This document shows positions 1-64,000 of a stretch of DNA of 64,000 nucleotides, piece after piece; positions within the stretch are counted from its first letter, which is position 1, and every line of letters starts with the position of its first letter. This DNA is from Nitrosomonas sp. (GTDB lineage Bacteria; Pseudomonadota; Gammaproteobacteria; Burkholderiales; Nitrosomonadaceae). A model generated the notes under the pieces. It saw only the letters and a list, made by a program, of their open reading frames with translations, did not search any database and was not told where the DNA came from. Both the position numbers and the translations under genes were made by a program. The stretch spans positions 124,001 to 188,000 of the forward strand of contig JAMXAG010000001.1 of assembly GCA_024281675.1 (NCBI GenBank). The letters run 5' to 3'.

Positions 1-81
1 ATTGATGTGCGCGAGCGCTTTTCAGTAGAAAGTGTTTTAGCGATGTGGGATGATGTTTTTAGTAAAGTAATAACGCGGTAA
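1..81 (+). CDS. Glycosyltransferase, C-terminal end only (cut by window edge)
   Basis: An open frame enters at base 1 and stops at TAA 79-81. The 26 residues read IDVRERFSVESVLAMWDDVF and on to a basic end. They closely match the last residues of the glycosyltransferase ending at 2549 (VDVRERFSQASILAMWDELF), so this is the tail of a paralogous GT4-type glycosyltransferase. Its stop overlaps an ATG at 81 (TAATG), which suggests translational coupling with whatever follows. Only the tail is seen; the function comes from the paralogue. Confidence 0.75.
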   Translation: MDVRERFSVESVLAMWDDVFSKVITR

Positions 82-114
82 TGGAAAAATCGGTATCGTT
101 CAATTTAATGATAG

Positions 115-1383
115 TTGGTTGTGTTGCTAAATAACGATAAACATAATATTCACTGGCTAGCTTCTTTAAGTTTAATAGGGCTAGTGATAGCTTTTTTTAC
201 GAATTGGCCTATTTACCATCACAAATTTGGTGGGCCAGAAACGACTTGGTATTATGTAATCGCATGGATCATGGCTGCAGCTTTTGTTTTTCTGAGACCG
301 AGAGCATTGGTATTGTTATTGTCCGAGCCAATGTTTTATTGGTTTTTGGTTTATGCACTATCGGGTTTGCTGTGGGTCGCATTCGTCGATGCAGGTTATT
401 TTTCGGTCGACGACCGATCATGGCGTAGCCGGTTTCTTATGTTATTACTTTTTGCAGCTTGTTTTGTGTTGACTACAGGGATCGATTTTCGGCGACTTGT
501 AGCTGTTTGGTTCGGATGTGTTTTATTTGCAGTAGTATGTTTCTGGATAGATTATCTCGTGCCATTTACATTTATTCCGGCAGATCATAGTGCAAGTAAT
601 CCTGGCCGAGCAGCGGGTTTTTTCGTTAATGCCAATATTGCAGGTGGGCTATTGGTGATCATGTGTATTGCGATTATGCCATTCCTTGCGATGCGTTGGC
701 GAGTGCTTTTAATTTTAATCATGGGCATGGGTGTGTTCCCAACTTTTTCTCGTTCGGCTACGTTGTTAGCGATATTAGTATCCTTGGTATGGATTCTGCG
801 TGGTCATCTTAGTAAGAAAACTTTGCTGATATTGTTAATTGCCGTACCGTTTGCATCCATTATTGGCACTACACTATTTTCAAAAGGATTAAGTTCTACA
901 GAAATTAACCATGACAATGTAGCAGGACGGTTACAATTTTTTGAAACAATGGGTAAAGAAACAGGGGATGAAAGCGCACAGGAGAGGCGGTATGTTGCCC
1001 AATTGGCTTGGCAAAAATTTACTGAGAAACCTCTCGTGGGGCATGGCATGGGAGAACTTGATGAAACGTCTCCGGCATGGGGCTTCCCTCATCCACCACA
1101 TAATATGTATTTGCAAATGATGTTTGAGCAAGGTATATGGGGTGGGATTCTTTATGTCACTTTCTTAGGGATTATTGTGTTCAAGGGGATGCGCTTGTAT
1201 CGTCGTGCTTTGTCTCGCCAAAGTTCTGAGCTTGGCGTCGCGTTTATTTTGATTGCCGTGTATTTTGCATTCCTTGGTTTATTCAGCAATACTTTGTTAA
1301 TTGAAAGCATTGGGATTATCATTCTGGCTTCGTTATTGGTTAAGGAACGTGAGTTTATTTCATCCGATCCAAGATACGCTTGA
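115..1383 (+). CDS. O-antigen ligase / polysaccharide polymerase family membrane protein
   Basis: A 422-residue polytopic inner-membrane protein with about ten hydrophobic segments and one large polar loop. The loop (about residues 300-335) carries HPPHNMYLQ, the His-containing signature of the Wzy_C/O-antigen ligase family (PF04932). That family transfers or polymerises undecaprenyl-linked glycans on the periplasmic side. The gene sits between two related glycosyltransferases, so a role in exopolysaccharide or O-antigen assembly is likely. The start is uncertain: the frame opens with TTG at 115 or GTG at 121, neither with a good ribosome site. An ATG at 81 overlapping the previous stop lies in another frame and ends at 134, so a small indel near the 5' end is possible. 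Confidence 0.8.
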   Translation: MVVLLNNDKHNIHWLASLSLIGLVIAFFTNWPIYHHKFGGPETTWYYVIAWIMAAAFVFLRPRALVLLLSEPMFYWFLVYALSGLLWVAFVDAGYFSVDDRSWRSRFLMLLLFAACFVLTTGIDFRRLVAVWFGCVLFAVVCFWIDYLVPFTFIPADHSASNPGRAAGFFVNANIAGGLLVIMCIAIMPFLAMRWRVLLILIMGMGVFPTFSRSATLLAILVSLVWILRGHLSKKTLLILLIAVPFASIIGTTLFSKGLSSTEINHDNVAGRLQFFETMGKETGDESAQERRYVAQLAWQKFTEKPLVGHGMGELDETSPAWGFPHPPHNMYLQMMFEQGIWGGILYVTFLGIIVFKGMRLYRRALSRQSSELGVAFILIAVYFAFLGLFSNTLLIESIGIIILASLLVKEREFISSDPRYA

Positions 1384-1424
1384 TAAGGATTTTTCTAGTA
1401 GCTAATTGAGAATAATGAATTTCT

Positions 1425-2549
1425 GTGATGACTAGAAAAATCCTTTTTTGTGTAAGCGCGATGAGTAGTGGAGGTGCTGAGCGGGTCGCTGCAAACCTGG
1501 CAAATGCATGGGTCGAGCGTGGATATCAAGTGACGCTTGTGGTGACGTATTCGAAACGCGGCGAATGTTTTTATGCGTTGTCAGACAAAATTGAGTTGTG
1601 CTATTTATCTGATCTGGTGGGAAATTTTCATCGACTTGACCTGTTTGTCCAGTTCAAACGTCTTTTGGCACTACGCCATTTGATTAAAACTATCCAACCT
1701 GATGTGGTGCTGTCCTTTCTTACCAATGTGAATGTCGCCACGATATTGGCTGCATGGGGTAGTGGGTATGCTGCGATTGTTTCAGAAAGAACTTATCCAC
1801 CTGTGCGGTCAATCGGTCGGTTCTATGAATCGCTCCGGAAATTGACTTACCCGCATGCAGCGTTGGTGGTTATGCAAACCCATAAAGGGTTGAGTTGGCT
1901 GCAGAGCGCAATTCCACGAGCTAGCGGTACGGTTATTCCTAACCCGGTTTCGTATCCACTATCGGCTTTTGAACCCAGATTAGCTCCGCACACACTGCTT
2001 GCAGATAAGCGTAGGCTTCTACTGGCGGTAGGACGATTAATAAAATTAAAGCAATTTGATTGTTGTTTGATGTCGTTCGCAACACTCGCAAAGCGATATG
2101 CGGATTGGGATCTGGTGATTCTTGGGGAAGGGCCACTGAGAGGGGCGTTGGAATTACAAATTAATGCACTGGGTTTGGAATCACGCGTGTATTTGCCTGG
2201 CGGGGTGGGTAATGTAGGCGACTGGTATGCGCGAGCAGATTTATATGTCATGAGTTCGAGCTTTGAAGGATTCCCGAATACATTGGTTGAAGCGATGGCA
2301 CATGGGTGCGCTGCGGTAAGTTATGATTGCAATACGGGCCCGCGCGATATTATTCGTGATGGCGAGGACGGGATGCTGGTGAATCCTGTGGGGGATGTGG
2401 CGGCGTTGACGTCAGCGTTGGATCAATTGATGGGAGATGATGAGCGGCGTGAACGCATGGCACAAAAAGCGGTTGATGTCCGCGAGCGATTTTCACAAGC
2501 AAGTATTTTAGCGATGTGGGATGAGTTGTTTGATCGTGTCAAAAGGTAA
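1425..2549 (+). CDS. Glycosyltransferase family 4 protein
   Basis: A 374-residue GT-B fold glycosyltransferase. The N-terminus has the GGAERVAANLA motif typical of the acceptor-side domain. Around residues 277-294 is SSFEGFPNTLVEAMAHG, the E-x7-E nucleotide-sugar site of GT4 enzymes. It probably adds one sugar to a lipid-linked glycan at the cytoplasmic membrane. An ATG lies three bases after the GTG at 1425 and may be the true start. The C-terminus is nearly the same as the partial protein at 1-81, so the two glycosyltransferases are paralogues on either side of the ligase gene. The acceptor and sugar cannot be read from the sequence. Confidence 0.88.
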   Translation: MMTRKILFCVSAMSSGGAERVAANLANAWVERGYQVTLVVTYSKRGECFYALSDKIELCYLSDLVGNFHRLDLFVQFKRLLALRHLIKTIQPDVVLSFLTNVNVATILAAWGSGYAAIVSERTYPPVRSIGRFYESLRKLTYPHAALVVMQTHKGLSWLQSAIPRASGTVIPNPVSYPLSAFEPRLAPHTLLADKRRLLLAVGRLIKLKQFDCCLMSFATLAKRYADWDLVILGEGPLRGALELQINALGLESRVYLPGGVGNVGDWYARADLYVMSSSFEGFPNTLVEAMAHGCAAVSYDCNTGPRDIIRDGEDGMLVNPVGDVAALTSALDQLMGDDERRERMAQKAVDVRERFSQASILAMWDELFDRVKR

Positions 2550-2704
2550 GGCATTTATCAATTTCTAAGCAACTAATAGATTTTGAAATAGAGCGAAAGC
2601 AGAGGACGAAAAGAGTGCTTGGCGTCAGCATATCTTTTTGATGATTTGGAATACTTGGTGCTTGCTTAGATTTTTCTTTTTTTAAATAACTAGGATTTGC
2701 TTAA

Positions 2705-4663
2705 ATGTGTGGAATAGCGGGTGTATTGAGTGCAAGTTTTTTGCCCAATGGTATAGAAGAAATATTGAAACAAGCTGGCAGCGCTATCGCCCATCGAGGA
2801 CCGGATGATGTGGGCGTCTGGGTGGACAAAGATGCTTCAATAGGATTTGTTCATAGGCGTTTGTCTATCATAGATTTATCTCCTGCAGGCCATCAACCCA
2901 TGATTTCGGCTACCGGCCGTTTTGTTATTATTTTCAATGGTGAAATTTACAATCATTTGGATCTCCGGGAAGAGTTGGAGAAGTCTGGACGCGCACCCAA
3001 TTGGCGTGGGCATGCGGATACCGAATCGCTACTGGCAGCGTTTGAATGTTGGGGGGTCGAAGCTACGTTGAAAAAGACTGTCGGCATGTTTGCGATTGCA
3101 CTGTGGGACAGGCAAGACCGAAAGTTAATATTAGCACGAGACAGGATGGGTGAAAAGCCTCTTTATTATGGCTTTTTTGGCGGTCTATTGGCTTTCGGTT
3201 CTGAGCTTAAGGCGTTGCGAAAGATTCCTGGGTTTAAAGGTGAAATTAACAGGGATGTGCTGGGTTTGCTGATGAGACATAATTATGTTCCTGCTCCCTA
3301 TTCGATCTATCACGATATTGCAAAATTGCCTCCGGGCACGTGGCTAGAATTTACTCCAGAAATACTGAACCGAAAAGAGAAACCCGTGCCATTCGTTTAT
3401 TGGTCAGCGAAAGAAGCCGCTTTAACCGGTGTTGCAGATTCATATCAGTTTACTTCCGATACAGAAGCCGTGAATGCACTGGAAAAGACATTAAAACAAT
3501 CAGTTTCGGGGCAAATGATGGCGGATGTGCCACTGGGTGCTTTTCTTTCCGGGGGGGTAGATTCATCGACAGTTGTGGCGTTAATGCAAGCGCAATCTAA
3601 TCGGCCAGTTAAAACATTTTCGATCGGTTTTAATGAAAAAGAATACGATGAGGCTTTTTTTGCTAGCGAAGTTGCACGTCATCTTGGTACGGCGCATACT
3701 GAACTGTATGTGTCTCCCGAAGATGCAATGAATGTGATTCCAAAACTTCCAACAATATACGATGAGCCGTTTTCAGATTCCTCCCAGATACCAACGTTTC
3801 TAATCTCAAAATTGGCACGACAGCAAGTAACTGTGTCCTTGTCGGGGGATGGTGGCGATGAGCTTTTTTGTGGTTACAATCGATACGCTTTTGCGGAAGG
3901 CGTTTGGGGTAAGGTTTCTTCAATTCCAACCGGTTTGCGCAAAATTATTGCACAAGCTATTTTGTTGGTCCCGCCATCCAATTGGGATCAGATGTACAGT
4001 TTAATTTCGAGTGTTATTCCTAAAAAGCATCGTTTGTTAGCATTAGGTAATAAATTGCATAAAGGTGCAACTTTCTTGGGTTGTGAATCTGGCGCTTCGC
4101 TCTATCGATCCGTAGTGACGCATTGGCAACCTGAGGAAATTGTTTTGAATATGCGTGAACCCGATACGCAATTGACCCATTTTAATCCACAAGGATTATC
4201 GTCGCTTGTAGAACAAATGATGTTTCTCGATTCGATCAGTTATTTGCCAGATGATATCCTAGTTAAGGTGGATCGAGCAGCTATGTCGGTTAGTTTGGAG
4301 ACTCGGGTGCCACTCATTGATCATCGCGTTTATGAGTTTGCCTGGCGGTTGCCGATGCACTATAAGGTAAGGAATGGTGATACAAAATGGTTGTTGCGGC
4401 AATTATTGTACAAATATGTTCCAAGAGAGCTGATTGATCGTCCCAAAATGGGATTTGGCGTACCTATTGATTCGTGGTTACGTGGGCCGCTGCGTGATTG
4501 GGCTGAGAATTTACTGGATGAGTCACGTTTGAAACGAGAAGGTTTTTTCAATCCAACGCCGATTCGTCAGAAATGGTTGGAACATTCCAGTGGTAAAAGA
4601 AATTGGCAATATCATTTGTGGGATGTATTAATGTTCCAAGCTTGGCTCGAGAGTAATGTGTAA
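2705..4663 (+). CDS. asnB: Asparagine synthase (glutamine-hydrolysing)
   Basis: 652 residues, the usual length for AsnB-like amidotransferases. The mature N-terminal nucleophile is Cys2 (MCGIAGV) of the class II glutaminase domain (about 1-210). The synthetase domain has the PP-loop SGGVDSS at about residues 280-287. The family moves ammonia from glutamine to an adenylated carboxylate, normally aspartate. Copies embedded in polysaccharide loci are often thought to amidate sugar acids, and the location directly after glycosyltransferase genes fits that reading. Housekeeping asparagine synthesis cannot be excluded. A 155-base spacer without obvious signals separates it from the glycosyltransferase. 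Confidence 0.9.
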   Translation: MCGIAGVLSASFLPNGIEEILKQAGSAIAHRGPDDVGVWVDKDASIGFVHRRLSIIDLSPAGHQPMISATGRFVIIFNGEIYNHLDLREELEKSGRAPNWRGHADTESLLAAFECWGVEATLKKTVGMFAIALWDRQDRKLILARDRMGEKPLYYGFFGGLLAFGSELKALRKIPGFKGEINRDVLGLLMRHNYVPAPYSIYHDIAKLPPGTWLEFTPEILNRKEKPVPFVYWSAKEAALTGVADSYQFTSDTEAVNALEKTLKQSVSGQMMADVPLGAFLSGGVDSSTVVALMQAQSNRPVKTFSIGFNEKEYDEAFFASEVARHLGTAHTELYVSPEDAMNVIPKLPTIYDEPFSDSSQIPTFLISKLARQQVTVSLSGDGGDELFCGYNRYAFAEGVWGKVSSIPTGLRKIIAQAILLVPPSNWDQMYSLISSVIPKKHRLLALGNKLHKGATFLGCESGASLYRSVVTHWQPEEIVLNMREPDTQLTHFNPQGLSSLVEQMMFLDSISYLPDDILVKVDRAAMSVSLETRVPLIDHRVYEFAWRLPMHYKVRNGDTKWLLRQLLYKYVPRELIDRPKMGFGVPIDSWLRGPLRDWAENLLDESRLKREGFFNPTPIRQKWLEHSSGKRNWQYHLWDVLMFQAWLESNV

Positions 4664-4740
4664 AACGGACGCTTGATTTGTTAATTCTTTGGATTTTACC
4701 AAGATTGCTGAAATTTCTAGATTGACGTGATGATCTATGA

Positions 4741-7029
4741 CTAGAAGGTGGCACGAACACCGAGAATGAAGCTTCTCCCAGGTTCTGGAGCGAAATTTCT
4801 TAGAAAAGAAACAGAATTCCGGATTTCATCGTTTAACAAATTCGACGCTTTGGCGAATAACCATAAATCGCCCCATCGCCCCATTTTTAATTGGTAGTCT
4901 AAACTGGCTGTCAGCAGATGAAAACTATTGGTACGGATTTCATTTTCGCCCGGGTGCTTTTGTGCTTCTCCACGAGTATATCTCAGTGCGGCATTCCACA
5001 CGTTATTGCTAAACCCAAGTTCAAGACCGTAGCGTAACGGTGGCATGCGTGGTACGTCATCTCGGTTACCTTGTACGAAACGACCACGAACGTAATCAGA
5101 AAATACTGTCATCGAAAAACTACCTTGGGGCGCTTGATACAGATTGGTTTTGATTTCAGTTTCGTAACCCGCAAAAACTGCGTTGCGTTGATCATAGGCA
5201 AGGACAGTGACGCATTCAGATGCACTGACGCAACTCTGATGGATCGATTCGCTATCAATTTCATAAACCAAGCCGGTGTTGCGTTGATAGATAAAATTAT
5301 CGATGTGGTTGTAGTAACCATTCATACGTGAGCTGAAATAGCGAGTTTGCCAATTCAAGCTTAAATCAATCATATTAACTGTTTCGTTACTTAATTGAAT
5401 ATTCCCAATATCGAAGCTACGTGTGGCTAAATGTGGTCCGAGTGCCAATAATTCTTGTATGTCTGGTGAGCGCTTACCGCGATTCAGTGACAGAAGTACG
5501 GATAAATCCTTGAAAGGATTCCATTGTGCGGCTGTAGAAGCGGATATAGCCTGATAATGAATATCATTCGGCAAGGTTACCGACGGCAATGCGTTGCCAC
5601 TCAATTTTTGTTGATTCGTTTTTGGATCTACGCTCGATAATTCACCTCGTATACCTGCGCTTAAGATCCAATTATTCCACGTGTATTTGTGTGTGGTATA
5701 AAAACCTAATGACTGCTGCTTGGTCTGTGGTACAAAAGTTTCTACACCTATAGCTGCAAAATTGCGACTGATCCATTGTATGCCTAATGTGCCAGTAAAC
5801 TGCTGCAATAGCTTGTGATCGATTTCAAAGCGGCCTTCACCTACATTATTTTTGAATTGAGTAAAAGGTAGGCCGCCTTCAATTTCACGGTGCTGATAAT
5901 CGACCAAACCATAGCGAAAACTAATGCGTTCGATCCCGCGTATCGGTTCGTACCATTCGGTCTTAAAATCATAGCGTGTTTGCTGCATATTCAGGCGAAT
6001 ATTCGGTAGCGAGTGCTGACTAGAAATACTCGAGTCATTAAGCCTCGGTAAAACTGGAGCTAATTCAATAGCATGATCATCTGATCCATGATTTCCGCCT
6101 GGGATACCATAGCGGTTAGTGGTATGGCTAATTGACATACCGGCCATCGCATGCGTTCCTAGCCAGGATATTCCGGCGAAACCACTAGTCGCTTGACTGT
6201 CAGTATTAGGAACTTTGCCTGTAGCATTTTGAAATTCACTTGGGTCAAATTGTTGTTGCGCGAAAGTTTCATCGATTGCTTTGCCGGGAATTTTAATGTC
6301 ATTGCGTTGACGAAATGAACCGCCCAGACTAAGTGCGAGAGAATTTTTTCCTAAGTTCAATTTAATCGCGGAATTAGTGCCATTGCCATTCGTATCATAA
6401 CGATTATCCACTGCGCCATCGATCTGATTTTTTGGGGCACGATCTGGAATGCGATTATCAATTACATCGATCACACCACCAATCGCATTGCCACCGTAAC
6501 GAATCGTTTCCGGGCCTCGAAGAATTCTGATTTGTTCAGCGAACAAAGGATCGATGGCTACCGCATGATCAGGGCTTAAACTAGCTGCATCATGACTACC
6601 AATGCCGTTTTGTAGTGTGCGTATTCTTGATCCAGTCAAACCACGAATCACCGGTACTCCTACTCCCGACCCGAAAGAGGCATTGCTGATACCTAGTTCT
6701 TTTTCTAAGGTTTGGCCCAATGTATCACCTTGCTGTATATGTAACGCCCTATCTTTTAATACAGTGGACTTGGTATCCGCTAAAGGAAGCGTGGGGCTAT
6801 CCCCAATAATTGTGATTGGTTTAAGTTCAATATCTGGCTTGCTCTGTATGGAGTCTGATACGATCTTTCTAGGATCAATTTTCTTTGATGCATCTTCAGA
6901 TGGGAAAGCTTGATTGGAGTATCCAATCACCAAGAAAATGCATATATACGCAAAATATCTTCCAAATCGTTGGATTGAAAATGAGCTGATTAAGTTTTGA
7001 TTAGTTAGCATACTGCCACAATGGCTCAT
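4741..7029 (-). CDS. TonB-dependent outer-membrane receptor, ZnuD-like
   Basis: 762 residues. A signal-peptide-like segment (FAYICIFLVIGYSNQAFP) precedes a plug domain (about 60-200) with ILRGPETIRYGGNAIGGVID. The remainder is a 22-strand-type barrel ending in aromatic F (LGVRATF). The plug sequence VPVIRGLTGSRIRTLQNG, the barrel stretch NRYGIPGGNHGSDDH and the EIEGG segment resemble ZnuD, the zinc receptor of Neisseria, although the loop is much less His-rich. Zinc uptake is therefore the best guess; another metal complex is possible. An internal ATG at 7011 is an alternative start. The upstream region holds a Zur-like palindrome, which supports metal regulation. Confidence 0.82.
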   Translation of the reverse strand: MSHCGSMLTNQNLISSFSIQRFGRYFAYICIFLVIGYSNQAFPSEDASKKIDPRKIVSDSIQSKPDIELKPITIIGDSPTLPLADTKSTVLKDRALHIQQGDTLGQTLEKELGISNASFGSGVGVPVIRGLTGSRIRTLQNGIGSHDAASLSPDHAVAIDPLFAEQIRILRGPETIRYGGNAIGGVIDVIDNRIPDRAPKNQIDGAVDNRYDTNGNGTNSAIKLNLGKNSLALSLGGSFRQRNDIKIPGKAIDETFAQQQFDPSEFQNATGKVPNTDSQATSGFAGISWLGTHAMAGMSISHTTNRYGIPGGNHGSDDHAIELAPVLPRLNDSSISSQHSLPNIRLNMQQTRYDFKTEWYEPIRGIERISFRYGLVDYQHREIEGGLPFTQFKNNVGEGRFEIDHKLLQQFTGTLGIQWISRNFAAIGVETFVPQTKQQSLGFYTTHKYTWNNWILSAGIRGELSSVDPKTNQQKLSGNALPSVTLPNDIHYQAISASTAAQWNPFKDLSVLLSLNRGKRSPDIQELLALGPHLATRSFDIGNIQLSNETVNMIDLSLNWQTRYFSSRMNGYYNHIDNFIYQRNTGLVYEIDSESIHQSCVSASECVTVLAYDQRNAVFAGYETEIKTNLYQAPQGSFSMTVFSDYVRGRFVQGNRDDVPRMPPLRYGLELGFSNNVWNAALRYTRGEAQKHPGENEIRTNSFHLLTASLDYQLKMGRWGDLWLFAKASNLLNDEIRNSVSFLRNFAPEPGRSFILGVRATF

Positions 7030-7151
7030 TTAATCTATTGATTACATAAGTATCTATGGCCCAGATAAGTATGTGTAATTTTATGAATAAAATTTTTATT
7101 TTGATTGATAATCTTTTGCTTTTACTAAAAATATCAAAAGATTTACATGAT

Positions 7152-7174
7152 GATATGTTATATCATAACTGTAT
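7152..7174. promoter_or_regulatory. Candidate Zur/Fur-family operator
   Basis: The segment contains GTTATATCATAAC (7157-7169), an inverted repeat GTTAT-N3-ATAAC with A+T flanks. This resembles the GTTATANNATAAC core of proteobacterial Zur boxes. It lies about 130 bases upstream of the ZnuD-like receptor start at 7029. The position is somewhat far for a simple operator unless the leader is long. The motif is directly visible; the regulator is inferred. Confidence 0.5.
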
Positions 7175-7189
7175 GCAATTGTGTTTTTA

Positions 7190-7209
7190 AAACTAATAAT
7201 GATTAGTTT
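7190..7209. promoter_or_regulatory. Perfect palindrome, possible second metalloregulator site
   Basis: AAACTAAT-AATG-ATTAGTTT is an exact inverted repeat with 8-bp arms and a 4-base centre. The AATAATGATT core resembles a Fur half-site arrangement. It lies 20 bp beyond the Zur-like site, upstream of the TonB receptor. It could be an operator, or a chance palindrome in A+T-rich DNA. Confidence 0.35.
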
Positions 7210-7244
7210 GTGAAAATTATTGTTTTGCGATCAATGATATTGAG

Positions 7245-7560
7245 CATACCAAAACAAAAACCATGTCGCCGTAAACAAACGGGATCTGTGAACGATTCCA
7301 CAAGATGATTCTGAATGAATTTTATGAAATCACACTCAGGAGGAAACTTTATTCGACTATGAGAGGAGCTACAGAAAGATCTGGACGAATGGATAAGCTA
7401 CTATAATAGATTGCCATTAAGGAAAAATGTGTTATAGATGAACGCTACTGGAAAAATTTCTTGATGGGTAATCGGTTTGGCTTGAACGGGGGGAATTTAA
7501 ATCAAATCTAAACTGACAGACACCTAAAAAAACCGGCAACTGTCAGATCAGGTCTGAGCT
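7245..7560 (+). pseudogene. Remnant of an IS481-type transposase (3' part and right end)
   Basis: Frame pieces on the plus strand read TMSP*TNGICERFHKMILNE, then EELQKDLDEWISYYN after a frameshift near 7363, then a decayed end. This matches the conserved integrase-core C-terminus of IS481-type elements (SPQTNGICERFHK...EELQ.DLD.W...YN). In-frame stops and at least one indel break it. The part near 7520-7560 (a CTGACAGACACCT segment running to GTCTGAGCTAGTACA) looks like the element's right end. It stops directly beside the 3' end of the small minus-strand gene at 7572. It is non-functional. Confidence 0.7.
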
Positions 7561-7571
7561 AGTACAGTTTA

Positions 7572-7793
7572 TTATTTTTTTGGGTTTTTGATTTTAGCAG
7601 GGCAAGTAACCATTTCACCGTCGACGCGGTCTTTGATTTTTTCACCATCTTTTTTACCTTCACATGCCATTTTATTCAAAATGTCTTGTGCAGACATGTA
7701 TGGAAGTGATGATTCTTTATTACCACTTGCCATAGCAAAAGATGATCCAAGTACGAAAATTGCGGTAGAAATCACGATAACAAATTTATTCAT
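7572..7793 (-). CDS. Small exported protein of unknown function
   Basis: 73 residues. A clear Sec signal peptide (MNKFVIVISTAIFVLGSSFAMA) is followed by a short Lys-rich mature domain with two cysteines (in MACEGKK and VTCPAK) that could form a disulfide. The start is supported by AGGAG seven bases upstream of the ATG. I do not recognise the family. It appears monocistronic, with the IS481 remnant beyond its stop. It probably sits in the periplasm. Confidence 0.65.
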   Translation of the reverse strand: MNKFVIVISTAIFVLGSSFAMASGNKESSLPYMSAQDILNKMACEGKKDGEKIKDRVDGEMVTCPAKIKNPKK

Positions 7794-8142
7794 AGTTAAC
7801 TCCTGTATTAGTTTTTATGTAAAGAATCAATTTTAGGGTATCTGATTCTTGAAGCGTGAATTTATCACAATTAGAGGTATTATGGATATTTCTTTTTTAG
7901 ATTACGTTACCCTCGTAATAAAAAAAACTGTAGTACATTTGTTTGTGAATATAACGACTTCGGTTGGTGATTTTAATAAATTCAGCTATTTTCAAGGAGT
8001 CGTTGATGGATCTGTAAGTGCAAAGAGATATTTCTCGTAAACTGTAACAGCCGGTAATGTTCTGTCTGTCAGTTGACAATTCGATATTTCAAAAAGAGAG
8101 TCTTTTAATAGTGGAAGTGTAGCGATGCAACGAGCTATTTCT
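7794..8142. other. Intergenic stretch, no gene supported
   Basis: A+T-rich DNA upstream of the small exported protein and downstream of the J-domain/PilZ gene. Short open frames occur on both strands, but none has a ribosome site or a recognisable protein. The promoter of the 7572-7793 gene must lie at its left end. Confidence 0.5.
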
Positions 8143-9153
8143 TTAAGCCTTTGCTGAAATAAAATTTCCGCGAATTTGATCGAATTTAACAGTAATAAAA
8201 CGAGCGCCAACAGAAGTGCCATTTCTTTCAGCACTTGTATGCGTTATTTCTGCAATTGCTTGTAGATTGGATGCATCTACTTTAATTATTTCTTGTAAAT
8301 CAACTGGCTGCTGACTCCAGAATCGTAGACCAGAAGAGGATAAATCTTGGAAAAAACCACAATAAGGTTTTCCAGGCCAAAATAAATAAAATAGAAAATC
8401 GCCTTGTATAGTAATTCGTTTCATGGTCCGCCGAAATAGTTTAAGACTTTCACGCTCTAGTAACGTTAGGGGGCTGGTACATTCTAAACAATTTTCATTC
8501 CCATACAAATTCGCTTGAGAACGGTACGGTGTTTTGCAGAAGGTACAATAATGCAGAATAACTGCTTGATAGGGTTGTAGAAATAACATTCTTTCGGAGT
8601 TATCGGCATTCTTCGAAGTTACGATTGGATTTGTAGAGTGAGATTGTGTATTGTTTTCGTCGCTTTTATCGGCCAGTAACGCTAAATAGATGTCATATTG
8701 TTTCCGCGTCTCCTCATTCGAAAGGACGCGATAAGATTCATCCAATAACGAGATATTTTCAGGATTGTTCTTTATTAATGCTTGATAACTTGCTGTAATG
8801 ATAGCGGCAGGTGCATCGGGTTGTACTTGAAGAATGCGATAATAATTCTTTAAGCTGGATTGATTGCTAGTTTGCTTATTTCCCGATTTATTGGTATTGG
8901 CACGCAGTCCACCATGCGTAAGAGTGTCGATATGGTAGTAACGCAATAACTCATGATCATAAATCGACCTTTTCGTTGGATCGGATAGAGTTTGATAGGC
9001 GGCTTCGAGTAAATTTTCATTCCAATCGTCATTGGTCAAATCAGGATGTGTTTTTAGCTTTTGTTTCAACAACCGGTAGTTCTCTCGAATTACCGCCATG
9101 GATGCATCCGGTTGAGCATGCAGTATTCGATAGAAATTGCGTCGTTCGATCAT
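8143..9153 (-). CDS. J-domain, degenerate J-domain, zinc ribbon and PilZ fusion protein
   Basis: 336 residues with four recognisable parts. Residues 1-75 are a DnaJ-like J-domain with an intact HPD (36-38) and a typical end (LSDPTKRSIYD). Residues 103-160 are a second J-like repeat (NYYRILQVQPDAP) in which HPD is replaced by NPE (130-132), so it should not stimulate DnaK. C203/C206 and C222/C225 form a likely zinc ribbon. Residues 241-336 form a PilZ domain with RxxxR (R242, R246) and DxSxxG (D270-G275) intact, so c-di-GMP binding is predicted. It has no signal or membrane segment, so it is probably cytoplasmic. A link between c-di-GMP and a chaperone system is inferred. Confidence 0.85.
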   Translation of the reverse strand: MIERRNFYRILHAQPDASMAVIRENYRLLKQKLKTHPDLTNDDWNENLLEAAYQTLSDPTKRSIYDHELLRYYHIDTLTHGGLRANTNKSGNKQTSNQSSLKNYYRILQVQPDAPAAIITASYQALIKNNPENISLLDESYRVLSNEETRKQYDIYLALLADKSDENNTQSHSTNPIVTSKNADNSERMLFLQPYQAVILHYCTFCKTPYRSQANLYGNENCLECTSPLTLLERESLKLFRRTMKRITIQGDFLFYLFWPGKPYCGFFQDLSSSGLRFWSQQPVDLQEIIKVDASNLQAIAEITHTSAERNGTSVGARFITVKFDQIRGNFISAKA

Positions 9154-9372
9154 GAAGAATGATGCTTTAAAGCATTCTACATCTGGGGGATCTAAATCTT
9201 CTCAAAGCAATAGTAGCTTTTTAGTGATATGGTAGTCGTGATTGAGTTTGAATATACCCCCATTTATATCCCCAAGAAATTGATACTAGAGGCATGTTAT
9301 TCCATTCTTAGATTCCTTACCAGAAAAGAATATACTTTCCCTCAGAATTCTCGTGCATAAAACTGAGGTGTG

Positions 9373-9560
9373 CTGTCAAAAATAGAGTCCACGTGATTAA
9401 GCAGCGAGTAGATCGCATACCGTGATCGGCCAATCATAATATAAGCGTTTTGCACTGTAGGTCTCCCGTGTAAGCACTCGACATATGAACGCAACCGGAT
9501 AGCTTCGTCGCATCGACTCAATTAAACCATTTCTCACCGCCGAACAATATCAACTAAGCT
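9373..9560 (-). mobile_element. IS3-family remnant (OrfB piece and terminal repeat)
   Basis: On the minus strand a frame reads LIESMRRSYPVAFICRVL, close to the start of IS3-family OrfB proteins (FI.S.R..YPV..MCRVL), and then runs to a stop. The outer end (TGTCAAAAATAGAGTCCA at 9374-9391) nearly matches TGTTAAAAATGGAGTCCA at 23444-23461, which fronts an IS3 OrfA remnant. The two are therefore probably opposite terminal repeats of related elements. The remainder of 9154-9685 shows nothing else. Confidence 0.45.
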
Positions 9561-9685
9561 TCGTGGAATACATTGCACACTTTTTTATGAAGTCATGCCC
9601 CCTCTTCATCCGCTATTTCATTTCGTCATTTTATGAAACTTCGGACTTCACGAAAATCAGCATACCTCGTTGAAGCTGATTTTGG

Positions 9686-10069
9686 TTATTGAGTAGGCAT
9701 TACATAGTCAACGGTAAGTAACTCAAGCAAGTGTCCATTTGAGTCATGAAAGTAAACTCCACGCCCACCATAGCTGTGATTGATAGTCGTATTATTAACT
9801 TCGCTGGGACCGTTGCCATATTTAATATGCTCAGTTTGTAAGCTTTCAAATATCTCGTCAAATTCTTGTTCCGAAACTTTGAATGCATAGTGATTCGACT
9901 CAAACTTATCTCTACTATCAAAATCAAGGCACAATGTATCATTTACACGCACCACGATGAAACGTGAAAATTCACCAATGTATTCGAAACCAAACAATTT
10001 ACAATAAAATTGGGCAGATTCTTTATTATCAAAGCAAGGTACAATAGTGTGATTAAGTGTAATAGTCAT
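9686..10069 (-). CDS. VOC family (glyoxalase/bleomycin-resistance-like) protein
   Basis: About 127 residues, the normal size of a single-repeat-pair VOC protein. It begins MTITLNHTIVPCFDNKESAQ and ends near GRGVYFHDSNGHLLELLTVD, the typical final strand with its metal-ligand Glu. I chose the ATG at 10069 because AAGGA lies eight bases upstream; a longer frame from 10087 adds six residues without a ribosome site. The substrate is unknown: the fold serves glyoxalases, dioxygenases and drug-binding proteins. It is soluble and cytoplasmic. Confidence 0.82.
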   Translation of the reverse strand: MTITLNHTIVPCFDNKESAQFYCKLFGFEYIGEFSRFIVVRVNDTLCLDFDSRDKFESNHYAFKVSEQEFDEIFESLQTEHIKYGNGPSEVNNTTINHSYGGRGVYFHDSNGHLLELLTVDYVMPTQ

Positions 10070-10424
10070 AAATTTTTCCTTCGACAAAGCTTTTATTAAG
10101 AATCAATGAAACTTCCGAAAACTCTAAAGCTAGTTTGAGTAATTTTTTTCACATAAGTTTTTAGGGGTTAAGCAACTAGAGCCTTAAGTCAATGCCCTCG
10201 GAACCTTCTTATTCTGTTATCTACAATTAATAAATACGCATAATTTATATGGAATGAATAATAATAAAGATTGCGTCATCAATGAAAATAATACTTCAAC
10301 TTCAATAGGTTATGTAAGGTGCGTGGTATTAATGCCAATCACAGTCTTGTATTTAATCTGTTAGACTCTATATTCACTAAGTAGCAGTTCTTAGTAGTTA
10401 CTTAATGTCAATTTGGAGGTTATT
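10070..10424. other. Divergent intergenic region with a possible hairpin
   Basis: This stretch separates the VOC gene (minus) from the desaturase gene (plus) and must hold both promoters. ACTCTAAAGCTAGTTTGAGT (near 10119-10138), followed by seven T residues, could form a weak terminator-like hairpin. No gene precedes it on that strand, so its role is unclear. No other element was recognised. Confidence 0.4.
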
Positions 10425-11462
10425 ATGGACTACTTTTCAGGAATTGTTGATTTACCGTGGTGGGGATATGGGATAGTCGTTTTGGTACTGACTCATATCA
10501 GTATCGCCGCCGTTACAATTTTTCTTCACCGCCATCAGGCACATCGTGCACTGGATCTCTCGCCCGGCATCAGTCATTTTTTTAGACTTTGGCTTTGGTT
10601 AACAACAGGCATGATTACCAAAGAATGGGTTGCAATCCATCGCAAACATCATGCGAAATGTGAAAAAGAAGGAGATCCTCATAGTCCGCATGTGCATAGC
10701 CTCAAAAAAGTTTTTTGGGAAGGTGCAGAGCTTTATCGTAAAGAATCCAAAAATCCAGAGACGCTAGAGCGATATGGGCATCTTACACCAGAGGATTGGA
10801 TTGAAAAAAATATTTACTCCAAGCATAGTGCGAAGGGAGTTGCTCTTATGCTTGTAATAAACATACTGATATTTGGCCCCATTGGTCTCACTATGTGGGC
10901 AATACAGATGTTATGGATTCCTGTTATGGCAGCTGGTGTTATCAATGGCATAGGACACTATTGGGGATATCGTAATTATGAGACCCCCGACAAATCTTCA
11001 AATATTCTGCCGTGGGGCATTATTATTGGAGGCGAAGAGCTTCACAACAATCATCATGCCTATCCTACTTCGGCCAAACTTTCCAATGCATGGTATGAGT
11101 TTGATATTGGATGGATGTATATTTGTATATTAGAAACTCTCGGGTTGGCCAATGTTAAACATATTCCCTCAGTTCTTGTTCTTAATGAACAGAAAACAAT
11201 TTGCGATGAAAAAACAGTTGTTGCACTAATAGAACATCGTTATTACTTTATTCATGAGCTGAGACATGCGATGGACTCAGACTCTCACCATCGCTTCACT
11301 CTGGATTTGTTGCAAGAGATTCAATCGGTGTGGGAAGACAAGAATGCAAAAATAGAAGACCTCGCTGCAAAATTGGAAACTTGGTGTAAAAAAGTGACAA
11401 GCCTGCAAGTAGCTTCTCTGGATGCTTTTGCTCAAAGACTGCGCATGAGTGTTCTGAAATAG
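10425..11462 (+). CDS. Acyl-CoA/acyl-lipid fatty acid desaturase
   Basis: 345 residues with four or so hydrophobic segments and the three histidine boxes of membrane di-iron desaturases: HRHQAH (about residue 30), HRKHH (about residue 68) and HNNHH (about residue 205). This family (PF00487, delta-9 type) introduces a double bond into acyl chains at the membrane. The ATG at 10425 is preceded by GGAGG at seven bases, so the upstream in-frame TTG at 10413 is not the start. A C-terminal extension of about 110 residues is rich in charged helices and has no clear match. It is monocistronic. A role in adjusting membrane fluidity is likely. Confidence 0.88.
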   Translation: MDYFSGIVDLPWWGYGIVVLVLTHISIAAVTIFLHRHQAHRALDLSPGISHFFRLWLWLTTGMITKEWVAIHRKHHAKCEKEGDPHSPHVHSLKKVFWEGAELYRKESKNPETLERYGHLTPEDWIEKNIYSKHSAKGVALMLVINILIFGPIGLTMWAIQMLWIPVMAAGVINGIGHYWGYRNYETPDKSSNILPWGIIIGGEELHNNHHAYPTSAKLSNAWYEFDIGWMYICILETLGLANVKHIPSVLVLNEQKTICDEKTVVALIEHRYYFIHELRHAMDSDSHHRFTLDLLQEIQSVWEDKNAKIEDLAAKLETWCKKVTSLQVASLDAFAQRLRMSVLK

Positions 11463-11535
11463 AAAAATAGTGTTATTGCAGGCAGTTGAGTCGGCATCGA
11501 ATATTTTGGGTTTTTTCTAAAAGAAACGATGAGGC

Positions 11536-11832
11536 CTATTTCCACATTACATTACACTCAGCTTTGGCTGCAGCAGTCAGCAGCTCAATCAGAGGCAAAG
11601 CCCTGTCAGCCATACTGACAATCAGTTCTTCATCCTTGTCATCATCTACTGGTGGTGAGGACTTTTCTGCACTTATGGCCGTTTTTAATCGATTCAGCGC
11701 CATAGGAACATCTGCTGCTAAAATAGCGCCGGGTACAGTTTTGCTATGTCCCATCATTTTAAGCATGGCAAGCGCAACGTCTCCAAACATCGTTATGTTG
11801 GCATGAGCATCGGTTGTAAATGTCACGAGCAT
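11536..11832 (-). CDS. DUF1840 domain-containing protein
   Basis: 98 residues beginning MLVTFTTDAHANITMFGDVA and continuing with KMMGHSKTVPGAILAADVP, the recognisable signature of the DUF1840 family of betaproteobacteria. Its function is unknown. AAGGAG lies seven bases upstream of the ATG. It is a soluble, mostly helical protein with an acidic centre (PPVDDDKDEE). It lies convergent to the desaturase. A decayed IS5-family element begins 56 bases upstream of its start, so the original promoter may have been displaced. Confidence 0.85.
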   Translation of the reverse strand: MLVTFTTDAHANITMFGDVALAMLKMMGHSKTVPGAILAADVPMALNRLKTAISAEKSSPPVDDDKDEELIVSMADRALPLIELLTAAAKAECNVMWK

Positions 11833-11888
11833 ATCAATCTCCTTGAGTCAAGTAAAAGTGTAGGTTCCACGTGGTTGTCATTAAGTAT

Positions 11889-13154
11889 AAGACTCCTGCA
11901 CAACCTCGCCTGCCCTTGCAATAACCCACTAAAATAGAGGTAGTTAAAAGAGAATTGGAGCAAAAGATGCAGATGAGTTTTGGAGCACTGGAATTGGCAG
12001 AGCGATTGAAGCGAGATAATGTTCTGATGAAGATTGATGCGCTGATTGAGTGGGAGGAGTTACGTCCGAAGCTTACGGGTTTATACAGACGCGGAGTCAT
12101 CGCATGGTGGAGGACAGGAACCGTTTGATGTGTTGTTGATGTTCAAAGCGATCCTGCTGGGTCAGTGGCATAGTTTATGGATGCTGCGTTGGAGCAAGCG
12201 CTGTGTGTAGGGATTGATTTTCTACAATTTTGTGGATTGTCCTTGTCGGATGCGATACCGGACGAAACCACTTTGTGCCGGTTCCGTAACCGTCTGTAAT
12301 CAACGACCGACTAGATGGTTTGCTAGGTTCCATTGACTGAGCAGCTTCAATCACGGATTGATGATCAAAGGGTGCGACAGGAGCGGTCATTGATGCCACG
12401 CTGATTGAGTCAGCGGCACGCCCGAGGACACCATTCCCTCTTGAGGTAGATACCGAAGGTAGGCTGTTCCAGTTTGAAGATGGCAGTCAGCCTGGAATCA
12501 GCTGTACCGAAGAGAAGTGGCGATCCGGATGCGACTTTGGCTAAAGAAAGGCAAGAAGTCGCAGTTTGGCTACCGCAGTTACCTGGCGGTGGACGCACAA
12601 GACGGCTATGTGCGCGGGGTTCACACTACTCCTGCCAACCAGAGTGAAATGATGCATTTCGAAGCAGCTATCGATGGTGCGCATATCGAGGCGAATCGGG
12701 TATATGCTGACAAGGGATCTGCCAGCAATGCCAATCGGCAGTTTCTAAGAAAGCAAAAGATCAAGAGCGCAATCATGCATCGTGCGTACAAGAACAAACC
12801 ACTCTCGGCACGCCAGAAGCTGGCGAATCAATTGATCAGCAAAAAACGTTATATTGTCGAACAGTGTTTTGGCACAATCAAACGCTTATTCAGAATGGGC
12901 GCGCCAGCTACTTCGGTACGGTAACAAAAGTCAACGCCCAAGTCATACTGAAAAGTATTGGTGAACCTGAAAAAGCAGCCAACAAAATCTTCGTAGACCA
13001 ACCATTAGGAGAGCAATCCGTCCAAATGTTGCATAAGGGGAAAATTCCCGAAAAGGAAAAACTTCACTTTCTACCAAAATGACGTGCAATAACTCTCAGT
13101 TGGATATTTTTCTCTATCACTACAGCTAAATTCTCGCGGTTGTGCAGAGGTCTT
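11889..13154 (+). mobile_element. IS5-family insertion sequence, decayed copy
   Basis: A 1266-bp element with ends AAGACTCCTGCACAACCTCG and, read inward on the other strand, AAGACCTCTGCACAACCGCG: imperfect inverted repeats of about 20 bp. The flanks AGTAT (11884-11888) and AGTAT (13155-13159) are exact 5-bp direct repeats, the footprint of insertion. It is collinear with the intact copy at 50768-52043. The transposase gene inside is broken. Confidence 0.9.
11967..13040 (+). pseudogene. IS5-family transposase, frameshifted
   Basis: The same gene as the intact minus-strand transposase at 50892-51965, but with several small indels. Compared with that copy there is an extra base near 12078 and a missing base near 12179, and further changes split the frame. 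The longest surviving piece (about 12517-12924) keeps the second catalytic Asp region (YADKGSAS) and the Glu region (YIVEQCFGTIKR). It cannot make an active transposase. Confidence 0.88.
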
Positions 13155-13237
13155 AGTATTAGGATAAAAGAACCATAGCCTGACTAACGCATCTCTTGTC
13201 AGCACCTATTCCAAGATCTTTTTTCCTGACTAGCAAA

Positions 13238-13411
13238 TTAGTCGCAGCCACGCAGCAGAAAGATAACAAACAAAATTGGTATGGGGATTCCTAAGAGCCA
13301 CAATAGAATGTAACCTATTTTTCCTTCTTGCTGCTTTTTTAGGCGACTAAAATGATTGGTTTTCAGCATCGCAATTTCCTGTTTAATTTCAGCCTCATTG
13401 GCTGGGGTTGA
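13238..13411 (-). pseudogene. Small membrane protein, probably 5'-frameshifted
   Basis: On the minus strand a frame reads NEAEIKQEIAMLKTNHFSRL, then LLWLLGIPIPILFVIFLLRG and a stop: a short charged helix followed by one membrane span. Codon structure and amphipathic pattern look real. No start codon precedes NEAEIK; the frame closes at a TAA 13412-13414. An extra C in CAACCCCAGCC could explain the loss of a start. A shorter product from ATG 13369 (43 residues) remains possible. The other frame upstream (13395-13583) is not convincing on its own. Confidence 0.4.
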
Positions 13412-13644
13412 TTATGGAAAAAGTAGCAGTGAACATCTCGTTCTTTTTTGAACCAAACTTCTGATAACATTCTTTTCGACGCATTACCACATTAGCACGT
13501 GTGCTATCTGAATAGTGCTGCTCAACAATGGCTATCCGCACGTTTCCAGAACCCACGCCAATCACAAACCAAGTCATAATCATACTGATTCATTAGAGTT
13601 TCTCATGGATAAATAAAGAACATGGGATTCAGCACTTTACAGAT

Positions 13645-14099
13645 TCATTTGCTAAGTTTTAAATGTGCCAGCATGGTATCCACATTACTGACAGTAAATG
13701 GATCATCGGGGCAATTATCAATTTTGCCGGGTTCGCTAAATAATTTGCTAATTTCTTTATTTTCCACAACCATTGAATAGCGCCACGAGCGGCTGCCAAA
13801 ACTCAGATTCTCTTTCTTCACCAGCATGCCCATTGCTCTGGCAAAATCACCATTTCCGTCTGGCAGCATTTTTACATGTCGGATATCCAGATGCTTGCTC
13901 CATTGATACATGACAAAGGCATCATTAACACTTAAGCAATACACTTCATCGACGCCCTGAACAATGAGTTCCTGATATTTGGCATCATATCCAGGCAAAT
14001 GCTTATTTGAGCAAGTGGGTGTATAAGCGCCAGGAAGCGCCAAAACAACAATTTTTTCCCTGCAAAAATATCGTCGGTGCTGACATCCTGCCAGCTTTC
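13645..14099 (-). pseudogene. Peroxiredoxin of the Prx5/AhpC-like type, truncated and frameshifted
   Basis: The main open frame (13645-14043) encodes LPGAYTPTCSNKHLPGYD with the peroxidatic Cys of Prx5-type enzymes, and extends to a normal C-terminus. The preceding strand (SWQDVSTDDIFAGKK, 14055-14099) is in another frame, consistent with loss of one A in the AAAAAA run near 14050-14055. The first 20 or so residues of the family are missing; that place is taken by csbD-like sequence. A TTG start at 14043 would give a protein lacking the first strands, so activity is doubtful. Confidence 0.7.
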
Positions 14100-14222
14100 T
14101 TTTGGAGAATTCCTTCTACTTCCATTTTCTTGTCATCTAGTATTTTGCCGATGACTTCCTTAACTTTGCCCTGATTTGCCCTGAGCTTCTTTGATTCGGC
14201 CTTTTATCTGATCTTTGTTCAT
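14091..14222 (-). pseudogene. csbD-like gene, 5' part, interrupted
   Basis: From ATG at 14222 (GGAG upstream) the frame reads MNKDQIKGRIKEAQGK, matching the intact CsbD protein at 23866. A 10-bp tandem duplication (TTTGCCCTGA at 14165-14174 and 14175-14184) then shifts the frame. After it the csbD frame resumes (VKEVIGKILDDKKMEVEG) and runs into peroxiredoxin sequence near 14091-14105. Two unrelated genes were therefore joined by a deletion. Confidence 0.75.
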
Positions 14223-14771
14223 AATTTTCTCCGGAAATTTCATTTCAAACAATGAGTAGCACATGGAATTATCCCTCTTATGCGCTTGTGTATAAAACAC
14301 TATGTGTAGAAACGGGATTGATCTGTGCGGCAGCGCACATAAATGAAAACAAGTGAGTTCACTACAAGCAACACGGAAAATTCCAGAACCGTCTACACCA
14401 TTTTCTTTCGAATAATAAATGGCTGACCGAACCGAAGATGCTGAGCATTAGCTTCTGCCGCTCATTATGTACGACACCGCACAGACAATATCAAATACTG
14501 CCATTAGGATGCAAATAGTGCGATGATAAATGGGTAACAGAAAATATCTAACGGATTTAAAACATAACAAAAGTTAAATTGGGGCAGTGCAAATTAGGCT
14601 ATGCTGCCCATTTTTCTTGGTGCTCCATATCCCTCTCAGCAGCATAAGAACAACTGCAATCAACAGATAGAGTTGGTTATAGTCTTATAAGCATGCAAGT
14701 TGGCGATCACAGGTCATAAAACTGGTATGACGCTGACTACCATGAATTCGAACAAGGAGAATGCTATCAAC
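14223..14771. other. Intergenic region before the glucan synthase gene
   Basis: About 550 bases between the csbD remnant (minus) and the large plus-strand gene. No recognisable protein, RNA or clear inverted repeat. The promoter of the 8.7-kb gene must be here. In-frame alternative starts (TTG 14700, ATG 14742) lie at its right end. Confidence 0.5.
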
Positions 14772-17700
14772 ATGAAGGAGTTCGGGTTTTCAATGCGCAC
14801 ACGGAATACGCTTCATAGCACCTATGATACCGAATTACTAAGTTCTGAGTTGTTCAGTATCGAGCAATTGAAGCGTCATGGAGTCATGTTGGCCGGGCAA
14901 TACAAGATCAACCCGCACCCGGGAGTAGATCAGTTACTGCCACGGTTATCGGATAATGAGCGGGTTATTTTGGCGGCATATGACGTCGTCACTGCCGCAG
15001 TTGCACCGGGACAACGAATCATTCCAGCAGAAGCTTGGTTGCTGGATAATTTTTATCTCATCGAACAGCAGATTAGTCAGGTACGCCGGCACTTGCCACA
15101 CGGATACAGCCGCCAGTTGCCGCGATTGGCTGATGGCTTGTCAGCCGGTTTCCCTCGCATCTATGACTTGGCATTGCAACTCATCTCTCACATGGATGGC
15201 CGTATCGATAAAGAAAACGTTACTCAGTTTATCGCTGCTTACCAGACTGTCAAACCGTTAAAGCTTGGTGAGTTATGGGCATTTCCGATCATGTTGCAGT
15301 TGGCGCTACTAGAAAATATTCGTCGGGTTGCATTACGTATTGCTCGTCGACGCGAAGAGCTCAATGCAGCCATCAGTTGGGCGGATCGTATGCTTGCGAC
15401 CGCTGAAAAGGAACCGAAACAACTGATTCAGTCGCTGGCTGAGTTTGCTAATGCCGATGTGCCTCTTACCGCGCCGTTTGTGGAGGAGTTTTATGCTCGA
15501 CTCCAGGCTCAAGGGTCAGCAATGGCATTTGTCCAAACCTGGGTCGAACAAAAATTGTTAGAACAAGGGATAACGGCAACTCAATTGTCAGAAGTGGCTG
15601 GTCGAACGGCTGCAGCCAATCAGATCTCTATTGCCAACAGTATCGGTAGTTTGCGTTTTATCGGTACCATGGATTGGAGAAATTACGTCGAATCGCTCAG
15701 CGTCGTTGAAGAAACATTACGTGAAGATCCTGCGGGAATGCATATCCTCCAGGATTTTGCCACTCGCGACCGCTATCGGCATGTCATTGAGGATGTGGCG
15801 CGAGGAAGCTCGCGTAGTGAATTGGCAGTGGCACGTGAAGTCATTGCTCTGGCACAGGCTGCGGCAGAGCAACTGGGTATCCAGAACCGTGCAGCGCATG
15901 TTGGATATTATCTAATTGATCACGGCCGACCAGTATTGGAGCGCGCAGTCGACTTCCAGTTGCCATGGAAATTACGGATCAGTCGTGCGAGCCAGCATCT
16001 CAATCTGTCTCTGTATCTTGCTCCGATCCTGTTGCTGACAGCATTGGCGGCATCGGTCGCACTTTTTGTATTCGACGATCTCGGACCAAGAGACTGGCGC
16101 TATTGGTTTTTTGCAATTACTGGCATTATTGGTGCCTCGGCGCTGGCAGTTCCACTGGTAAATTTGTTCGTTACGCTTATTTTGCCTCCACGCACGTTGC
16201 CGAGGCTGGATTTTTCTCACGGTATCCCAGCGGCTCACCGCACCATGGTGGTCGTTCCCACTTTGCTGAGTAAACCGCAGGAGGTTGATGATCTGCTCGA
16301 GGCGCTGGAGATCCGCTACCTTGGTAATCGTGACCCCAATCTGTTCTTTGCGCTGCTGACGGATTTCCGTGATGCACCGCAATGCACGCAGCCAGAGGAT
16401 GACGCGTTAATGGCTTATGCGCGTACTGCCGTCCAGGCACTCAATGCCACTTACCAAGACGACCGGCCGTGCATTTTCTATTTGTTGCATCGGCCACGGG
16501 TATGGAATCCACACGAACAAGTGTGGATGGGGTATGAACGCAAACGCGGCAAATTGGAGCAATTCAATGCGTTGCTGCGCGGCGGGGGAGAAGGAGCGTT
16601 CTCGGATATTATCGGTGAGATGTCTATTCTCGCATCAATCCAGTACGTCATTACCTTGGATACCGATACGCAGCTTCCCCGCGATGCGGCACGCTCCTTG
16701 ATCGGTAACATGGCTCATCCGCTCAATCGGCCGGTATACGATGCTGACCAAGGACGCATTGTCGAAGGCTATGCAATCCTGCAACCGCGCGTTTCGATCA
16801 GCCTGACCAGTGCAGGCCAGTCGCATTTTACAAAATTATTCGCGGGCGAGTCGGGCATTGATCCTTATTCGCGCGAAATATCCGATGTCTACCAGGATAT
16901 TTTTGGCGAAGGATCATTCATCGGTAAGGGTATTTACGATGTAGATGCCTTTCGTCAAGCCGTTGATGGGCGTTTTCCCGAGAATCTTATTCTCAGCCAC
17001 GATTTGTTGGAAAGTGGTTATGCACGTTGCGCACTGGTGACCGATGTCGATCTCATTGAAGAGCATCCGGCCAGTTACGCCATAGAGGCCAGTCGACGAC
17101 ACCGTTGGATACGAGGCGATTGGCAGCTTGCAGGTTGGTTGCTTCCGCGTGTGCCTGGACCACCCACCTCTAATAGATCGAAAGCAAAACGGCAAGCAAA
17201 TCCGCTTACCGCATTGTTAGTATGGAAAATCTTTGACAATCTCCGGCGCAGCCTCGTATCGCCGTCGCTACTGGCATTATTGGCAGGGGGGTGGCTGTTC
17301 GGTCCTGGGCCCGCATGGTTCTGGACTCTGTTGGTCGCTGGTGTGGTGCTCTTGCCTGTCTTGCTGGGAAGCGTCATCGAATTGATCCGCAAACCGCAGG
17401 AGCGTGACTGGCTGGTGCACTTGAACTTGAGCAGCAAGTTAGTCGGACGTCCCATCATACTTGCTTTGCTGACGTTGATTTTATTGCCCTATGATACGCT
17501 GATCAGCTTAAGTGCTATTCTGCGCTCGGGTCTGCGTATGTTATTTACGCGACGTAGCCTGATGCTGTGGCATTTACCCTCCTATACGCGCCGCAATGCA
17601 TGCCATACACTGGCTGATTTTGTGAAGGAAATGTGGATTGCGCCTACTGTAGCAGTAGCGCTGGGCTTGACATTGGTAAGCAGTCGACCAATGGAACCGT

Positions 17701-20700
17701 TGTTCTATGCGCCCATTTTGTTAGCTTGGTTGTTGTCACCGATCGTCGGCTGGTGGATCAGCAAACCGCTTGTATCTCAGGTACCTCAACTGACGATGGA
17801 TCAGCGCGCGTTCCTGCGTACATCGGCTCGACGTACGTGGCGCTATTTCGCTCAGTTTGTTGGGCCACAGGACAATTGGCTGCCCCCTGATAATTTTCAG
17901 GAATATCCGGCTCCCGCCATTGCCACACGGACATCGCCCACGAATATCGGCATGGCATTGCTGGCCGATCTGGCCGCGTATGATTTTGGTTATATTTCTG
18001 CCGGTGAATTTTTGCATCGGATTCAGAACACATTGGAAACGATGGAAAAGTTGGAACGCTACCTGGGTCATTTCTATAACTGGTATGACACGCGAACACT
18101 GAAACCACTACACCCCCAATATGTTTCATCAGTGGATAGCGGGAATCTAGTCGGTAGTCTGCTCACTTTGTTAGCAGGATTGGCCGAGTTGAAAGATCAA
18201 CCGATTCTGTCAGTTAATGCATTTCAAGGGTTACAAGATACTTTGCGGGTGCTTGCCGAGCATGTACCCGCCTTACCCGCTTCGGATCTGGCACAGAAAA
18301 TCAAGATTCTTGAAGAACATTTGCATACACTTACATTGAACGAATCTGTACAAACGCCGACAACCATCGATAGCTTACTGAATGAGATGCAGCGTATTGG
18401 CGAGGAGATGATGGCTTGTTTGCCCACAGATATCGATATCGACGGTGAACTGTATTACTGGGCGCAGGCATTTGTTCGGCAAATTAGCGCACTTCAAGAG
18501 GATATTCGATATCTGGTGCCCGAGCCGCAACATTTCAATAATATGCCAACATTATCGGAATTGGCTAAAGGCGACACCGCAGGCACGGAGACGATGATGC
18601 CTGCTAGAGCGTCTAAAGGTGCGCTGGAGCGAATTAAAATGATCAATGTCCTGGCGAATCGGTGTCGCCAACTCGCAATAATGGATTTTGAGTTTCTCTA
18701 TGATGCAGCGCGCGATTTGCTGGCTATCGGTTACGATGTGAGTGAACGTCGGCGCGATCAATCCTGCTATGACCTACTGGCATCTGAAGCGCGTCTGGCC
18801 AGTTTTTTACTGATTGCCCAGGGACAGATCCCGCAAAAGCATTGGTTTGCGCTTGGCCGACTGCTGACCAGTCATGGTGGAGACGTCAGTCTGATTTCGT
18901 GGAGCGGTTCGATGTTCGAATACCTCATGCCGCGCCTGATCATGCCGAGTTACGAAAACACTTTGTTGGAGCAAACTTGCAAAGCCGCGGTGTTGCGCCA
19001 GGTCGAGTACGGGCGGCAACGCGATGTACCTTGGGGCATTTCTGAGTCCTGCTATAACGCCACCGATATACAACAAATCTATCAATACCGTGCATTTGGT
19101 GTACCAGGGCTAGGTTTTAAACGAGGATTAGGAGATGATCTGGTCATCGCACCTTATGCCAGCGCACTGGCATTGATGGTGATGCCGCACGAAGCATGCC
19201 GCAACTTGCAGGCACTGGCTTCCAATGGTTTGCTGGGCGCTTATGGATTCTATGAGGCAGTCGATTACACACCATCACGTGTGCCGCGGGGCAAGTCCAG
19301 CGTCATTGTACGTACCTTCATGGCACATCACCAAGGCATGAGTCTGTTGGCTTTTGAGCAATTATTGCTTAACAACCCGATGCAGCGTCGTTTTATGTCG
19401 GACCCGCTGATTCAAGCGACAAAATTATTGCTGCAGGAGCGCATACCGAAGAAAGGGGCAACATTGCATCCGCACGCGGCTGAAGTCAGTGCCGCTGCGC
19501 GTCCGGCAGTTGCGGAAGCCGGCGAGATTATGCGCGTATTCACCGATCCGAACACACCGATACCGGAAGTGCATTTGCTATCCAACGGACAGTGCCATGT
19601 AATGGCGACTCATGCTGGTGGCGGTTACAGCCGCTGGGGCAATTTGGCTGTCACCCGCTGGCGCGAAGATGCCACCTGCGATGGCTGGGGTACTTTTATT
19701 TATTTGCGTGATCGCGATTCAGGGCTGTATTGGTCCACCGCCTATCAACCCACTCTGCGTAAAGCCGATCACTATGAGGCGATCTTCGTGCAAGCACGTG
19801 CGGAATACCGTCGTCGCGATCAGTCTATCGAAACGCACACTGAGATCAGTGTTTCACCCGAAGACAATGTCGAGATTCGACGTGTTACGCTCACTAACCA
19901 GTCACTCCGTACCCGTCATATTGAGATAACGAGTTATGCAGAAGTCGTGTTGGCACCGTTGAATTCTGACTTGGCCCATCGCACGTTCAGTAATTTGTTC
20001 GTGCAAACGGAAATTGTCCGCGACCGGCAGGCGATCCTCTGCACACGGCGACGCCGCACGCCGGAAGAACAGATACCATGGATGTTCCATCTAATGGCGG
20101 CCCCGGGTGCGATAATTGATGAGCCATCATTTGAAACGGATCGCGCCCAATTCATCGGGCGGGGGCGAACACCGACCAACCCTGTGGTGTTGGATGCCGC
20201 TAATCGTATGTTAACTTTGTCGAACACGGACGGTTCAGTGCTTGATCCGATCGTGGCAATCCGCCGCACCATTACTTTATTGCCAGACGAATCGGCCACG
20301 GTGCAAATCATTTCCGGTGTCGCAAATACGCGTGAAGCGGCCTTGGGATTGCTGGAGAATTATTGCGATCGGCACTTCGTGGAACGTGCTTTTGAAATGG
20401 CGTGGTTTCAGAGTCAGGAAGTGCTGCGCCATCTTAATATCACTGAAGCCGATGCTCAGATCTACGGTCGTCTTGCCAGTTCTGTCATTTACAGTAACGC
20501 TTTGCGACGCACTGCTCCCAGTATCATTGCGCGCAATCAGTTGGGGCAATCCGGGCTTTGGCGTTTTGCCATCTCAGGTGATCTGCCAATTGTATTGATA
20601 CGAATCGGTAATATAAATCGTATTGAATTAATAAAACAAGTACTACAAGCCCATGCTTATTGGCGGATGAAAGGTTTGGCAGCCGATTTAGTGATCCTGA

Positions 20701-23429
20701 ATGAAGATTTCTCAGGCTACCGAGCAGCTTTGCACGATCAGATCATTGGATTGATTAATATAGGGGCTGACGCGCAAATAATCGACAAACCGGGTGGCGT
20801 CTTTGTACGACGTACAGAAGAACTTTCCGAGGATGAAAGGGTCTTGCTCCAAACGGTGGCTCGTATTGTGTTTAGCGATACGGCCGAAACATTGATCGAG
20901 CCATTGGAACGCCGCATATCATCTGAACGGGTTTCTGATCTCCTGGAGCTACGGTTACTGCCGGTCTCTGAACCAATCAGTCCATTGCCAACGCGCGAAC
21001 GGATATTCTACAACGGCTTGGGAGGATTTACGCCCGACGGGCATGAGTATGTCATTACTCTGGAGCCAGGTAAAAGTACGCCTGCACCGTGGGTCAATGT
21101 AATCGCTAGTCCGCACATCGGCACGGTTGTCAGCGAATGCGGTAGCGCGTATACCTGGGTAGACAATGCGCATGAATTCCGATTGACGACCTGGCACAAT
21201 GATCCATTGAGCGACAGTAGTGGCGAGATGTTCTACATTCGTGATGAAGATAACGGAGTTTTCTGGTCACCCACGCCATTGCCAACCGGTGGTCAATCCG
21301 GATATGTGTGTCGCCATGGTTTTGGGTACAGTGTATTCGAACATTACCAAAACGGTATCTCTTCGGAATTATCTACCTATGTCGCCATGGATGCGCCAGT
21401 AAAATTCATGGTGATCAAGCTGCATAATCATTCCAGACGTACACGGCGATTGTCGTTGACCGGCTACTGGGAATTGGTGCTAGGTGAGTGGCGTCACGCC
21501 AATCTGATGCACATTGTGACTGAAGCGGACCCACACAGTGGCACGTTGTTTGCCCGTAACGCTTACGGCCGTGAATACGCTAAACGAATCGTCTTCGCGA
21601 AAGTGAGCGAACGAGAGCGTTCAGTGACTGGAAGTCGCACTGAGTTTATCGGCCGTAATGGCTCGCTATCCAGTCCAGCGGCAATGCGGCGCAAACGCTT
21701 ATCAGGAAAGACGGGGGCCGGTCTTGATCCATGCGCAGCAATTCGGACTCAAATCGAACTGACCGAAGGACAAGAGCGTGAAATCGTGTTTATATTTGGT
21801 GCAGCTCACTCTTCCGATGAGGCACAGCACTTCATTCAGAAATATGGTGGCCAATCGGGCGCCCGGCAGGCATTGGAAGCGGTATGGGAGTATTGGAATC
21901 ACGCATTGGGGGCGGTGCATGTGCAAACACCAGACCCCGCATTAAATGTTTTGACCAATGGCTGGCTAATCTACCAAACACTGTCCTGCCGACTCTGGGG
22001 CCGTAGTGGTTATTATCAATCGGGCGGTGCTTATGGTTTTCGTGATCAACTGCAAGACACCATGGCACTGATCCATGCGACACCTTGGCTCGCCCGCGAG
22101 CAATTAATCCGTTGCGCCGAGCGACAATTTCTTCAAGGTGACGTGCAGCACTGGTGGCATCCACCCAACGGGCAAGGCGTACGTACGCATTTTTCTGATG
22201 ATTATCTGTGGTTGCCGTATGCTACTTGCCGCTATGTGCTGGCAACTGGCGATACTGGTGTGCTTGATGAGTCAATCCACTTCCTGGAAGGCCGCGAATT
22301 ATATCCGGAAGAAGAAGCTTATTACGATCAGCCGCAACGTTCCATGGAAGCTGCAAGTCTCTATGAACATTGCGTACGTGCCATTAAACATGGTTTGCGC
22401 TTTGGTGAACATCAGTTACCGCTAATGGGATGCGGGGATTGGAATGATGGTATGAATCTTGTCGGTCGCGACGGCAAAGGGGAGAGTGTTTGGCTAGCAT
22501 GGTTCTTGTATGCAAATCTTCAACAGTTTGCCAACTTGGCGCAGAGCAGGGGAGAGGAAGCCTTTGCCGATGTCTGCACCGGACAGGCGAAACAGTTACG
22601 TGACCATATTGAAGCCAATGCTTGGGACGGCGATTGGTATCGACGGGCCTATTTCGATGACGGTACACCCTTGGGTTCATCCAGCAACGATGAGTGTCAA
22701 ATTGACTCGATCAGCCAGAGCTGGGCAGTTATTTCTGGTGGCGGCGCTCCTGTACGTGCACGCCAAGCCATGGCTGCAGTAGACAAGCACTTGATTCGAC
22801 GCGATACGCAGTTAATTCAATTGTTCGATCCACCCTTTAATAAATCTGAGCTTGAACCCGGCTATATCAAAGGCTATGTACCCGGCATTCGCGAAAATGG
22901 CGGCCAATATACCCATGCTGCGATTTGGTCCGCGATGGCGTTTGCCATGCTGGGTGACCGGGAACGTACCTGGGAATTATTTGCCATGCTCAATCCTGTC
23001 AATCATGGCCGGACACCTACCGAAATCGAACGGTACAAAGTCGAGCCGTATGTCATGTGTGCAGATATATATGGTGTAGCACCCCACATAGGACGAGGCG
23101 GCTGGACTTGGTATACCGGAGCGGCAGGATGGATGTACCGACTAACCGTCGAAACGCTACTGGGTCTGCAACTAGAGGTGGATCATTTGCGCATAACGCC
23201 ATGTATCCCGGTTCATTGGAAGTCGTACATCATCCATTACCGCTTTCGCGAGACTTTCTATCACATCACTGTCAAATGCAACGATGAGAAACCAAGTGAC
23301 GAGATACGGGTAACAGTCGATCATATTGTGGTCAGTAGCCTAAATGTCGATGAAATAGGGCGTCCCCAATGTGTGATTCCACTTGTAAATGATCACCAGG
23401 AACACCACGTTGAGGTGAACATAAGCTAG
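14772..23429 (+). CDS. ndvB: Cyclic beta-1,2-glucan synthase-like protein (NdvB/ChvB type)
   Basis: About 2885 residues, the size of NdvB/ChvB. The order is: an N-terminal cytosolic region; membrane segments (about 420-490); a GT84-type glycosyltransferase domain with TLDTDTQLP (about residue 628) and RRHRWIRGDW (about 775); more membrane segments (about 815-1010); a glucoamylase-like module; then two GH94-like beta-sandwich/phosphorylase modules, the last with GCGDWNDGM (about 2553), the general-acid Asp region of glycoside phosphorylases. Such proteins polymerise UDP-glucose at the inner membrane and trim and cyclise the glucan. ATG 14772 has AAGGAG upstream but at long spacing; ATG 14742 and TTG 14700 are alternatives. 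The gene is visibly richer in G+C than its neighbours and is flanked by IS debris, suggesting transfer. Confidence 0.85.
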   Translation: MKEFGFSMRTRNTLHSTYDTELLSSELFSIEQLKRHGVMLAGQYKINPHPGVDQLLPRLSDNERVILAAYDVVTAAVAPGQRIIPAEAWLLDNFYLIEQQISQVRRHLPHGYSRQLPRLADGLSAGFPRIYDLALQLISHMDGRIDKENVTQFIAAYQTVKPLKLGELWAFPIMLQLALLENIRRVALRIARRREELNAAISWADRMLATAEKEPKQLIQSLAEFANADVPLTAPFVEEFYARLQAQGSAMAFVQTWVEQKLLEQGITATQLSEVAGRTAAANQISIANSIGSLRFIGTMDWRNYVESLSVVEETLREDPAGMHILQDFATRDRYRHVIEDVARGSSRSELAVAREVIALAQAAAEQLGIQNRAAHVGYYLIDHGRPVLERAVDFQLPWKLRISRASQHLNLSLYLAPILLLTALAASVALFVFDDLGPRDWRYWFFAITGIIGASALAVPLVNLFVTLILPPRTLPRLDFSHGIPAAHRTMVVVPTLLSKPQEVDDLLEALEIRYLGNRDPNLFFALLTDFRDAPQCTQPEDDALMAYARTAVQALNATYQDDRPCIFYLLHRPRVWNPHEQVWMGYERKRGKLEQFNALLRGGGEGAFSDIIGEMSILASIQYVITLDTDTQLPRDAARSLIGNMAHPLNRPVYDADQGRIVEGYAILQPRVSISLTSAGQSHFTKLFAGESGIDPYSREISDVYQDIFGEGSFIGKGIYDVDAFRQAVDGRFPENLILSHDLLESGYARCALVTDVDLIEEHPASYAIEASRRHRWIRGDWQLAGWLLPRVPGPPTSNRSKAKRQANPLTALLVWKIFDNLRRSLVSPSLLALLAGGWLFGPGPAWFWTLLVAGVVLLPVLLGSVIELIRKPQERDWLVHLNLSSKLVGRPIILALLTLILLPYDTLISLSAILRSGLRMLFTRRSLMLWHLPSYTRRNACHTLADFVKEMWIAPTVAVALGLTLVSSRPMEPLFYAPILLAWLLSPIVGWWISKPLVSQVPQLTMDQRAFLRTSARRTWRYFAQFVGPQDNWLPPDNFQEYPAPAIATRTSPTNIGMALLADLAAYDFGYISAGEFLHRIQNTLETMEKLERYLGHFYNWYDTRTLKPLHPQYVSSVDSGNLVGSLLTLLAGLAELKDQPILSVNAFQGLQDTLRVLAEHVPALPASDLAQKIKILEEHLHTLTLNESVQTPTTIDSLLNEMQRIGEEMMACLPTDIDIDGELYYWAQAFVRQISALQEDIRYLVPEPQHFNNMPTLSELAKGDTAGTETMMPARASKGALERIKMINVLANRCRQLAIMDFEFLYDAARDLLAIGYDVSERRRDQSCYDLLASEARLASFLLIAQGQIPQKHWFALGRLLTSHGGDVSLISWSGSMFEYLMPRLIMPSYENTLLEQTCKAAVLRQVEYGRQRDVPWGISESCYNATDIQQIYQYRAFGVPGLGFKRGLGDDLVIAPYASALALMVMPHEACRNLQALASNGLLGAYGFYEAVDYTPSRVPRGKSSVIVRTFMAHHQGMSLLAFEQLLLNNPMQRRFMSDPLIQATKLLLQERIPKKGATLHPHAAEVSAAARPAVAEAGEIMRVFTDPNTPIPEVHLLSNGQCHVMATHAGGGYSRWGNLAVTRWREDATCDGWGTFIYLRDRDSGLYWSTAYQPTLRKADHYEAIFVQARAEYRRRDQSIETHTEISVSPEDNVEIRRVTLTNQSLRTRHIEITSYAEVVLAPLNSDLAHRTFSNLFVQTEIVRDRQAILCTRRRRTPEEQIPWMFHLMAAPGAIIDEPSFETDRAQFIGRGRTPTNPVVLDAANRMLTLSNTDGSVLDPIVAIRRTITLLPDESATVQIISGVANTREAALGLLENYCDRHFVERAFEMAWFQSQEVLRHLNITEADAQIYGRLASSVIYSNALRRTAPSIIARNQLGQSGLWRFAISGDLPIVLIRIGNINRIELIKQVLQAHAYWRMKGLAADLVILNEDFSGYRAALHDQIIGLINIGADAQIIDKPGGVFVRRTEELSEDERVLLQTVARIVFSDTAETLIEPLERRISSERVSDLLELRLLPVSEPISPLPTRERIFYNGLGGFTPDGHEYVITLEPGKSTPAPWVNVIASPHIGTVVSECGSAYTWVDNAHEFRLTTWHNDPLSDSSGEMFYIRDEDNGVFWSPTPLPTGGQSGYVCRHGFGYSVFEHYQNGISSELSTYVAMDAPVKFMVIKLHNHSRRTRRLSLTGYWELVLGEWRHANLMHIVTEADPHSGTLFARNAYGREYAKRIVFAKVSERERSVTGSRTEFIGRNGSLSSPAAMRRKRLSGKTGAGLDPCAAIRTQIELTEGQEREIVFIFGAAHSSDEAQHFIQKYGGQSGARQALEAVWEYWNHALGAVHVQTPDPALNVLTNGWLIYQTLSCRLWGRSGYYQSGGAYGFRDQLQDTMALIHATPWLAREQLIRCAERQFLQGDVQHWWHPPNGQGVRTHFSDDYLWLPYATCRYVLATGDTGVLDESIHFLEGRELYPEEEAYYDQPQRSMEAASLYEHCVRAIKHGLRFGEHQLPLMGCGDWNDGMNLVGRDGKGESVWLAWFLYANLQQFANLAQSRGEEAFADVCTGQAKQLRDHIEANAWDGDWYRRAYFDDGTPLGSSSNDECQIDSISQSWAVISGGGAPVRARQAMAAVDKHLIRRDTQLIQLFDPPFNKSELEPGYIKGYVPGIRENGGQYTHAAIWSAMAFAMLGDRERTWELFAMLNPVNHGRTPTEIERYKVEPYVMCADIYGVAPHIGRGGWTWYTGAAGWMYRLTVETLLGLQLEVDHLRITPCIPVHWKSYIIHYRFRETFYHITVKCNDEKPSDEIRVTVDHIVVSSLNVDEIGRPQCVIPLVNDHQEHHVEVNIS

Positions 23430-23442
23430 TGAGGTTGTATAA

Positions 23443-23600
23443 CTGTTAAAAATGGAGTCCAACGGTTTATGCAGCGGAAAGACTCAAGAAATGAGAGCGT
23501 GAGAATCGGGAATTAAAGCGTGCCTGGGGCCATTCAATTTTCGGTTTTCTCGATGGGTTCAGAATGAAAGATCGTTTCTGCCGTTGACCTGCATGGCAGG
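23443..23600 (+). mobile_element. IS3-family remnant (terminal repeat and OrfA piece)
   Basis: It begins with TGTTAAAAATGGAGTCCA (23444-23461), a near match to the repeat at 9374-9391. From about 23473 a frame reads AERLKK*ERENRELKRA, the leucine-zipper part of IS3-family OrfA (ERLK.LERENRELRRAN). Stops and indels follow. It lies 14 bases after the glucan synthase stop codon. The rest of the gap up to 23865 shows nothing recognisable. Confidence 0.5.
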
Positions 23601-23865
23601 AAGCCATTCTTGAACGGCTATCACAAGCTATGTTGGTTGTTCTGCTGACTCGAGTATCTTCGTTAGAGCCAGCCTTAGCGTACGATTCGTTCCGAATCCT
23701 GTGATTTTCCCTATTATACTATGTCAATGAAGAAGTATTGGTTTTGGCCTAAGTTCGCTATCGTACAGACTACATTTGGCAGTGCATGTATTCTGATAAA
23801 CAAGTGATGAGAGACATGATTTCATGTTGTAGTCATCGCTTGAAATTAATTGTCAGGAGACAATC

Positions 23866-24051
23866 ATGAACAAAGATCAAGTAAAAGGCCGTTTCGAAGA
23901 AACCAAAGGTAAAGTTAAGGAAGTTGCTGGCAAGATATTGAGCGATGAAGTCATGGAAGCTGAAGGAAATATCCAAAAGAACGTCGGCAAGGCACAGGCA
24001 GGCTTAGGTGACGTCAAAGAGAACATTAAAGATCTTAAAAAAAGCTCCTAG
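23866..24051 (+). CDS. CsbD family stress-response protein
   Basis: 61 residues, MNKDQVKGRFEETKGKVKEV onward: the full CsbD-like fold of a small, very hydrophilic helical protein. The family is induced by general stress (sigma-B in Bacillus; osmotic or stationary phase in proteobacteria); its molecular role is unknown. AGGAG lies about eight bases upstream of the ATG. It precedes smbP on the same strand with a stem-loop between them. A broken relative is at 14091-14222. Confidence 0.9.
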   Translation: MNKDQVKGRFEETKGKVKEVAGKILSDEVMEAEGNIQKNVGKAQAGLGDVKENIKDLKKSS

Positions 24052-24065
24052 TAAAACGAGCACAG

Positions 24066-24103
24066 CGGTATAGCGAACCGAAGCAATCTAACCCGCTATA
24101 CCG
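24066..24103 (+). terminator. Stem-loop between csbD and smbP
   Basis: CGGTATAGCG (24066-24075) pairs exactly with CGCTATACCG (24094-24103) across an 18-base loop. No T-run follows, so it may be an attenuating or mRNA-stabilising hairpin rather than a full terminator. Confidence 0.45.
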
Positions 24104-24149
24104 TCACATTCTAAATGTTTATCAATAACTTTTTATTGGAGATTAACGC

Positions 24150-24464
24150 ATGAACATAAAAACTATTAATTTATACGCAAGTATCCTCATTATGACTCTC
24201 TGCTCGGTTAGTACATTTGCAGCAGAAAGTCATACAGAGCAGGCGATTAAGCATGCGGAGGCCGCCGCTAAATCTGCCGATGGAAAAACTATCGCCGAAC
24301 ATGCGGAAATAGCCAGAACCCACGCACAAACTGCTGACACACATCTGGATGCTGGTATTAAGAATCTGGATGAGGCTATCAAGCAGGGTAAGCTTGGAGC
24401 TACTGATTCAGCGAAGAAAGCTGCGGAAGAAGCTGTGATTCATTTAAAGAAAGCTGAGCAATAA
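24150..24464 (+). CDS. smbP: Small periplasmic metal-binding protein, SmbP type
   Basis: 104 residues. The signal peptide ends near STFAAES. The mature part is a helical, Ala/Glu/Lys-rich protein with regularly spaced histidines (28, 35, 51, 58, 65, 98), as in SmbP of Nitrosomonas europaea, a periplasmic protein that binds several copper ions. A role in buffering copper, which ammonia monooxygenase needs, is likely from the family. GGAG lies about nine bases before the ATG. It is followed by a perfect rho-independent terminator. Confidence 0.8.
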   Translation: MNIKTINLYASILIMTLCSVSTFAAESHTEQAIKHAEAAAKSADGKTIAEHAEIARTHAQTADTHLDAGIKNLDEAIKQGKLGATDSAKKAAEEAVIHLKKAEQ

Positions 24465-24490
24465 CCTAATTAGTTCGGGCATCACAAGAA

Positions 24491-24520
24491 AAACAGTGAG
24501 GATTACTCACTGTTTTTTTT
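24491..24520 (+). terminator. Rho-independent terminator after smbP
   Basis: AAACAGTGAG (24491-24500) and CTCACTGTTT (24506-24515) form a perfect 10-bp stem with a 5-base loop, followed by a run of T to 24520. It closes the smbP transcript. Confidence 0.92.
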
Positions 24521-24981
24521 ATCTATTTCTGCAATGCGATACTACTAAATTGGAAACTTAGAATGTCTATCATATCTGTAGCTATCTGAAAGAATAATGA
24601 CGGGATTGTATTGCTTACGTTGAATTAGATTTTTTCCAACAAGACCAGAATCAATCCCAATCCACCGTTCGGTCCATATCTCCTATGTGGTCAGATCGGT
24701 ACGACTCCAACGAGTATCAGAATAATAATGAGTAAATTGCGCTAAGTGATATAGAAGCACTCTTGTTTATAGAATGGCAGATTAGAAACTTTTGTCAGTC
24801 GGACAGCAGTAGCCTAGCGATAGGATCCCGCATAGTCTGTACGCTATCGCACACTACGCTAATTGATGATGTGTTATAAGATATATAAACTGATGGAATG
24901 AATTGCATTGCGGTTATATGGTAATAGCAGCAGTCAGTAGCTGTATTTTTAGTATTACTGATACGAATAGAAGGATTAATC
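24521..24981. other. Intergenic region upstream of the first Crp/Fnr gene
   Basis: About 460 bases without a supportable gene. It must contain the promoter for the regulator at 24982. No clear Crp/Fnr-type palindrome was identified by eye. Confidence 0.45.
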
Positions 24982-25755
24982 ATGCCTGATGATCATCACA
25001 GTCCCACACAGAATCATCTCCTCAAAGCACTGCCATCAGAAGAATATGGGCGTATTTTTCCTCACCTGGAACTAGTCGAGATGCCTCTGGGCGAAGTTCT
25101 GTATGAATCAGGAGAAAAATTGCACTACGTTCATTTTCCGATGGATTGCATCGTATCGCTGCTTTATGTTATGGAAAATGGGGCATCAGCGGAAATTGCA
25201 GTGGTCGGTTTTGAAGGGGCTATCGGTATCGCCCTGTTCATGGGTGGCCAAACCATGCCCAATCGAGCGGTGGTGCAAAGTGCAGGGTATTCTTACCGAA
25301 TTCGGCAGAATCTATTTATGCAGGAGTTTAACCGCCATGGCGCATTGCTTCACAAGTTGCTGAACTATACCCAAGCGCTCATTACCCAAATGGCACAAAC
25401 GGCGGTTTGCAATCGCCATCATTCGGTTGATCAGCAGCTTTGCCGCTGGCTGCTGTTAAGTCTCGATCGGCTTCCTACCAATGAACTGGCCATGACCCAG
25501 GAATTGATTGCCAATATGTTAGGTGTGCGTCGAGAAGGGGTCACGGAAGCTGCAGGGAAATTGCAGCAAGCTGGACTGATTCATTACAGCCGGGGCCATA
25601 TCACAGTGCTGGATCGAAAAGGGCTGGAAGCACGAGTCTGTGAGTGTTATCAAGTGGTCCGGAAAGAATTCGATCGGATACTTATCCCTAATTTCTACAT
25701 AACGTTACTGACCTTCTGGTGTGCAGTTTCGATTCAATTTGAGTACGTGCTCTAA
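24982..25755 (+). CDS. Crp/Fnr family transcriptional regulator
   Basis: 257 residues. The N-terminal half is a cyclic-nucleotide-binding-like beta roll (about 25-140). The C-terminal half is a winged helix with MTQELIANMLGVRREGVTEA (about 172-191) as the recognition region. The effector residues of true CRP are not obvious, so the ligand is unknown. AGGA precedes the ATG. After the usual family end (ECYQVVRKEFDRIL) there is an unusual extension of about 25 hydrophobic residues absent from the next gene, suggesting a lost stop codon. It is paralogous to 25880-26587. Confidence 0.88.
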   Translation: MPDDHHSPTQNHLLKALPSEEYGRIFPHLELVEMPLGEVLYESGEKLHYVHFPMDCIVSLLYVMENGASAEIAVVGFEGAIGIALFMGGQTMPNRAVVQSAGYSYRIRQNLFMQEFNRHGALLHKLLNYTQALITQMAQTAVCNRHHSVDQQLCRWLLLSLDRLPTNELAMTQELIANMLGVRREGVTEAAGKLQQAGLIHYSRGHITVLDRKGLEARVCECYQVVRKEFDRILIPNFYITLLTFWCAVSIQFEYVL

Positions 25756-25879
25756 CGTACAGACAGCAAAAATTTTTTGCAGTAATTTGGTATTTTGAGC
25801 GAGTGGAATCAACCACCATCTTCCCTAGCAATATTGATACTAGGATCTCACTGATGTTTTTTATACTTAGAGAGTACCG

Positions 25880-26587
25880 ATGTCATCTGTTTCAGTAGTT
25901 GTCAGCACTAATCATCTGTTGGCCGCGTTACCTCGCAATGACCATAAACGGTTGCTTGCAAGTTGTGTGGAAACTGAGCTTGCCTTTGCAGAAGTGTTGT
26001 ATCGCGCTGGAGACCTGATTTCACATATTTATTTTCCAACCAAGAGCATTATTTCCTTGGTCACACCGATTGATGGCAATCACAATCTGGAAGTAGGATT
26101 GATCGGTCATGAAGGCATGTTCGGCCTTCCTCTGATCTTGGCGGTTAATGTCGCTTCATTTAGTGCAGTGGTTCAGGGAGCAGGTCAGGCATTGCGCTTA
26201 TCAACTCCCGAATTTTTGTGCGAACTTGAAAAAAGTACTGCACTTAAGCAAGAATTGAAACGCTACCTTTATGTAGTGATGAGTCAAATTGCTCAAACGG
26301 CTGGGTGTAATCGTTTCCATGTCGTCGAGGCTCGTCTTGCCCGCTGGCTTTTGATGACACAGGATCGGGCGCAATCAGATCAATTTCATGTTACGCACGT
26401 ATTTTTGGCTTATATGCTGGGAGTGCGGCGTGTCGGTATCACCAAGGCAGCAAATTCTTTACAAAATAAAGAGTTAATCAGCTACAAACGCGGAGAAATC
26501 AAGATTCTCAACCGTACCGGACTGGAAGAGGCTTCTTGTGAGTGTTATCGGACGGAGAAAGCAATTTACGACAGAATTTTAGGTTAG
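25880..26587 (+). CDS. Crp/Fnr family transcriptional regulator (second copy)
   Basis: 235 residues, a paralogue of the regulator just upstream. It has the same two-domain layout and shared motifs (ACxRF/HHV.. QLARWLL, MLGVRRVGITKAANSLQNK). The C-terminus ends normally (ECYRTEKAIYDRILG). GAGAG lies upstream of the ATG at normal distance. The 124-base spacer after the first gene could hold its own promoter. The pair probably arose by tandem duplication and may answer different signals. Confidence 0.88.
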   Translation: MSSVSVVVSTNHLLAALPRNDHKRLLASCVETELAFAEVLYRAGDLISHIYFPTKSIISLVTPIDGNHNLEVGLIGHEGMFGLPLILAVNVASFSAVVQGAGQALRLSTPEFLCELEKSTALKQELKRYLYVVMSQIAQTAGCNRFHVVEARLARWLLMTQDRAQSDQFHVTHVFLAYMLGVRRVGITKAANSLQNKELISYKRGEIKILNRTGLEEASCECYRTEKAIYDRILG

Positions 26588-26918
26588 GAACAGAAGCCAG
26601 AAATAAGCCCAATATCCCAAGTTACCCAGTACAAAACACCGGCTCATATTGCTCTCATTGATGGTGAAAGCAAGCAGTCTCAGCCGAGAACATCTGTTAA
26701 TGATATCCAGATCAATGACAACTTGTTTCTACTCAATGAGGGTGCTGAATCTTACAGATCAGCAGTCCCGTTATGTGTGGGAACGTACAGATTTGTATCA
26801 GGAGAAGGAGAAAAATAATACTGGATGAGCACTGATAAAAACACCTAATCGTCATTGGGGTATTTTATTTTTTGCAGCTCTTTTATAGTGTTAATACTTC
26901 AATAATACAGGAGGATAG
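26588..26918. other. Intergenic region, weak terminator-like element
   Basis: About 330 bases without a supportable gene. Near 26838-26870 an imperfect hairpin (AACACCTAAT against ATTGGGGTATT) followed by a T-rich stretch could end the Crp/Fnr transcript. The right end carries the rlpA promoter and ribosome site. Confidence 0.4.
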
Positions 26919-27392
26919 ATGAAAAAGATCATGTTCTATCATGGACAGCCCTTAAGGATTTTGCCAGTAACATTGATTTTTTGCTTCACTAGCATTTTAG
27001 GATGCAGCTCAGAGGAGAAGGGTGAAAGAAATCAACTCACTCAGCAAGGAAATAGGAGCGCTACCGACCGCTCATTGCGCACGGAGGTCGGCGAGGCATC
27101 TTGGTATGGGCCTGGATTTCAAGGTAAAGAAACTGCTAATGGAGATACTTTTGATCAAACCAAGATGACGGCTGCCCATCCGAGTTTGCCGATGGGAACA
27201 AAAGCCAAAGTGACCAACCTCGAAAATGATAAGGAAGTTGAAGTCAGAATTAATGACCGCGGACCCTACGCCAAAGATCGTGTGATTGATGTTTCCCGGG
27301 CCGCTGCTAAAAAGCTTGATATGCAAGAGGATGGCACCGCTCAAGTTAAGATTGAGACTAAACGCACCGACAAGAAAAATTCCTCGAACTAA
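26919..27392 (+). CDS. rlpA: RlpA-like septal ring lytic transglycosylase domain lipoprotein
   Basis: 157 residues. The N-terminus has a hydrophobic segment ending at a lipobox-like ILGC (Cys about residue 29). The double-psi beta-barrel follows with GEASWYGPGFQGKETANGD and INDRGPYAKDRVIDVS, both signatures of RlpA. The family cleaves or binds denuded peptidoglycan at division sites. The C-terminal SPOR domain of longer RlpA proteins is absent. AGGAGG precedes the ATG. It is probably anchored in the outer membrane facing the periplasm. Confidence 0.88.
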   Translation: MKKIMFYHGQPLRILPVTLIFCFTSILGCSSEEKGERNQLTQQGNRSATDRSLRTEVGEASWYGPGFQGKETANGDTFDQTKMTAAHPSLPMGTKAKVTNLENDKEVEVRINDRGPYAKDRVIDVSRAAAKKLDMQEDGTAQVKIETKRTDKKNSSN

Positions 27393-27451
27393 TTCATCAA
27401 AGAGACAATGGAAAACAAGTTGAGCAATGCATTTCCTGTGCTAACTCAGAT

Positions 27452-27916
27452 TTGATCAACTTGCTTAATCGTAGGCTATTATTAAACCGTCGTAAGCAGG
27501 AGATGGTTCAATCTGATCGGCAACATAAGCAAATTGCATTGCTATTCATTGATTTGGACAAGTTTAAGGGTGTCAATGACAAGCTTGGACATGAGGCAGG
27601 TGACAAACTTCTGCAACAGTTTGCAGAGCGTTTAATTAACTCTATTCGCTATGGCGATACCGCCTGTCGATATGGCGGTGATGAATTTGTAATTATGCTA
27701 CCGGAAATTGATGACATGGAAGATGTAGCTGCAGTCACTAAGAAAATTTGCGACCAACTGTCTATGCCTTATTTGGTGAATGGCGCTGTCATCGAAGTAT
27801 CCGCTAGCATCGGCACGACCGTTTATCCTGCCGGTGGAAGAAATTGCTGCGAGTTGATCAAGCATGCAGATATTGCTATGTATCTCGTCAAAACACGGAA
27901 AAATCATCCTCATTAA
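27452..27916 (+). CDS. GGDEF domain (diguanylate cyclase) protein, 5' end lost or frameshifted
   Basis: An open frame of 154 residues covers one GGDEF domain with the intact active-site GGDEF (75-79) and a proper inhibitory I-site RxxD (R66-D69) five residues before it. It opens only with TTG at 27452 inside the domain start (LINLLNRRLL, normally D.LTGL.NRR). An ATG at 27408 begins MENKLSNAFPVLTQI and hits TGA at 27453 in another frame, so a frameshift at this point probably split the gene. No sensory domain is present. The domain itself could be active if translated. Confidence 0.65.
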   Translation: MINLLNRRLLLNRRKQEMVQSDRQHKQIALLFIDLDKFKGVNDKLGHEAGDKLLQQFAERLINSIRYGDTACRYGGDEFVIMLPEIDDMEDVAAVTKKICDQLSMPYLVNGAVIEVSASIGTTVYPAGGRNCCELIKHADIAMYLVKTRKNHPH

Positions 27917-27930
27917 CCAAAATTGAATGG

Positions 27931-28881
27931 TTAAAAACCTACCGGCTCGCGTCGTTCGATACCATTGAGTTCATGGCGAATCCGCGAAGAGGTTTCGTAC
28001 ACTGCCTTACGCACTCGATTAATTCCTCCCAGTGGTTGATGATCAAGCGCAGCGTGCCATGGCGTAAAAGAAAAATCCTCGCAGAACTTCAGTTGCTCTG
28101 GCGTATTGAATGCTTGCGATGAAATGGTGATTTTCGCTGCGGGGATAAAAGGTGAATCTTTCTCGCTCCATTCAATGGTGGGGTCTTCAATGGGCATTTC
28201 CAATGGATGGGTGCGTAATTGCACCATAAAGTCAAAGCATGCATCACCATTGGTGAGGTGCTTTTGCATATTCTCACGCAAAAAATTGGGAGAGCTGGTG
28301 TCAACAAAAGCATCAATGGGCTTTCCGCAAGGACGAACGGAAAACTTCATGGCGGTATCACCAAAGCGATAAGGTGTTGCGCTCCAATACTGAATATCCA
28401 ATGGGTTGTCCACCTTCCGGCTGCGAATCGCGAAGGCAATCGCAAGTTCATGTAGACGGAAATTCAGCGGATTAAAACTAGGGAAAAAGAACTTGCTAAG
28501 GGCATCTTGCGAAACAGCCTTCTGAAATTCAATATAATCTGTCGCATTTCTCACGAAAAATACCGGATGATTAATCATTACAAAATCTTGTGTGCCGGAC
28601 TGACTGGATTCAATACCCATCAGTTTAATGGCCATTCCACGACCATCGCCAATTGAGTCATCCTGCACTTTTCCAGAACCATTGGAGTAACGAACCCAGG
28701 CAGGATATGTGCGTGCTTCAGCGAAGATTCCAATTTGCATTGCATCAGGTAGCGGGAGCACACGAAATTCCGCTTTCACACAACCATGCGCCTTAAAGTG
28801 GACATCGCGATGAGCGGAACCATGCTTGGCTTCAGCGCGAATATTTTCTTCCACAATCTGCACAATCTGTTGTATTGCCAT
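27931..28881 (-). CDS. Catalase-family heme protein (SrpA-like)
   Basis: 316 residues, shorter than true catalases and similar to the small catalase-related group. The distal-side motif RDVHFKAHGCVKAEF (His about residue 28) and the segment RYSNGSGKVQDDSIGDGRGMAIKLMG correspond to conserved catalase regions. QDFVMINHPVFFVRN follows as in the family. No signal peptide. The likely role is peroxide or organic peroxide handling; the reaction cannot be fixed from sequence. It lies convergent with the GGDEF remnant and head to head with the BON gene. Confidence 0.8.
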   Translation of the reverse strand: MAIQQIVQIVEENIRAEAKHGSAHRDVHFKAHGCVKAEFRVLPLPDAMQIGIFAEARTYPAWVRYSNGSGKVQDDSIGDGRGMAIKLMGIESSQSGTQDFVMINHPVFFVRNATDYIEFQKAVSQDALSKFFFPSFNPLNFRLHELAIAFAIRSRKVDNPLDIQYWSATPYRFGDTAMKFSVRPCGKPIDAFVDTSSPNFLRENMQKHLTNGDACFDFMVQLRTHPLEMPIEDPTIEWSEKDSPFIPAAKITISSQAFNTPEQLKFCEDFSFTPWHAALDHQPLGGINRVRKAVYETSSRIRHELNGIERREPVGF

Positions 28882-29057
28882 TGCTTAAAGTGTTTCAAAT
28901 TAAAGTCACTACGGTAAATGGCATAGTGCAGCTGAGCGGCATACTTGATTCCAAGGAAATTGTCGATAGGGCGATTGAGGTAGTGACCAATCAGGAGCAT
29001 GTGAGATCTGTAAAAAATGAGCTGACTTTAAAAGCAGATGTCTCGAGTGAAAAATAA
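28875..29057 (+). CDS. BON domain protein, 5'-truncated
   Basis: About 60 residues reading KVTTVNGIVQLSGILDSKEI and VTNQEHVRSVKNELTLKAD, the second half of a BON domain. No signal peptide or first strand is present and the frame opens with TTG (28875) or GTG (28890). It overlaps the start of the divergent catalase-like gene, so its original 5' end was probably removed by rearrangement. Its stop overlaps the next ATG (TAATG), suggesting that the pair once formed an operon. Confidence 0.55.
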   Translation: MPLLKVFQIKVTTVNGIVQLSGILDSKEIVDRAIEVVTNQEHVRSVKNELTLKADVSSEK

Positions 29058-30193
29058 TGGCTTGTCGCCGATGGGTCATTATATTGGGAATTCTGCTGTT
29101 TACTGCATCAATAGCGCATGCTGCGACTCAAAATGATATTTACATTGCAGGTTATGCGACGGGTGTATTAAAGCATCAGTTGATGCTGGATATTCCCACA
29201 ATGACTGTCCAGGACGGTATTATTACTTTGCCAGCAGGTAGTTTAGGTACTGCTGATCAATCGAAAGTTATGCAAGTGTTATTGGCAGTTCCTGGAGTGA
29301 ATGCAGTTAGGATATCAGAAACTGCTAGTCAGTTGCCGATGGTCAATATTTTTCCACAGCCTATCAAGCAATTTTCCGATACAACGGCAGCAACAAGTTA
29401 TCCAACAATGTTACCAACGGGATTGCTACCTTCCGGTCATTTGTTCAAACCCTTATTGGCAGATCCTCGTTGGGTACATTTCTCGGCCGCTTATCGCCAT
29501 TTCCAGAATGATAACTTTGATGGTAGAAGTATCGCTTCAGTTAGCTTCGGTGAAACGATACCGTTTTACCGCAAGAATTTTGGACAATCAATCGCACAAT
29601 GGGAAGTCGGGCTTCAGGCTGGGGTTTTTAGTGACTTTAATCTCAATGCTTCATCTTCGGATCTGGTGAATTCGGATTTTATTGCCTCAGTTTATTCAAG
29701 CATCAGGGCAAAACAATTCTCAGCCTTTGGCCGCATTTATCATCAAAGTTCCCATCTTGGCGATGAGTTTCTGCTGCGTAAGGAGAATTCTTCTTTTGAT
29801 CGCGTCAATCTCAGTTACGAAGGCATGGACCTGAGATTGTCATATGAGTTTCCTTATGGCGTGCGTCTATATGGAGGGGGAGGAGGGTTGTTTCACAAAC
29901 AGCCATCGGCACTAAAAGTTTGGATGGCGCAATATGGTGTTGAGTTTCGAAGCCCATGGCGCTTAGATTTTGCATCCATGCGCCCAATTCTTGCGGCTGA
30001 TTTCAAGAATTTCCAAGAAAACAATTGGAGTACGGATGTATCGGCCAGAGCAGGTGTTGAGTTCGAGAATTTTCAAGTACTGGGTAGGAAACTTCAGGTG
30101 CTGGTGGAATATTTTGATGGACATTCTGCTAGCGGGCAGTTTTTTAAAAACAAAGTGGAATATATTGGTGTGGGAATTCACTATCACTTCTAG
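29057..30193 (+). CDS. BON-like plus DUF1207 outer-membrane beta-barrel protein
   Basis: 378 residues with a signal peptide (ILGILLFTASIAHAA). Residues about 30-90 look BON-like (VQDGIITLPAGSLGTADQSK, then VPGVNAVRIS). The remainder resembles DUF1207 (PF06727): ADPRWVHFSAAYRHF, ASVSFGETIPFYR, alternating strands and a final aromatic F (GVGIHYHF) as expected for a barrel. Function unknown. It is coupled to the BON fragment by a TAATG overlap. Confidence 0.75.
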   Translation: MACRRWVIILGILLFTASIAHAATQNDIYIAGYATGVLKHQLMLDIPTMTVQDGIITLPAGSLGTADQSKVMQVLLAVPGVNAVRISETASQLPMVNIFPQPIKQFSDTTAATSYPTMLPTGLLPSGHLFKPLLADPRWVHFSAAYRHFQNDNFDGRSIASVSFGETIPFYRKNFGQSIAQWEVGLQAGVFSDFNLNASSSDLVNSDFIASVYSSIRAKQFSAFGRIYHQSSHLGDEFLLRKENSSFDRVNLSYEGMDLRLSYEFPYGVRLYGGGGGLFHKQPSALKVWMAQYGVEFRSPWRLDFASMRPILAADFKNFQENNWSTDVSARAGVEFENFQVLGRKLQVLVEYFDGHSASGQFFKNKVEYIGVGIHYHF

Positions 30194-30255
30194 TCAGGAA
30201 CGGATGCAGAGGTTGGAAAGAGAGCCTAGGTGCTCTGTAATTTTATCTCCGGAAA

Positions 30256-30509
30256 TACCGGGACGATTCAAATTGCTTCGATAATGCTGCTATCGAAAGT
30301 TTCTTCGGCACACTGAAAGGGGAATTTTTTCGCCTCACCGAATTCGATAGCATTGAGCAGCTTGACGCAGGAGTGCATGACTACATTCATTATTACAACC
30401 ATGAGCGGATAAAGCTCAAACTGAACGGGCTGAGTCCGGTAGACTATAGGTCACAGTTTGCAACGCAGTCAGATATTTTGTACACGTTCAACTTCTGGGG
30501 GACAGTTCA
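30256..30509 (+). pseudogene. IS3-family transposase OrfB, C-terminal remnant
   Basis: A frame reads CFDNAAIESFFGTLKGEFFR and then YNHERIKLKLNGLSPVDY, the end of the IS3/IS51-type integrase core including its last catalytic Glu. It then reaches the right end AACTTCTGGGGGACAGTTCA (30490-30509), typical of IS51-type terminal repeats. The 5' two thirds of the element are missing. It interrupts a cytochrome c gene. Confidence 0.8.
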
Positions 30510-30512
30510 ATA

Positions 30513-30704
30513 CCGGGGCGATTCAGGGCTGGTTCCGTTGGCCCACGTTTGGCAGGGCAACACGAAAAATATCTCATTGCACAGTTTAAGTTGATTCGTG
30601 ACGATAAACGTACGTCAGGACTTTCAAGCATGATGTCGCCGGCTGTAAAAAATGTAAGTGACGAAGACATTAGCGCGATAGCGGCTTATTTGTCTGGATT
30701 ATAA
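30513..30704 (+). pseudogene. Class I cytochrome c, C-terminal stump
   Basis: Directly after the IS3 end, a frame reads AGSVGPRLAGQHEKYLIAQF and MMSPAVKNVSDEDISAIAAY to a stop at 30702-30704. This is the C-terminal half of a c4/c5-like cytochrome, including the methionine-ligand region (MMSP). The CxxCH heme site is absent, and no matching N-terminal half was found in the window. IS3 insertion or deletion removed it. Confidence 0.7.
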
Positions 30705-30900
30705 ATTTCCATTACAGAAAATTTCAGCAGTGTCGCAATGGCCCATATTGAATCTCCAATCACTGTGTTTGACAATTGAGCCAGCTTTCAGTACATTCAA
30801 AATTTATGAAAAAGGTGGTTTTCTCCCCTATACTTCCTATGCTCCGAGAACTGTCGCACGTGCTGTATGGCGTCGATAAGGCGATCACATTCCAAGAACT

Positions 30901-32205
30901 ATGGACTCCAGCGCGAAAATTCAACCGACAAAAGGGTGTGTGCTTGTTGTTGACGGCGAGCCTGTCAATTTAAAGCTTATGGAGCTGGTGCTCACGCAGC
31001 AAAATTTTACCGTCAGCATTGCGGAAAATGAAATCGAGGCGATCAGCTTAGTCACAAAAAATAAATATGATGTCATTGTATTGGACATCGTGATGCCCGA
31101 AACCGAGGACTATCAGGTGTTGAAAGCAGTGAAGAAGAACGAAGCGAGCAAGGCTACGCCAGTCGTTGTGTGTTCCGAGTTAAAGGATAAGCAGACGGTG
31201 ACGAATTGCATCAAGCTTGGGGTTGCCGAGTACATCGTCAAACCCTTTGATCCGGAGAAGCTTTTATTGTATGTGGAGAGAGTAATTTCCGCATCGAAAA
31301 GCGTACCGGGGAATCTTTCCTCGCCTGAGAAAACGGGGGTTGCGCAACCAGCATCGGCACCCACTAACAGAAAAGACGCGCTGATGCTATTGGCGGAAAA
31401 GTTAGAAAACGATGAGCTGGAGTTTCCGGCAATGCCGGAAGTGGGCTTTAAAATTGTGCATATGATGCAAGATGATTCGACCTCCATTAACAAAATTGCC
31501 AAGCTTATCGAGAAAGAGCCGGGTATTTCAGCGAAGATTATCAAGGCGGGAAATTCTAGTTTATTCGCCGGTGGTAATCCAGCGATGACTCCTCGCGACG
31601 CTATTGTTCGCATCGGCGTAAAACAATCGATGAATTATGTGTTATTAATCACAAACTCCAGAATGTACGATGACGAGTCTGTCGGCCACAAGGAATTACG
31701 TACGAAATTGTGGCGTCACTCCGTCTTGGTGGCAATCGCTTCGCGTATAACTGGGTCAATGATTGGTTACTCCGCAGTCGATAGTTTGTTCGCATTCGGG
31801 TTATTGCACGACATCGGCAAGATATTGCTCATTAGCGTGTTCAGTCAGCTTCCGAAAGATGTATGCGAAGAAAATATTCACACATTGACACAAACACTGC
31901 AGGAACTTCACACACAATTCGGCGCGAAACTATTGGAGAAATGGAAGTTTCCGCACGAATTCGTTGCGATGTCGAAGGATCACCATGAGCACCCAGTCAA
32001 AGGAAAGTTACTGGACTCCGTTATTATCGTCGGTTTCGCTAACTTGTTTGCTCTCGAGATGGAGGGAGATTTCACGGAAGAAAGTGTTGCCAACGTTATG
32101 AGGCTGCCTCATGCCAACGTGCTAAAACTTGAGGCTCCAGTAATCAAGAAAATGGCTGAACAAATCCTTAATGAATTGGATGAGGTAGAGAAAATATTAG
32201 CGTAA
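30901..32205 (+). CDS. Response regulator with receiver and HDOD domains
   Basis: 434 residues. The receiver domain (about 12-130) has the phospho-acceptor Asp62 (IVLDIVMP) and the conserved Lys (VKPF). The acidic pair reads D18-G19, where most receivers have Asp-Asp, so Mg binding may be altered. An HDOD domain (about 165-390) follows, with LLHDIGK near residue 305. HDOD proteins act in signalling and motility regulation without proven hydrolase activity. There is no good ribosome site before the ATG. It lies 196 bases after the cytochrome stump. Confidence 0.85.
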   Translation: MDSSAKIQPTKGCVLVVDGEPVNLKLMELVLTQQNFTVSIAENEIEAISLVTKNKYDVIVLDIVMPETEDYQVLKAVKKNEASKATPVVVCSELKDKQTVTNCIKLGVAEYIVKPFDPEKLLLYVERVISASKSVPGNLSSPEKTGVAQPASAPTNRKDALMLLAEKLENDELEFPAMPEVGFKIVHMMQDDSTSINKIAKLIEKEPGISAKIIKAGNSSLFAGGNPAMTPRDAIVRIGVKQSMNYVLLITNSRMYDDESVGHKELRTKLWRHSVLVAIASRITGSMIGYSAVDSLFAFGLLHDIGKILLISVFSQLPKDVCEENIHTLTQTLQELHTQFGAKLLEKWKFPHEFVAMSKDHHEHPVKGKLLDSVIIVGFANLFALEMEGDFTEESVANVMRLPHANVLKLEAPVIKKMAEQILNELDEVEKILA

Positions 32206-32478
32206 TATCCATCTTTTTGTTGCGATTTCGTAACGCACTCTCGCCCTTTTTCTTGTATCTGCTAAAGTGTATAAGTAACGATTAAGCGCCAAGCATTTAT
32301 TATCGATGCGGTTATTTTGCGTTAGCCGTTGTTTTCCGCGCAGATGAAAGTTGAATCTGGCCACTAGGCTCATTGATCTTGATGCAATTGGCGATCTTTA
32401 TGCCGGAATTTCTGGGCGATTGGGTCGATCCGTATCGTCATATCATAATCAATCTCGTTTGATTTTTAGTGGCAAGAC
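32206..32478. other. Intergenic region, no gene recognised
   Basis: About 270 bases after the receiver-HDOD gene. Short frames exist, but no protein family, repeat or hairpin terminator was recognised. Confidence 0.4.
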
Positions 32479-32496
32479 AGGTTGTGCAGGAGTCTT
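32479..32496 (-). mobile_element. Isolated IS5-family terminal repeat
   Basis: AGGTTGTGCAGGAGTCTT equals the transposase-start-side end of the two IS5-family copies (11889 end reversed; 52026-52043). No transposase accompanies it. It abuts the 45-bp duplicated segment that follows. Confidence 0.75.
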
Positions 32497-32541
32497 CTTG
32501 TAAATGATCACCAGGAACACCACGTTGAGGTGAACATAAGC
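32497..32541 (+). repeat. 45-bp exact copy of the 3' end of the glucan synthase gene
   Basis: The 45 bases beginning CTTGTAAATGATCACCAGGA are identical to 23382-23426, the last 15 codons before the stop of the cyclic glucan synthase-like gene. Here TAG is replaced by CAG. The copy is sandwiched between an IS5 end and IS3-like sequence. Confidence 0.95.
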
Positions 32542-32542
32542 C

Positions 32543-32574
32543 AGGTCAAAGTTTGCAGCGCAGTCAGCTATTTT
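32543..32574 (+). mobile_element. IS3 OrfB-like sequence scrap
   Basis: AGGTCAAAGTTTGCAGCGCA onward matches AGGTCACAGTTTGCAACGCA at 30448 in the IS3 OrfB remnant over about 30 bases with a few differences. Too short for more than a homology call. Confidence 0.45.
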
Positions 32575-32752
32575 TCAAGCGTCCAACAAATGACAGAAGA
32601 AAATCAGATGTCTTTTGCAAAACAATTTTATGCGCTGGTAGAATAAATCCGCCTAGTTTAAGGGGATGGGATGGCATGTTAGCTCATCCGAGGTATGCGT
32701 TTTTGCGATTAATGCGATAGAACCTGATCTTGGATTGCTGCGGAATCAGATG

Positions 32753-32829
32753 TGGTAGGCGCGATTGGACTCGAACCAACGACCCCCACCATGTCAAGGT
32801 GGTGCTCTAACCAACTGAGCTACGCGCCT
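32753..32829 (-). tRNA. tRNA-Val (anticodon GAC)
   Basis: A complete 77-base cloverleaf on the minus strand: acceptor AGGCGCG/CGCGCCT, D arm GCTC...GAGC, anticodon stem CCACC/GGTGG with loop TTGACAT giving GAC (Val), T arm with TTCGAGT, and encoded CCA. It closes the IS-rich accessory region on its right side. Confidence 0.96.
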
Positions 32830-32938
32830 GGGAATGGGGGATTCTAACTGAAACGTTCTGCTGGTACAAACAATTCTTCTTTATCGAAATGTTAATGCGC
32901 CTCTGCTGTTAATATTATATCGCGTTTCAAACAGAGCC

Positions 32939-33724
32939 TTATTTTAAACACTCTACATTATTACGCAAACTGCGTCGTGCATAATAAGCAAAGCTTACTG
33001 CGCAACGCTGTCCACGCAAAATCCAATCATGCGCTTCTTGCCCTAATTCAGGATCTAGGGGTTGAATCTTTCCGACAGCCATGGCTAATAGTTGCATTCG
33101 GGCAGCTCTTTCAAAAGCGAGCGCTAATATACACGCTTCTTCAATGCTCGAGGACGCAATCAATAATCCATGATGTGCAAGCAACAGCGCTTTTTTATGG
33201 CCAATCGCTTGAGAAATTAATTCTCCTTCATTATTTCCGACAGGAACACCCGGCCAGACAGGTAAAAAAGCAACATCATCATAAAGCACACAATTATCCA
33301 TGTGTGAGATTTCTAAGGGAATTTCTAGCATGCTAAACGCTGCGACATGAATTGCATGCGTGTGTATGATGCACTGTACATCAGGTCTGGCGTGATATAA
33401 CCATGAATGGAAACGGTTGGCTGGATTAGCCATGCCATTTCCCTCAATGACTTCCAGATCTTCGTTGACAAGTAATAAATTGCTCGCACAAATTTCGTCA
33501 AACCCCAAACCCAAGCGTTGCGTCAGGTAAGTGCCTGGTATTTCACCGCGAGCGGTAATTTGTCCAGCCAATCCGGAATCATGGCCGTTGTCAAACAAAA
33601 TACGGCAAGCTAGTGCTAGTTTCTGCGCTTGGCTATAGTATGTGCTTTGCAGATGTACATCCATTTGTGCAAATGATTGCTGTATTAATTCATCTTTGCT
33701 TAAACTAAAGGTTTTATTTTCCAT
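32939..33724 (-). CDS. Class II aldolase/adducin family protein
   Basis: 261 residues, the usual size. Zinc ligands appear in IIHTHAIH (about residue 118) and LAHHGLL (about residue 182), and GHDSGLAGQITARG near the N-terminus corresponds to the phosphate-binding loop. Family members act as fuculose- or ribulose-phosphate aldolases/epimerases or as decarboxylases; the substrate is not evident. Soluble. It is transcribed in the same direction as hslR but starts 71 bases after that gene's stop. Confidence 0.86.
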   Translation of the reverse strand: MENKTFSLSKDELIQQSFAQMDVHLQSTYYSQAQKLALACRILFDNGHDSGLAGQITARGEIPGTYLTQRLGLGFDEICASNLLLVNEDLEVIEGNGMANPANRFHSWLYHARPDVQCIIHTHAIHVAAFSMLEIPLEISHMDNCVLYDDVAFLPVWPGVPVGNNEGELISQAIGHKKALLLAHHGLLIASSSIEEACILALAFERAARMQLLAMAVGKIQPLDPELGQEAHDWILRGQRCAVSFAYYARRSLRNNVECLK

Positions 33725-33795
33725 TTTATAGTCAAGTTTTATATTAAAAGTGAGGTTTGTCTGAATAATTGCATTCCTTGTCGGATTTGCATACT

Positions 33796-34200
33796 TTAAT
33801 TGTCTTCTTGATTCGTAAAAAAACGTTCTATGTCACGCCGATCACGTTTAGTGGGGCGCCCTTTGTTATAAAATAGCGGTGGCTGTGCTTTTAAACGAGC
33901 CGACAATAATTCTCTTTGTTCACGACTTGCATCTGTTTCGCGATAGAGTTTCTGGGCTTCTGTTGCAGATTCTCGCTTGTTGGTTAACCCTAGTACTTTA
34001 ATTTCATAGGAATAATTCCCAATACGTACTGTCAGGATATCGTCTAACGAGATTTGCTTGGCTGGTTTAATTCGATTTCCGTTGAGCGTGACGCGCCCAC
34101 GCTCAACTGCTTCCGATGCGAGTGAACGCGTTTTAAAAAAGCGTGCGACCCAAAGCCATTTATCAATGCGTTGTTTTTCTATATCGTTACCAACTTGCAT
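33796..34200 (-). CDS. hslR: Heat-shock protein 15, S4 RNA-binding protein
   Basis: 134 residues. The S4 domain starts IDKWLWVARFFKTRSLASEA and contains the VTLNGNRIKPAKQ core. The basic C-terminal tail ends with GRPTKRDRRDIERF, typical of Hsp15. In Escherichia coli Hsp15 binds free 50S subunits carrying nascent chains and rescues stalled translation. It follows the hydrolase-OsmC gene by 10 bases and is probably co-transcribed with it. Confidence 0.92.
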   Translation of the reverse strand: MQVGNDIEKQRIDKWLWVARFFKTRSLASEAVERGRVTLNGNRIKPAKQISLDDILTVRIGNYSYEIKVLGLTNKRESATEAQKLYRETDASREQRELLSARLKAQPPLFYNKGRPTKRDRRDIERFFTNQEDN

Positions 34201-34210
34201 TTTTGTGTGA

Positions 34211-35440
34211 TTAGTCGGTTAACTCAGTATTAATTTGAATTTTGCTTTGTAATGTTTTGTGTACCGGACAGCGATTGGCAATCTCCAGTAACCGCTCACG
34301 CTGTTGCTGATCCAATTCACCTTTTAGTGTTATTTTCCGCGTGATCACATCGATCGTGATCGCAGCTTTATCACAATTGGTACAATCTTCAGCGTGTACA
34401 CGATCATGGCTAAGCTCAACCTGGATATCTTGAAGATCTATTTTTTTGTGATTGGCATACATGCGCAAAGTCATCGATGTACAACTTCCTAATGCAGCCA
34501 ACAATAATTCATACGGATTCAATCCTAAATCAGATCCTCCCATTGCTACGGGTTCGTCACTGATTAATCGATGTTGTTGCGTTAAGATTTCACGAGTGAA
34601 TTTTTTATCGCGTTCGTGAATAACTACAGTTCCCGGTTCAATTACAGTGGCTGTTGAGTTTTCTGACTTAGTATCAGCCGATTTTGTCAGATAGCGACTA
34701 GCCCATGAAGCTAAAACGATTGCAACATAATTCGAATCTTCTGACCGAGTAAGCAAATGGTCGGCTTGATCGAGCGATACGAAGCTCTTGGGGTGTTTTG
34801 CTGCATTATAAATTCTCGCAGCTTCATCAATGGAAACCACGTTATCCAGTGGTGCATGGAATATCAATAAGGCTTTTCTAAGTTTCTCGATATGTGCTAC
34901 AGAGTTATAATTTTCTAGATCCACAAAAAATTGATGGCGAATTTTAAAATGCTGTTCACCAAGTTTTACCTGAATTGAGGCTTGTTCTTTTAATTTTTCA
35001 TAGGCATCAGGAAAAATATGCTGAATGTGCTGAGCGGTTGCTGGGGCACCAATAGTGGATACTGCTTTGACAGTTGGGAGTTTTTGAGCAACGGCCAGTA
35101 CCGCTGCGCCGCCAAGGCTATGTCCAATCAGCAATTCTGGGGCTGCGTAGTGTTGTTCAAGGTAGTTAGCAGCGGCTATTAAATCTTCCAGATTGGAAGA
35201 AAAATTAGTATTCGAAAAATCCCCTTCGCTGCTGCCTATTCCGGTGAAATCAAAACGCAGAACCGCTATTCCCTGATCTGCCAAGGCGCTAGCAATTCTT
35301 GCTGCAGCTAAGCTATTTTTAGAGCATGTGAAGCAATGGGCAAACAGCGCGTATGATTGGGCGTTACCCGAAGGTGTTTCCAATAAACCTGATAGGAATT
35401 CACCTTGTGAGTTCTTAAATTCCACTTTGATTATCGGCAT
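34211..35440 (-). CDS. Bifunctional alpha/beta hydrolase and OsmC family protein
   Basis: About 409 residues. The N-terminal part (about 1-250) is an alpha/beta hydrolase with nucleophile elbow GHSLGG and FDFTGIGSSEG. The C-terminal part (about 280-405) is an OsmC/Ohr fold with LGSCTSMT and CPVHKTL carrying the two reactive cysteines of the peroxidase family. The ATG at 35440 (MPIIKVEF) is preferred; the frame before it has only a TTG. Probably a cytoplasmic thiol peroxidase with an attached esterase activity. Confidence 0.88.
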   Translation of the reverse strand: MPIIKVEFKNSQGEFLSGLLETPSGNAQSYALFAHCFTCSKNSLAAARIASALADQGIAVLRFDFTGIGSSEGDFSNTNFSSNLEDLIAAANYLEQHYAAPELLIGHSLGGAAVLAVAQKLPTVKAVSTIGAPATAQHIQHIFPDAYEKLKEQASIQVKLGEQHFKIRHQFFVDLENYNSVAHIEKLRKALLIFHAPLDNVVSIDEAARIYNAAKHPKSFVSLDQADHLLTRSEDSNYVAIVLASWASRYLTKSADTKSENSTATVIEPGTVVIHERDKKFTREILTQQHRLISDEPVAMGGSDLGLNPYELLLAALGSCTSMTLRMYANHKKIDLQDIQVELSHDRVHAEDCTNCDKAAITIDVITRKITLKGELDQQQRERLLEIANRCPVHKTLQSKIQINTELTD

Positions 35441-35627
35441 GGCTGATTGGTTTGCTTGCAAAGTAAACAGTATATCAAACAAAGACGTGGAGAAAGATTG
35501 CGGATGACAGTTTCTAGGCTAATCTTTTTAGCCAGCAAGGCGTGCGATTGGGTACTTAACTACAAAGAATTACGTCTGTTGCAAAGTTGGATGATATCTA
35601 ATGTGAGATGCTGCATCAGCGGCGTGG

Positions 35628-36104
35628 TTACTCTGAAACCGCATACCGGATCGAGTGGCCCCAGATAAGATCGTTTTTAATATTTTGATTGGAATATAAA
35701 TAGATGTCTTTCTTAAAATATCTTGCTTGATGAGGCGGTACTGTAATGTACAGACTTTCTTGTTGCTCTGAAACAATCAAGCAGTCAGTTTGGTCGATAT
35801 TGCATTCTTGTGTTGTAACGGTCAGTATGATGCTCTTTAAAGTGTGTTCTTCAGAGTTATTGATGATTCGGCCTGTCATTTGGAATTCGTGATCCGTGTC
35901 CAAAGGTTTGAATTCCATATTTTGTAGAGTCAGCTCTGAAGGAAGAATGCTGCTTTTTGATTTGTTTCTCTCATACTCTTGATATTGCCATAACGATACA
36001 CCCAGGATTGATGCTATTAAAATGAATATTACTGCAAATTTCCTGAAACGGGGCGAGAGTACGATGAGAGCTAGAATCGTGATGCCTAAAATCCACTTGA
36101 TCAT
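35628..36104 (-). CDS. Hypothetical membrane-anchored protein
   Basis: 158 residues. Two hydrophobic segments lie in the first 45 residues (WILGITILALIVLS; FAVIFILIASILGVSL), then a soluble beta-rich domain. LQNMEFKPL...FQMTGRIINNSEEHTLKSI resembles extracytoplasmic FxLYD-type domains, where a short conserved core sits in an immunoglobulin-like fold. Function unknown. It lies upstream of the hydrolase-OsmC gene in the same direction, with 187 bases between them. Confidence 0.6.
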   Translation of the reverse strand: MIKWILGITILALIVLSPRFRKFAVIFILIASILGVSLWQYQEYERNKSKSSILPSELTLQNMEFKPLDTDHEFQMTGRIINNSEEHTLKSIILTVTTQECNIDQTDCLIVSEQQESLYITVPPHQARYFKKDIYLYSNQNIKNDLIWGHSIRYAVSE

Positions 36105-36541
36105 AAGTAAGAATTTTTCCGCAGATTATTTATATAGTTTATGAATTGCTGTCATGAAAATGTGGCTTTTATGAAGAGCTGTATCCTTCAAAAGAATATC
36201 TGGCTCATTTTAACCTAGAAATCCATGCTGGACGAGGTGTGGTATGATTTTTAGGGAACACAGCAAGATGTAGCGACACGAAGTGGTTATTTTATTTCAA
36301 GAAGTTACAACACTGTAAGGTGCTCTAAAAAATCGTGTAATTTGATTCGTAGCAAAAGTACTCAGCCGAAGGCTAGATTCTGTATCGCTTTAATGGCACC
36401 TGTTAAATGCCCACCTGTGCGGCGAACAACTGAGGCTTTAGGGTTAATTTGCATAATTTTTGACTATTATAGTTAAGAAATTTAAGGTGATGTGTTATAA
36501 ACCATTTGTTGCAGAAAACCTTAGGAAGGCTCTGACAAATT
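36105..36541. other. Intergenic region upstream of the hybrid histidine kinase
   Basis: About 440 bases. A short perfect hairpin AGCCGAAGGCT lies near 36364, but no RNA family could be matched on either strand. The promoters of the divergent genes on both sides must lie here. Confidence 0.4.
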
Positions 36542-38377
36542 ATGTGGTCAAATCCAGAAGTAGCGAACCTCGATAAAATTCGTGAAAGTGTCAATAAGGA
36601 TATTGTGCAACGCATGCATTTGGGTGGTTTTTTTTATGTTTTGTGCAGCGTAACCATCATTGTTATTTCACCAGCACTTCAAACGAATCTTTTAATTGCA
36701 GTTGTTGTGCTATTTCTCGGCATATTAGCGTTACTACGATTGTTTGTTTATCGGTGGATTTGTACGCAACAAGGGATTGATCGGATTGTTATTGAAAGAT
36801 CAATCGCACTTATTTATATTTTAACTGCTGTCAATTGGGTTGTTTTTTTATTTCTGATTCTTATCTCGAGAAATGAAATAGATAGCATTGCAACGTTATT
36901 GACCATTATTGCAACAGTTGGATTTACTGCCGGAGGTATTGCAGCAACTTCGCCACGTATCCGTTTGATGCTTGTTTTTGCTTCGATTATCTATTTACCT
37001 GGTTTAGTAGGCTTGGCTTTGATCGTTGCGCCTGACGATGCATGGGCGTTACTTGTCATTGGGTTGTCTTATTTTGTTTTTTCCATACTGAACGGTAAAT
37101 TACAGCATGACAGTTATTGGTCTGCCAAACATCAAACGTTATTGCTGGAAGAACAAGCGAATGATTTACAAAAGGCACGGATGCAAGCAGAAGCTGCCAG
37201 TAAAGCAAAATCAGCGTTTCTTGCTGCTATGAGCCATGAAATCCGAACACCTATGAATGGTGTGCTGGGCATGGCCGAGATTTTAGCGACAACACCTTTG
37301 ACGAAAGAACAGGTTGATTATCTCTGTGTTATCCGCAATTCTGGAGAAACGTTGTTGCATATCATTGATGATATTTTGGATTTTGCCAGGATAGAAGCAA
37401 ACAAATTGACGATCGTGAACCGTCCATTTAATTTGCAAACTTTAATCCATGAAATAGAGTGGCTTTTCCATTCCAAAGCTAAGGAAAAATCCCTGAAGTT
37501 TACTGTTAATATCGACCGTGAGATTTCTCGAGACTTGCTGGGTGATCCAGATCGCATCAAACAAATATTGTTTAATCTACTCGGTAATGCGTTTAAGTTT
37601 ACAGAAAATGGGGAGATTCGGTTGCTGGTATCTTGTGTGCCCATTGCTGGATTAAATGATGTTGAGCTGAAACTGATCGTTGCGGATACTGGAATTGGCA
37701 TATCTGCCGAAAATCAAACTCAATTGTTTCAAGAATTTACTCAGGTAGGAAAATCTTCTGAGCATATCCGCGGTACCGGGCTAGGACTTGCGATTACTCG
37801 CAATTTGTTATCACTTATGAATGGAACTATTACGTTAGCCAGTGAGTTGGGTAAGGGCTCGCGGTTTTGTGCCTGTATACCGCTCAAATATGATGAATCG
37901 ATCCGACAGGAGAAGACTGCAGTACCTTTGCAACAACTTGATGCAGTTGTATTATCAATCAAGGATAGTTATCAGGCACATGTGTTATTGGTTGAAGATA
38001 ACGAAGTTAATCAATTGATCAGTGAGGCGATGTTGAAGCGCTTAGGTTGTAAAGTTACATTAGCTTGCAATGGTGCGGAGGCAATCGATAAATTTTTATC
38101 TCAGTCTTTTGATTTGATTCTGATGGATTGTAATATGCCAGTGATGGATGGGTTTGAAGCAACAAAACAAATACGTATATTGGAACAACAAAGCAATACA
38201 CCTCAAACGCCGATTGTTGCATTGACAGCACATGCCTTTGAAGAGATTAAAAAACAGTGTATCGATGCGGGAATGTATGAATATCTCAGTAAACCATTCA
38301 ATCAAATGCAACTCAATCAGATACTAAGTAAATTTATAAACACCCCTTTTTCAGCTCAGGGAAATCTCTCGACATAA
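36542..38377 (+). CDS. Hybrid sensor histidine kinase/response regulator
   Basis: 611 residues. Five or six N-terminal membrane segments (about 25-190) form the sensor. The dimerisation domain has the phospho-His in [11 protein letters not shown] (about residue 232). The HATPase domain has [13 protein letters not shown] (about 345), DTGIGI and GTGLGL. The C-terminal receiver (about 475-600) has the phospho-Asp in [13 protein letters not shown] and an intact acidic pair (VEDNE). There is no output domain, so it probably passes phosphate to a separate partner. The signal is unknown. Confidence 0.9.
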
Positions 38378-38469
38378 TGGGCATTTATCGTAGAATAGTC
38401 ATTCAGGGTTGCATTTTGTTGAGTGAGTGATTGATTCGATTGAATAACACGTTTATTTTTATCAAAGCT

Positions 38470-39294
38470 ATGAAAGAATCATCGAGTGCACGTAAACTTA
38501 CTATTGTCTTTGCTTATTTTTTTTGTTTGTTGTGGGTTCCGATCAACAGCGCTCAGTCTTCATCAACCTTGTTGACATCTGAAAACAAACAAAGAATCGA
38601 ATGGGCGGCATGGCGTTATGCTGTTGATACGCCTTTATTGCTTGAAACGATTCAGTGGTTGCGGGTTTTAACGCAAGAATCAAAGGATTCTGAAGCTATT
38701 GCTGAGCTTTCACGCTTAGAGTATATGCGTGCACAGCTTGAGGTGAACAAACAACGCCGGATTGAGTTGTTCGAAAGCTGTATTGCCATTGCTGATCGAG
38801 CACTCGCACTCAATGCCAATGATGTTCGTGGTCTTTTCTGGAAGGCGGTTGCAATGGGAAAAATAGCGGAAGACAGTGGTATGCTCAATGCATTACGTTT
38901 GATACGATCTATGGAAGAGTTACTATTGAAAGTTGTTATGTTGGATGAAACTTACGAGAATGCGGGCGCGCATCGTGCATTAGGTCGTATTTATCATTTG
39001 CTTCCTGGTTTTCCAATTAGTTTTGGCAGTAATCAGAAAGCCTTGATACATTTGCAGCGAGCCTATGAATTGTTTCCCAAGGATGTGATTACTCGCGCTT
39101 TTTATGCAGATTTATTATATGACCAAGGTCAAAAGAAAGAAGCGCGCCATCATGCGGATTTCGTTATGTCTGCACCGATTCATCAGGAAGATGAATTAGA
39201 GTATGCTGAGTACGTTAAAATTGCGCGCAATGTTGCCAGTAAAACGAATGACCGGACTGTTAAACTAGGAAACTTCATTCGATTCCAAGAGTAA
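38470..39294 (+). CDS. Exported TPR-like protein of unknown function
   Basis: About 274 residues from ATG 38470; an upstream TTG at 38431 is less likely. A signal peptide (KLTIVFAYFFCLLWVPINSA) precedes helical repeats. ALALNANDVRGLFWKAVAMG and AHRALGRIYHLLPGFPISFG resemble the TatT/T-component type of TPR protein associated with TRAP transport, but no transporter is adjacent. Likely periplasmic. The exact function is not determined. Confidence 0.65.
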   Translation: MKESSSARKLTIVFAYFFCLLWVPINSAQSSSTLLTSENKQRIEWAAWRYAVDTPLLLETIQWLRVLTQESKDSEAIAELSRLEYMRAQLEVNKQRRIELFESCIAIADRALALNANDVRGLFWKAVAMGKIAEDSGMLNALRLIRSMEELLLKVVMLDETYENAGAHRALGRIYHLLPGFPISFGSNQKALIHLQRAYELFPKDVITRAFYADLLYDQGQKKEARHHADFVMSAPIHQEDELEYAEYVKIARNVASKTNDRTVKLGNFIRFQE

Positions 39295-39329
39295 ATTTTC
39301 TTTGTTATTATGAATATCTTGGAATTGTT

Positions 39330-39929
39330 ATGCCTAAAACTACAATAGATTTAATTCGTCACGGGGAACCAGTCGGCGGGCATCGCTACCGTGGTCATGC
39401 TATCGATGATCCATTAACTGAAAAGGGTTGGTCGCAAATGTGGGACGGAGTAGGGTCATGTAATACGTGGGATCATATTATTACTTCACCGTTGCAACGT
39501 TGCCAGGTATTTGCGTATGAATTGGGAAAGCGTTATGGGATTGACGTGACGGTCGAATTGCGTTTTAAAGAGGTGGGTTTCGGTGTGTGGGAAGGATTGA
39601 GTCATGATGCTGTAAAAATTGACCGTGCTGCCGAATATAGCGCTTTTATCAGTGACCCTGTCAAGCAACGTCCGGATGGTGCTGAGCCTCTCGATGATTT
39701 TATTGGTCGAGTCAATCTTGCTTATCAAGAAATTGTCGAGCGTCATCGAAATAATCATGTGTTGATAGTGACGCATGCTGGTGTTATTCGTGCCATTATT
39801 GCACAAGTGCTTGATATTTCTCCTAAAAATCTCTATCTGATCAAAGTAAACAATGGGGGGATTACACGGATTCGATATACTAGAATTGGTGCAGTATTGG
39901 AAATGTTAAATGGCAAATTAGCTAGTTAA
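39330..39929 (+). CDS. Histidine phosphatase family protein
   Basis: 199 residues of the phosphoglycerate-mutase/phosphatase fold. The catalytic motif LIRHGEP is near the N-terminus and the second catalytic His is in VTHAGVIRAI (about residue 150). DDPLTEKGWSQM follows the first motif, as in alpha-ribazole phosphatase relatives. The substrate is unknown; the cobalamin pathway is one option, but no cob genes are near. It follows the TPR-like gene by 35 bases and may be co-transcribed with it. Confidence 0.85.
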   Translation: MPKTTIDLIRHGEPVGGHRYRGHAIDDPLTEKGWSQMWDGVGSCNTWDHIITSPLQRCQVFAYELGKRYGIDVTVELRFKEVGFGVWEGLSHDAVKIDRAAEYSAFISDPVKQRPDGAEPLDDFIGRVNLAYQEIVERHRNNHVLIVTHAGVIRAIIAQVLDISPKNLYLIKVNNGGITRIRYTRIGAVLEMLNGKLAS

Positions 39930-40011
39930 GTGTTTGTAAGCCATTGTTTCCTAAATATTGATTAAGGAATGTCGTAGGGTTTTATAAGTTATTCAATATC
40001 AGGAGCTCAGC

Positions 40012-40836
40012 ATGTCTCAAGATAAACCAAGAAAATTATCAGAGTGGGTCGGTTTTCTTACGGCCGCTGAAATTCCTGTTCTTAAGCAAACTGCCCGTAG
40101 CCTTTCTAAATTGCAGCAAGACGTACAACATATGAATGCACGTATTTTTGCTCAAATAGTCAAGAACGACCCTCTTATGATGGTGAAGTTATTGCGGTAC
40201 ATGCAATCACATAAGCATTTCGCACAGAAGCATGATGTATTTGAAGTTGAACAGATTGCATTGATGCTTGGATTAGAAACGACACTCGAACAAGTACCCG
40301 CTCAACCTTTGGTTGAAGAAATTTTGACCCAAAGTGGTAACACGTCCGCGTTGGTTTATCTACTTAAAACTGCCCACCGTGCCAACATTGCTTCAACGTA
40401 TGCTTTTGATTGGGCCGTTCGGTTACACGATTTACATTATGAAGAAATTCGTATTGCGGCGTTTTTGCATGATATTGCCGAGATATTGATGTGGTGTTTC
40501 TCACCGAAGGAAATGCTGCAAATCAAACAGCTTCAAACTAAGGATAAATCAATGAGGAGTGCGGCAGCGCAGCAAAGTGTCCTAGGATTTACCCTTAATC
40601 AATTGCAATTAGAGCTTGCTGTTAAATGGAAACTCCCTGAGTTGCTCATTGCGCTGACCGATGATAGCAATCAGAATCAACAAAGAGTCCGTAATGTCAT
40701 TCTTGCAGTGAACCTAGCTAGACATTCTGCTAATGGTTGGGATGATGCTGCGTTGCCTGATGATTACGAGGAGATTGCTCAACTGTTACATTTAAAGGCG
40801 ATTGAGGTAATGACCATTGTCGGGGCCAGTGTTTAA
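40012..40836 (+). CDS. HDOD domain protein
   Basis: 274 residues, a single HDOD domain with a partly preserved HD region (FLHDIAEILMW, about residue 152) but no full metal-binding HD-GYP set. LSKLQQDVQHMNARIFAQIV near the N-terminus matches the start of the fold. The family takes part in signalling output. CAGGAG precedes the ATG. It lies convergent with the CHASE2-cyclase gene with 19 bases between the stops. Confidence 0.82.
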   Translation: MSQDKPRKLSEWVGFLTAAEIPVLKQTARSLSKLQQDVQHMNARIFAQIVKNDPLMMVKLLRYMQSHKHFAQKHDVFEVEQIALMLGLETTLEQVPAQPLVEEILTQSGNTSALVYLLKTAHRANIASTYAFDWAVRLHDLHYEEIRIAAFLHDIAEILMWCFSPKEMLQIKQLQTKDKSMRSAAAQQSVLGFTLNQLQLELAVKWKLPELLIALTDDSNQNQQRVRNVILAVNLARHSANGWDDAALPDDYEEIAQLLHLKAIEVMTIVGASV

Positions 40837-40855
40837 TCGCAGCTTTTCAGGAATT

Positions 40856-43132
40856 CTATTGCTGCCCAGAAGGCGGCGGGGTCTGGCAAATCTTTATAAA
40901 ATACTGTGTTGGTCCATCATGTGGAAATGTTTTTAATATTTCTGAAAAATATCGTTTTGCTAAGCTCCAATTCTGTAATTCATAATGCATGAAGGCCTCT
41001 TTGAAAATTTCACATAGCCACAACTGATCCGAGGTTGCCGAATGTTTGTGATGGATTAGTTCGTATAGATGTATAGGGTGTACTCGGCCTCGTAAATAAT
41101 TTGAGCCTAATGGGCGAATAAGAAAATCATCCAAGCCTTCGTTTATTTCTCCTGATAATAATATGCGTGTTTTAAATAGCTTATTTGAGTCTTGGATGCG
41201 GTTCGATGTATTAACAACATCACCGACTACATTGTAAGAACCTTGTTCTCTTCGTAAAGACATTTCCCCAAAATGAAGTCCAAATCTCGTGGGCATTGAA
41301 GCCATACGTTCGGATGGTAGGTGATTGGATTGTTCAATGGCCATAGCGATGTCAAGCGATGCCTGACAAGCTCTGGCTCGTACTTGCGTGTCATTAGCAT
41401 CAGCGATCCAGATAGCGAGCATCGAATCGCCGTGCATATCCATAATATGCCCATTTTGGGAGACTATAGGATTTTTGAGAAGATTGTGATAGTTATTTAA
41501 CCGCTCCCTCAATAACCTGGGTTCTAAAGGCTCTGCGATTGTGGTATAACTTTCAATATCGGTATTGAGGCAGCAACCGTAAATGCCTTGTTCATCTTGA
41601 TTATTTCCAATCGCCTTTTCGAGTGCGCTATTTGGAAATGTTGAACCGAAGAAGGTACGTATTGTTTTCAGCTGCAACTCTAGTTCTTTTGCTTTTTGTT
41701 GGCTATCAAATAGTTTGAGAAATAAAATAGTTATTAAAGCGATCGCTGTTTGTAACAATGGAGTAAGAAGTGGTAACCAGGTAGTAGTTTCCTTAAATAA
41801 ATAATAAGCGCAAAACCAATAAACTAGGATAACGGTAGCGGTTACAACGATTTTTTCAATAAATGATACTCGAGGATGTGATAGCAGCAATGCCGTACTG
41901 ATCATAAAGCCGTATATGAACAGAATGATAAGATTAGTAGAGTAATCAAATGATTGAATGGATTTGTTTTCGTATAAGTTTGCAAAAGCTGTGGCAATAA
42001 TTTCAACACCACTGATATTGAGGCCGTTTGAGTCCGAAAATACCGTGTGATAATCATCCCTGCCGATATCTTGTTCGTTATGAGTCGCTGCCGAGAAGCC
42101 TACAAAAACAATTTTTCCTTTGAAATTAGTTTCATTAAAAGATTTAATGGAGTTTGTGGTTTTGGTGATCTGCAATGCTTGATAATAAGGAATGGTTTGA
42201 ATGCTTCTGGGAGGACCATAAAAATTTAAATATCGTTTACCTTGACCAGAATAGATATTCAGTAAAGTTTGGATCTGTTGTTTTTGAGTGAGATTTAACG
42301 AGGAATCTTCGTGTAATTTGTGCTGCATTTTTACAGCTAGCTGTTTATCTTTAACAAAAATATTACGGAAATCTAGAACTAAATCGTGCAAATCAATTGG
42401 ATTGGTATTTAAAAAGGAGTTTGCTTTAAAGTTTGGATCAGCTTCGGATATCAGCCGAACAAAGTCATTATGAAGTGGTAAAGCCAATGCTTGTAATAAA
42501 ATGACCGGTGCTGTTGGAGCATCTCCAAAGCTTTCTTTGAAAAGCCAGTAGTCCTTAATCCGGTGTGTCCTTGCCAGGAGAAAAGGTGCTGATGCTTTTG
42601 CAGCTTCTGCAAATTGAGGTAGAAGTGCATTGGCGCACTCTTCAACGATACGAACATTTTTTTGCAGAAGTTCGCTGAAGGTATTCTCACAGTCATCGCG
42701 ATCAAGTCTATGGATTAGGAGAACGTTGTTAAACTCTTTCATCGCAGAAGCGAGTTTTTCGTCATTTACAAGTCGATCGCTAGGAGTGTTAAATATCACA
42801 TCGAAAACAACAATGGTGGCTCCTGCTTCTGAAAGGTGGTTAATTAATTGAGCGTGTAAATCCCGTGGCCACTTTGAGATACTTCGTGGCCATTCTTTTG
42901 TGGAAATATCGATATCTAATTGCTGGGCAGAGGGCTTGTCAATGGATACGATGACAACGTTATTCGGTGGAGAAATTGCTCCACGTACTTTGAACAACCA
43001 ATCTAAGCCATATTTAGTTTCTAGTAGCGATCCAAGAGGCGTTGCGTATAGACATATACCCAGGATGCCTATAATAGACGACAAAAGAAGTTTTTTTGCT
43101 CTGGTGTTGACGTAATATTGAATTGTTTCCAC
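40856..43132 (-). CDS. CHASE2 sensor domain adenylate/guanylate cyclase
   Basis: 758 residues. One N-terminal membrane segment and a CHASE2 extracytoplasmic domain (about 40-385) precede three further membrane segments (about 395-475). The class III cyclase domain follows (about 500-700): LNTDIESYTTIAEP supplies the first metal Asp, MHGDSMLAIW the second, and NVVGDVVNTSNRIQ the ribose-binding and transition-state region. A short helical C-terminus looks TPR-like. It probably makes cAMP in response to an extracellular signal. The Crp/Fnr regulators elsewhere in the window are possible but unproven targets. Confidence 0.88.
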   Translation of the reverse strand: METIQYYVNTRAKKLLLSSIIGILGICLYATPLGSLLETKYGLDWLFKVRGAISPPNNVVIVSIDKPSAQQLDIDISTKEWPRSISKWPRDLHAQLINHLSEAGATIVVFDVIFNTPSDRLVNDEKLASAMKEFNNVLLIHRLDRDDCENTFSELLQKNVRIVEECANALLPQFAEAAKASAPFLLARTHRIKDYWLFKESFGDAPTAPVILLQALALPLHNDFVRLISEADPNFKANSFLNTNPIDLHDLVLDFRNIFVKDKQLAVKMQHKLHEDSSLNLTQKQQIQTLLNIYSGQGKRYLNFYGPPRSIQTIPYYQALQITKTTNSIKSFNETNFKGKIVFVGFSAATHNEQDIGRDDYHTVFSDSNGLNISGVEIIATAFANLYENKSIQSFDYSTNLIILFIYGFMISTALLLSHPRVSFIEKIVVTATVILVYWFCAYYLFKETTTWLPLLTPLLQTAIALITILFLKLFDSQQKAKELELQLKTIRTFFGSTFPNSALEKAIGNNQDEQGIYGCCLNTDIESYTTIAEPLEPRLLRERLNNYHNLLKNPIVSQNGHIMDMHGDSMLAIWIADANDTQVRARACQASLDIAMAIEQSNHLPSERMASMPTRFGLHFGEMSLRREQGSYNVVGDVVNTSNRIQDSNKLFKTRILLSGEINEGLDDFLIRPLGSNYLRGRVHPIHLYELIHHKHSATSDQLWLCEIFKEAFMHYELQNWSLAKRYFSEILKTFPHDGPTQYFIKICQTPPPSGQQ

Positions 43133-43559
43133 ACTGTATTTTATGAATAATGTGAAGAATAAGCTGAAGTATCTAGGAAGAAAAGATTAATTTATCCACT
43201 GGGGTTGTTTGGCAAATATGCGATCAGGTTTTTACAAGGTCACTGTTGTGGTTTTTTAGTCTGCTGTATCAGTTGATGGTAGTTTCTTGAGAATAAGAGT
43301 TATGCGAGAGTCGCATTATTTTCTCAACTAAATTGTACCAGCCACATTGAGAGCTATTTCAGGACAATTATAGAACAAGATAACTATGCAATCTTTATCA
43401 CGGTTTGATAGTGTATATTTGTTATGAAAGAACAAATACGTAACTGCAAGATTGATCGAGCAGGTTTCACAGTTTAAAAAAAGACTTAAGTAATTGCCAA
43501 GTCGAATTTTTTCTATGATACGAATGATCATTCAATTCTTCAATATCTAATTCCACAAT
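43133..43559. other. Divergent intergenic region
   Basis: About 430 bases between the cyclase gene (minus) and the GT-C-like gene (plus). A minus-strand frame (43328-43531) has no recognisable protein. No clear palindrome or terminator. Confidence 0.4.
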
Positions 43560-45290
43560 ATGCTTGAAAATTCTTTGCAATGGATTCGTTTGACTCATGT
43601 GTTAGTACTGGTATTTTTGGTGGGGCTATTTTTTCATTCAGATTTAGCGCCGCTAGAGGAGACGCACTGGGATTCCCCTATCTATCTGCAACTCTCTAAG
43701 CGAGCTGCGGAGACAAACACTTTAGCTGATTATCATCAATATGCTCAGGATATTCCTTTGGGTCCTGGCGATGGTGCGCATTGGTATTTTATGCGTATTG
43801 GCCATATTCTTTTGCTGAGTGAAGTTACGCGATTAGTGGGTGCTAATGAATCTGCGCTAGTAGCGATGCAGTGGTTATACCGAATTTTTATGGCATTAGG
43901 TCTTGCGCTGACAATTATGCTTTCTCATCAGCTTGTCAAGTTATTCAAGCGTAATGCACCCGATTCGAATTCCGCAAACTCATTTTGGTGGGCGGGTTAT
44001 TTTTTTGCAGCGATAACATATATCGCGTCGGATAGTTACCGTGGCCTTCAAGGGCATTTGGTCAGTGAGCCTCCTGCATTTCTGGTATTGGTTTTATTCG
44101 CCATTGCGCTATTAAAAGCGATTGAACGTCGTTCTTTATTCATCGCATCAAGTGCGGGTATTTTACTATTCTTGTTATTTTTTATTCGTGTTGATGCGGT
44201 ATTGCCTGGCGTTATTTTTTTGGTATTAATGGCCTGTACATTAATATTTATGAAAAGGCTAAATACTCTATCCGTTATTGCTGTTACAAGTTTGGTTTCA
44301 TTGTCTCTATATTTAGTTTATGCGTGGTGGTTTTATCCGTTAGTAAACCCACAGGTGTTATTGGAATTTTCATCCAATGCGAAAGAAGTGTTTTTTTCGG
44401 CACCTTTAAAAAGCATATTCTCTATCATAATTGCAGGTGGATTGCTTTGGGTTGGTGCGTGTGTGGGAGCATTGAGGTGGCGCGAGCCTATTATTCTTTT
44501 TGCAATGATTTGGCTGTTACTTTCACTATTACCCTTGTTGATAGATAGTTTGAATGGGCGTGCAGTTCAATCGCGTATGGCATTTTATATTGTATTGCCA
44601 TTATTGATTCTTGCTGGGGAAGGAGGGAGGTGGATCGCCCAAGCATTCGTTAAACAAAAGCGGATATTGCCAGTTGTTTTGGTACTGTCTGTGACGTTGA
44701 TGATAGCTCTCGTTCCTTATTCTATGATATTAAATGCGCGTAATTTTGCGGCTATATATCTTCCTCCGGAAATTCAACAATATTTGTTCACTTCATTAGC
44801 CAGAAAAGGCAGCATCCAGTCCAATCAACAATCTCACGACTCAAAACTAGGTTTGTTTGTGCGTCCTATGTATGAACGCTGGACGGTTGAATTTCTAAAA
44901 ATGAAGGAAATGGGAGATTACCTTTATGCATCTAATATCAAGGCCTATTTAACTTGGTCGGGGTATGATGCATCTATCGGGCAGCATTCCCTGCAAAGCT
45001 ATGTGGAATTGTTGCGGTATTTTGGTAAAAAGAATCCTAGTGATAAAAGTTTTGTGACAGAAAGAAGACCAAATGAAAATACGCCTTGTACAGAATATTT
45101 ATCGACGAACTTCGAGCCGATTGTTTTTTGTTCAACATTTACTGCTTCGGATATCCAAATTCTTAAAGAGAATAAGGGGGTCTTGTATGTACTTAGTGCA
45201 GAAGGATATGAAATTCCTAATTTAGCAGAGCTAAAATTAAAAAAAATGCTATCAATCCCGCCATTCGCTTTGTATGAAGCTATCGAGTAA
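43560..45290 (+). CDS. Polytopic membrane protein, GT-C glycosyltransferase-like
   Basis: 576 residues with about ten to twelve membrane spans followed by a soluble C-terminal domain of about 150 residues. Shortly after the first span the polar loop reads EETHWDSPIYLQL, where an Asp occupies the place of the catalytic acid of GT-C enzymes that use polyprenyl-linked sugars. The family cannot be assigned more closely. It lies about 470 bases before the acyl-ligase/SPT operon, so a role in glycosylating that product is conceivable but only an inference. Confidence 0.6.
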   Translation: MLENSLQWIRLTHVLVLVFLVGLFFHSDLAPLEETHWDSPIYLQLSKRAAETNTLADYHQYAQDIPLGPGDGAHWYFMRIGHILLLSEVTRLVGANESALVAMQWLYRIFMALGLALTIMLSHQLVKLFKRNAPDSNSANSFWWAGYFFAAITYIASDSYRGLQGHLVSEPPAFLVLVLFAIALLKAIERRSLFIASSAGILLFLLFFIRVDAVLPGVIFLVLMACTLIFMKRLNTLSVIAVTSLVSLSLYLVYAWWFYPLVNPQVLLEFSSNAKEVFFSAPLKSIFSIIIAGGLLWVGACVGALRWREPIILFAMIWLLLSLLPLLIDSLNGRAVQSRMAFYIVLPLLILAGEGGRWIAQAFVKQKRILPVVLVLSVTLMIALVPYSMILNARNFAAIYLPPEIQQYLFTSLARKGSIQSNQQSHDSKLGLFVRPMYERWTVEFLKMKEMGDYLYASNIKAYLTWSGYDASIGQHSLQSYVELLRYFGKKNPSDKSFVTERRPNENTPCTEYLSTNFEPIVFCSTFTASDIQILKENKGVLYVLSAEGYEIPNLAELKLKKMLSIPPFALYEAIE

Positions 45291-45760
45291 TTGATCAGGT
45301 TTCTTCTGGAAATTTAGGCAGTATATGTTTCTTGTTTCAGCTTATCGCTTTGTTTGAAAATGATATATGGTGAATTGTCTCAAAGTAAATAGAACAGACA
45401 GTTTGGGGTCTATTGAGTCTTTGGGAAGCTCCAACTAGTTAATATATTTATTAATAATGGTTGTTACAAATAAGTTGAAGTGGGCAAGATATGGAACGTA
45501 AATTGTTGCTCGTATGCAACACTATTTTAATATTGCCTTGACAGTAAAAAGTACCTTATATAAGCTGCGGTGTGGTCAAATATGACACATTCATATTATT
45601 AAGAAACGTCAGCGGTAAGCATTTGAATGATAAATTTCAAGCCAAAAGAATGTGATTTTTTATTTATTTATAATCGGCGTTGGTACGCGCGACCGCATTT
45701 TTCTGCTCTTTTAAATGAAAGAAGCAAAATGACTAGTACTATTACTTCGAGGGGAAGATC
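45291..45760. other. Leader region of the acyl-ligase/SPT operon
   Basis: About 470 bases. TTGACA at 45538-45543 is a candidate -35 element. A short frame ATG 45729 to TGA 45762-45764 (MTSTITSRGRS) overlaps the TTG start of the next gene and resembles that gene's first residues (MSSTITKLN). It could be a leader peptide or a relic of the original start. Confidence 0.45.
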
Positions 45761-47581
45761 TTGAGTTCGACAATAACCAAGTTGAACGCTCCGCTAACGC
45801 AAGCGTTTGATTTTCAGCCTTCAAGCGAATTACAAATAACACCCACACTCAATACGCTGACTCAAAGATTGGCGGGTTTTGATACATTAACGAGTGCGTT
45901 GGAGTATGCGGCAAAAGGAATTACAGGCTATAATTTTTACGATGCTAAAGGGAGCTTGCGCTCAGTTCTACCTTACAGTGTATTAAGGGAAAACGCACGG
46001 GTTTTGGCAAAACGTCTATTTGGTTTGAATTTGCTCCGCGGCGAACGAGTGGCAATTATTGCCGATACTTCACCTGAGTTTATTGAGTTGTTTTTTGCAT
46101 GTCGCTATGCTGGTTTAATTCCATTTGCGATGCCTGTTCCAGTTAATCTTGGCAGTCACGCGATATATGTTCAACAACTTAGGGGTATGCTTGAAAGCGG
46201 CCAAGCCAGTATAGCTCTGGCGAATATCGATTATGTGGGTTTCTTGAAAGAAGCGGCCGAGCATGTCGAAAGCTTGCAGTGGGTGGGTACTCCAGCAGAA
46301 CTAGGTGAGTTCCCTATTAAAGATGTTGGTTTTCAAGATAACCATCCGAGTGAAACTGCATATTTGCAATTTACCTCTGGAAGCACGCGTGCATCACGTG
46401 GAGTGGTGATCACTGAGCGAGCTTTGATGTGTAATTTACAGGGGATTGTTCGAAATGGCTTGGAAATAAAACCAAATGATCGTTCTGCATCTTGGTTGCC
46501 GTTTTATCATGATATGGGGTTGGTTGGGTTGGTTCTGGCGCCGATGGTAACACAGATATCAGTGGATTATTTGGCTACTAGAGATTTTGCTATACGACCG
46601 CTGCAGTGGTTGAAGATTATCAGCCGTAATCGCTGTACGGTTGCATTCAGTCAGCCTTTTGGTCTTAAACTGTGTGCGATGCGGGTAAGAGATTCCGATT
46701 TGAAAGACCTAGATCTTAGTTGTTGGAGGGCGGCGGGAATTGGTGCGGAAATGATTAAGCCTGATATCCTTAGAAATTTTGCTGAAAGGTTCGCATCGGC
46801 TGGATTCAGTGAACGTGCATTTTTACCTTGCTATGGTTTGGCTGAATCTACACTCGCTGTGACTTTTTCGAAAATTAATGAGGGTTGTAAAAGCATACAA
46901 ATAGACAGTAAGGCTCTGATCGATAGAAAGATTGCTATTCGAATACAAGCAGAAGGGCGTAAGCAAAGTGAGTTTGTAAATTGTGGTCGCCCATTGCCAG
47001 GCCATATCGTACAAATAGTCAATGAAGCGGGTGAGCAAGTACCTGAAATGATGGTTGGTAGTGTTCTGGTATATGGTGATAGCGTAATGACGGGTTATTT
47101 CAATAACGCTGAAGAAACCAACAAAGCGTTGAAGCCTGGTAATTGGTTAGATACCGGCGATATAGGCTTTCTTTTTGAAGGCGATTTATATATCACTGGC
47201 CGACGTACAGACGTTATTATCGTTAATGGCCGCAATATACGTGCTCAAGATATTGAGGAGCTCGCGGAGCAGCAACCGGAAGTGAGATCTCGAGAGGCGT
47301 CAGCATTTGGTGTCAGTGATGAGGATGGAGCAACGACGATCGTATTGGTAATTGAATGTAGGCTTTCTGCAATTGCTGAACGTCAATCATTGACAACCCG
47401 TTTGCAGCAATTAGTTTACATGGCATTTGGGGTAAATTGCGTAGTAGAACTAGTGCCTCCTCATACTTTACCGAGAACATCATCAGGAAAACTATCTCGT
47501 TTCGCGGCGAGGCAAGGTTATATTCAAAGAACGAACTTGGATGGTCAACAGTTATCTGCTGTGGAATCTGGGGATAGATAA
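45761..47581 (+). CDS. Fatty acyl-AMP ligase / acyl-ACP synthetase
   Basis: 606 residues of the ANL adenylating superfamily. The phosphate-binding loop is LQFTSGSTRASRGVVITE (about 203-220); PCYGLAEST (about 360) and WLDTGDIGF (about 465) are the A5 and A7 motifs. The overall pattern (WLPFYHDMGLVG, TVAFSQPFGLKL) is that of fatty-acyl-AMP ligases, which pass acyl-adenylate to an acyl carrier protein rather than to CoA. The TTG start at 45761 has GAGGGGA upstream. It is the first gene of an operon with an SDR, an ACP and an SPT-like enzyme; the ACP at 48528 is its likely acceptor. Confidence 0.87.
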   Translation: MSSTITKLNAPLTQAFDFQPSSELQITPTLNTLTQRLAGFDTLTSALEYAAKGITGYNFYDAKGSLRSVLPYSVLRENARVLAKRLFGLNLLRGERVAIIADTSPEFIELFFACRYAGLIPFAMPVPVNLGSHAIYVQQLRGMLESGQASIALANIDYVGFLKEAAEHVESLQWVGTPAELGEFPIKDVGFQDNHPSETAYLQFTSGSTRASRGVVITERALMCNLQGIVRNGLEIKPNDRSASWLPFYHDMGLVGLVLAPMVTQISVDYLATRDFAIRPLQWLKIISRNRCTVAFSQPFGLKLCAMRVRDSDLKDLDLSCWRAAGIGAEMIKPDILRNFAERFASAGFSERAFLPCYGLAESTLAVTFSKINEGCKSIQIDSKALIDRKIAIRIQAEGRKQSEFVNCGRPLPGHIVQIVNEAGEQVPEMMVGSVLVYGDSVMTGYFNNAEETNKALKPGNWLDTGDIGFLFEGDLYITGRRTDVIIVNGRNIRAQDIEELAEQQPEVRSREASAFGVSDEDGATTIVLVIECRLSAIAERQSLTTRLQQLVYMAFGVNCVVELVPPHTLPRTSSGKLSRFAARQGYIQRTNLDGQQLSAVESGDR

Positions 47582-47587
47582 GGAAAA

Positions 47588-48499
47588 ATGTTGAAACTTG
47601 TAGCTGTAACGGGAGCTACAGGTTTCATCGGCAAGAACCTAACAGAAAGACTCATTGAGAATGGTTATAAAGTTCGTGCGCTTGGACGAAAATATCAACC
47701 TAGTAATGAGTTAATCCAATGGATTCAGGGTGATTTAGGTAATTCTACAGCGCTAAATTACTTGGTTCGTGATGTATCAGCTGTTATTCATTGTGCTGCA
47801 ACTGTTAGAGGCGGTTCATTCAAGCAGTTTGCGGATGTCAATATTCAGGGTACGCAAAATCTTCTGGAAGCAATCGTTCAACAATCTCAATCTCCACGTT
47901 TTTTGCATATCTCATCTTTAGCTGCGAGACAACCGGAGCTATCCTGGTATGCGCAGAGTAAATATTTGTCAGAACAGGTTTTGTATCAATATTCTGATCG
48001 ACTGAATTGGGCAGTATTTCGTCCTACCGCTGTATATGGTCCCGGTGATAAAGAATTAAAACCACTATTTAAATCAATGCGGCGCGGTCTGCTTCCCGTA
48101 GTGGGGAGAATACATAATCGATTCGGGTTGCTGCATGTGAAAGATTTAATAGCGGCTATACTATGCTGGCTATCTTCAGAGAAACCCATAGGCGGGATAT
48201 TTGAACTCGATGATGGTACTCCTGGTGGGTATAATTACCAAAGCTTATCGGATTTAGTGCAGCATGAATGGAAGCGACCCATTCGATGTGTTTTGATACC
48301 TAACTCATTGATTCGTGGTGTATCTTTTTTAAATCTGGCCTTATCCAAGCTGTTGCAGTATTCTCCTATGCTGACGCCGGGTAAGGTGAATGAATTGCAG
48401 CATACTGATTGGGTGTGTGATAACGCACCCATACAACATGTTCTTCCAGAATGGAAACCTCGTATTCGTTTACAAGATTCATTATCTGAAGTAATCTAA
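47588..48499 (+). CDS. NAD-dependent epimerase/dehydratase-family reductase (possible ceramide reductase type)
   Basis: 303 residues, extended SDR family. The Rossmann loop is TGATGFIGKN (about 8-17); the active-site set is Ser in HISSLAAR and YAQSK (about 122-126). RPTAVYGPGD follows as in epimerases. It starts six bases after the acyl-ligase stop. Beside an SPT-like gene the likely job is reduction of a 3-keto long-chain base or ceramide, as proposed for CerR in Caulobacter. The assignment rests on context. Confidence 0.82.
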   Translation: MLKLVAVTGATGFIGKNLTERLIENGYKVRALGRKYQPSNELIQWIQGDLGNSTALNYLVRDVSAVIHCAATVRGGSFKQFADVNIQGTQNLLEAIVQQSQSPRFLHISSLAARQPELSWYAQSKYLSEQVLYQYSDRLNWAVFRPTAVYGPGDKELKPLFKSMRRGLLPVVGRIHNRFGLLHVKDLIAAILCWLSSEKPIGGIFELDDGTPGGYNYQSLSDLVQHEWKRPIRCVLIPNSLIRGVSFLNLALSKLLQYSPMLTPGKVNELQHTDWVCDNAPIQHVLPEWKPRIRLQDSLSEVI

Positions 48500-48527
48500 A
48501 TAAAATCCAAAATTCTAGAAATAATGT

Positions 48528-48785
48528 ATGAGTCAAACAGATTACGACCAGATCGTTCAATTACTTTGTGATCGCTTAGCCGATTTGTCTAAAACACCAG
48601 AAGAGAGTATTTCGCCTGAAACAAATCTCATCACGCAATTATCCATTGATTCTATTAAGTTACTGGGTTTGATTATGGAAATTGAGGATGCCTTTGATAT
48701 TTCAATTCCTATTAATGCGCTTACGGATATACAAACAGTCCATGAATTGGCCGAATTGGTTCATAAAATTAAATCCGCATCATAA
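48528..48785 (+). CDS. Acyl carrier protein
   Basis: 85 residues, acidic and helical, with the phosphopantetheine attachment Ser42 in LSIDSIKLLGLIMEIED. It is not the housekeeping AcpP (no fab genes near). Its stop overlaps the ATG of the SPT-like gene (TAATG at 48783-48787), so the two are translationally coupled. Probable acyl donor for SPT, loaded by the acyl-AMP ligase at 45761. Confidence 0.9.
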   Translation: MSQTDYDQIVQLLCDRLADLSKTPEESISPETNLITQLSIDSIKLLGLIMEIEDAFDISIPINALTDIQTVHELAELVHKIKSAS

Positions 48786-49972
48786 TGAATTTACTTGAAA
48801 AATTAGACGCTGCGGCTGCGGCACGAAAATCTTTATTGCCTGATGGTATAGGTGCCTTTGGTATACCAATTGAGGAAGTGTACTCTGCTACTGAGGCTCG
48901 TATTGGTGATCGGCGAGTATTATTGTTAGGTACCAATAATTATCTTGGACTCACGTTTGCACCGGAATGTATTCAAGCAGCGCATGAAGCCCTTGATAAA
49001 GAGGGTACTGGGACAACGGGCTCCCGGATGGCGAATGGAAGCTATTTTGGTCATCGAGCCTTGGAAAGGGAATTTGCTGATTTTTATCAATGCAGCGGAG
49101 GAATCGTATTTACTACCGGCTACCAAGCTAACCTAGGTACAATTTCGGGTTTGGTTGGACCGGGTGATACAGTACTAATTGATGGCGATTCTCATGCGAG
49201 TATTTACGATGGGTGCATACTCAGTGGCGCGGACATTGTCCGCTTTCGACACAATGACGTTGCCGATATGGAAAAGCGACTACGTAGATTAGGAGAACGT
49301 GTAGAGACAACATTGATTATTGCCGAAGGCATTTATAGCATGCTGGGTGATCAGGCGCCTCTGGCTGAGATTATTGAATTGAAAAACAAATACCGTTGTA
49401 TTTTACTCCTTGATGAAGCCCATTCGCTGGGTGTGCTCGGAGAAACAGGCCAAGGTTTGGTAGAGAAAACGGGATTACTTAAAGCAGTGGATTTTATTAC
49501 GGGTACTTTTAGTAAAAGCCTATGCAGCATCGGTGGTTTTTGTGTCAGTAATCATCCCCAACTTGAACAATTACGGTACGTGAGTCATCCTTATATTTTT
49601 ACCGCATCACCCTCACCAGCAACCATTGCTTCAACGCGAGCAGCTTTGGAATTGTTACGTAAAGGTAGTCATTTGCGTACGCAGTTATGGAAAAATTGCA
49701 CGCAGCTTTATACGCAGCTCAAAGAGACGGGTTATCAATTAGGGCCAGATCCTGGACCAGTGATTGCTGCTATCTTGGATACGCCGCAACAAGCTTTACT
49801 CATGTGGAGAAGCTTGTTGGAACATAACATTTATGTGAATCTCATCTTGCCTCCGGCAGCTCCTGAAGGGAAATCGCTGGTACGCTGCAGTGTTAATGCT
49901 GCACATACTTCGGAGCAAATAAAGTATGTAGGTGATACGTTTGCAAAACTATACAATTTGGTGAAGTCGTAA
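48785..49972 (+). CDS. spt: Serine palmitoyltransferase-like alpha-oxoamine synthase
   Basis: 395 residues, fold type I PLP enzyme. PLP-binding residues are in place: His137 (DGDSHASIYDGC), Asp210 and His213 (LLDEAHS), Lys244 (GTFSKSL). Many stretches resemble Sphingomonas SPT as I recall it: GTNGSRM-like GTTGSRMANG, IVRFRHN, YSMLGD, GGFCVSNHP, PYIFTAS and a C-terminal VNLILPPAAPEGKSLVRCS. It is thus closer to SPT than to BioF or Kbl. SPT joins serine with an acyl thioester to form 3-ketosphinganine. The adjacent ACP suggests an acyl-ACP donor. Confidence 0.86.
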   Translation: MNLLEKLDAAAAARKSLLPDGIGAFGIPIEEVYSATEARIGDRRVLLLGTNNYLGLTFAPECIQAAHEALDKEGTGTTGSRMANGSYFGHRALEREFADFYQCSGGIVFTTGYQANLGTISGLVGPGDTVLIDGDSHASIYDGCILSGADIVRFRHNDVADMEKRLRRLGERVETTLIIAEGIYSMLGDQAPLAEIIELKNKYRCILLLDEAHSLGVLGETGQGLVEKTGLLKAVDFITGTFSKSLCSIGGFCVSNHPQLEQLRYVSHPYIFTASPSPATIASTRAALELLRKGSHLRTQLWKNCTQLYTQLKETGYQLGPDPGPVIAAILDTPQQALLMWRSLLEHNIYVNLILPPAAPEGKSLVRCSVNAAHTSEQIKYVGDTFAKLYNLVKS

Positions 49973-50057
49973 TTTCTGAGGCTTCATGAGAATGGAGCTT
50001 ATCGATTCCAGCGTCAGCGAATGAATGGTTTAACGCTTAACTACACAGGGTGCTGTC

Positions 50058-50711
50058 ATGAAGATAATCCGAATGTTGATTTGTATAGCAGTTTTTCATG
50101 GTCTTTGTAATAATGCTTTTGCCACGGCAATAGTTTTTGACGGGTTGGATTGTTTTAACACTACTAACGATAGTGATTTAACAACGACAGGGCTACTCAT
50201 CCAGAGTAAATTTGAAGTAACAGAGGATCTCGGCCAAGGGATGTATCGCTTGAGCTTAACGGGCGGTATCCCAAGATTTGTCAATACGAGCGGGAGTGTT
50301 TGTATTGATCACGTGACTGCTTTAGGATATTTCGCTTCGGGAAGTTTGGATTTTACTATTCCGCCGCAACCACTCGAATCGCTGGATGCCACCGGTTACT
50401 TTAATGGACATGAGTTGATCATCTTGGTTAATTCGATTGTGACGGATTTTAGTGCAGGTAGAGATGCGTTTACTTCATTTCATACCAGCAGAATACAGAC
50501 GATCTCCAATATGCTGATTTTTGACTACAATCCTCAACAATCTTTTTTTTCCCTGAAAAGGCTTATTCGTAACAAAAGTCAGACACAAACCAGTGGTTTT
50601 GCAAATACACTGCCATTTCACGAAACACTATTCCCCTCTACCAACGGTATTGGGCCAGACAGGCCGCAGGTATTGATTCCCTTATCTCCCATTAATTATC
50701 TATTAAGGTGA
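50058..50711 (+). CDS. Exported protein of unknown function
   Basis: 217 residues. The signal peptide (MKIIRMLICIAVFHGLCNNAFA) is followed by a beta-rich domain with two cysteines (about residues 32 and 82). The end lacks a PEP-CTERM, LPXTG or membrane anchor. It follows the SPT-like gene by 85 bases on the same strand with no terminator between, so co-transcription is possible. I do not recognise the family. Confidence 0.6.
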   Translation: MKIIRMLICIAVFHGLCNNAFATAIVFDGLDCFNTTNDSDLTTTGLLIQSKFEVTEDLGQGMYRLSLTGGIPRFVNTSGSVCIDHVTALGYFASGSLDFTIPPQPLESLDATGYFNGHELIILVNSIVTDFSAGRDAFTSFHTSRIQTISNMLIFDYNPQQSFFSLKRLIRNKSQTQTSGFANTLPFHETLFPSTNGIGPDRPQVLIPLSPINYLLR

Positions 50712-50767
50712 GTAAGCATTGGGAAGCGTTAGGAAGCGTATTGTTCCGGAACTTGCGTAGACTTCTC

Positions 50768-52043
50768 AAGACCTCTGCACAACCGCGAGAATTTAGCTGT
50801 AGTGACAGAGAAAAATATCCAACTGACAGTTATTGCACGTCATTTTGGTAGAAAGTGAAGTTTTTTTCCTTTTTTAGGGGAATTTTCCCCCTTATGCAAC
50901 ATTTGGACGGATTGCTCTCCTTAATGGTTGGTCTACGAAGATTTTGTTGGCTGCTTTTTTCAGGTTCATGCAGATACTTTTCAGTATGACTTGGGCGTTG
51001 ACTTTTACCGTACCGAAGTAGCTGGCGCGCCCCATTCTGAATAAGCGTTTGATTGTGCCAAAACACTGTTCGACAATATAACGTTTTTTGCTGATCAATT
51101 GATTCGCCAGCTTCTGGCGTGCCGAGAGTGGTTTGTTCTTGTACGCACGATGCATGATTGCGCTCTTGATCTTTTGCTTTCTTAGAAACTGCCGATTGGC
51201 ATTGCTGGCAGATCCCTTGTCAGCATATACCCGATTCGCCTCGATATGCGCACCATCGATAGCTGCTTCGAAATGCATCATTTCACTCTGGTTGGCAGGA
51301 GTAGTGTGAACCCCGCGCACATAGCCGTCTTGTGCGTCCACCACCAGGTAACTGCGGTAGCCAAACTGCGACTTCTTGCCTTTCTTTAGCCAAGTCGCAT
51401 CCGGATCCGCACTTTGTTCTTCGGTACAGCTGATTCCAGGCTGACTGCCATCTTCAAACTGAACAGCCTTACCTTCGGTATCTACCTCAAGTAGGATGGT
51501 CTTTCTAGGGCGTGCCGCTGACTCAATCAGCGTGGCATCAATGACCGCTCCTGTCGCACCCTTGATCATCAATCCGTGTGATTGAAGCTGCTCATTAATA
51601 GAACCTAGCAAACCATCTAGTCGGTCGTTGATTACCAGACGGTTACGGAACCGGCACAAAGTGGTTTCGTCCGGTATCGCATCCGACAAGGACAGCCCGC
51701 AAAATTGTAGAAAATCAATCCGTACACACAGCGCTTGCTCCAACGCAGCATCCGATAAACTATGCCACTGACCCAGCAGGATCGCTTTGAACATCAACAA
51801 CACATCAAACGGTTCCTGTCCTCCACCATGCGATAACTCGCGCTTGTATAAAACCGTAAGCTTCGGACGTAACTCCTCCCACTCAATCAGCGCATCAATC
51901 TTCATCAGAACATTATCTCGCTTCAATCGCTCTGCCAATTCCAGTGCTCCAAAACTCATCTGCATCTTTTGCTCCAATTCTCTTTTAACTACCTCTATTT
52001 TAGTTGGTTATTGCAATAGCAGGCGAGGTTGTGCAGGAGTCTT
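50768..52043 (-). mobile_element. IS5-family insertion sequence, intact copy
   Basis: 1276 bp with ends AAGACCTCTGCACAACCGCG and, inward from the other side, AAGACTCCTGCACAACCTCG. It is flanked by exact 5-bp direct repeats TTCTC (50763-50767 and 52044-52048). It contains one transposase gene on the minus strand. The decayed relative is at 11889-13154, and a lone end at 32479-32496. Confidence 0.95.
50892..51965 (-). CDS. IS5-family transposase
   Basis: About 357 residues, complete. Start ATG 51965 (MQMSFGALELAERLKRDNVL) has GGAG six bases upstream. An N-terminal DUF772-type helical domain (LLMFKAILLGQWHSLSD) precedes the DDE core: Asp in GAVIDATLIE, Asp in VYADKGSAS, Glu in YIVEQCFGTIKR. The frame is uninterrupted, so the element may still be mobile. 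Confidence 0.95.
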   Translation of the reverse strand: MQMSFGALELAERLKRDNVLMKIDALIEWEELRPKLTVLYKRELSHGGGQEPFDVLLMFKAILLGQWHSLSDAALEQALCVRIDFLQFCGLSLSDAIPDETTLCRFRNRLVINDRLDGLLGSINEQLQSHGLMIKGATGAVIDATLIESAARPRKTILLEVDTEGKAVQFEDGSQPGISCTEEQSADPDATWLKKGKKSQFGYRSYLVVDAQDGYVRGVHTTPANQSEMMHFEAAIDGAHIEANRVYADKGSASNANRQFLRKQKIKSAIMHRAYKNKPLSARQKLANQLISKKRYIVEQCFGTIKRLFRMGRASYFGTVKVNAQVILKSICMNLKKAANKIFVDQPLRRAIRPNVA

Positions 52044-52128
52044 TTCTCGATAATCCATGCCGCTCGACCACAGAAATTCGATGGTAGCATCTTTTGAATT
52101 TGATACCTCAGGTTGTTGTAGCGTAATC

Positions 52129-53064
52129 TCAGGGAATTGGGCTCCGGTTTTGTAATTTCGCCATTACGGTTGATTTTGTTAGGTGTGGCGCAAACATTTC
52201 TATAAAATCAAAGATGTAGCTGCGGATATAGCTATTGCGATTGATACCGATACGTGTAGTGCTCGATTCAAATAAATGACTGGCATCAATCGATCTTAGA
52301 TTGCTATCACGCTTGTGGTCAAACGCCATGTTGGCGAGTATGCCGATGCCTAATCCCAGTTCCACATAGGTTTTAATGATATCCGAGTCAATCGCTGTGA
52401 GTACTATGTTAGGTTCCATGCCTTTTGTTTCAAAAGCTTGGTTAATTCTTGACCGTCCGGTAAAAGCTGAATCATAGGTAATAATGGAATACTGATTAAT
52501 GGCTTCTAAGGTGACTTTTTTGTTTTTTAAGAGTGCATGTTTAGGGAGTACTACAATGCATCGATTCCATTCGTAGCAAGGTAGCATCACAAGCTCGTGA
52601 AAGTGCTCGATTGCCTCGGTTGCGATTGCAATATCTGCTTCTCCAGAAATAACCATGGTAGAAACTTGTGTTGGGTTTCCTTGCCGAAGAGTCAGTTTGA
52701 TTTTGGGATGACGTGCGATAAAGCGTTTAATGACTACGGGTAAGACATAACGCGCTTGTGTGTGTGTCGTTGCGATTGTGAGTGTTCCATCTGTTTCGTT
52801 GTTGTATTCTTGAGCAATTCTTTTTAAATTTTCTGCCTCATGTAGCATTTCTTTGGCGGTTTTTACGATCAATTGCCCAGCTGGGGTGATTTGAATAAAG
52901 CGCTTACCGTTACGTAAGAAGATGTCGACACCGAGTTCTTGTTCGAGCAGTTGAATCTGTTTGCTGATAGCGGGTTGAGATGTGTGCAGTTTTATCGCCG
53001 CTTTGGATAGATTCATGTTTTGATTGACGGTTTCGCACAAGTATCGTAATTGCTGTAGCTTCAC
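52129..53064 (-). CDS. cysB: LysR-family transcriptional regulator CysB
   Basis: About 311 residues from the GTG at 53064 (MKLQQLRYL), preceded by GGGGGA; an ATG at 53085 would add seven residues. The HTH (NLSKAAIKLHTSQPAISKQI) and the effector domain (TTHTQARYVLPVVIKRF, ATEAIEHFHELVMLPCYEWN, TYDSAFTGRS) follow CysB closely. CysB activates sulfur assimilation genes in response to acetylserine. It is divergent from the cysI unit that it probably controls. Confidence 0.93.
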   Translation of the reverse strand: MKLQQLRYLCETVNQNMNLSKAAIKLHTSQPAISKQIQLLEQELGVDIFLRNGKRFIQITPAGQLIVKTAKEMLHEAENLKRIAQEYNNETDGTLTIATTHTQARYVLPVVIKRFIARHPKIKLTLRQGNPTQVSTMVISGEADIAIATEAIEHFHELVMLPCYEWNRCIVVLPKHALLKNKKVTLEAINQYSIITYDSAFTGRSRINQAFETKGMEPNIVLTAIDSDIIKTYVELGLGIGILANMAFDHKRDSNLRSIDASHLFESSTTRIGINRNSYIRSYIFDFIEMFAPHLTKSTVMAKLQNRSPIP

Positions 53065-53406
53065 ATTTCCCCCCGTGGTTGTCATAAATAATCGTTATAT
53101 AAATCTAACATAATATTATTTTGAATTATACCGCTCTGTTGTTATGATGCCGATCATTCCATCATGGTCGATAGTTGGCGCAGCGTTGAATATTTCTTAT
53201 TTTTGCCTCTATAGCATGGTTGACGGTTCATTGAACAAATCGGTTATCAGAGCTGTTTTTTGGTAAAATACCCGATTTGTTGCGCTTGATTGCGTTGTGA
53301 TGGAGGGATCTCTTAACATTTGCAAGCGTGAGTCAGGCAATAAAATAATTGAATATCGAAGCAAAAATGGATGAGATTCTTTTCCATAATGAAACAAGGA
53401 TGATGG
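53065..53406. promoter_or_regulatory. Divergent control region between cysB and the cysI unit
   Basis: About 340 bases holding both promoters. CysB binds degenerate sites that cannot be recognised safely by eye, so no operator is marked. No gene is supported here. Confidence 0.5.
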
Positions 53407-53637
53407 ATGAGTACAAATATTGAAAATAAGCCAAAGCAAGTGACATGGTTTAATGGTTGCGGTGGACGGATCGGAATTGTGGTAGGAGAAAAAGGCGAGT
53501 ATGCCTATATTGGCATGGCTTTGCGGCATGATGAGGATGCTGATGTCAATCATATCCTGAATTATGGTGCCAAATTCCCATTGGATGCAGCATTATTGCT
53601 GCCGGTATCTAAACGCTATACTTCAACCGGTTCATAG
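53407..53637 (+). CDS. Small conserved-looking protein preceding cysI
   Basis: 76 residues, soluble, with WFNGCGGRIGIVVGEKGEYA near the start and one cysteine. It has no signal peptide. It lies 23 bases before cysI and would be co-transcribed. I do not recognise the family; position suggests a role in sulfite/nitrite reductase expression, maturation or electron transfer, which is only an inference. Confidence 0.65.
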   Translation: MSTNIENKPKQVTWFNGCGGRIGIVVGEKGEYAYIGMALRHDEDADVNHILNYGAKFPLDAALLLPVSKRYTSTGS

Positions 53638-53660
53638 CAGCACAGGAAAAAGGAGTAAAA

Positions 53661-55400
53661 ATGTACCGTTACGATCAATATGACTATCAAATCGTACGCG
53701 AGCGAGTTGCGCAATTTAGCGATCAAGTGAGGCGCCGTCTTTCGGGAGAGCTGAAAGAAGAAGAGTTTATGCCTTTGAGGTTACAAAATGGTTTGTACAT
53801 GCAAATACATGGCTATATGTTGCGTATTGCGGTTCCATATGGCTTGATTTCCTCGGAGCAAATGCGCATGTTTGCGCATATTGCTCGCCAATATGATCGG
53901 GGCTACGGACACTTCACCACACGTCAAAATATCCAGTTCAATTGGCTTAAATTGCAAGATGTGCCTAGCATTTTAGCGGATCTTGCATCGGTCGAAATGC
54001 ATGCGATTCAAACGTCTGGCAATTGTGTGCGAAACATTACTTCGGATGAATTTGCGGGAGTTGCACAAGATGAGGTGGTAGATACACGACCTTACGCTGA
54101 AATTTTACGTCAATGGAGCACGTTTCATCCTGAGTTTGCTTATTTGCCGCGCAAATTCAAAATTGCTATCAGTGGCGCAAAAGAAGACCGTGCAGCTATT
54201 TATGCACATGATATCGGGTTGTCGGTTATTAAAAATGCACAAGGCGAAATCGGGTTCCGGGTATTGGTCGGTGGAGGATTGGGGCGCACGCCAATTATCG
54301 GTGTTGAGATTAGCGATTTTATACCGTGGCAACATATTCTTACCTATGTGGAATCTATTTTGCGCGTGTATAACCAGTATGGACGACGTGACAATAAATA
54401 TAAAGCGCGTATCAAGATATTAGTCAAAGCACTCGGCATTGATGAATTTAAGCGTCAAGTAGAGGAAGACTGGGAACATCTTAAAGATGGTTCGGGTACC
54501 CTGACGACTGAAGAGGTTGAGCGAGTATGCTCTTTCTTTATCGACCCAGCTTATGAAACGCTTCCTAACGATGATTTCAAGTTGAATGAATTCAAAGCCG
54601 ACAGTCGTTCTTTCTCAAACTGGATGTTGCGAAATGTGTTGCCACATCGACAACCTGGTTATGCCATTGTCGTGTTATCCATGAAGAAAGTTGGCAATGT
54701 TCCGGGAGATGCGACTGCAGAGCAAATGGAGGCAATGGCGGAGCTAGCGGATCGGTATAGCTTTGGGGAATTGCGTATCACACACAAGCAAAATGTGGTT
54801 CTGGCCGATGTTCGCAAAAAAGATTTGATTAGTTTGTGGCAAGAAGCAACGGCACACGAATTGACGGAACCGAATTTTGGGTTGCTGACTGACATTATCA
54901 GTTGCCCTGGAGCGGAGTTTTGTACATTGGCTAATGCACGTTCTATTCCATTGGCTAAAATGATTGCAGAACGGTTTGAAAATATTGATTTTCAGCATGA
55001 CATTGGTGATATCAGCTTGAATATTTCGGGTTGCATGAACGCTTGTGGGCAGCATCACATTGGGAATATCGGTATTACGGGTGTAGAGAAAAAAGACCAT
55101 GAAGAATGGTATCAAGTATCCATTGGCGGATCAGAAGGCAATGAAAGCTCGTTGGGTAAGATCATCGGCCCCTCTTTTTCGTTTAACCAAGTACCTGAAG
55201 TGATTGATCGCCTATTGCAAGTTTATTTGCGTAATCGAATCGAGACCGAGCGTTTTATTGATACGGTACGTCGAATAGGTCTTGCACCCTTTAAAGATTA
55301 TGTATATGCGGTTGAACTGACTGAAGAAGAAACTGCTGATGACAAGCATGCGGTAGTGCCAGCGCAGTATGATATTCCCTATTATTCTCCGAGATTTTAA
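53661..55400 (+). CDS. cysI: Sulfite/nitrite reductase hemoprotein, beta subunit type
   Basis: 579 residues, two repeats of the nitrite/sulfite reductase ferredoxin-like and siroheme domains. The [4Fe-4S]-siroheme ligands are Cys415 and Cys421 (CPGAEFC) with Cys458 and Cys462 (GCMNAC). TTRQNIQFNW and NVVLADV flank the substrate site. It reduces sulfite to sulfide for cysteine synthesis. AGGAG precedes the ATG. DUF934 follows after two bases. No CysJ flavoprotein is in the window, so electrons may come from ferredoxin or from another reductase. Confidence 0.93.
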   Translation: MYRYDQYDYQIVRERVAQFSDQVRRRLSGELKEEEFMPLRLQNGLYMQIHGYMLRIAVPYGLISSEQMRMFAHIARQYDRGYGHFTTRQNIQFNWLKLQDVPSILADLASVEMHAIQTSGNCVRNITSDEFAGVAQDEVVDTRPYAEILRQWSTFHPEFAYLPRKFKIAISGAKEDRAAIYAHDIGLSVIKNAQGEIGFRVLVGGGLGRTPIIGVEISDFIPWQHILTYVESILRVYNQYGRRDNKYKARIKILVKALGIDEFKRQVEEDWEHLKDGSGTLTTEEVERVCSFFIDPAYETLPNDDFKLNEFKADSRSFSNWMLRNVLPHRQPGYAIVVLSMKKVGNVPGDATAEQMEAMAELADRYSFGELRITHKQNVVLADVRKKDLISLWQEATAHELTEPNFGLLTDIISCPGAEFCTLANARSIPLAKMIAERFENIDFQHDIGDISLNISGCMNACGQHHIGNIGITGVEKKDHEEWYQVSIGGSEGNESSLGKIIGPSFSFNQVPEVIDRLLQVYLRNRIETERFIDTVRRIGLAPFKDYVYAVELTEEETADDKHAVVPAQYDIPYYSPRF

Positions 55401-55402
55401 CA

Positions 55403-55933
55403 ATGAAAATTATAAAAAATAAAACCATTGTCGAGGATAACTGGATTATATTGCGACTTGGCGAACAGCAGTCACCTGAAAGCGTACTGATACCTGATGG
55501 AAAAATCATTGTTCCGTTGCAAGTTTGGTTACAGCAACGGGAAGCTTTACTAAAGCGCTCTGAACTGGGTGTTTGGTTAGCCAGTGATGAGCGTGCAGAG
55601 TTGTTGAAAGATGATGTTGATAAATTTTCTGTAATCGCAGTGGATTTTCCGAAATTCTCTGATGGGCGCAGCTATTCCATTGCTTATAATTTGCGTGTAC
55701 GGCTTGGATATACTGGAGAATTACGTGCAATAGGTGACGTATTGCGTGATCAATTGTTTTATATGCAACGTGTTGGGTTTGATGCTTTTGAACCTCGTCC
55801 GGATCGTAAAATTGAGGATGCCATAAAGGGACTGAGCGATTTCTCAGAGTTTTATCAAAAGTCTGTTGATCAAAAGTTGCCGCTATTTCGCAGGGTGCAA
55901 CGCAGTAGAAATCCTACATCGGTGAGAAGTTAA
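55403..55933 (+). CDS. DUF934 domain-containing protein
   Basis: 176 residues with LIPDGKIIVPLQVWLQQREA and RPFSDGRSYS-like PKFSDGRSYSIAYNLR, GELRAIGDVLRDQLFYMQRV: the signature of DUF934. The family regularly follows cysI in betaproteobacteria and is thought to be needed for sulfite reduction; no enzymatic activity is established that I know of. It starts two bases after cysI, so translational coupling is certain or nearly so. Confidence 0.9.
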   Translation: MKIIKNKTIVEDNWIILRLGEQQSPESVLIPDGKIIVPLQVWLQQREALLKRSELGVWLASDERAELLKDDVDKFSVIAVDFPKFSDGRSYSIAYNLRVRLGYTGELRAIGDVLRDQLFYMQRVGFDAFEPRPDRKIEDAIKGLSDFSEFYQKSVDQKLPLFRRVQRSRNPTSVRS

Positions 55934-56190
55934 ATGGACATCAAATGCCTGTTATGGATGTTTTAGATGCAATAAAAATGCCCGTTCTAATAGTTCGATG
56001 GAAGGAGTGACCAATTGTGACTGTGTCGGTAACACGGGTTAGCGTTATGAAACGTTATTGGTAATAGGTAGAAAGAATTATTTTTTTTACAAAACTAATT
56101 CTTTTCCGTGCAGTGATAGATAGTGTTTTGAAATGATGAAAGTGTTTATATTCGTTGCGATGATTATGCCAGATTACACCATTTTTCTGC

Positions 56191-57387
56191 ATGGATAATA
56201 AGGAAAATATACGTGTATTAATCCTTGACGATGACAAGTTCATGCTTGAATTTGTTAGTCAGATGCTCGGGGAACTCGCTATCAGTGAAGTATTTTTGGC
56301 TGAAGACGGCAAAGCTGGTTTACGGGTTTTGTCGAATCAAACAGAATCGATTGATTTATTAATATGTGATATTGAAATGCCAGGTATGGATGGCATTGAG
56401 TTTTTGCGGAATATTGCAAACCAGAAATATAGTGGAAAAATCGTATTATTTTCTGGGATCGAGATTGATTTACTCAAAGCAACTGAGCGCTTAGCAATTG
56501 CACATGGATTAAATATTATTGGTACGTTGGCAAAACCGGTCACGTTAGATTCGTTGGCGGCCGTGCTTGAGAAGTTACCGCTGCCTATCCATAAAGCGTC
56601 GGATTACTCCACTCAAATTAGAATCTTTGATGTAGAAGAAATTAAACAGGCCTTGCGGGACAATCAAATAAGTGTGTTCTTTCAACCCAAAATTTCTGCA
56701 CTGACCCGTAAGGTGACAAGTGTTGAATGTTTGGCGCGTTGGTGTCATACAAAATATGGCTATATCTCTCCTGATAATTTTATTTCTGTTATTGAACAAG
56801 ATAATGATCTTATCAATGATTTTACCCGCAGTATTCTAAGAAAATCGGTTCAGCAATTGGAGATATGGTTGCAACAAGGAATCGATTTGAAAATTTCGGT
56901 TAATATCTCGATGGAAAATCTGGATCGGTTTAATCTGCCTGAGATTTATCAAGAAGTAGTGTGGAACTTCAATGTACCTACTGACCGAGTCATTTTAGAA
57001 ATTACCGAAGGAAATTTAGGAAAAGGTTTTGCGCAGACACTCGATATTTTGACGCGCTTCCGGTTGAAAGGCTTTGGTTTGTCCATTGACGATTTTGGTA
57101 CGGGCTATGCATCGATGGAAACACTTAAATATATGCCTTTTACGGAACTTAAAATTGATCGAATCTTTGTTCATAACGCGGCTGAAGATTTTGCCACGCG
57201 CGTTATTCTGGAATCCAGCATAAAATTGGGCAAAGCTTTTGGTTTGAATGTTGTGGTTGAAGGTGTTGAGACGCAAGCGGATTATGAGTTGGTTGCTGAG
57301 CTTGCGTGCGATGAAATTCAAGGCTATTTTGTTGCCAAACCGATGTTGCCAGATGAATTTATTCAATGGCTATCAGATTATCAATGA
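56191..57387 (+). CDS. Response regulator with EAL phosphodiesterase domain
   Basis: 398 residues. The receiver (about 1-125) has the phospho-Asp in LLICDIEMPGMDG and intact acids (ILDDDK). The EAL domain (about 150-398) has VECLARW where EALLRW is usual, so the Ala is Cys. The other catalytic residues are present: Asn in VNISMENL, Glu in ILEITEG, DDFGTGYAS, Lys in LKIDRIF, Glu in VVEGVET and Gln in EIQGYF. It should hydrolyse c-di-GMP when phosphorylated. No cognate kinase is adjacent; the hybrid kinase at 36542 is one candidate. Confidence 0.9.
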   Translation: MDNKENIRVLILDDDKFMLEFVSQMLGELAISEVFLAEDGKAGLRVLSNQTESIDLLICDIEMPGMDGIEFLRNIANQKYSGKIVLFSGIEIDLLKATERLAIAHGLNIIGTLAKPVTLDSLAAVLEKLPLPIHKASDYSTQIRIFDVEEIKQALRDNQISVFFQPKISALTRKVTSVECLARWCHTKYGYISPDNFISVIEQDNDLINDFTRSILRKSVQQLEIWLQQGIDLKISVNISMENLDRFNLPEIYQEVVWNFNVPTDRVILEITEGNLGKGFAQTLDILTRFRLKGFGLSIDDFGTGYASMETLKYMPFTELKIDRIFVHNAAEDFATRVILESSIKLGKAFGLNVVVEGVETQADYELVAELACDEIQGYFVAKPMLPDEFIQWLSDYQ

Positions 57388-57479
57388 TCCACACATCATC
57401 GAAGTAGTTACCGAGCGTCTTTTAATCTTAATAAAAATAAATAGACTGGTCACTGTATATAACAAACTTAAATATAACA

Positions 57480-60400
57480 ATGGATACTCAAAAAGGAAAT
57501 ACGACAGACTCATTGAATCTAAATTTTGGTCTTACCATTGCTGATCTTTATAGACGTGATGGACTCGTTAAGCTGGATCGGTTTTTTATCGATTTTTTAA
57601 GCACTAGTGATGATCCACTGTTACAAAGAATGGAATCTGCACGCGCATATCCGGAAAATCTACTACCAAAAGATGAATCAGCGTTATTGATCGATATTGC
57701 TCCGTGGTTAGAAGACTTTATTGCACGTCTATTTGGCATTACAAGTGAAGTGCAGCAATTAGCCGCCCAACACCATGAATTGGCTCCGTTGTATTTTTGC
57801 AAAAGGCAATTTGTGCAACGACGCGCCAAATCAAAAATCAACAATGACGAATTAGCTACGATTGATGGTTTGGCGTTGGAAAAAGAGTTAACGCAGGAAT
57901 TTGGTGGAATATTCTCGGAATTGATTTTTGCCAGTAAAGTTGTCGAGTGGATGGAAGCAGAAGCTAGCAATGAATCACGTTTGAATAAAGCATTGCGTTA
58001 TGCCGCATGGGCTCTGAGAACACCTGAAGGGCAGCGACATACTCACCAAGGTATCCTGTTCTCATCTCCAGCAAAGTTGGATTATCAAAGATTGTTGTCA
58101 TTAGAGACAGATGAAGCGGCAGGTTATCCTGTGCATGGACTGAATCATCATCGTGAACGTAATGGGTTTGCCTTGACTGATAAAGGCACCGATTTGATGG
58201 GCGCGTTGGATGAAGCCAATTATTGTATTTGGTGTCATGAACAAGGAAAAGATTCCTGTTCAAAAGGGTTTATACAAAAACCCAAATCACCCGATGAACC
58301 TCGAGCATTCAAAAAAAGTGAACTAGGCGCTTTATTAGCTGGGTGTCCATTGGAAGAGCGAATTTCCGAATTTCATAAACTGAAGGCGCAAGGTGTTGCA
58401 ATCGGTAGCTTGGCGATCATTGTCGTTGATAATCCGATGTGTGCTGGAACGGGCCATCGTATTTGTAATGATTGTATGAAATCTTGTATCTATCAGAAAC
58501 AGGATCCTGTGGATATTCCGCAGGCAGAAACACGAACATTAAAAGATGTATTGGAGCTGCCATGGGGATTTGAAATTTACAGTTTGCTCACGCGATGGAA
58601 TCCGTTAAACCTGCGTCGTCCAGTTCCTAAAGCAGCTTCAGGTCGCAAGGTCTTGGTGGTGGGAATGGGACCGGCTGGATACACGCTGTCACATCATCTG
58701 ATGAACGATGGCCATACCGTGGTTGGAATTGATGGACTTAAAATCGAACCATTGCCGGAGCTTATATCCGGTATCAATCAACAAGGTGAGCGCGTCTCTT
58801 TTAAAGCCATTCAACATATCAGTACGCTGGAAGAAGATCTTGATCAGCGTACCCCAGGTGGTTTTGGGGGAGTAGCAGAATATGGGATTACTGTTCGTTG
58901 GAACAAGAATTTCCTAAAAGTGATTCGTTTATTGCTTGAACGCCGTGAAGAATTTGCTTTGTTTGGTGGGATACGTTTCGGTGGCACACTGACTACCCAT
59001 GATGCATTTACGATGGGATTTGATCATGTTGCGTTGGCAAGTGGAGCGGGGCGTCCAACCATTCTCGATTTGCCGAATGGGTTGGCTCGAGGCGTGCGTG
59101 CGGCATCCGATTTTTTGATGGCGTTGCAATTAACAGGCGCTGCACAAAGTGATTCTATTGCTAACATGCAATTGCGTTTGCCTGTGATTGTGATAGGAGG
59201 TGGCTTGACGGCGATTGATACAGCCACAGAAGCATTAGCCTATTATCCTGTACAGGTTGAAAAATTCTTGAGGCGTTATGAAATATTGACTACTCTTCAG
59301 GGTGAAGACGCTGTTCGACAAGCGTGGGATGCGGAAGAGCAACTAATTGCGGATGAGTTTATCGCCCATGGACGGGCTATTCGCGCTGAACGCCAAGCTG
59401 CGCAGCAACAAGGGCGTGCGCCACGTATTATTCCTATGTTGCAATCTTGGGGGGGAGCAACCATTGCTTATCGGAAACGTTTGATTGATAGCCCCTCATA
59501 TACATTAAACCACGAAGAAGTAGAAAAAGCCTTAGAGGAAGGCATCTGGTTTGCTGAAGGATTAACACCTGAGCGAGTTAATGTAGATCAATGGGAGCAT
59601 ATGCATTCCGTTAATTTTTCCATTCAAAAACGCGATGAAAGCGGCCAATGGCAAGATTCTGGTAATGCTGAATTACCTGCACGGGCGTTGTTGGTTGCAG
59701 CCGGAACACAACCCAATACTGTACTGGCGAGGGAAGAAAGCGAACTGTATAAGCTCAGCGGCCGTTATTTTTCGGCCTGTGATGAGCAAGGGAATCTTGT
59801 TCATCCACAACCTGCCAACCCGAAGCCAGATACACCTATGGTGTTGATGAGTCGTTACAAAGACGACAAAGATGAGCGCTTTATTAGTTTCTTTGGAGAT
59901 CTGCATCCCTCTTATTCAGGGAATGTGGTTAAAGCAATGTCCAGCGCAAAGCAAGGTTATCCTACGGTAAGCCGTGTATTGGAACGTATTCAACCTGCAT
60001 CTCAACAATCAGCGCAGCAATTCTTTGCGGGATTGAACCAACAGTTGCGCCCAACGGTTCATAAAGTTGAAAGGTTGGCGCCCAATATTGTTGAAGTTGT
60101 CATTCATGCACCAATGGCGGCAGAGCACTTTCTTCCGGGGCAATTTTATCGCTTACAGAATTACGCCGCTTTTGCATCCAGTACTGGAGATACACATTTA
60201 GCAATGGAAGGTCTTGCATTAACAGGCGCATCAGTAGACATTGAGCATGGTTTGGTTTCGTTGATTGTGCTAGAAATGGGCGGATCTTCAGATCTTTGCA
60301 TGCGTTTAAAAACAGGTGAACCGGTTGTATTAATGGGGCCTACCGGAACACCAACTGAGATTCCATCTGGGAAAACTATAGTATTGGTTGGTGGTGGGTT

Positions 60401-61007
60401 AGGTAATGCTGTATTGTTCTCGATTGGCGCCGCTGCACGCGCGGCTGGGTCGAAAGTACTTTATTTTGCTGGCTACAAGAAACTGGTTGATCGTTACAAG
60501 GTAGCAGAAATCGAAACTGCTGCAGATATCGTCGTATGGTGTTGTGACGAAGCGCCAGGTTTTTCGCCAGCTCGTTCTCAAGATAAAAGCTTTGTCGGGA
60601 ATATTGTACAAGCGATGGTAGCGTATGGCAGTGGTGAGTTAGGTGATCAACCGGTTGCGCTCAGTGCGGCGGATCATATTATTGCAATTGGTTCAGATCG
60701 GATGATGGCTGCAGTCGGTGTTGCGCGTCATAATCAGTTGAAACCTTATCTTAAATCAGACCACTTTGCGATCGGATCGATTAATTCACCGATGCAGTGC
60801 ATGATGAAAGAAATTTGTGCACAATGCTTGCAGCCACATAAAGATCCTGCAACTGGAAAAATTACCTATGTGTTTTCTTGTTTTAATCAGGATCAACCGC
60901 TCGATCAAGTTGATTTTTCTGGATTGGCAACGCGCTTGCGCCAAAACACAGTACAAGAAAAATTGACCAATCATTGGATTAAAAAATGTTTGAGTGAAAT
61001 ACGTTGA
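57480..61007 (+). CDS. Large FAD-dependent, iron-sulfur oxidoreductase (GltD-like plus FNR-like fusion)
   Basis: 1175 residues. N-terminal region (about 1-240) unmatched. A GltD-type ferredoxin region follows with CIWCHEQGKDSC (about 249-260) and CAGTGHRICNDCMKSC (about 321-336). The FAD-binding part starts with VVGMGPAGYTLSHHL (about 393) and a second dinucleotide loop VIGGGLTAIDTATEA. The C-terminal third (about 850-1100) is a ferredoxin-NADP-reductase/PyrK-like module (HFLPGQFYRLQNY, VLVGGGLGNAVLFS) ending with CMMKEICAQCLQPH and VFSCFNQ, a likely 2Fe-2S site. It should move electrons between NAD(P)H and a ferredoxin or quinone partner. It could supply cysI nearby; this is inferred. Confidence 0.82.
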   Translation: MDTQKGNTTDSLNLNFGLTIADLYRRDGLVKLDRFFIDFLSTSDDPLLQRMESARAYPENLLPKDESALLIDIAPWLEDFIARLFGITSEVQQLAAQHHELAPLYFCKRQFVQRRAKSKINNDELATIDGLALEKELTQEFGGIFSELIFASKVVEWMEAEASNESRLNKALRYAAWALRTPEGQRHTHQGILFSSPAKLDYQRLLSLETDEAAGYPVHGLNHHRERNGFALTDKGTDLMGALDEANYCIWCHEQGKDSCSKGFIQKPKSPDEPRAFKKSELGALLAGCPLEERISEFHKLKAQGVAIGSLAIIVVDNPMCAGTGHRICNDCMKSCIYQKQDPVDIPQAETRTLKDVLELPWGFEIYSLLTRWNPLNLRRPVPKAASGRKVLVVGMGPAGYTLSHHLMNDGHTVVGIDGLKIEPLPELISGINQQGERVSFKAIQHISTLEEDLDQRTPGGFGGVAEYGITVRWNKNFLKVIRLLLERREEFALFGGIRFGGTLTTHDAFTMGFDHVALASGAGRPTILDLPNGLARGVRAASDFLMALQLTGAAQSDSIANMQLRLPVIVIGGGLTAIDTATEALAYYPVQVEKFLRRYEILTTLQGEDAVRQAWDAEEQLIADEFIAHGRAIRAERQAAQQQGRAPRIIPMLQSWGGATIAYRKRLIDSPSYTLNHEEVEKALEEGIWFAEGLTPERVNVDQWEHMHSVNFSIQKRDESGQWQDSGNAELPARALLVAAGTQPNTVLAREESELYKLSGRYFSACDEQGNLVHPQPANPKPDTPMVLMSRYKDDKDERFISFFGDLHPSYSGNVVKAMSSAKQGYPTVSRVLERIQPASQQSAQQFFAGLNQQLRPTVHKVERLAPNIVEVVIHAPMAAEHFLPGQFYRLQNYAAFASSTGDTHLAMEGLALTGASVDIEHGLVSLIVLEMGGSSDLCMRLKTGEPVVLMGPTGTPTEIPSGKTIVLVGGGLGNAVLFSIGAAARAAGSKVLYFAGYKKLVDRYKVAEIETAADIVVWCCDEAPGFSPARSQDKSFVGNIVQAMVAYGSGELGDQPVALSAADHIIAIGSDRMMAAVGVARHNQLKPYLKSDHFAIGSINSPMQCMMKEICAQCLQPHKDPATGKITYVFSCFNQDQPLDQVDFSGLATRLRQNTVQEKLTNHWIKKCLSEIR

Positions 61008-61108
61008 AACTACAGTAAAGAGTGTTACATATTCTAGAATTTTTGAATATAACGACAGAAATGTCGTTATAGGAATTGCGAGTAACATCGCAATATTTCT
61101 CCCAAAGT

Positions 61109-61145
61109 AACCGGAGGGGTTGATTGATGACCCCTCCGGTTTTTT
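61109..61145 (+). terminator. Strong rho-independent terminator
   Basis: AACCGGAGGGGT (61109-61120) pairs perfectly with ACCCCTCCGGTT (61130-61141) over a 9-base loop, followed by T residues. It ends the large oxidoreductase transcript and separates it from the convergent cphA gene. Confidence 0.95.
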
Positions 61146-61159
61146 CTCGTATGAGACTT

Positions 61160-63733
61160 CTAACCGAGAGCAATACGGTGATTAATTTGTCCTAAGGATT
61201 GTTCCACTTGATCAACCAAGATGAGACAAAGTTCTCCATCTTCTAAGTTAGAAAGTGCCGTATCGATTGCGATTGCCTCACCGACGATTTCACTCACTTT
61301 TCGTGTGCGACTAGCGTTGCCTAAACCCTCACGTAATAGAGATATTACTTCTCCATCGGCACGTCCACGCTGGCATTGGTCTTGATACAGTACTACTTTG
61401 TCGAAAGCATCGCCGATAATCCGAGTTTGCAGACGAATGTCTTCATCACGCCTATCACCTGCAGCGCTAATCACTACGGAGCGTTTTTTCGACGGAATAT
61501 TATCGATAGCGCTGACAAGTGCCTGTATAGCATCAGGATTATGGCCATAATCTGCAATCAGTGTGGCATTGCGGTAGTTGAAAAGATTGAAGCGGCCAGG
61601 TGCAGTTTGTGAATCGCTGATAAAGCTGCTTAAACCTTCACGTATGACTTTCCAATCAAATCCTAATGCCCAAGCCGCGCCGATCGCGGCCATTGCATTT
61701 TCAATTTGAAAATAGATGCTGCCATCTTGTGTAAGCGGGATGTTTTTTAATGCAATTTTATGTTCACCATTTTCACCAGAAGCGACAATATGCTGACCTT
61801 GCAAATAAATAACTCGTTTATGTTGAGCGTGATGCGTTGCCAATACTGGATGATGAAGATTATCGCGAGCGAAGAAAATGACAGACCCAGGACAATGTTC
61901 AGCCATGTCGACTACCAGTGGATCAGCGGCATTTAATACTGCATAACCGCTCGAAGCAACATTCTGTACGATAATTCTTTTAACTGCAGCCAATTCTTCC
62001 GCCGTATTGACATAGGCCATACCGAGATGATCGCCCATGCCGATATTGGTCACGATTGCTACATTGCAGCGATCAAATCCCAAGCCTTCGCGTAACATAC
62101 CACCACGGGCTGTCTCTAGCACAGCTGCATCTACATCTGGATGGAATAGTATATTGCGAGCACTTTTAGGGCCACTGCAATCTCCGGTATCGATACATTG
62201 CCCATTAACAAAAACACCATCGGTACAAGCAACACCGGCGCGTTGGTTGTTTCTTTCAAAGAGATTGCCAATTAATCGCGCGGTCGTTGTTTTGCCGTTG
62301 GTTCCAGTAATGGCGACAATTGGAATACGTGCGTCATCATTCTTATCAAACATATAATCGATAATAGTTTCGCCAACATGACGTGCTTTTCCGTATGACG
62401 GTTGCAAGTGCATACGTAGACCCGGAGCAGCATTTAATTCAATAATACCACCTCCCTGCTGTTCTAACGGATACATAACGTTGTCGCAAACTACATCGAC
62501 ACCACAGATATCCAAACCTACTACTTTTGCAGCAGCTATTACGCGTGCTGCTAATTCAGGATGAACATCGTCTGTAACATCTGTCGCGGTACCACCTGTT
62601 GATAAATTAGCATTGTTACGCAGAACGATGCGTATTCCTTTAGCGGGAATGGATTCAATCGTTAATCCCTGAGCAGCTAGGTGGGATACAGAAATTTCGT
62701 CTAAACGAATTTTCGTTAATGAAGTTGCATGCCCATTACCACGCAAAGGATCAAGATTAATTTTTTCTACTAATTGTTGAATGGTATGTATGCCGTCGCC
62801 AATGACTTGTGGAGGATTGCGTCTCGCGGCTGCCACCATTTTGTTACCGACCACCAACATGCGATAATCATTTCCTGGAATATAACGTTCAACTAAAACG
62901 TTGCTGCTGAATTCCGCAGCAATTGCAAAAGCAGATTCGACTTGTTCTTGAGTAGTGAGGTTAACCGTAACACCTTTGCCTTGGTTACTGTCCTGCGGTT
63001 TTACAACCACCGGTGCACCAATTTCACACGCCGCTAACCACGCGTCATTGGCATTATCGATTTCTTTTCCAAGTGGCACTGGGATGCCTGCGGCATGTAG
63101 TAGTCTTTTGGTCAATTCCTTATCTTGTACAATTGATTCAGCAACCGCGTTTGTTTTGTCGCTTTCAGATGCTTGAATTCGGCGTTGCTTGCTCCCCCAA
63201 CCGAATTGTACCAAACTGCCGTTGGTCAACCGGCGTACAGGAATATTGCGTGTAATAGCAGCATTTACGATTGATCCAGTGCTTGGCCCGAGACGAATAT
63301 CCTCGTAGAGATCACGTAGGTGAGAGAGTGCATCAGTTAAATTAAATGGAGTATCTTCAATTGCGGCGGTACAGAGTTGTAGTGCAACCTCAAATGCGAG
63401 TCTACCAACTTTTTCTTCTGTGTATTCAACTATCACCCGATACGTATTAAGCTCAGGCGTGTTCGCAGTACGACTAAATGTAATCGAACAGCCAATTTGT
63501 GTTTGCAGTGTCAGGGTAGTCAATTCAAGCACATGTGCCAGAGTAATTGAATCATGATGGCCGGCTGTTTGCAGTAAAGGTATTTCTGGAAAACGTTCAC
63601 GTAGGCGCGTTTCAAAACCATCCAGTGAGTTGATTTTGTTTTCAGAATCATCACAAAATACAGTTGCTTCGATTGAAGTGTGTTGACTCCATAAATTAGG
63701 GCCACGTAATGCCCGGATTTTTAGTACTTTCAT
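61160..63733 (-). CDS. cphA: Cyanophycin synthetase
   Basis: 857 residues in the usual three parts: an N-terminal domain (about 1-160, GPNLWSQHTSIEA); an ATP-grasp domain (about 220-480, VVKPQDSNQGKGVTVNL and IIELNAAPGLRMH); and a Mur-ligase-like domain with P-loop VAITGTNGKTTT (about 495). The enzyme adds Asp and Arg to cyanophycin, a nitrogen store. The ATG overlaps the stop of the upstream gene (ATGA at 63730-63733), so the two synthetases are translationally coupled. All visible motifs are intact. Confidence 0.93.
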   Translation of the reverse strand: MKVLKIRALRGPNLWSQHTSIEATVFCDDSENKINSLDGFETRLRERFPEIPLLQTAGHHDSITLAHVLELTTLTLQTQIGCSITFSRTANTPELNTYRVIVEYTEEKVGRLAFEVALQLCTAAIEDTPFNLTDALSHLRDLYEDIRLGPSTGSIVNAAITRNIPVRRLTNGSLVQFGWGSKQRRIQASESDKTNAVAESIVQDKELTKRLLHAAGIPVPLGKEIDNANDAWLAACEIGAPVVVKPQDSNQGKGVTVNLTTQEQVESAFAIAAEFSSNVLVERYIPGNDYRMLVVGNKMVAAARRNPPQVIGDGIHTIQQLVEKINLDPLRGNGHATSLTKIRLDEISVSHLAAQGLTIESIPAKGIRIVLRNNANLSTGGTATDVTDDVHPELAARVIAAAKVVGLDICGVDVVCDNVMYPLEQQGGGIIELNAAPGLRMHLQPSYGKARHVGETIIDYMFDKNDDARIPIVAITGTNGKTTTARLIGNLFERNNQRAGVACTDGVFVNGQCIDTGDCSGPKSARNILFHPDVDAAVLETARGGMLREGLGFDRCNVAIVTNIGMGDHLGMAYVNTAEELAAVKRIIVQNVASSGYAVLNAADPLVVDMAEHCPGSVIFFARDNLHHPVLATHHAQHKRVIYLQGQHIVASGENGEHKIALKNIPLTQDGSIYFQIENAMAAIGAAWALGFDWKVIREGLSSFISDSQTAPGRFNLFNYRNATLIADYGHNPDAIQALVSAIDNIPSKKRSVVISAAGDRRDEDIRLQTRIIGDAFDKVVLYQDQCQRGRADGEVISLLREGLGNASRTRKVSEIVGEAIAIDTALSNLEDGELCLILVDQVEQSLGQINHRIALG

Positions 63734-64000
63734 AAATAAATTCCTTGGGGATGCACATTGATTGAAAGATCTTGATTTTCAGGTTTGAATTTTTGTTGAT
63801 TTAAACCGAATGTTTCAATACCTCTTCGTATGAGATTGATCTCTAATCCTAGCGCCCAAGTTGCTGCAATGGCAGCCAGTATATTTTCTATTTCGTGGGT
63901 ATTAGGCTTGGAAGATGATTGAGAGGATATTTCCGATACTTTGATTAACGGCAACTCATGTGTGCCGGTGGTTAGAATAATGGTGTTCTTACGTAGGATT
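63730..64000 (-). CDS. Second cyanophycin synthetase, C-terminal end (cut by window edge)
   Basis: About 90 residues of the Mur-ligase-like C-terminal part are visible: ILRKNTIILTTGTHELPLIK, then ENILAAIAATWALGLEINLI, which parallels ENAMAAIGAAWALGFDWKVI in the next gene. Betaproteobacteria often have such a paired, divergent second synthetase (CphA'). The stop TGA overlaps the ATG of cphA. The gene begins beyond the window. Confidence 0.78.
   Translation of the reverse strand, partial: ILRKNTIILTTGTHELPLIKVSEISSQSSSKPNTHEIENILAAIAATWALGLEINLIRRGIETFGLNQQKFKPENQDLSINVHPQGIYL

What the first reader, a model, noticed from the sequence alone, without database searches (positions are those of the whole stretch)
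45761..49972. Four-gene operon resembling a bacterial sphingoid-base/ceramide pathway
Seen: tight co-directional genes for a fatty acyl-AMP ligase, an extended SDR, an ACP (Ser42) and a serine-palmitoyltransferase-like PLP enzyme (His137, Asp210, His213, Lys244), the last two overlapping by TAATG. Known: spt, an acyl-ACP synthetase, an ACP and the reductase CerR form the ceramide gene set in Caulobacter and relatives. Inference: this organism makes a long-chain base or ceramide-like lipid, not described to my knowledge for ammonia-oxidising betaproteobacteria. The N-acyltransferase (bCerS) is absent here, so the product may stop at sphinganine or be completed elsewhere.
Basis: partly seen in the sequence, partly recalled or inferred. 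Interest (0 to 1): 0.78.

Follow-up and report, generated by a model that had tools for sequence, protein, structure and literature searches.

The report
Ceramide operon in LPS-less ammonia oxidisers
A Nitrosomonas four-gene operon makes the backbone of ceramide lipids, as already reported for one relative; what seems new is that its family of ammonia-oxidising bacteria carries these genes while lacking key genes for lipopolysaccharide, so sphingolipids probably replace it in the outer membrane.

Summary
It is not new by itself: papers of 2022 and 2024 describe the same four genes, with cerS elsewhere, in Nitrosomonas eutropha. The "absent" N-acyltransferase is in this genome on another contig (50% identical to E. 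coli YghO), beside LptF, LptG and head-group genes like those of the Caulobacter ceramide-phosphoglycerate cluster. The wider result is a family pattern. Of 120 Nitrosomonadaceae genomes, 116 have spt over its cut-off and 116 have cerS; none has lpxC, waaA, or lpxB over its cut-off, whereas 287 of 300 genomes of the order have lpxC. LptD is kept in 120 of 120. In 56 of 59 genomes the only LptF/LptG pair lies beside cerS, and the window genome's LptF is of the ceramide-cluster type. Best reading: the family replaced LPS with an anionic ceramide lipid carried by the Lpt bridge. Product, export and role are inferred; no lipid data exist here. Open-access searches found each half in print (lipid A genes missing; spt present), and no listed paper joining them.

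The parts
45761..47581 (+). aasR: fatty acyl-AMP ligase family, predicted acyl-AcpR synthetase (606 aa, TTG start after GAGGGG)
   Evidence: NF006624 841.7 bits, cut-off 600; 69-91% identical in 23 Nitrosomonadaceae loci
47588..48499 (+). cerR: extended SDR, predicted oxo-ceramide / oxo-sphinganine reductase (303 aa); Rossmann motif at residues 9-15, no leader seen
   Evidence: PF01370 2.9e-29; GATGFIG and YAQSK; same place in 23 of 23 family loci
48528..48785 (+). acpR: specialised acyl carrier protein, phosphopantetheine Ser42 (85 aa)
   Evidence: PF00550 2.9e-13; DSI motif
48785..49972 (+). spt: serine palmitoyltransferase (395 aa), start overlaps acpR stop (TAATG)
   Evidence: NF047599 572.5 bits, cut-off 500; closest solved chains are serine palmitoyltransferases, best 1.3e-118; H137, D210, H213, K244, R367; tree
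50058..50711 (+). 217 aa ORF with an apparent signal peptide (by eye), 85 bases downstream of spt; link to the pathway not established
   Evidence: no Pfam match at E 0.001; found just downstream of spt in 9 of 23 family loci, 46-72% identical

Best explanation
The operon makes the long-chain-base half of a ceramide. AasR loads a fatty acid on AcpR; Spt condenses it with serine to 3-oxo-sphinganine; CerS (other contig) N-acylates and CerR reduces, in an order that is disputed for Caulobacter. Genes beside cerS then phosphorylate and decorate the ceramide, most likely to ceramide phosphoglycerate. In this family lpxC, lpxB and waaA are missing while LptD is kept, and the LptF/LptG pair usually lies in the ceramide cluster. 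So the anionic sphingolipid is probably the main charged outer-leaflet lipid in place of LPS, carried there by the Lpt bridge. Shown: gene identities, linkage, co-inheritance, gene absence. Inferred: the product, its head group, its export, its structural role.
For: Identity. cerS in own genome, 1.4e-128 and 50% to E. coli YghO; neighbours: ceramide-kinase-like (33% to a Pseudomonas plasmid gene; DAGK_cat), LptF and LptG over their NCBIfam cut-offs, NTP transferase and CDP-alcohol transferase, a Tam41-like protein, 42% to a gene in a Pseudomonas plasmid ceramide cluster (Pfam Tam41 only E 0.016). Family: spt over cut-off 116 of 120; cerS 116 of 120; LptD 120 of 120; lpxC 0 of 120; lpxB 0 of 120 over cut-off; waaA 0 of 120. 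Contrast: lpxC in 287 of 300 of the order, missing in all 9 Nitrosomonadaceae of that sample. LptF/G: exactly two matches in 57 of 61 genomes, both beside cerS with no other match in 56 of the 59 with matches. Own LptF is 48% to LptF linked to spt/cerS in L070 and L077, 34% to the E. coli ceramide-cluster LptF, 22% to canonical E. coli LptF; tree groups it with L070/L077, 100/99, the same sisters as for Spt. Precedent: Caulobacter survival without LPS depends partly on CPG2 (PMC12275187, PMC10331486; passages).
Against: No lipid has been measured here. G217 and G256 of the same order carry this Spt and also lpxC, so Spt alone does not imply LPS loss. Two genomes of another family (G158, G202) lack lpxC without this Spt, so LPS loss need not come with this Spt. 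Four genomes lack a full spt match (G100, G116, G021, G024) and four lack cerS (G100, G116, G021, G028); G100, listed as 91% complete, lacks both, the others are listed at 72-89%. PMC3087551 reports lpxK in N. europaea and lpxA in Nitrosospira multiformis; I did not test lpxA, D, H, K, L. LptA, LptB, LptC, LptE and the CC_1152-type gene were not searched. Spt has Leu355 where the aligned solved chains have Arg (Arg378 of Sphingomonas, number and species recalled); E. coli Spt of strain 95-3322 has Leu there too, and an E. coli BL21 Spt is reported active (PMC9386255), but I did not compare those two E. coli proteins. No canonical betaproteobacterial LptF was at hand for the LptF tree, which treekit flags for long branches.
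Confidence: 0.78

Rival explanations
1. Ordinary case: the operon makes a minor sphingolipid, and lipid A loss is an unrelated result of genome reduction (the account in PMC3087551); the outer leaflet is phospholipid, hopanoid or something else.
For: PMC3087551 ascribes the missing genes to reductive evolution; G158 and G202 lack lpxC without this Spt.
Against: spt and cerS are each kept in 116 of 120 genomes, also in 1.3-Mb ones such as G004 and G016; LptD is kept in 120 of 120 and the LptF/G pair sits beside cerS in 56 of 59, hard to explain if nothing were exported to the outer leaflet.
Confidence: 0.17
2. The PLP enzyme is another alpha-oxoamine synthase (BioF, Kbl or CqsA-like) and the operon makes a non-sphingolipid product such as a signal molecule.
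For: Shared fold family; a fatty acyl-AMP ligase and an ACP also occur in polyketide and lipopeptide paths (recalled).
Against: NF047599 572.5 against bioF 322.7, below its cut-off; E. coli BioF and Kbl score 251.5 and 314.6 on NF047599; tree separates them by a branch of 4.58; the genome has a separate family member that groups with BioF and a cerS.
Confidence: 0.03
3. One reading: the path stops at sphinganine because the N-acyltransferase is absent.
For: No cerS in the stretches held around spt for the 23 family loci.
Against: cerS orthologue on contig C27 and in 116 of 120 family genomes.
Confidence: 0.02

Closest known systems
Nitrosomonas eutropha C91 Neut_0458-0461 and Neut_1100 (PMC9386255, PMC11324152)
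   Same: Same four genes, cerS elsewhere; ceramide, CPG and CPG2 predicted.
   Different: Described as one example; the sections and passages I read do not link it to missing lipid A genes or to family-wide fixation.
Caulobacter crescentus CC_1168-CC_1152 ceramide / CPG2 cluster
   Same: aasR, cerR, acpR, spt; cerS; ceramide kinase; CDP-alcohol transferase; nucleotidyltransferase; LptF2/G2.
   Different: The control genome Caulobacter vibrioides has lpxC, lpxB and waaA, and the paper calls its cluster Lpt genes second versions; here the pair beside cerS is the only one in 56 of 59 genomes. I had no Caulobacter sequence to compare directly.
Sphingomonas, naturally without lipid A
   Same: Makes sphingolipids and no lipid A (PMC10964400, passages).
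   Different: Glycosphingolipids are reported there (title in the reference list); here a ceramide phosphoglycerate is predicted, in Betaproteobacteria.
E. coli 95-3322 locus yghO, aasR, cerR, acpR, spt, lptG, lptF (L034)
   Same: Same four-gene order, cerS (yghO) on the other strand upstream, LptF/G of the same type.
   Different: E. coli has lpxC (control) and K-12 has a canonical LptF/G elsewhere; I did not check these in strain 95-3322.

Membership tests
Bacterial serine palmitoyltransferase (NF047599) | Score over curated cut-off and above BioF/Kbl models | tested here: met
   572.5 vs 500; bioF 322.7 below 426.45; controls
Bacterial serine palmitoyltransferase (NF047599) | PLP lysine and His/Asp/His active-site set | tested here: met
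   K244, H137, D210, H213, R367, aligned to the same letters in solved Spt chains; which letters are catalytic is recalled
Bacterial serine palmitoyltransferase (NF047599) | Condenses serine with acyl-AcpR in vitro | not testable with these tools
   no assay
Proteobacterial ceramide gene set (aasR, cerR, acpR, spt, cerS) | Four genes linked, acpR directly before spt | tested here: met
Proteobacterial ceramide gene set (aasR, cerR, acpR, spt, cerS) | cerS present in the genome | tested here: met
   C27:13073-14167, 50% to YghO, 1.4e-128
CPG/CPG2 head-group cluster | Ceramide kinase, CDP-alcohol transferase, nucleotidyltransferases and CC_1161-type gene | tested here: inconclusive
   DAGK_cat, CDP-OH_P_transf, NTP_transf_3 met; Tam41 only E 0.016; CC_1152 orthologue not searched; no direct comparison with Caulobacter proteins
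LPS-free diderm with sphingolipid | lpxC, lpxB and waaA absent | tested here: met
   0 of 120 each (lpxB: 0 over cut-off, four weak matches); lpxA, D, H, K, L not tested
LPS-free diderm with sphingolipid | Sphingolipid present in outer membrane, lipid A absent chemically | not testable with these tools
   needs lipidomics
Ceramide-cluster type LptF/LptG | Linked to cerS and nearer to ceramide-cluster LptF/G than to canonical ones | tested here: met
   only E. coli K-12 canonical LptF/G available as contrast, and similarity tested for the window's genome only

The most novel reading that the evidence does not exclude
The common ancestor of the Nitrosomonadaceae took up a ceramide cluster together with its own LptF/LptG from a gammaproteobacterium-like donor, then lost lipid A synthesis and the canonical LptF/LptG. 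Its descendants have a natural LPS-free outer membrane built on anionic ceramide phosphoglycerates, exported by an Lpt bridge that now carries sphingolipid only.
Probability: 0.6. Interest if true: 0.85.

Novelty: new variant of a known kind. Interest (0 to 1): 0.7.

Why it matters
How sphingolipids reach the outer membrane was stated as unknown in 2024 (PMC11324152, section 4), and why some diderms tolerate loss of lipid A is called an open question (PMC10964400, passages). A whole family that seems to have done the swap, with one Lpt pair and no LPS to confuse the assay, would let both be tested directly. It would also bear on fatty-acid biomarkers and envelope drugs for nitrifiers, and on Nitrosomonas eutropha tried on human skin (reference titles seen), which would then carry no endotoxin.

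Tried and rejected
BioF/Kbl membership of the PLP enzyme: rejected. CqsA-like: NF005526 224.1 bits, below its cut-off of 428. 'N-acyltransferase absent': rejected. Pfam or NCBIfam names for cerS or YghO: none at E 0.001, a sub-threshold GNAT match at 0.0031, so cerS rests on similarity to YghO, which PMC9386255 lists as the acyltransferase gene. Promoter scan: 8 sites found against 13.2 expected; terminators 6 against 4.0; uninformative. The genes upstream of the operon (576 aa membrane protein; 758 aa protein that looks like a CHASE2 cyclase by eye) were not found in the stretches held for the 23 family loci. Papers on the N. europaea and N. multiformis genomes and Zik 2022 are not held. PMC10524266 and PMC11334938 were opened by term search and held nothing on the question. 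Periplasmic CerR: in 21 of 23 family loci at most 17 in-frame codons precede the aligned start of CerR, in L059 and L068 49 and 44; I saw no clear leader there or in the window (by eye, no signal-peptide program). This sits badly with a periplasmic CerR but does not disprove it for Caulobacter, whose CerR I did not fetch.

Rows left out: the Spt tree used 42 of the 80 loci plus 7 other rows. The LptF/G search sampled 61 genomes, not 120. One search kept the best 80 of 565 relatives. Of the 29 papers, 20 were listed; of the 611.
Full report
OBSERVATION. The four ORFs exist at the stated coordinates and strand, with gaps of 6 and 28 bases and a TAATG overlap of acpR and spt. Family scans name a fatty acyl-AMP ligase, an epimerase-type SDR, an acyl carrier protein and a serine palmitoyltransferase, the first and last over curated NCBIfam cut-offs and the other two over Pfam's. 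Among solved structures the ten best distinct sequences are all named serine palmitoyltransferase.

SPT, NOT BIOF OR KBL. The window protein scores 572.5 bits on the Spt model NF047599; E. coli BioF and Kbl score 251.5 and 314.6, E. coli Spt 600.1. In a tree of 49 rows (42 of the 80 loci and 7 others) the 46 Spt rows are cut off from BioF, Kbl and the genome's own BioF-like protein by a branch of 4.58 with support 100/99. The window groups with Nitrosomonas sp. GW-Mt58 (95% identical) inside one clade of 15 rows (100/99): 13 labelled Nitrosomonadaceae or the window itself, and two (L062, L065) with broader labels. Its sisters are two gammaproteobacterial assemblies, one of them labelled Klebsiella pneumoniae and probably misnamed, not the other betaproteobacterial rows.

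OPERON CONSERVATION. The order aasR-cerR-acpR-spt holds in 23 of 23 family loci (L048-L069, L073; L062 and L065 counted by tree place); in the other 57 loci it holds in 40, is broken in 2, and in 15 a gene is not found in the stretch held. In 38 of those 57, cerS is in the same stretch; in the 23 family loci it never is.

THE MISSING GENE. E. coli YghO, listed as the N-acyltransferase in PMC9386255 (section 13), finds one match in the window's own genome: C27:13073-14167, 50% identity, 1.4e-128. In the stretch taken from C27 (L040) the genes run cerS (13067-14218), NTP transferase (12264-13070), LptF (11145-12218), LptG (10081 to about 11130), CDP-alcohol transferase (8737-10014), DAGK-type lipid kinase (7700-8707) and a 326-aa protein (6714-7694), all on one strand. 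The last has a sub-threshold Tam41 match (E 0.016) and is 42% identical to a protein of a Pseudomonas plasmid ceramide cluster. By the functions proposed for Caulobacter (PMC11324152 section 13; passages) these would be CC_1154, CC_1153, LptF2, LptG2, CC_1159, CC_1160 and CC_1161; I assigned them by domain and order, not by direct comparison with Caulobacter proteins. An orthologue of CC_1152 was not searched for.

WHAT WAS ALREADY KNOWN. PMC9386255 (section 13 and passages) lists Neut_0458-0461 and Neut_1100 in N. eutropha C91. PMC11324152 (sections 4, 9, 13 and passages) finds at least 13 of 17 cluster orthologues there in three regions and predicts CPG and CPG2. So the operon, as such, is a new member of a known kind. 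PMC3087551 (passages) found only lpxK in N. europaea, cites only lpxA in Nitrosospira multiformis, and explains it by genome reduction; the word sphingolipid does not occur in it. Library searches for Nitrosomonas with sphingolipid, ceramide, lpxC, lipid A, LPS-lack phrases and endotoxin and Nitrosomonadaceae with LPS and sphingolipid listed no paper that seems to join the two; I judged by titles and abstract starts (one search listed 20 of 29). The library holds open-licence papers only, so this is no proof of novelty.

FAMILY PATTERN. In 120 genomes of the family (four genera), spt is over its cut-off in 116 (misses G100, G116, G021, G024; G116 has a partial match at a contig edge), cerS is found in 116 (misses G100, G116, G021, G028), LptD in 120, some partial. 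lpxC is found in 0, lpxB in 0 over cut-off with four weak matches of at most 21 bits, waaA in 0; each of these searches rang in the E. coli and Caulobacter controls. In 300 genomes of the order lpxC is found in 287 (286 over cut-off); the 13 misses are all 9 Nitrosomonadaceae sampled, both sampled members of one other family (G158, G202) and two fragmented genomes (G309, G326). This Spt is over its cut-off in 11 of 300: the same 9 Nitrosomonadaceae and G217 and G256, which also have lpxC.

THE LPT PAIR. Of 61 family genomes, 59 have LptF/LptG matches and 57 have exactly two. In 56 of the 59 both lie within 4 kb of cerS on the same strand and there is no other match; G034 has an extra copy, G057 an extra match below the cut-off, G038 one of its two on another contig. 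G021 and G028, without LptF/G matches, also lack cerS. The own LptF is 48% identical to the LptF linked to spt and cerS in L070 and L077, 34% to the E. coli ceramide-cluster LptF and 22% to canonical E. coli LptF; LptG is 36-39% to ceramide-cluster LptG of E. coli and a Pseudomonas plasmid and 30% to the canonical one. In the tree own LptF groups with L070 and L077 (100/99), with long-branch warnings elsewhere; own LptG groups with ceramide-cluster LptG with weaker support (86/76). Spt and LptF thus share sisters, which suggests that they arrived together.

MECHANISM. Shown by sequence: enzymes, linkage, co-inheritance, absence of two lipid A genes and the Kdo transferase, retention of LptD. 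Inferred: acyl-AcpR feeding Spt (shown for Caulobacter, E. coli and Sphingomonas enzymes in PMC9386255, abstract and passages), ceramide, kinase step, glycerate head group, Lpt export, replacement of LPS. Precedent: Caulobacter can live without LPS partly thanks to CPG2 (PMC12275187, PMC10331486; passages). The order of CerS and CerR is disputed; PMC11087976 (abstract and passages) places CerR in the periplasm. The window's CerR has its GATGFIG motif at residues 9-15 and no leader that I can see, which fits a cytoplasmic enzyme here, but I had no localisation data.

VERDICT. The operon alone is ordinary within its kind. The pattern around it, a family with ceramide genes nearly fixed, lipid A genes gone and the sole LptF/LptG pair in the ceramide cluster, is a specific and testable new reading, and I score the finding for that.

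Noticed in passing
G158, G202 (another family of the order): Both sampled genomes of this family lack lpxC and have no Spt of this kind: perhaps another LPS-free lineage with a different solution.
   Followed up: no
L035 and L036 (plasmids pPNP1 of Pseudomonas sp. JS425, pDCB2 of Diaphorobacter sp. JS3051): Spt gene clusters with LptF/LptG and possible head-group genes sit on plasmids, the second an IncP plasmid typed conjugative.
   Followed up: partly
window 50058-50711: 217 aa ORF with an apparent signal peptide just downstream of spt, conserved in place in 9 of 23 family loci, no Pfam match.
   Followed up: partly
window 47588-48499: CerR has no leader that I can see here or in most family loci, at odds with the periplasmic site reported for Caulobacter CerR.
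   Followed up: partly
window 43560-45290: 576 aa protein, multi-span membrane by eye, without any Pfam or NCBIfam match at E 0.001; not found in the stretches held for the 23 family loci.
   Followed up: no
window 50892-51977: Transposase-like ORF (named by eye) on the minus strand close behind the operon; not found in the stretches held for the 23 family loci.
   Followed up: no
L070: A contig labelled Klebsiella pneumoniae (a MAG) carries a Spt and LptF nearest to those of Nitrosomonadaceae; the species label looks wrong.
   Followed up: no
E. coli genomes: 1458 of 5426 complete E. coli genomes hold a DNA match to this spt at 60-80% identity; the ten rows listed match a 91-base stretch at 75.8% and are annotated spt.
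   Followed up: no
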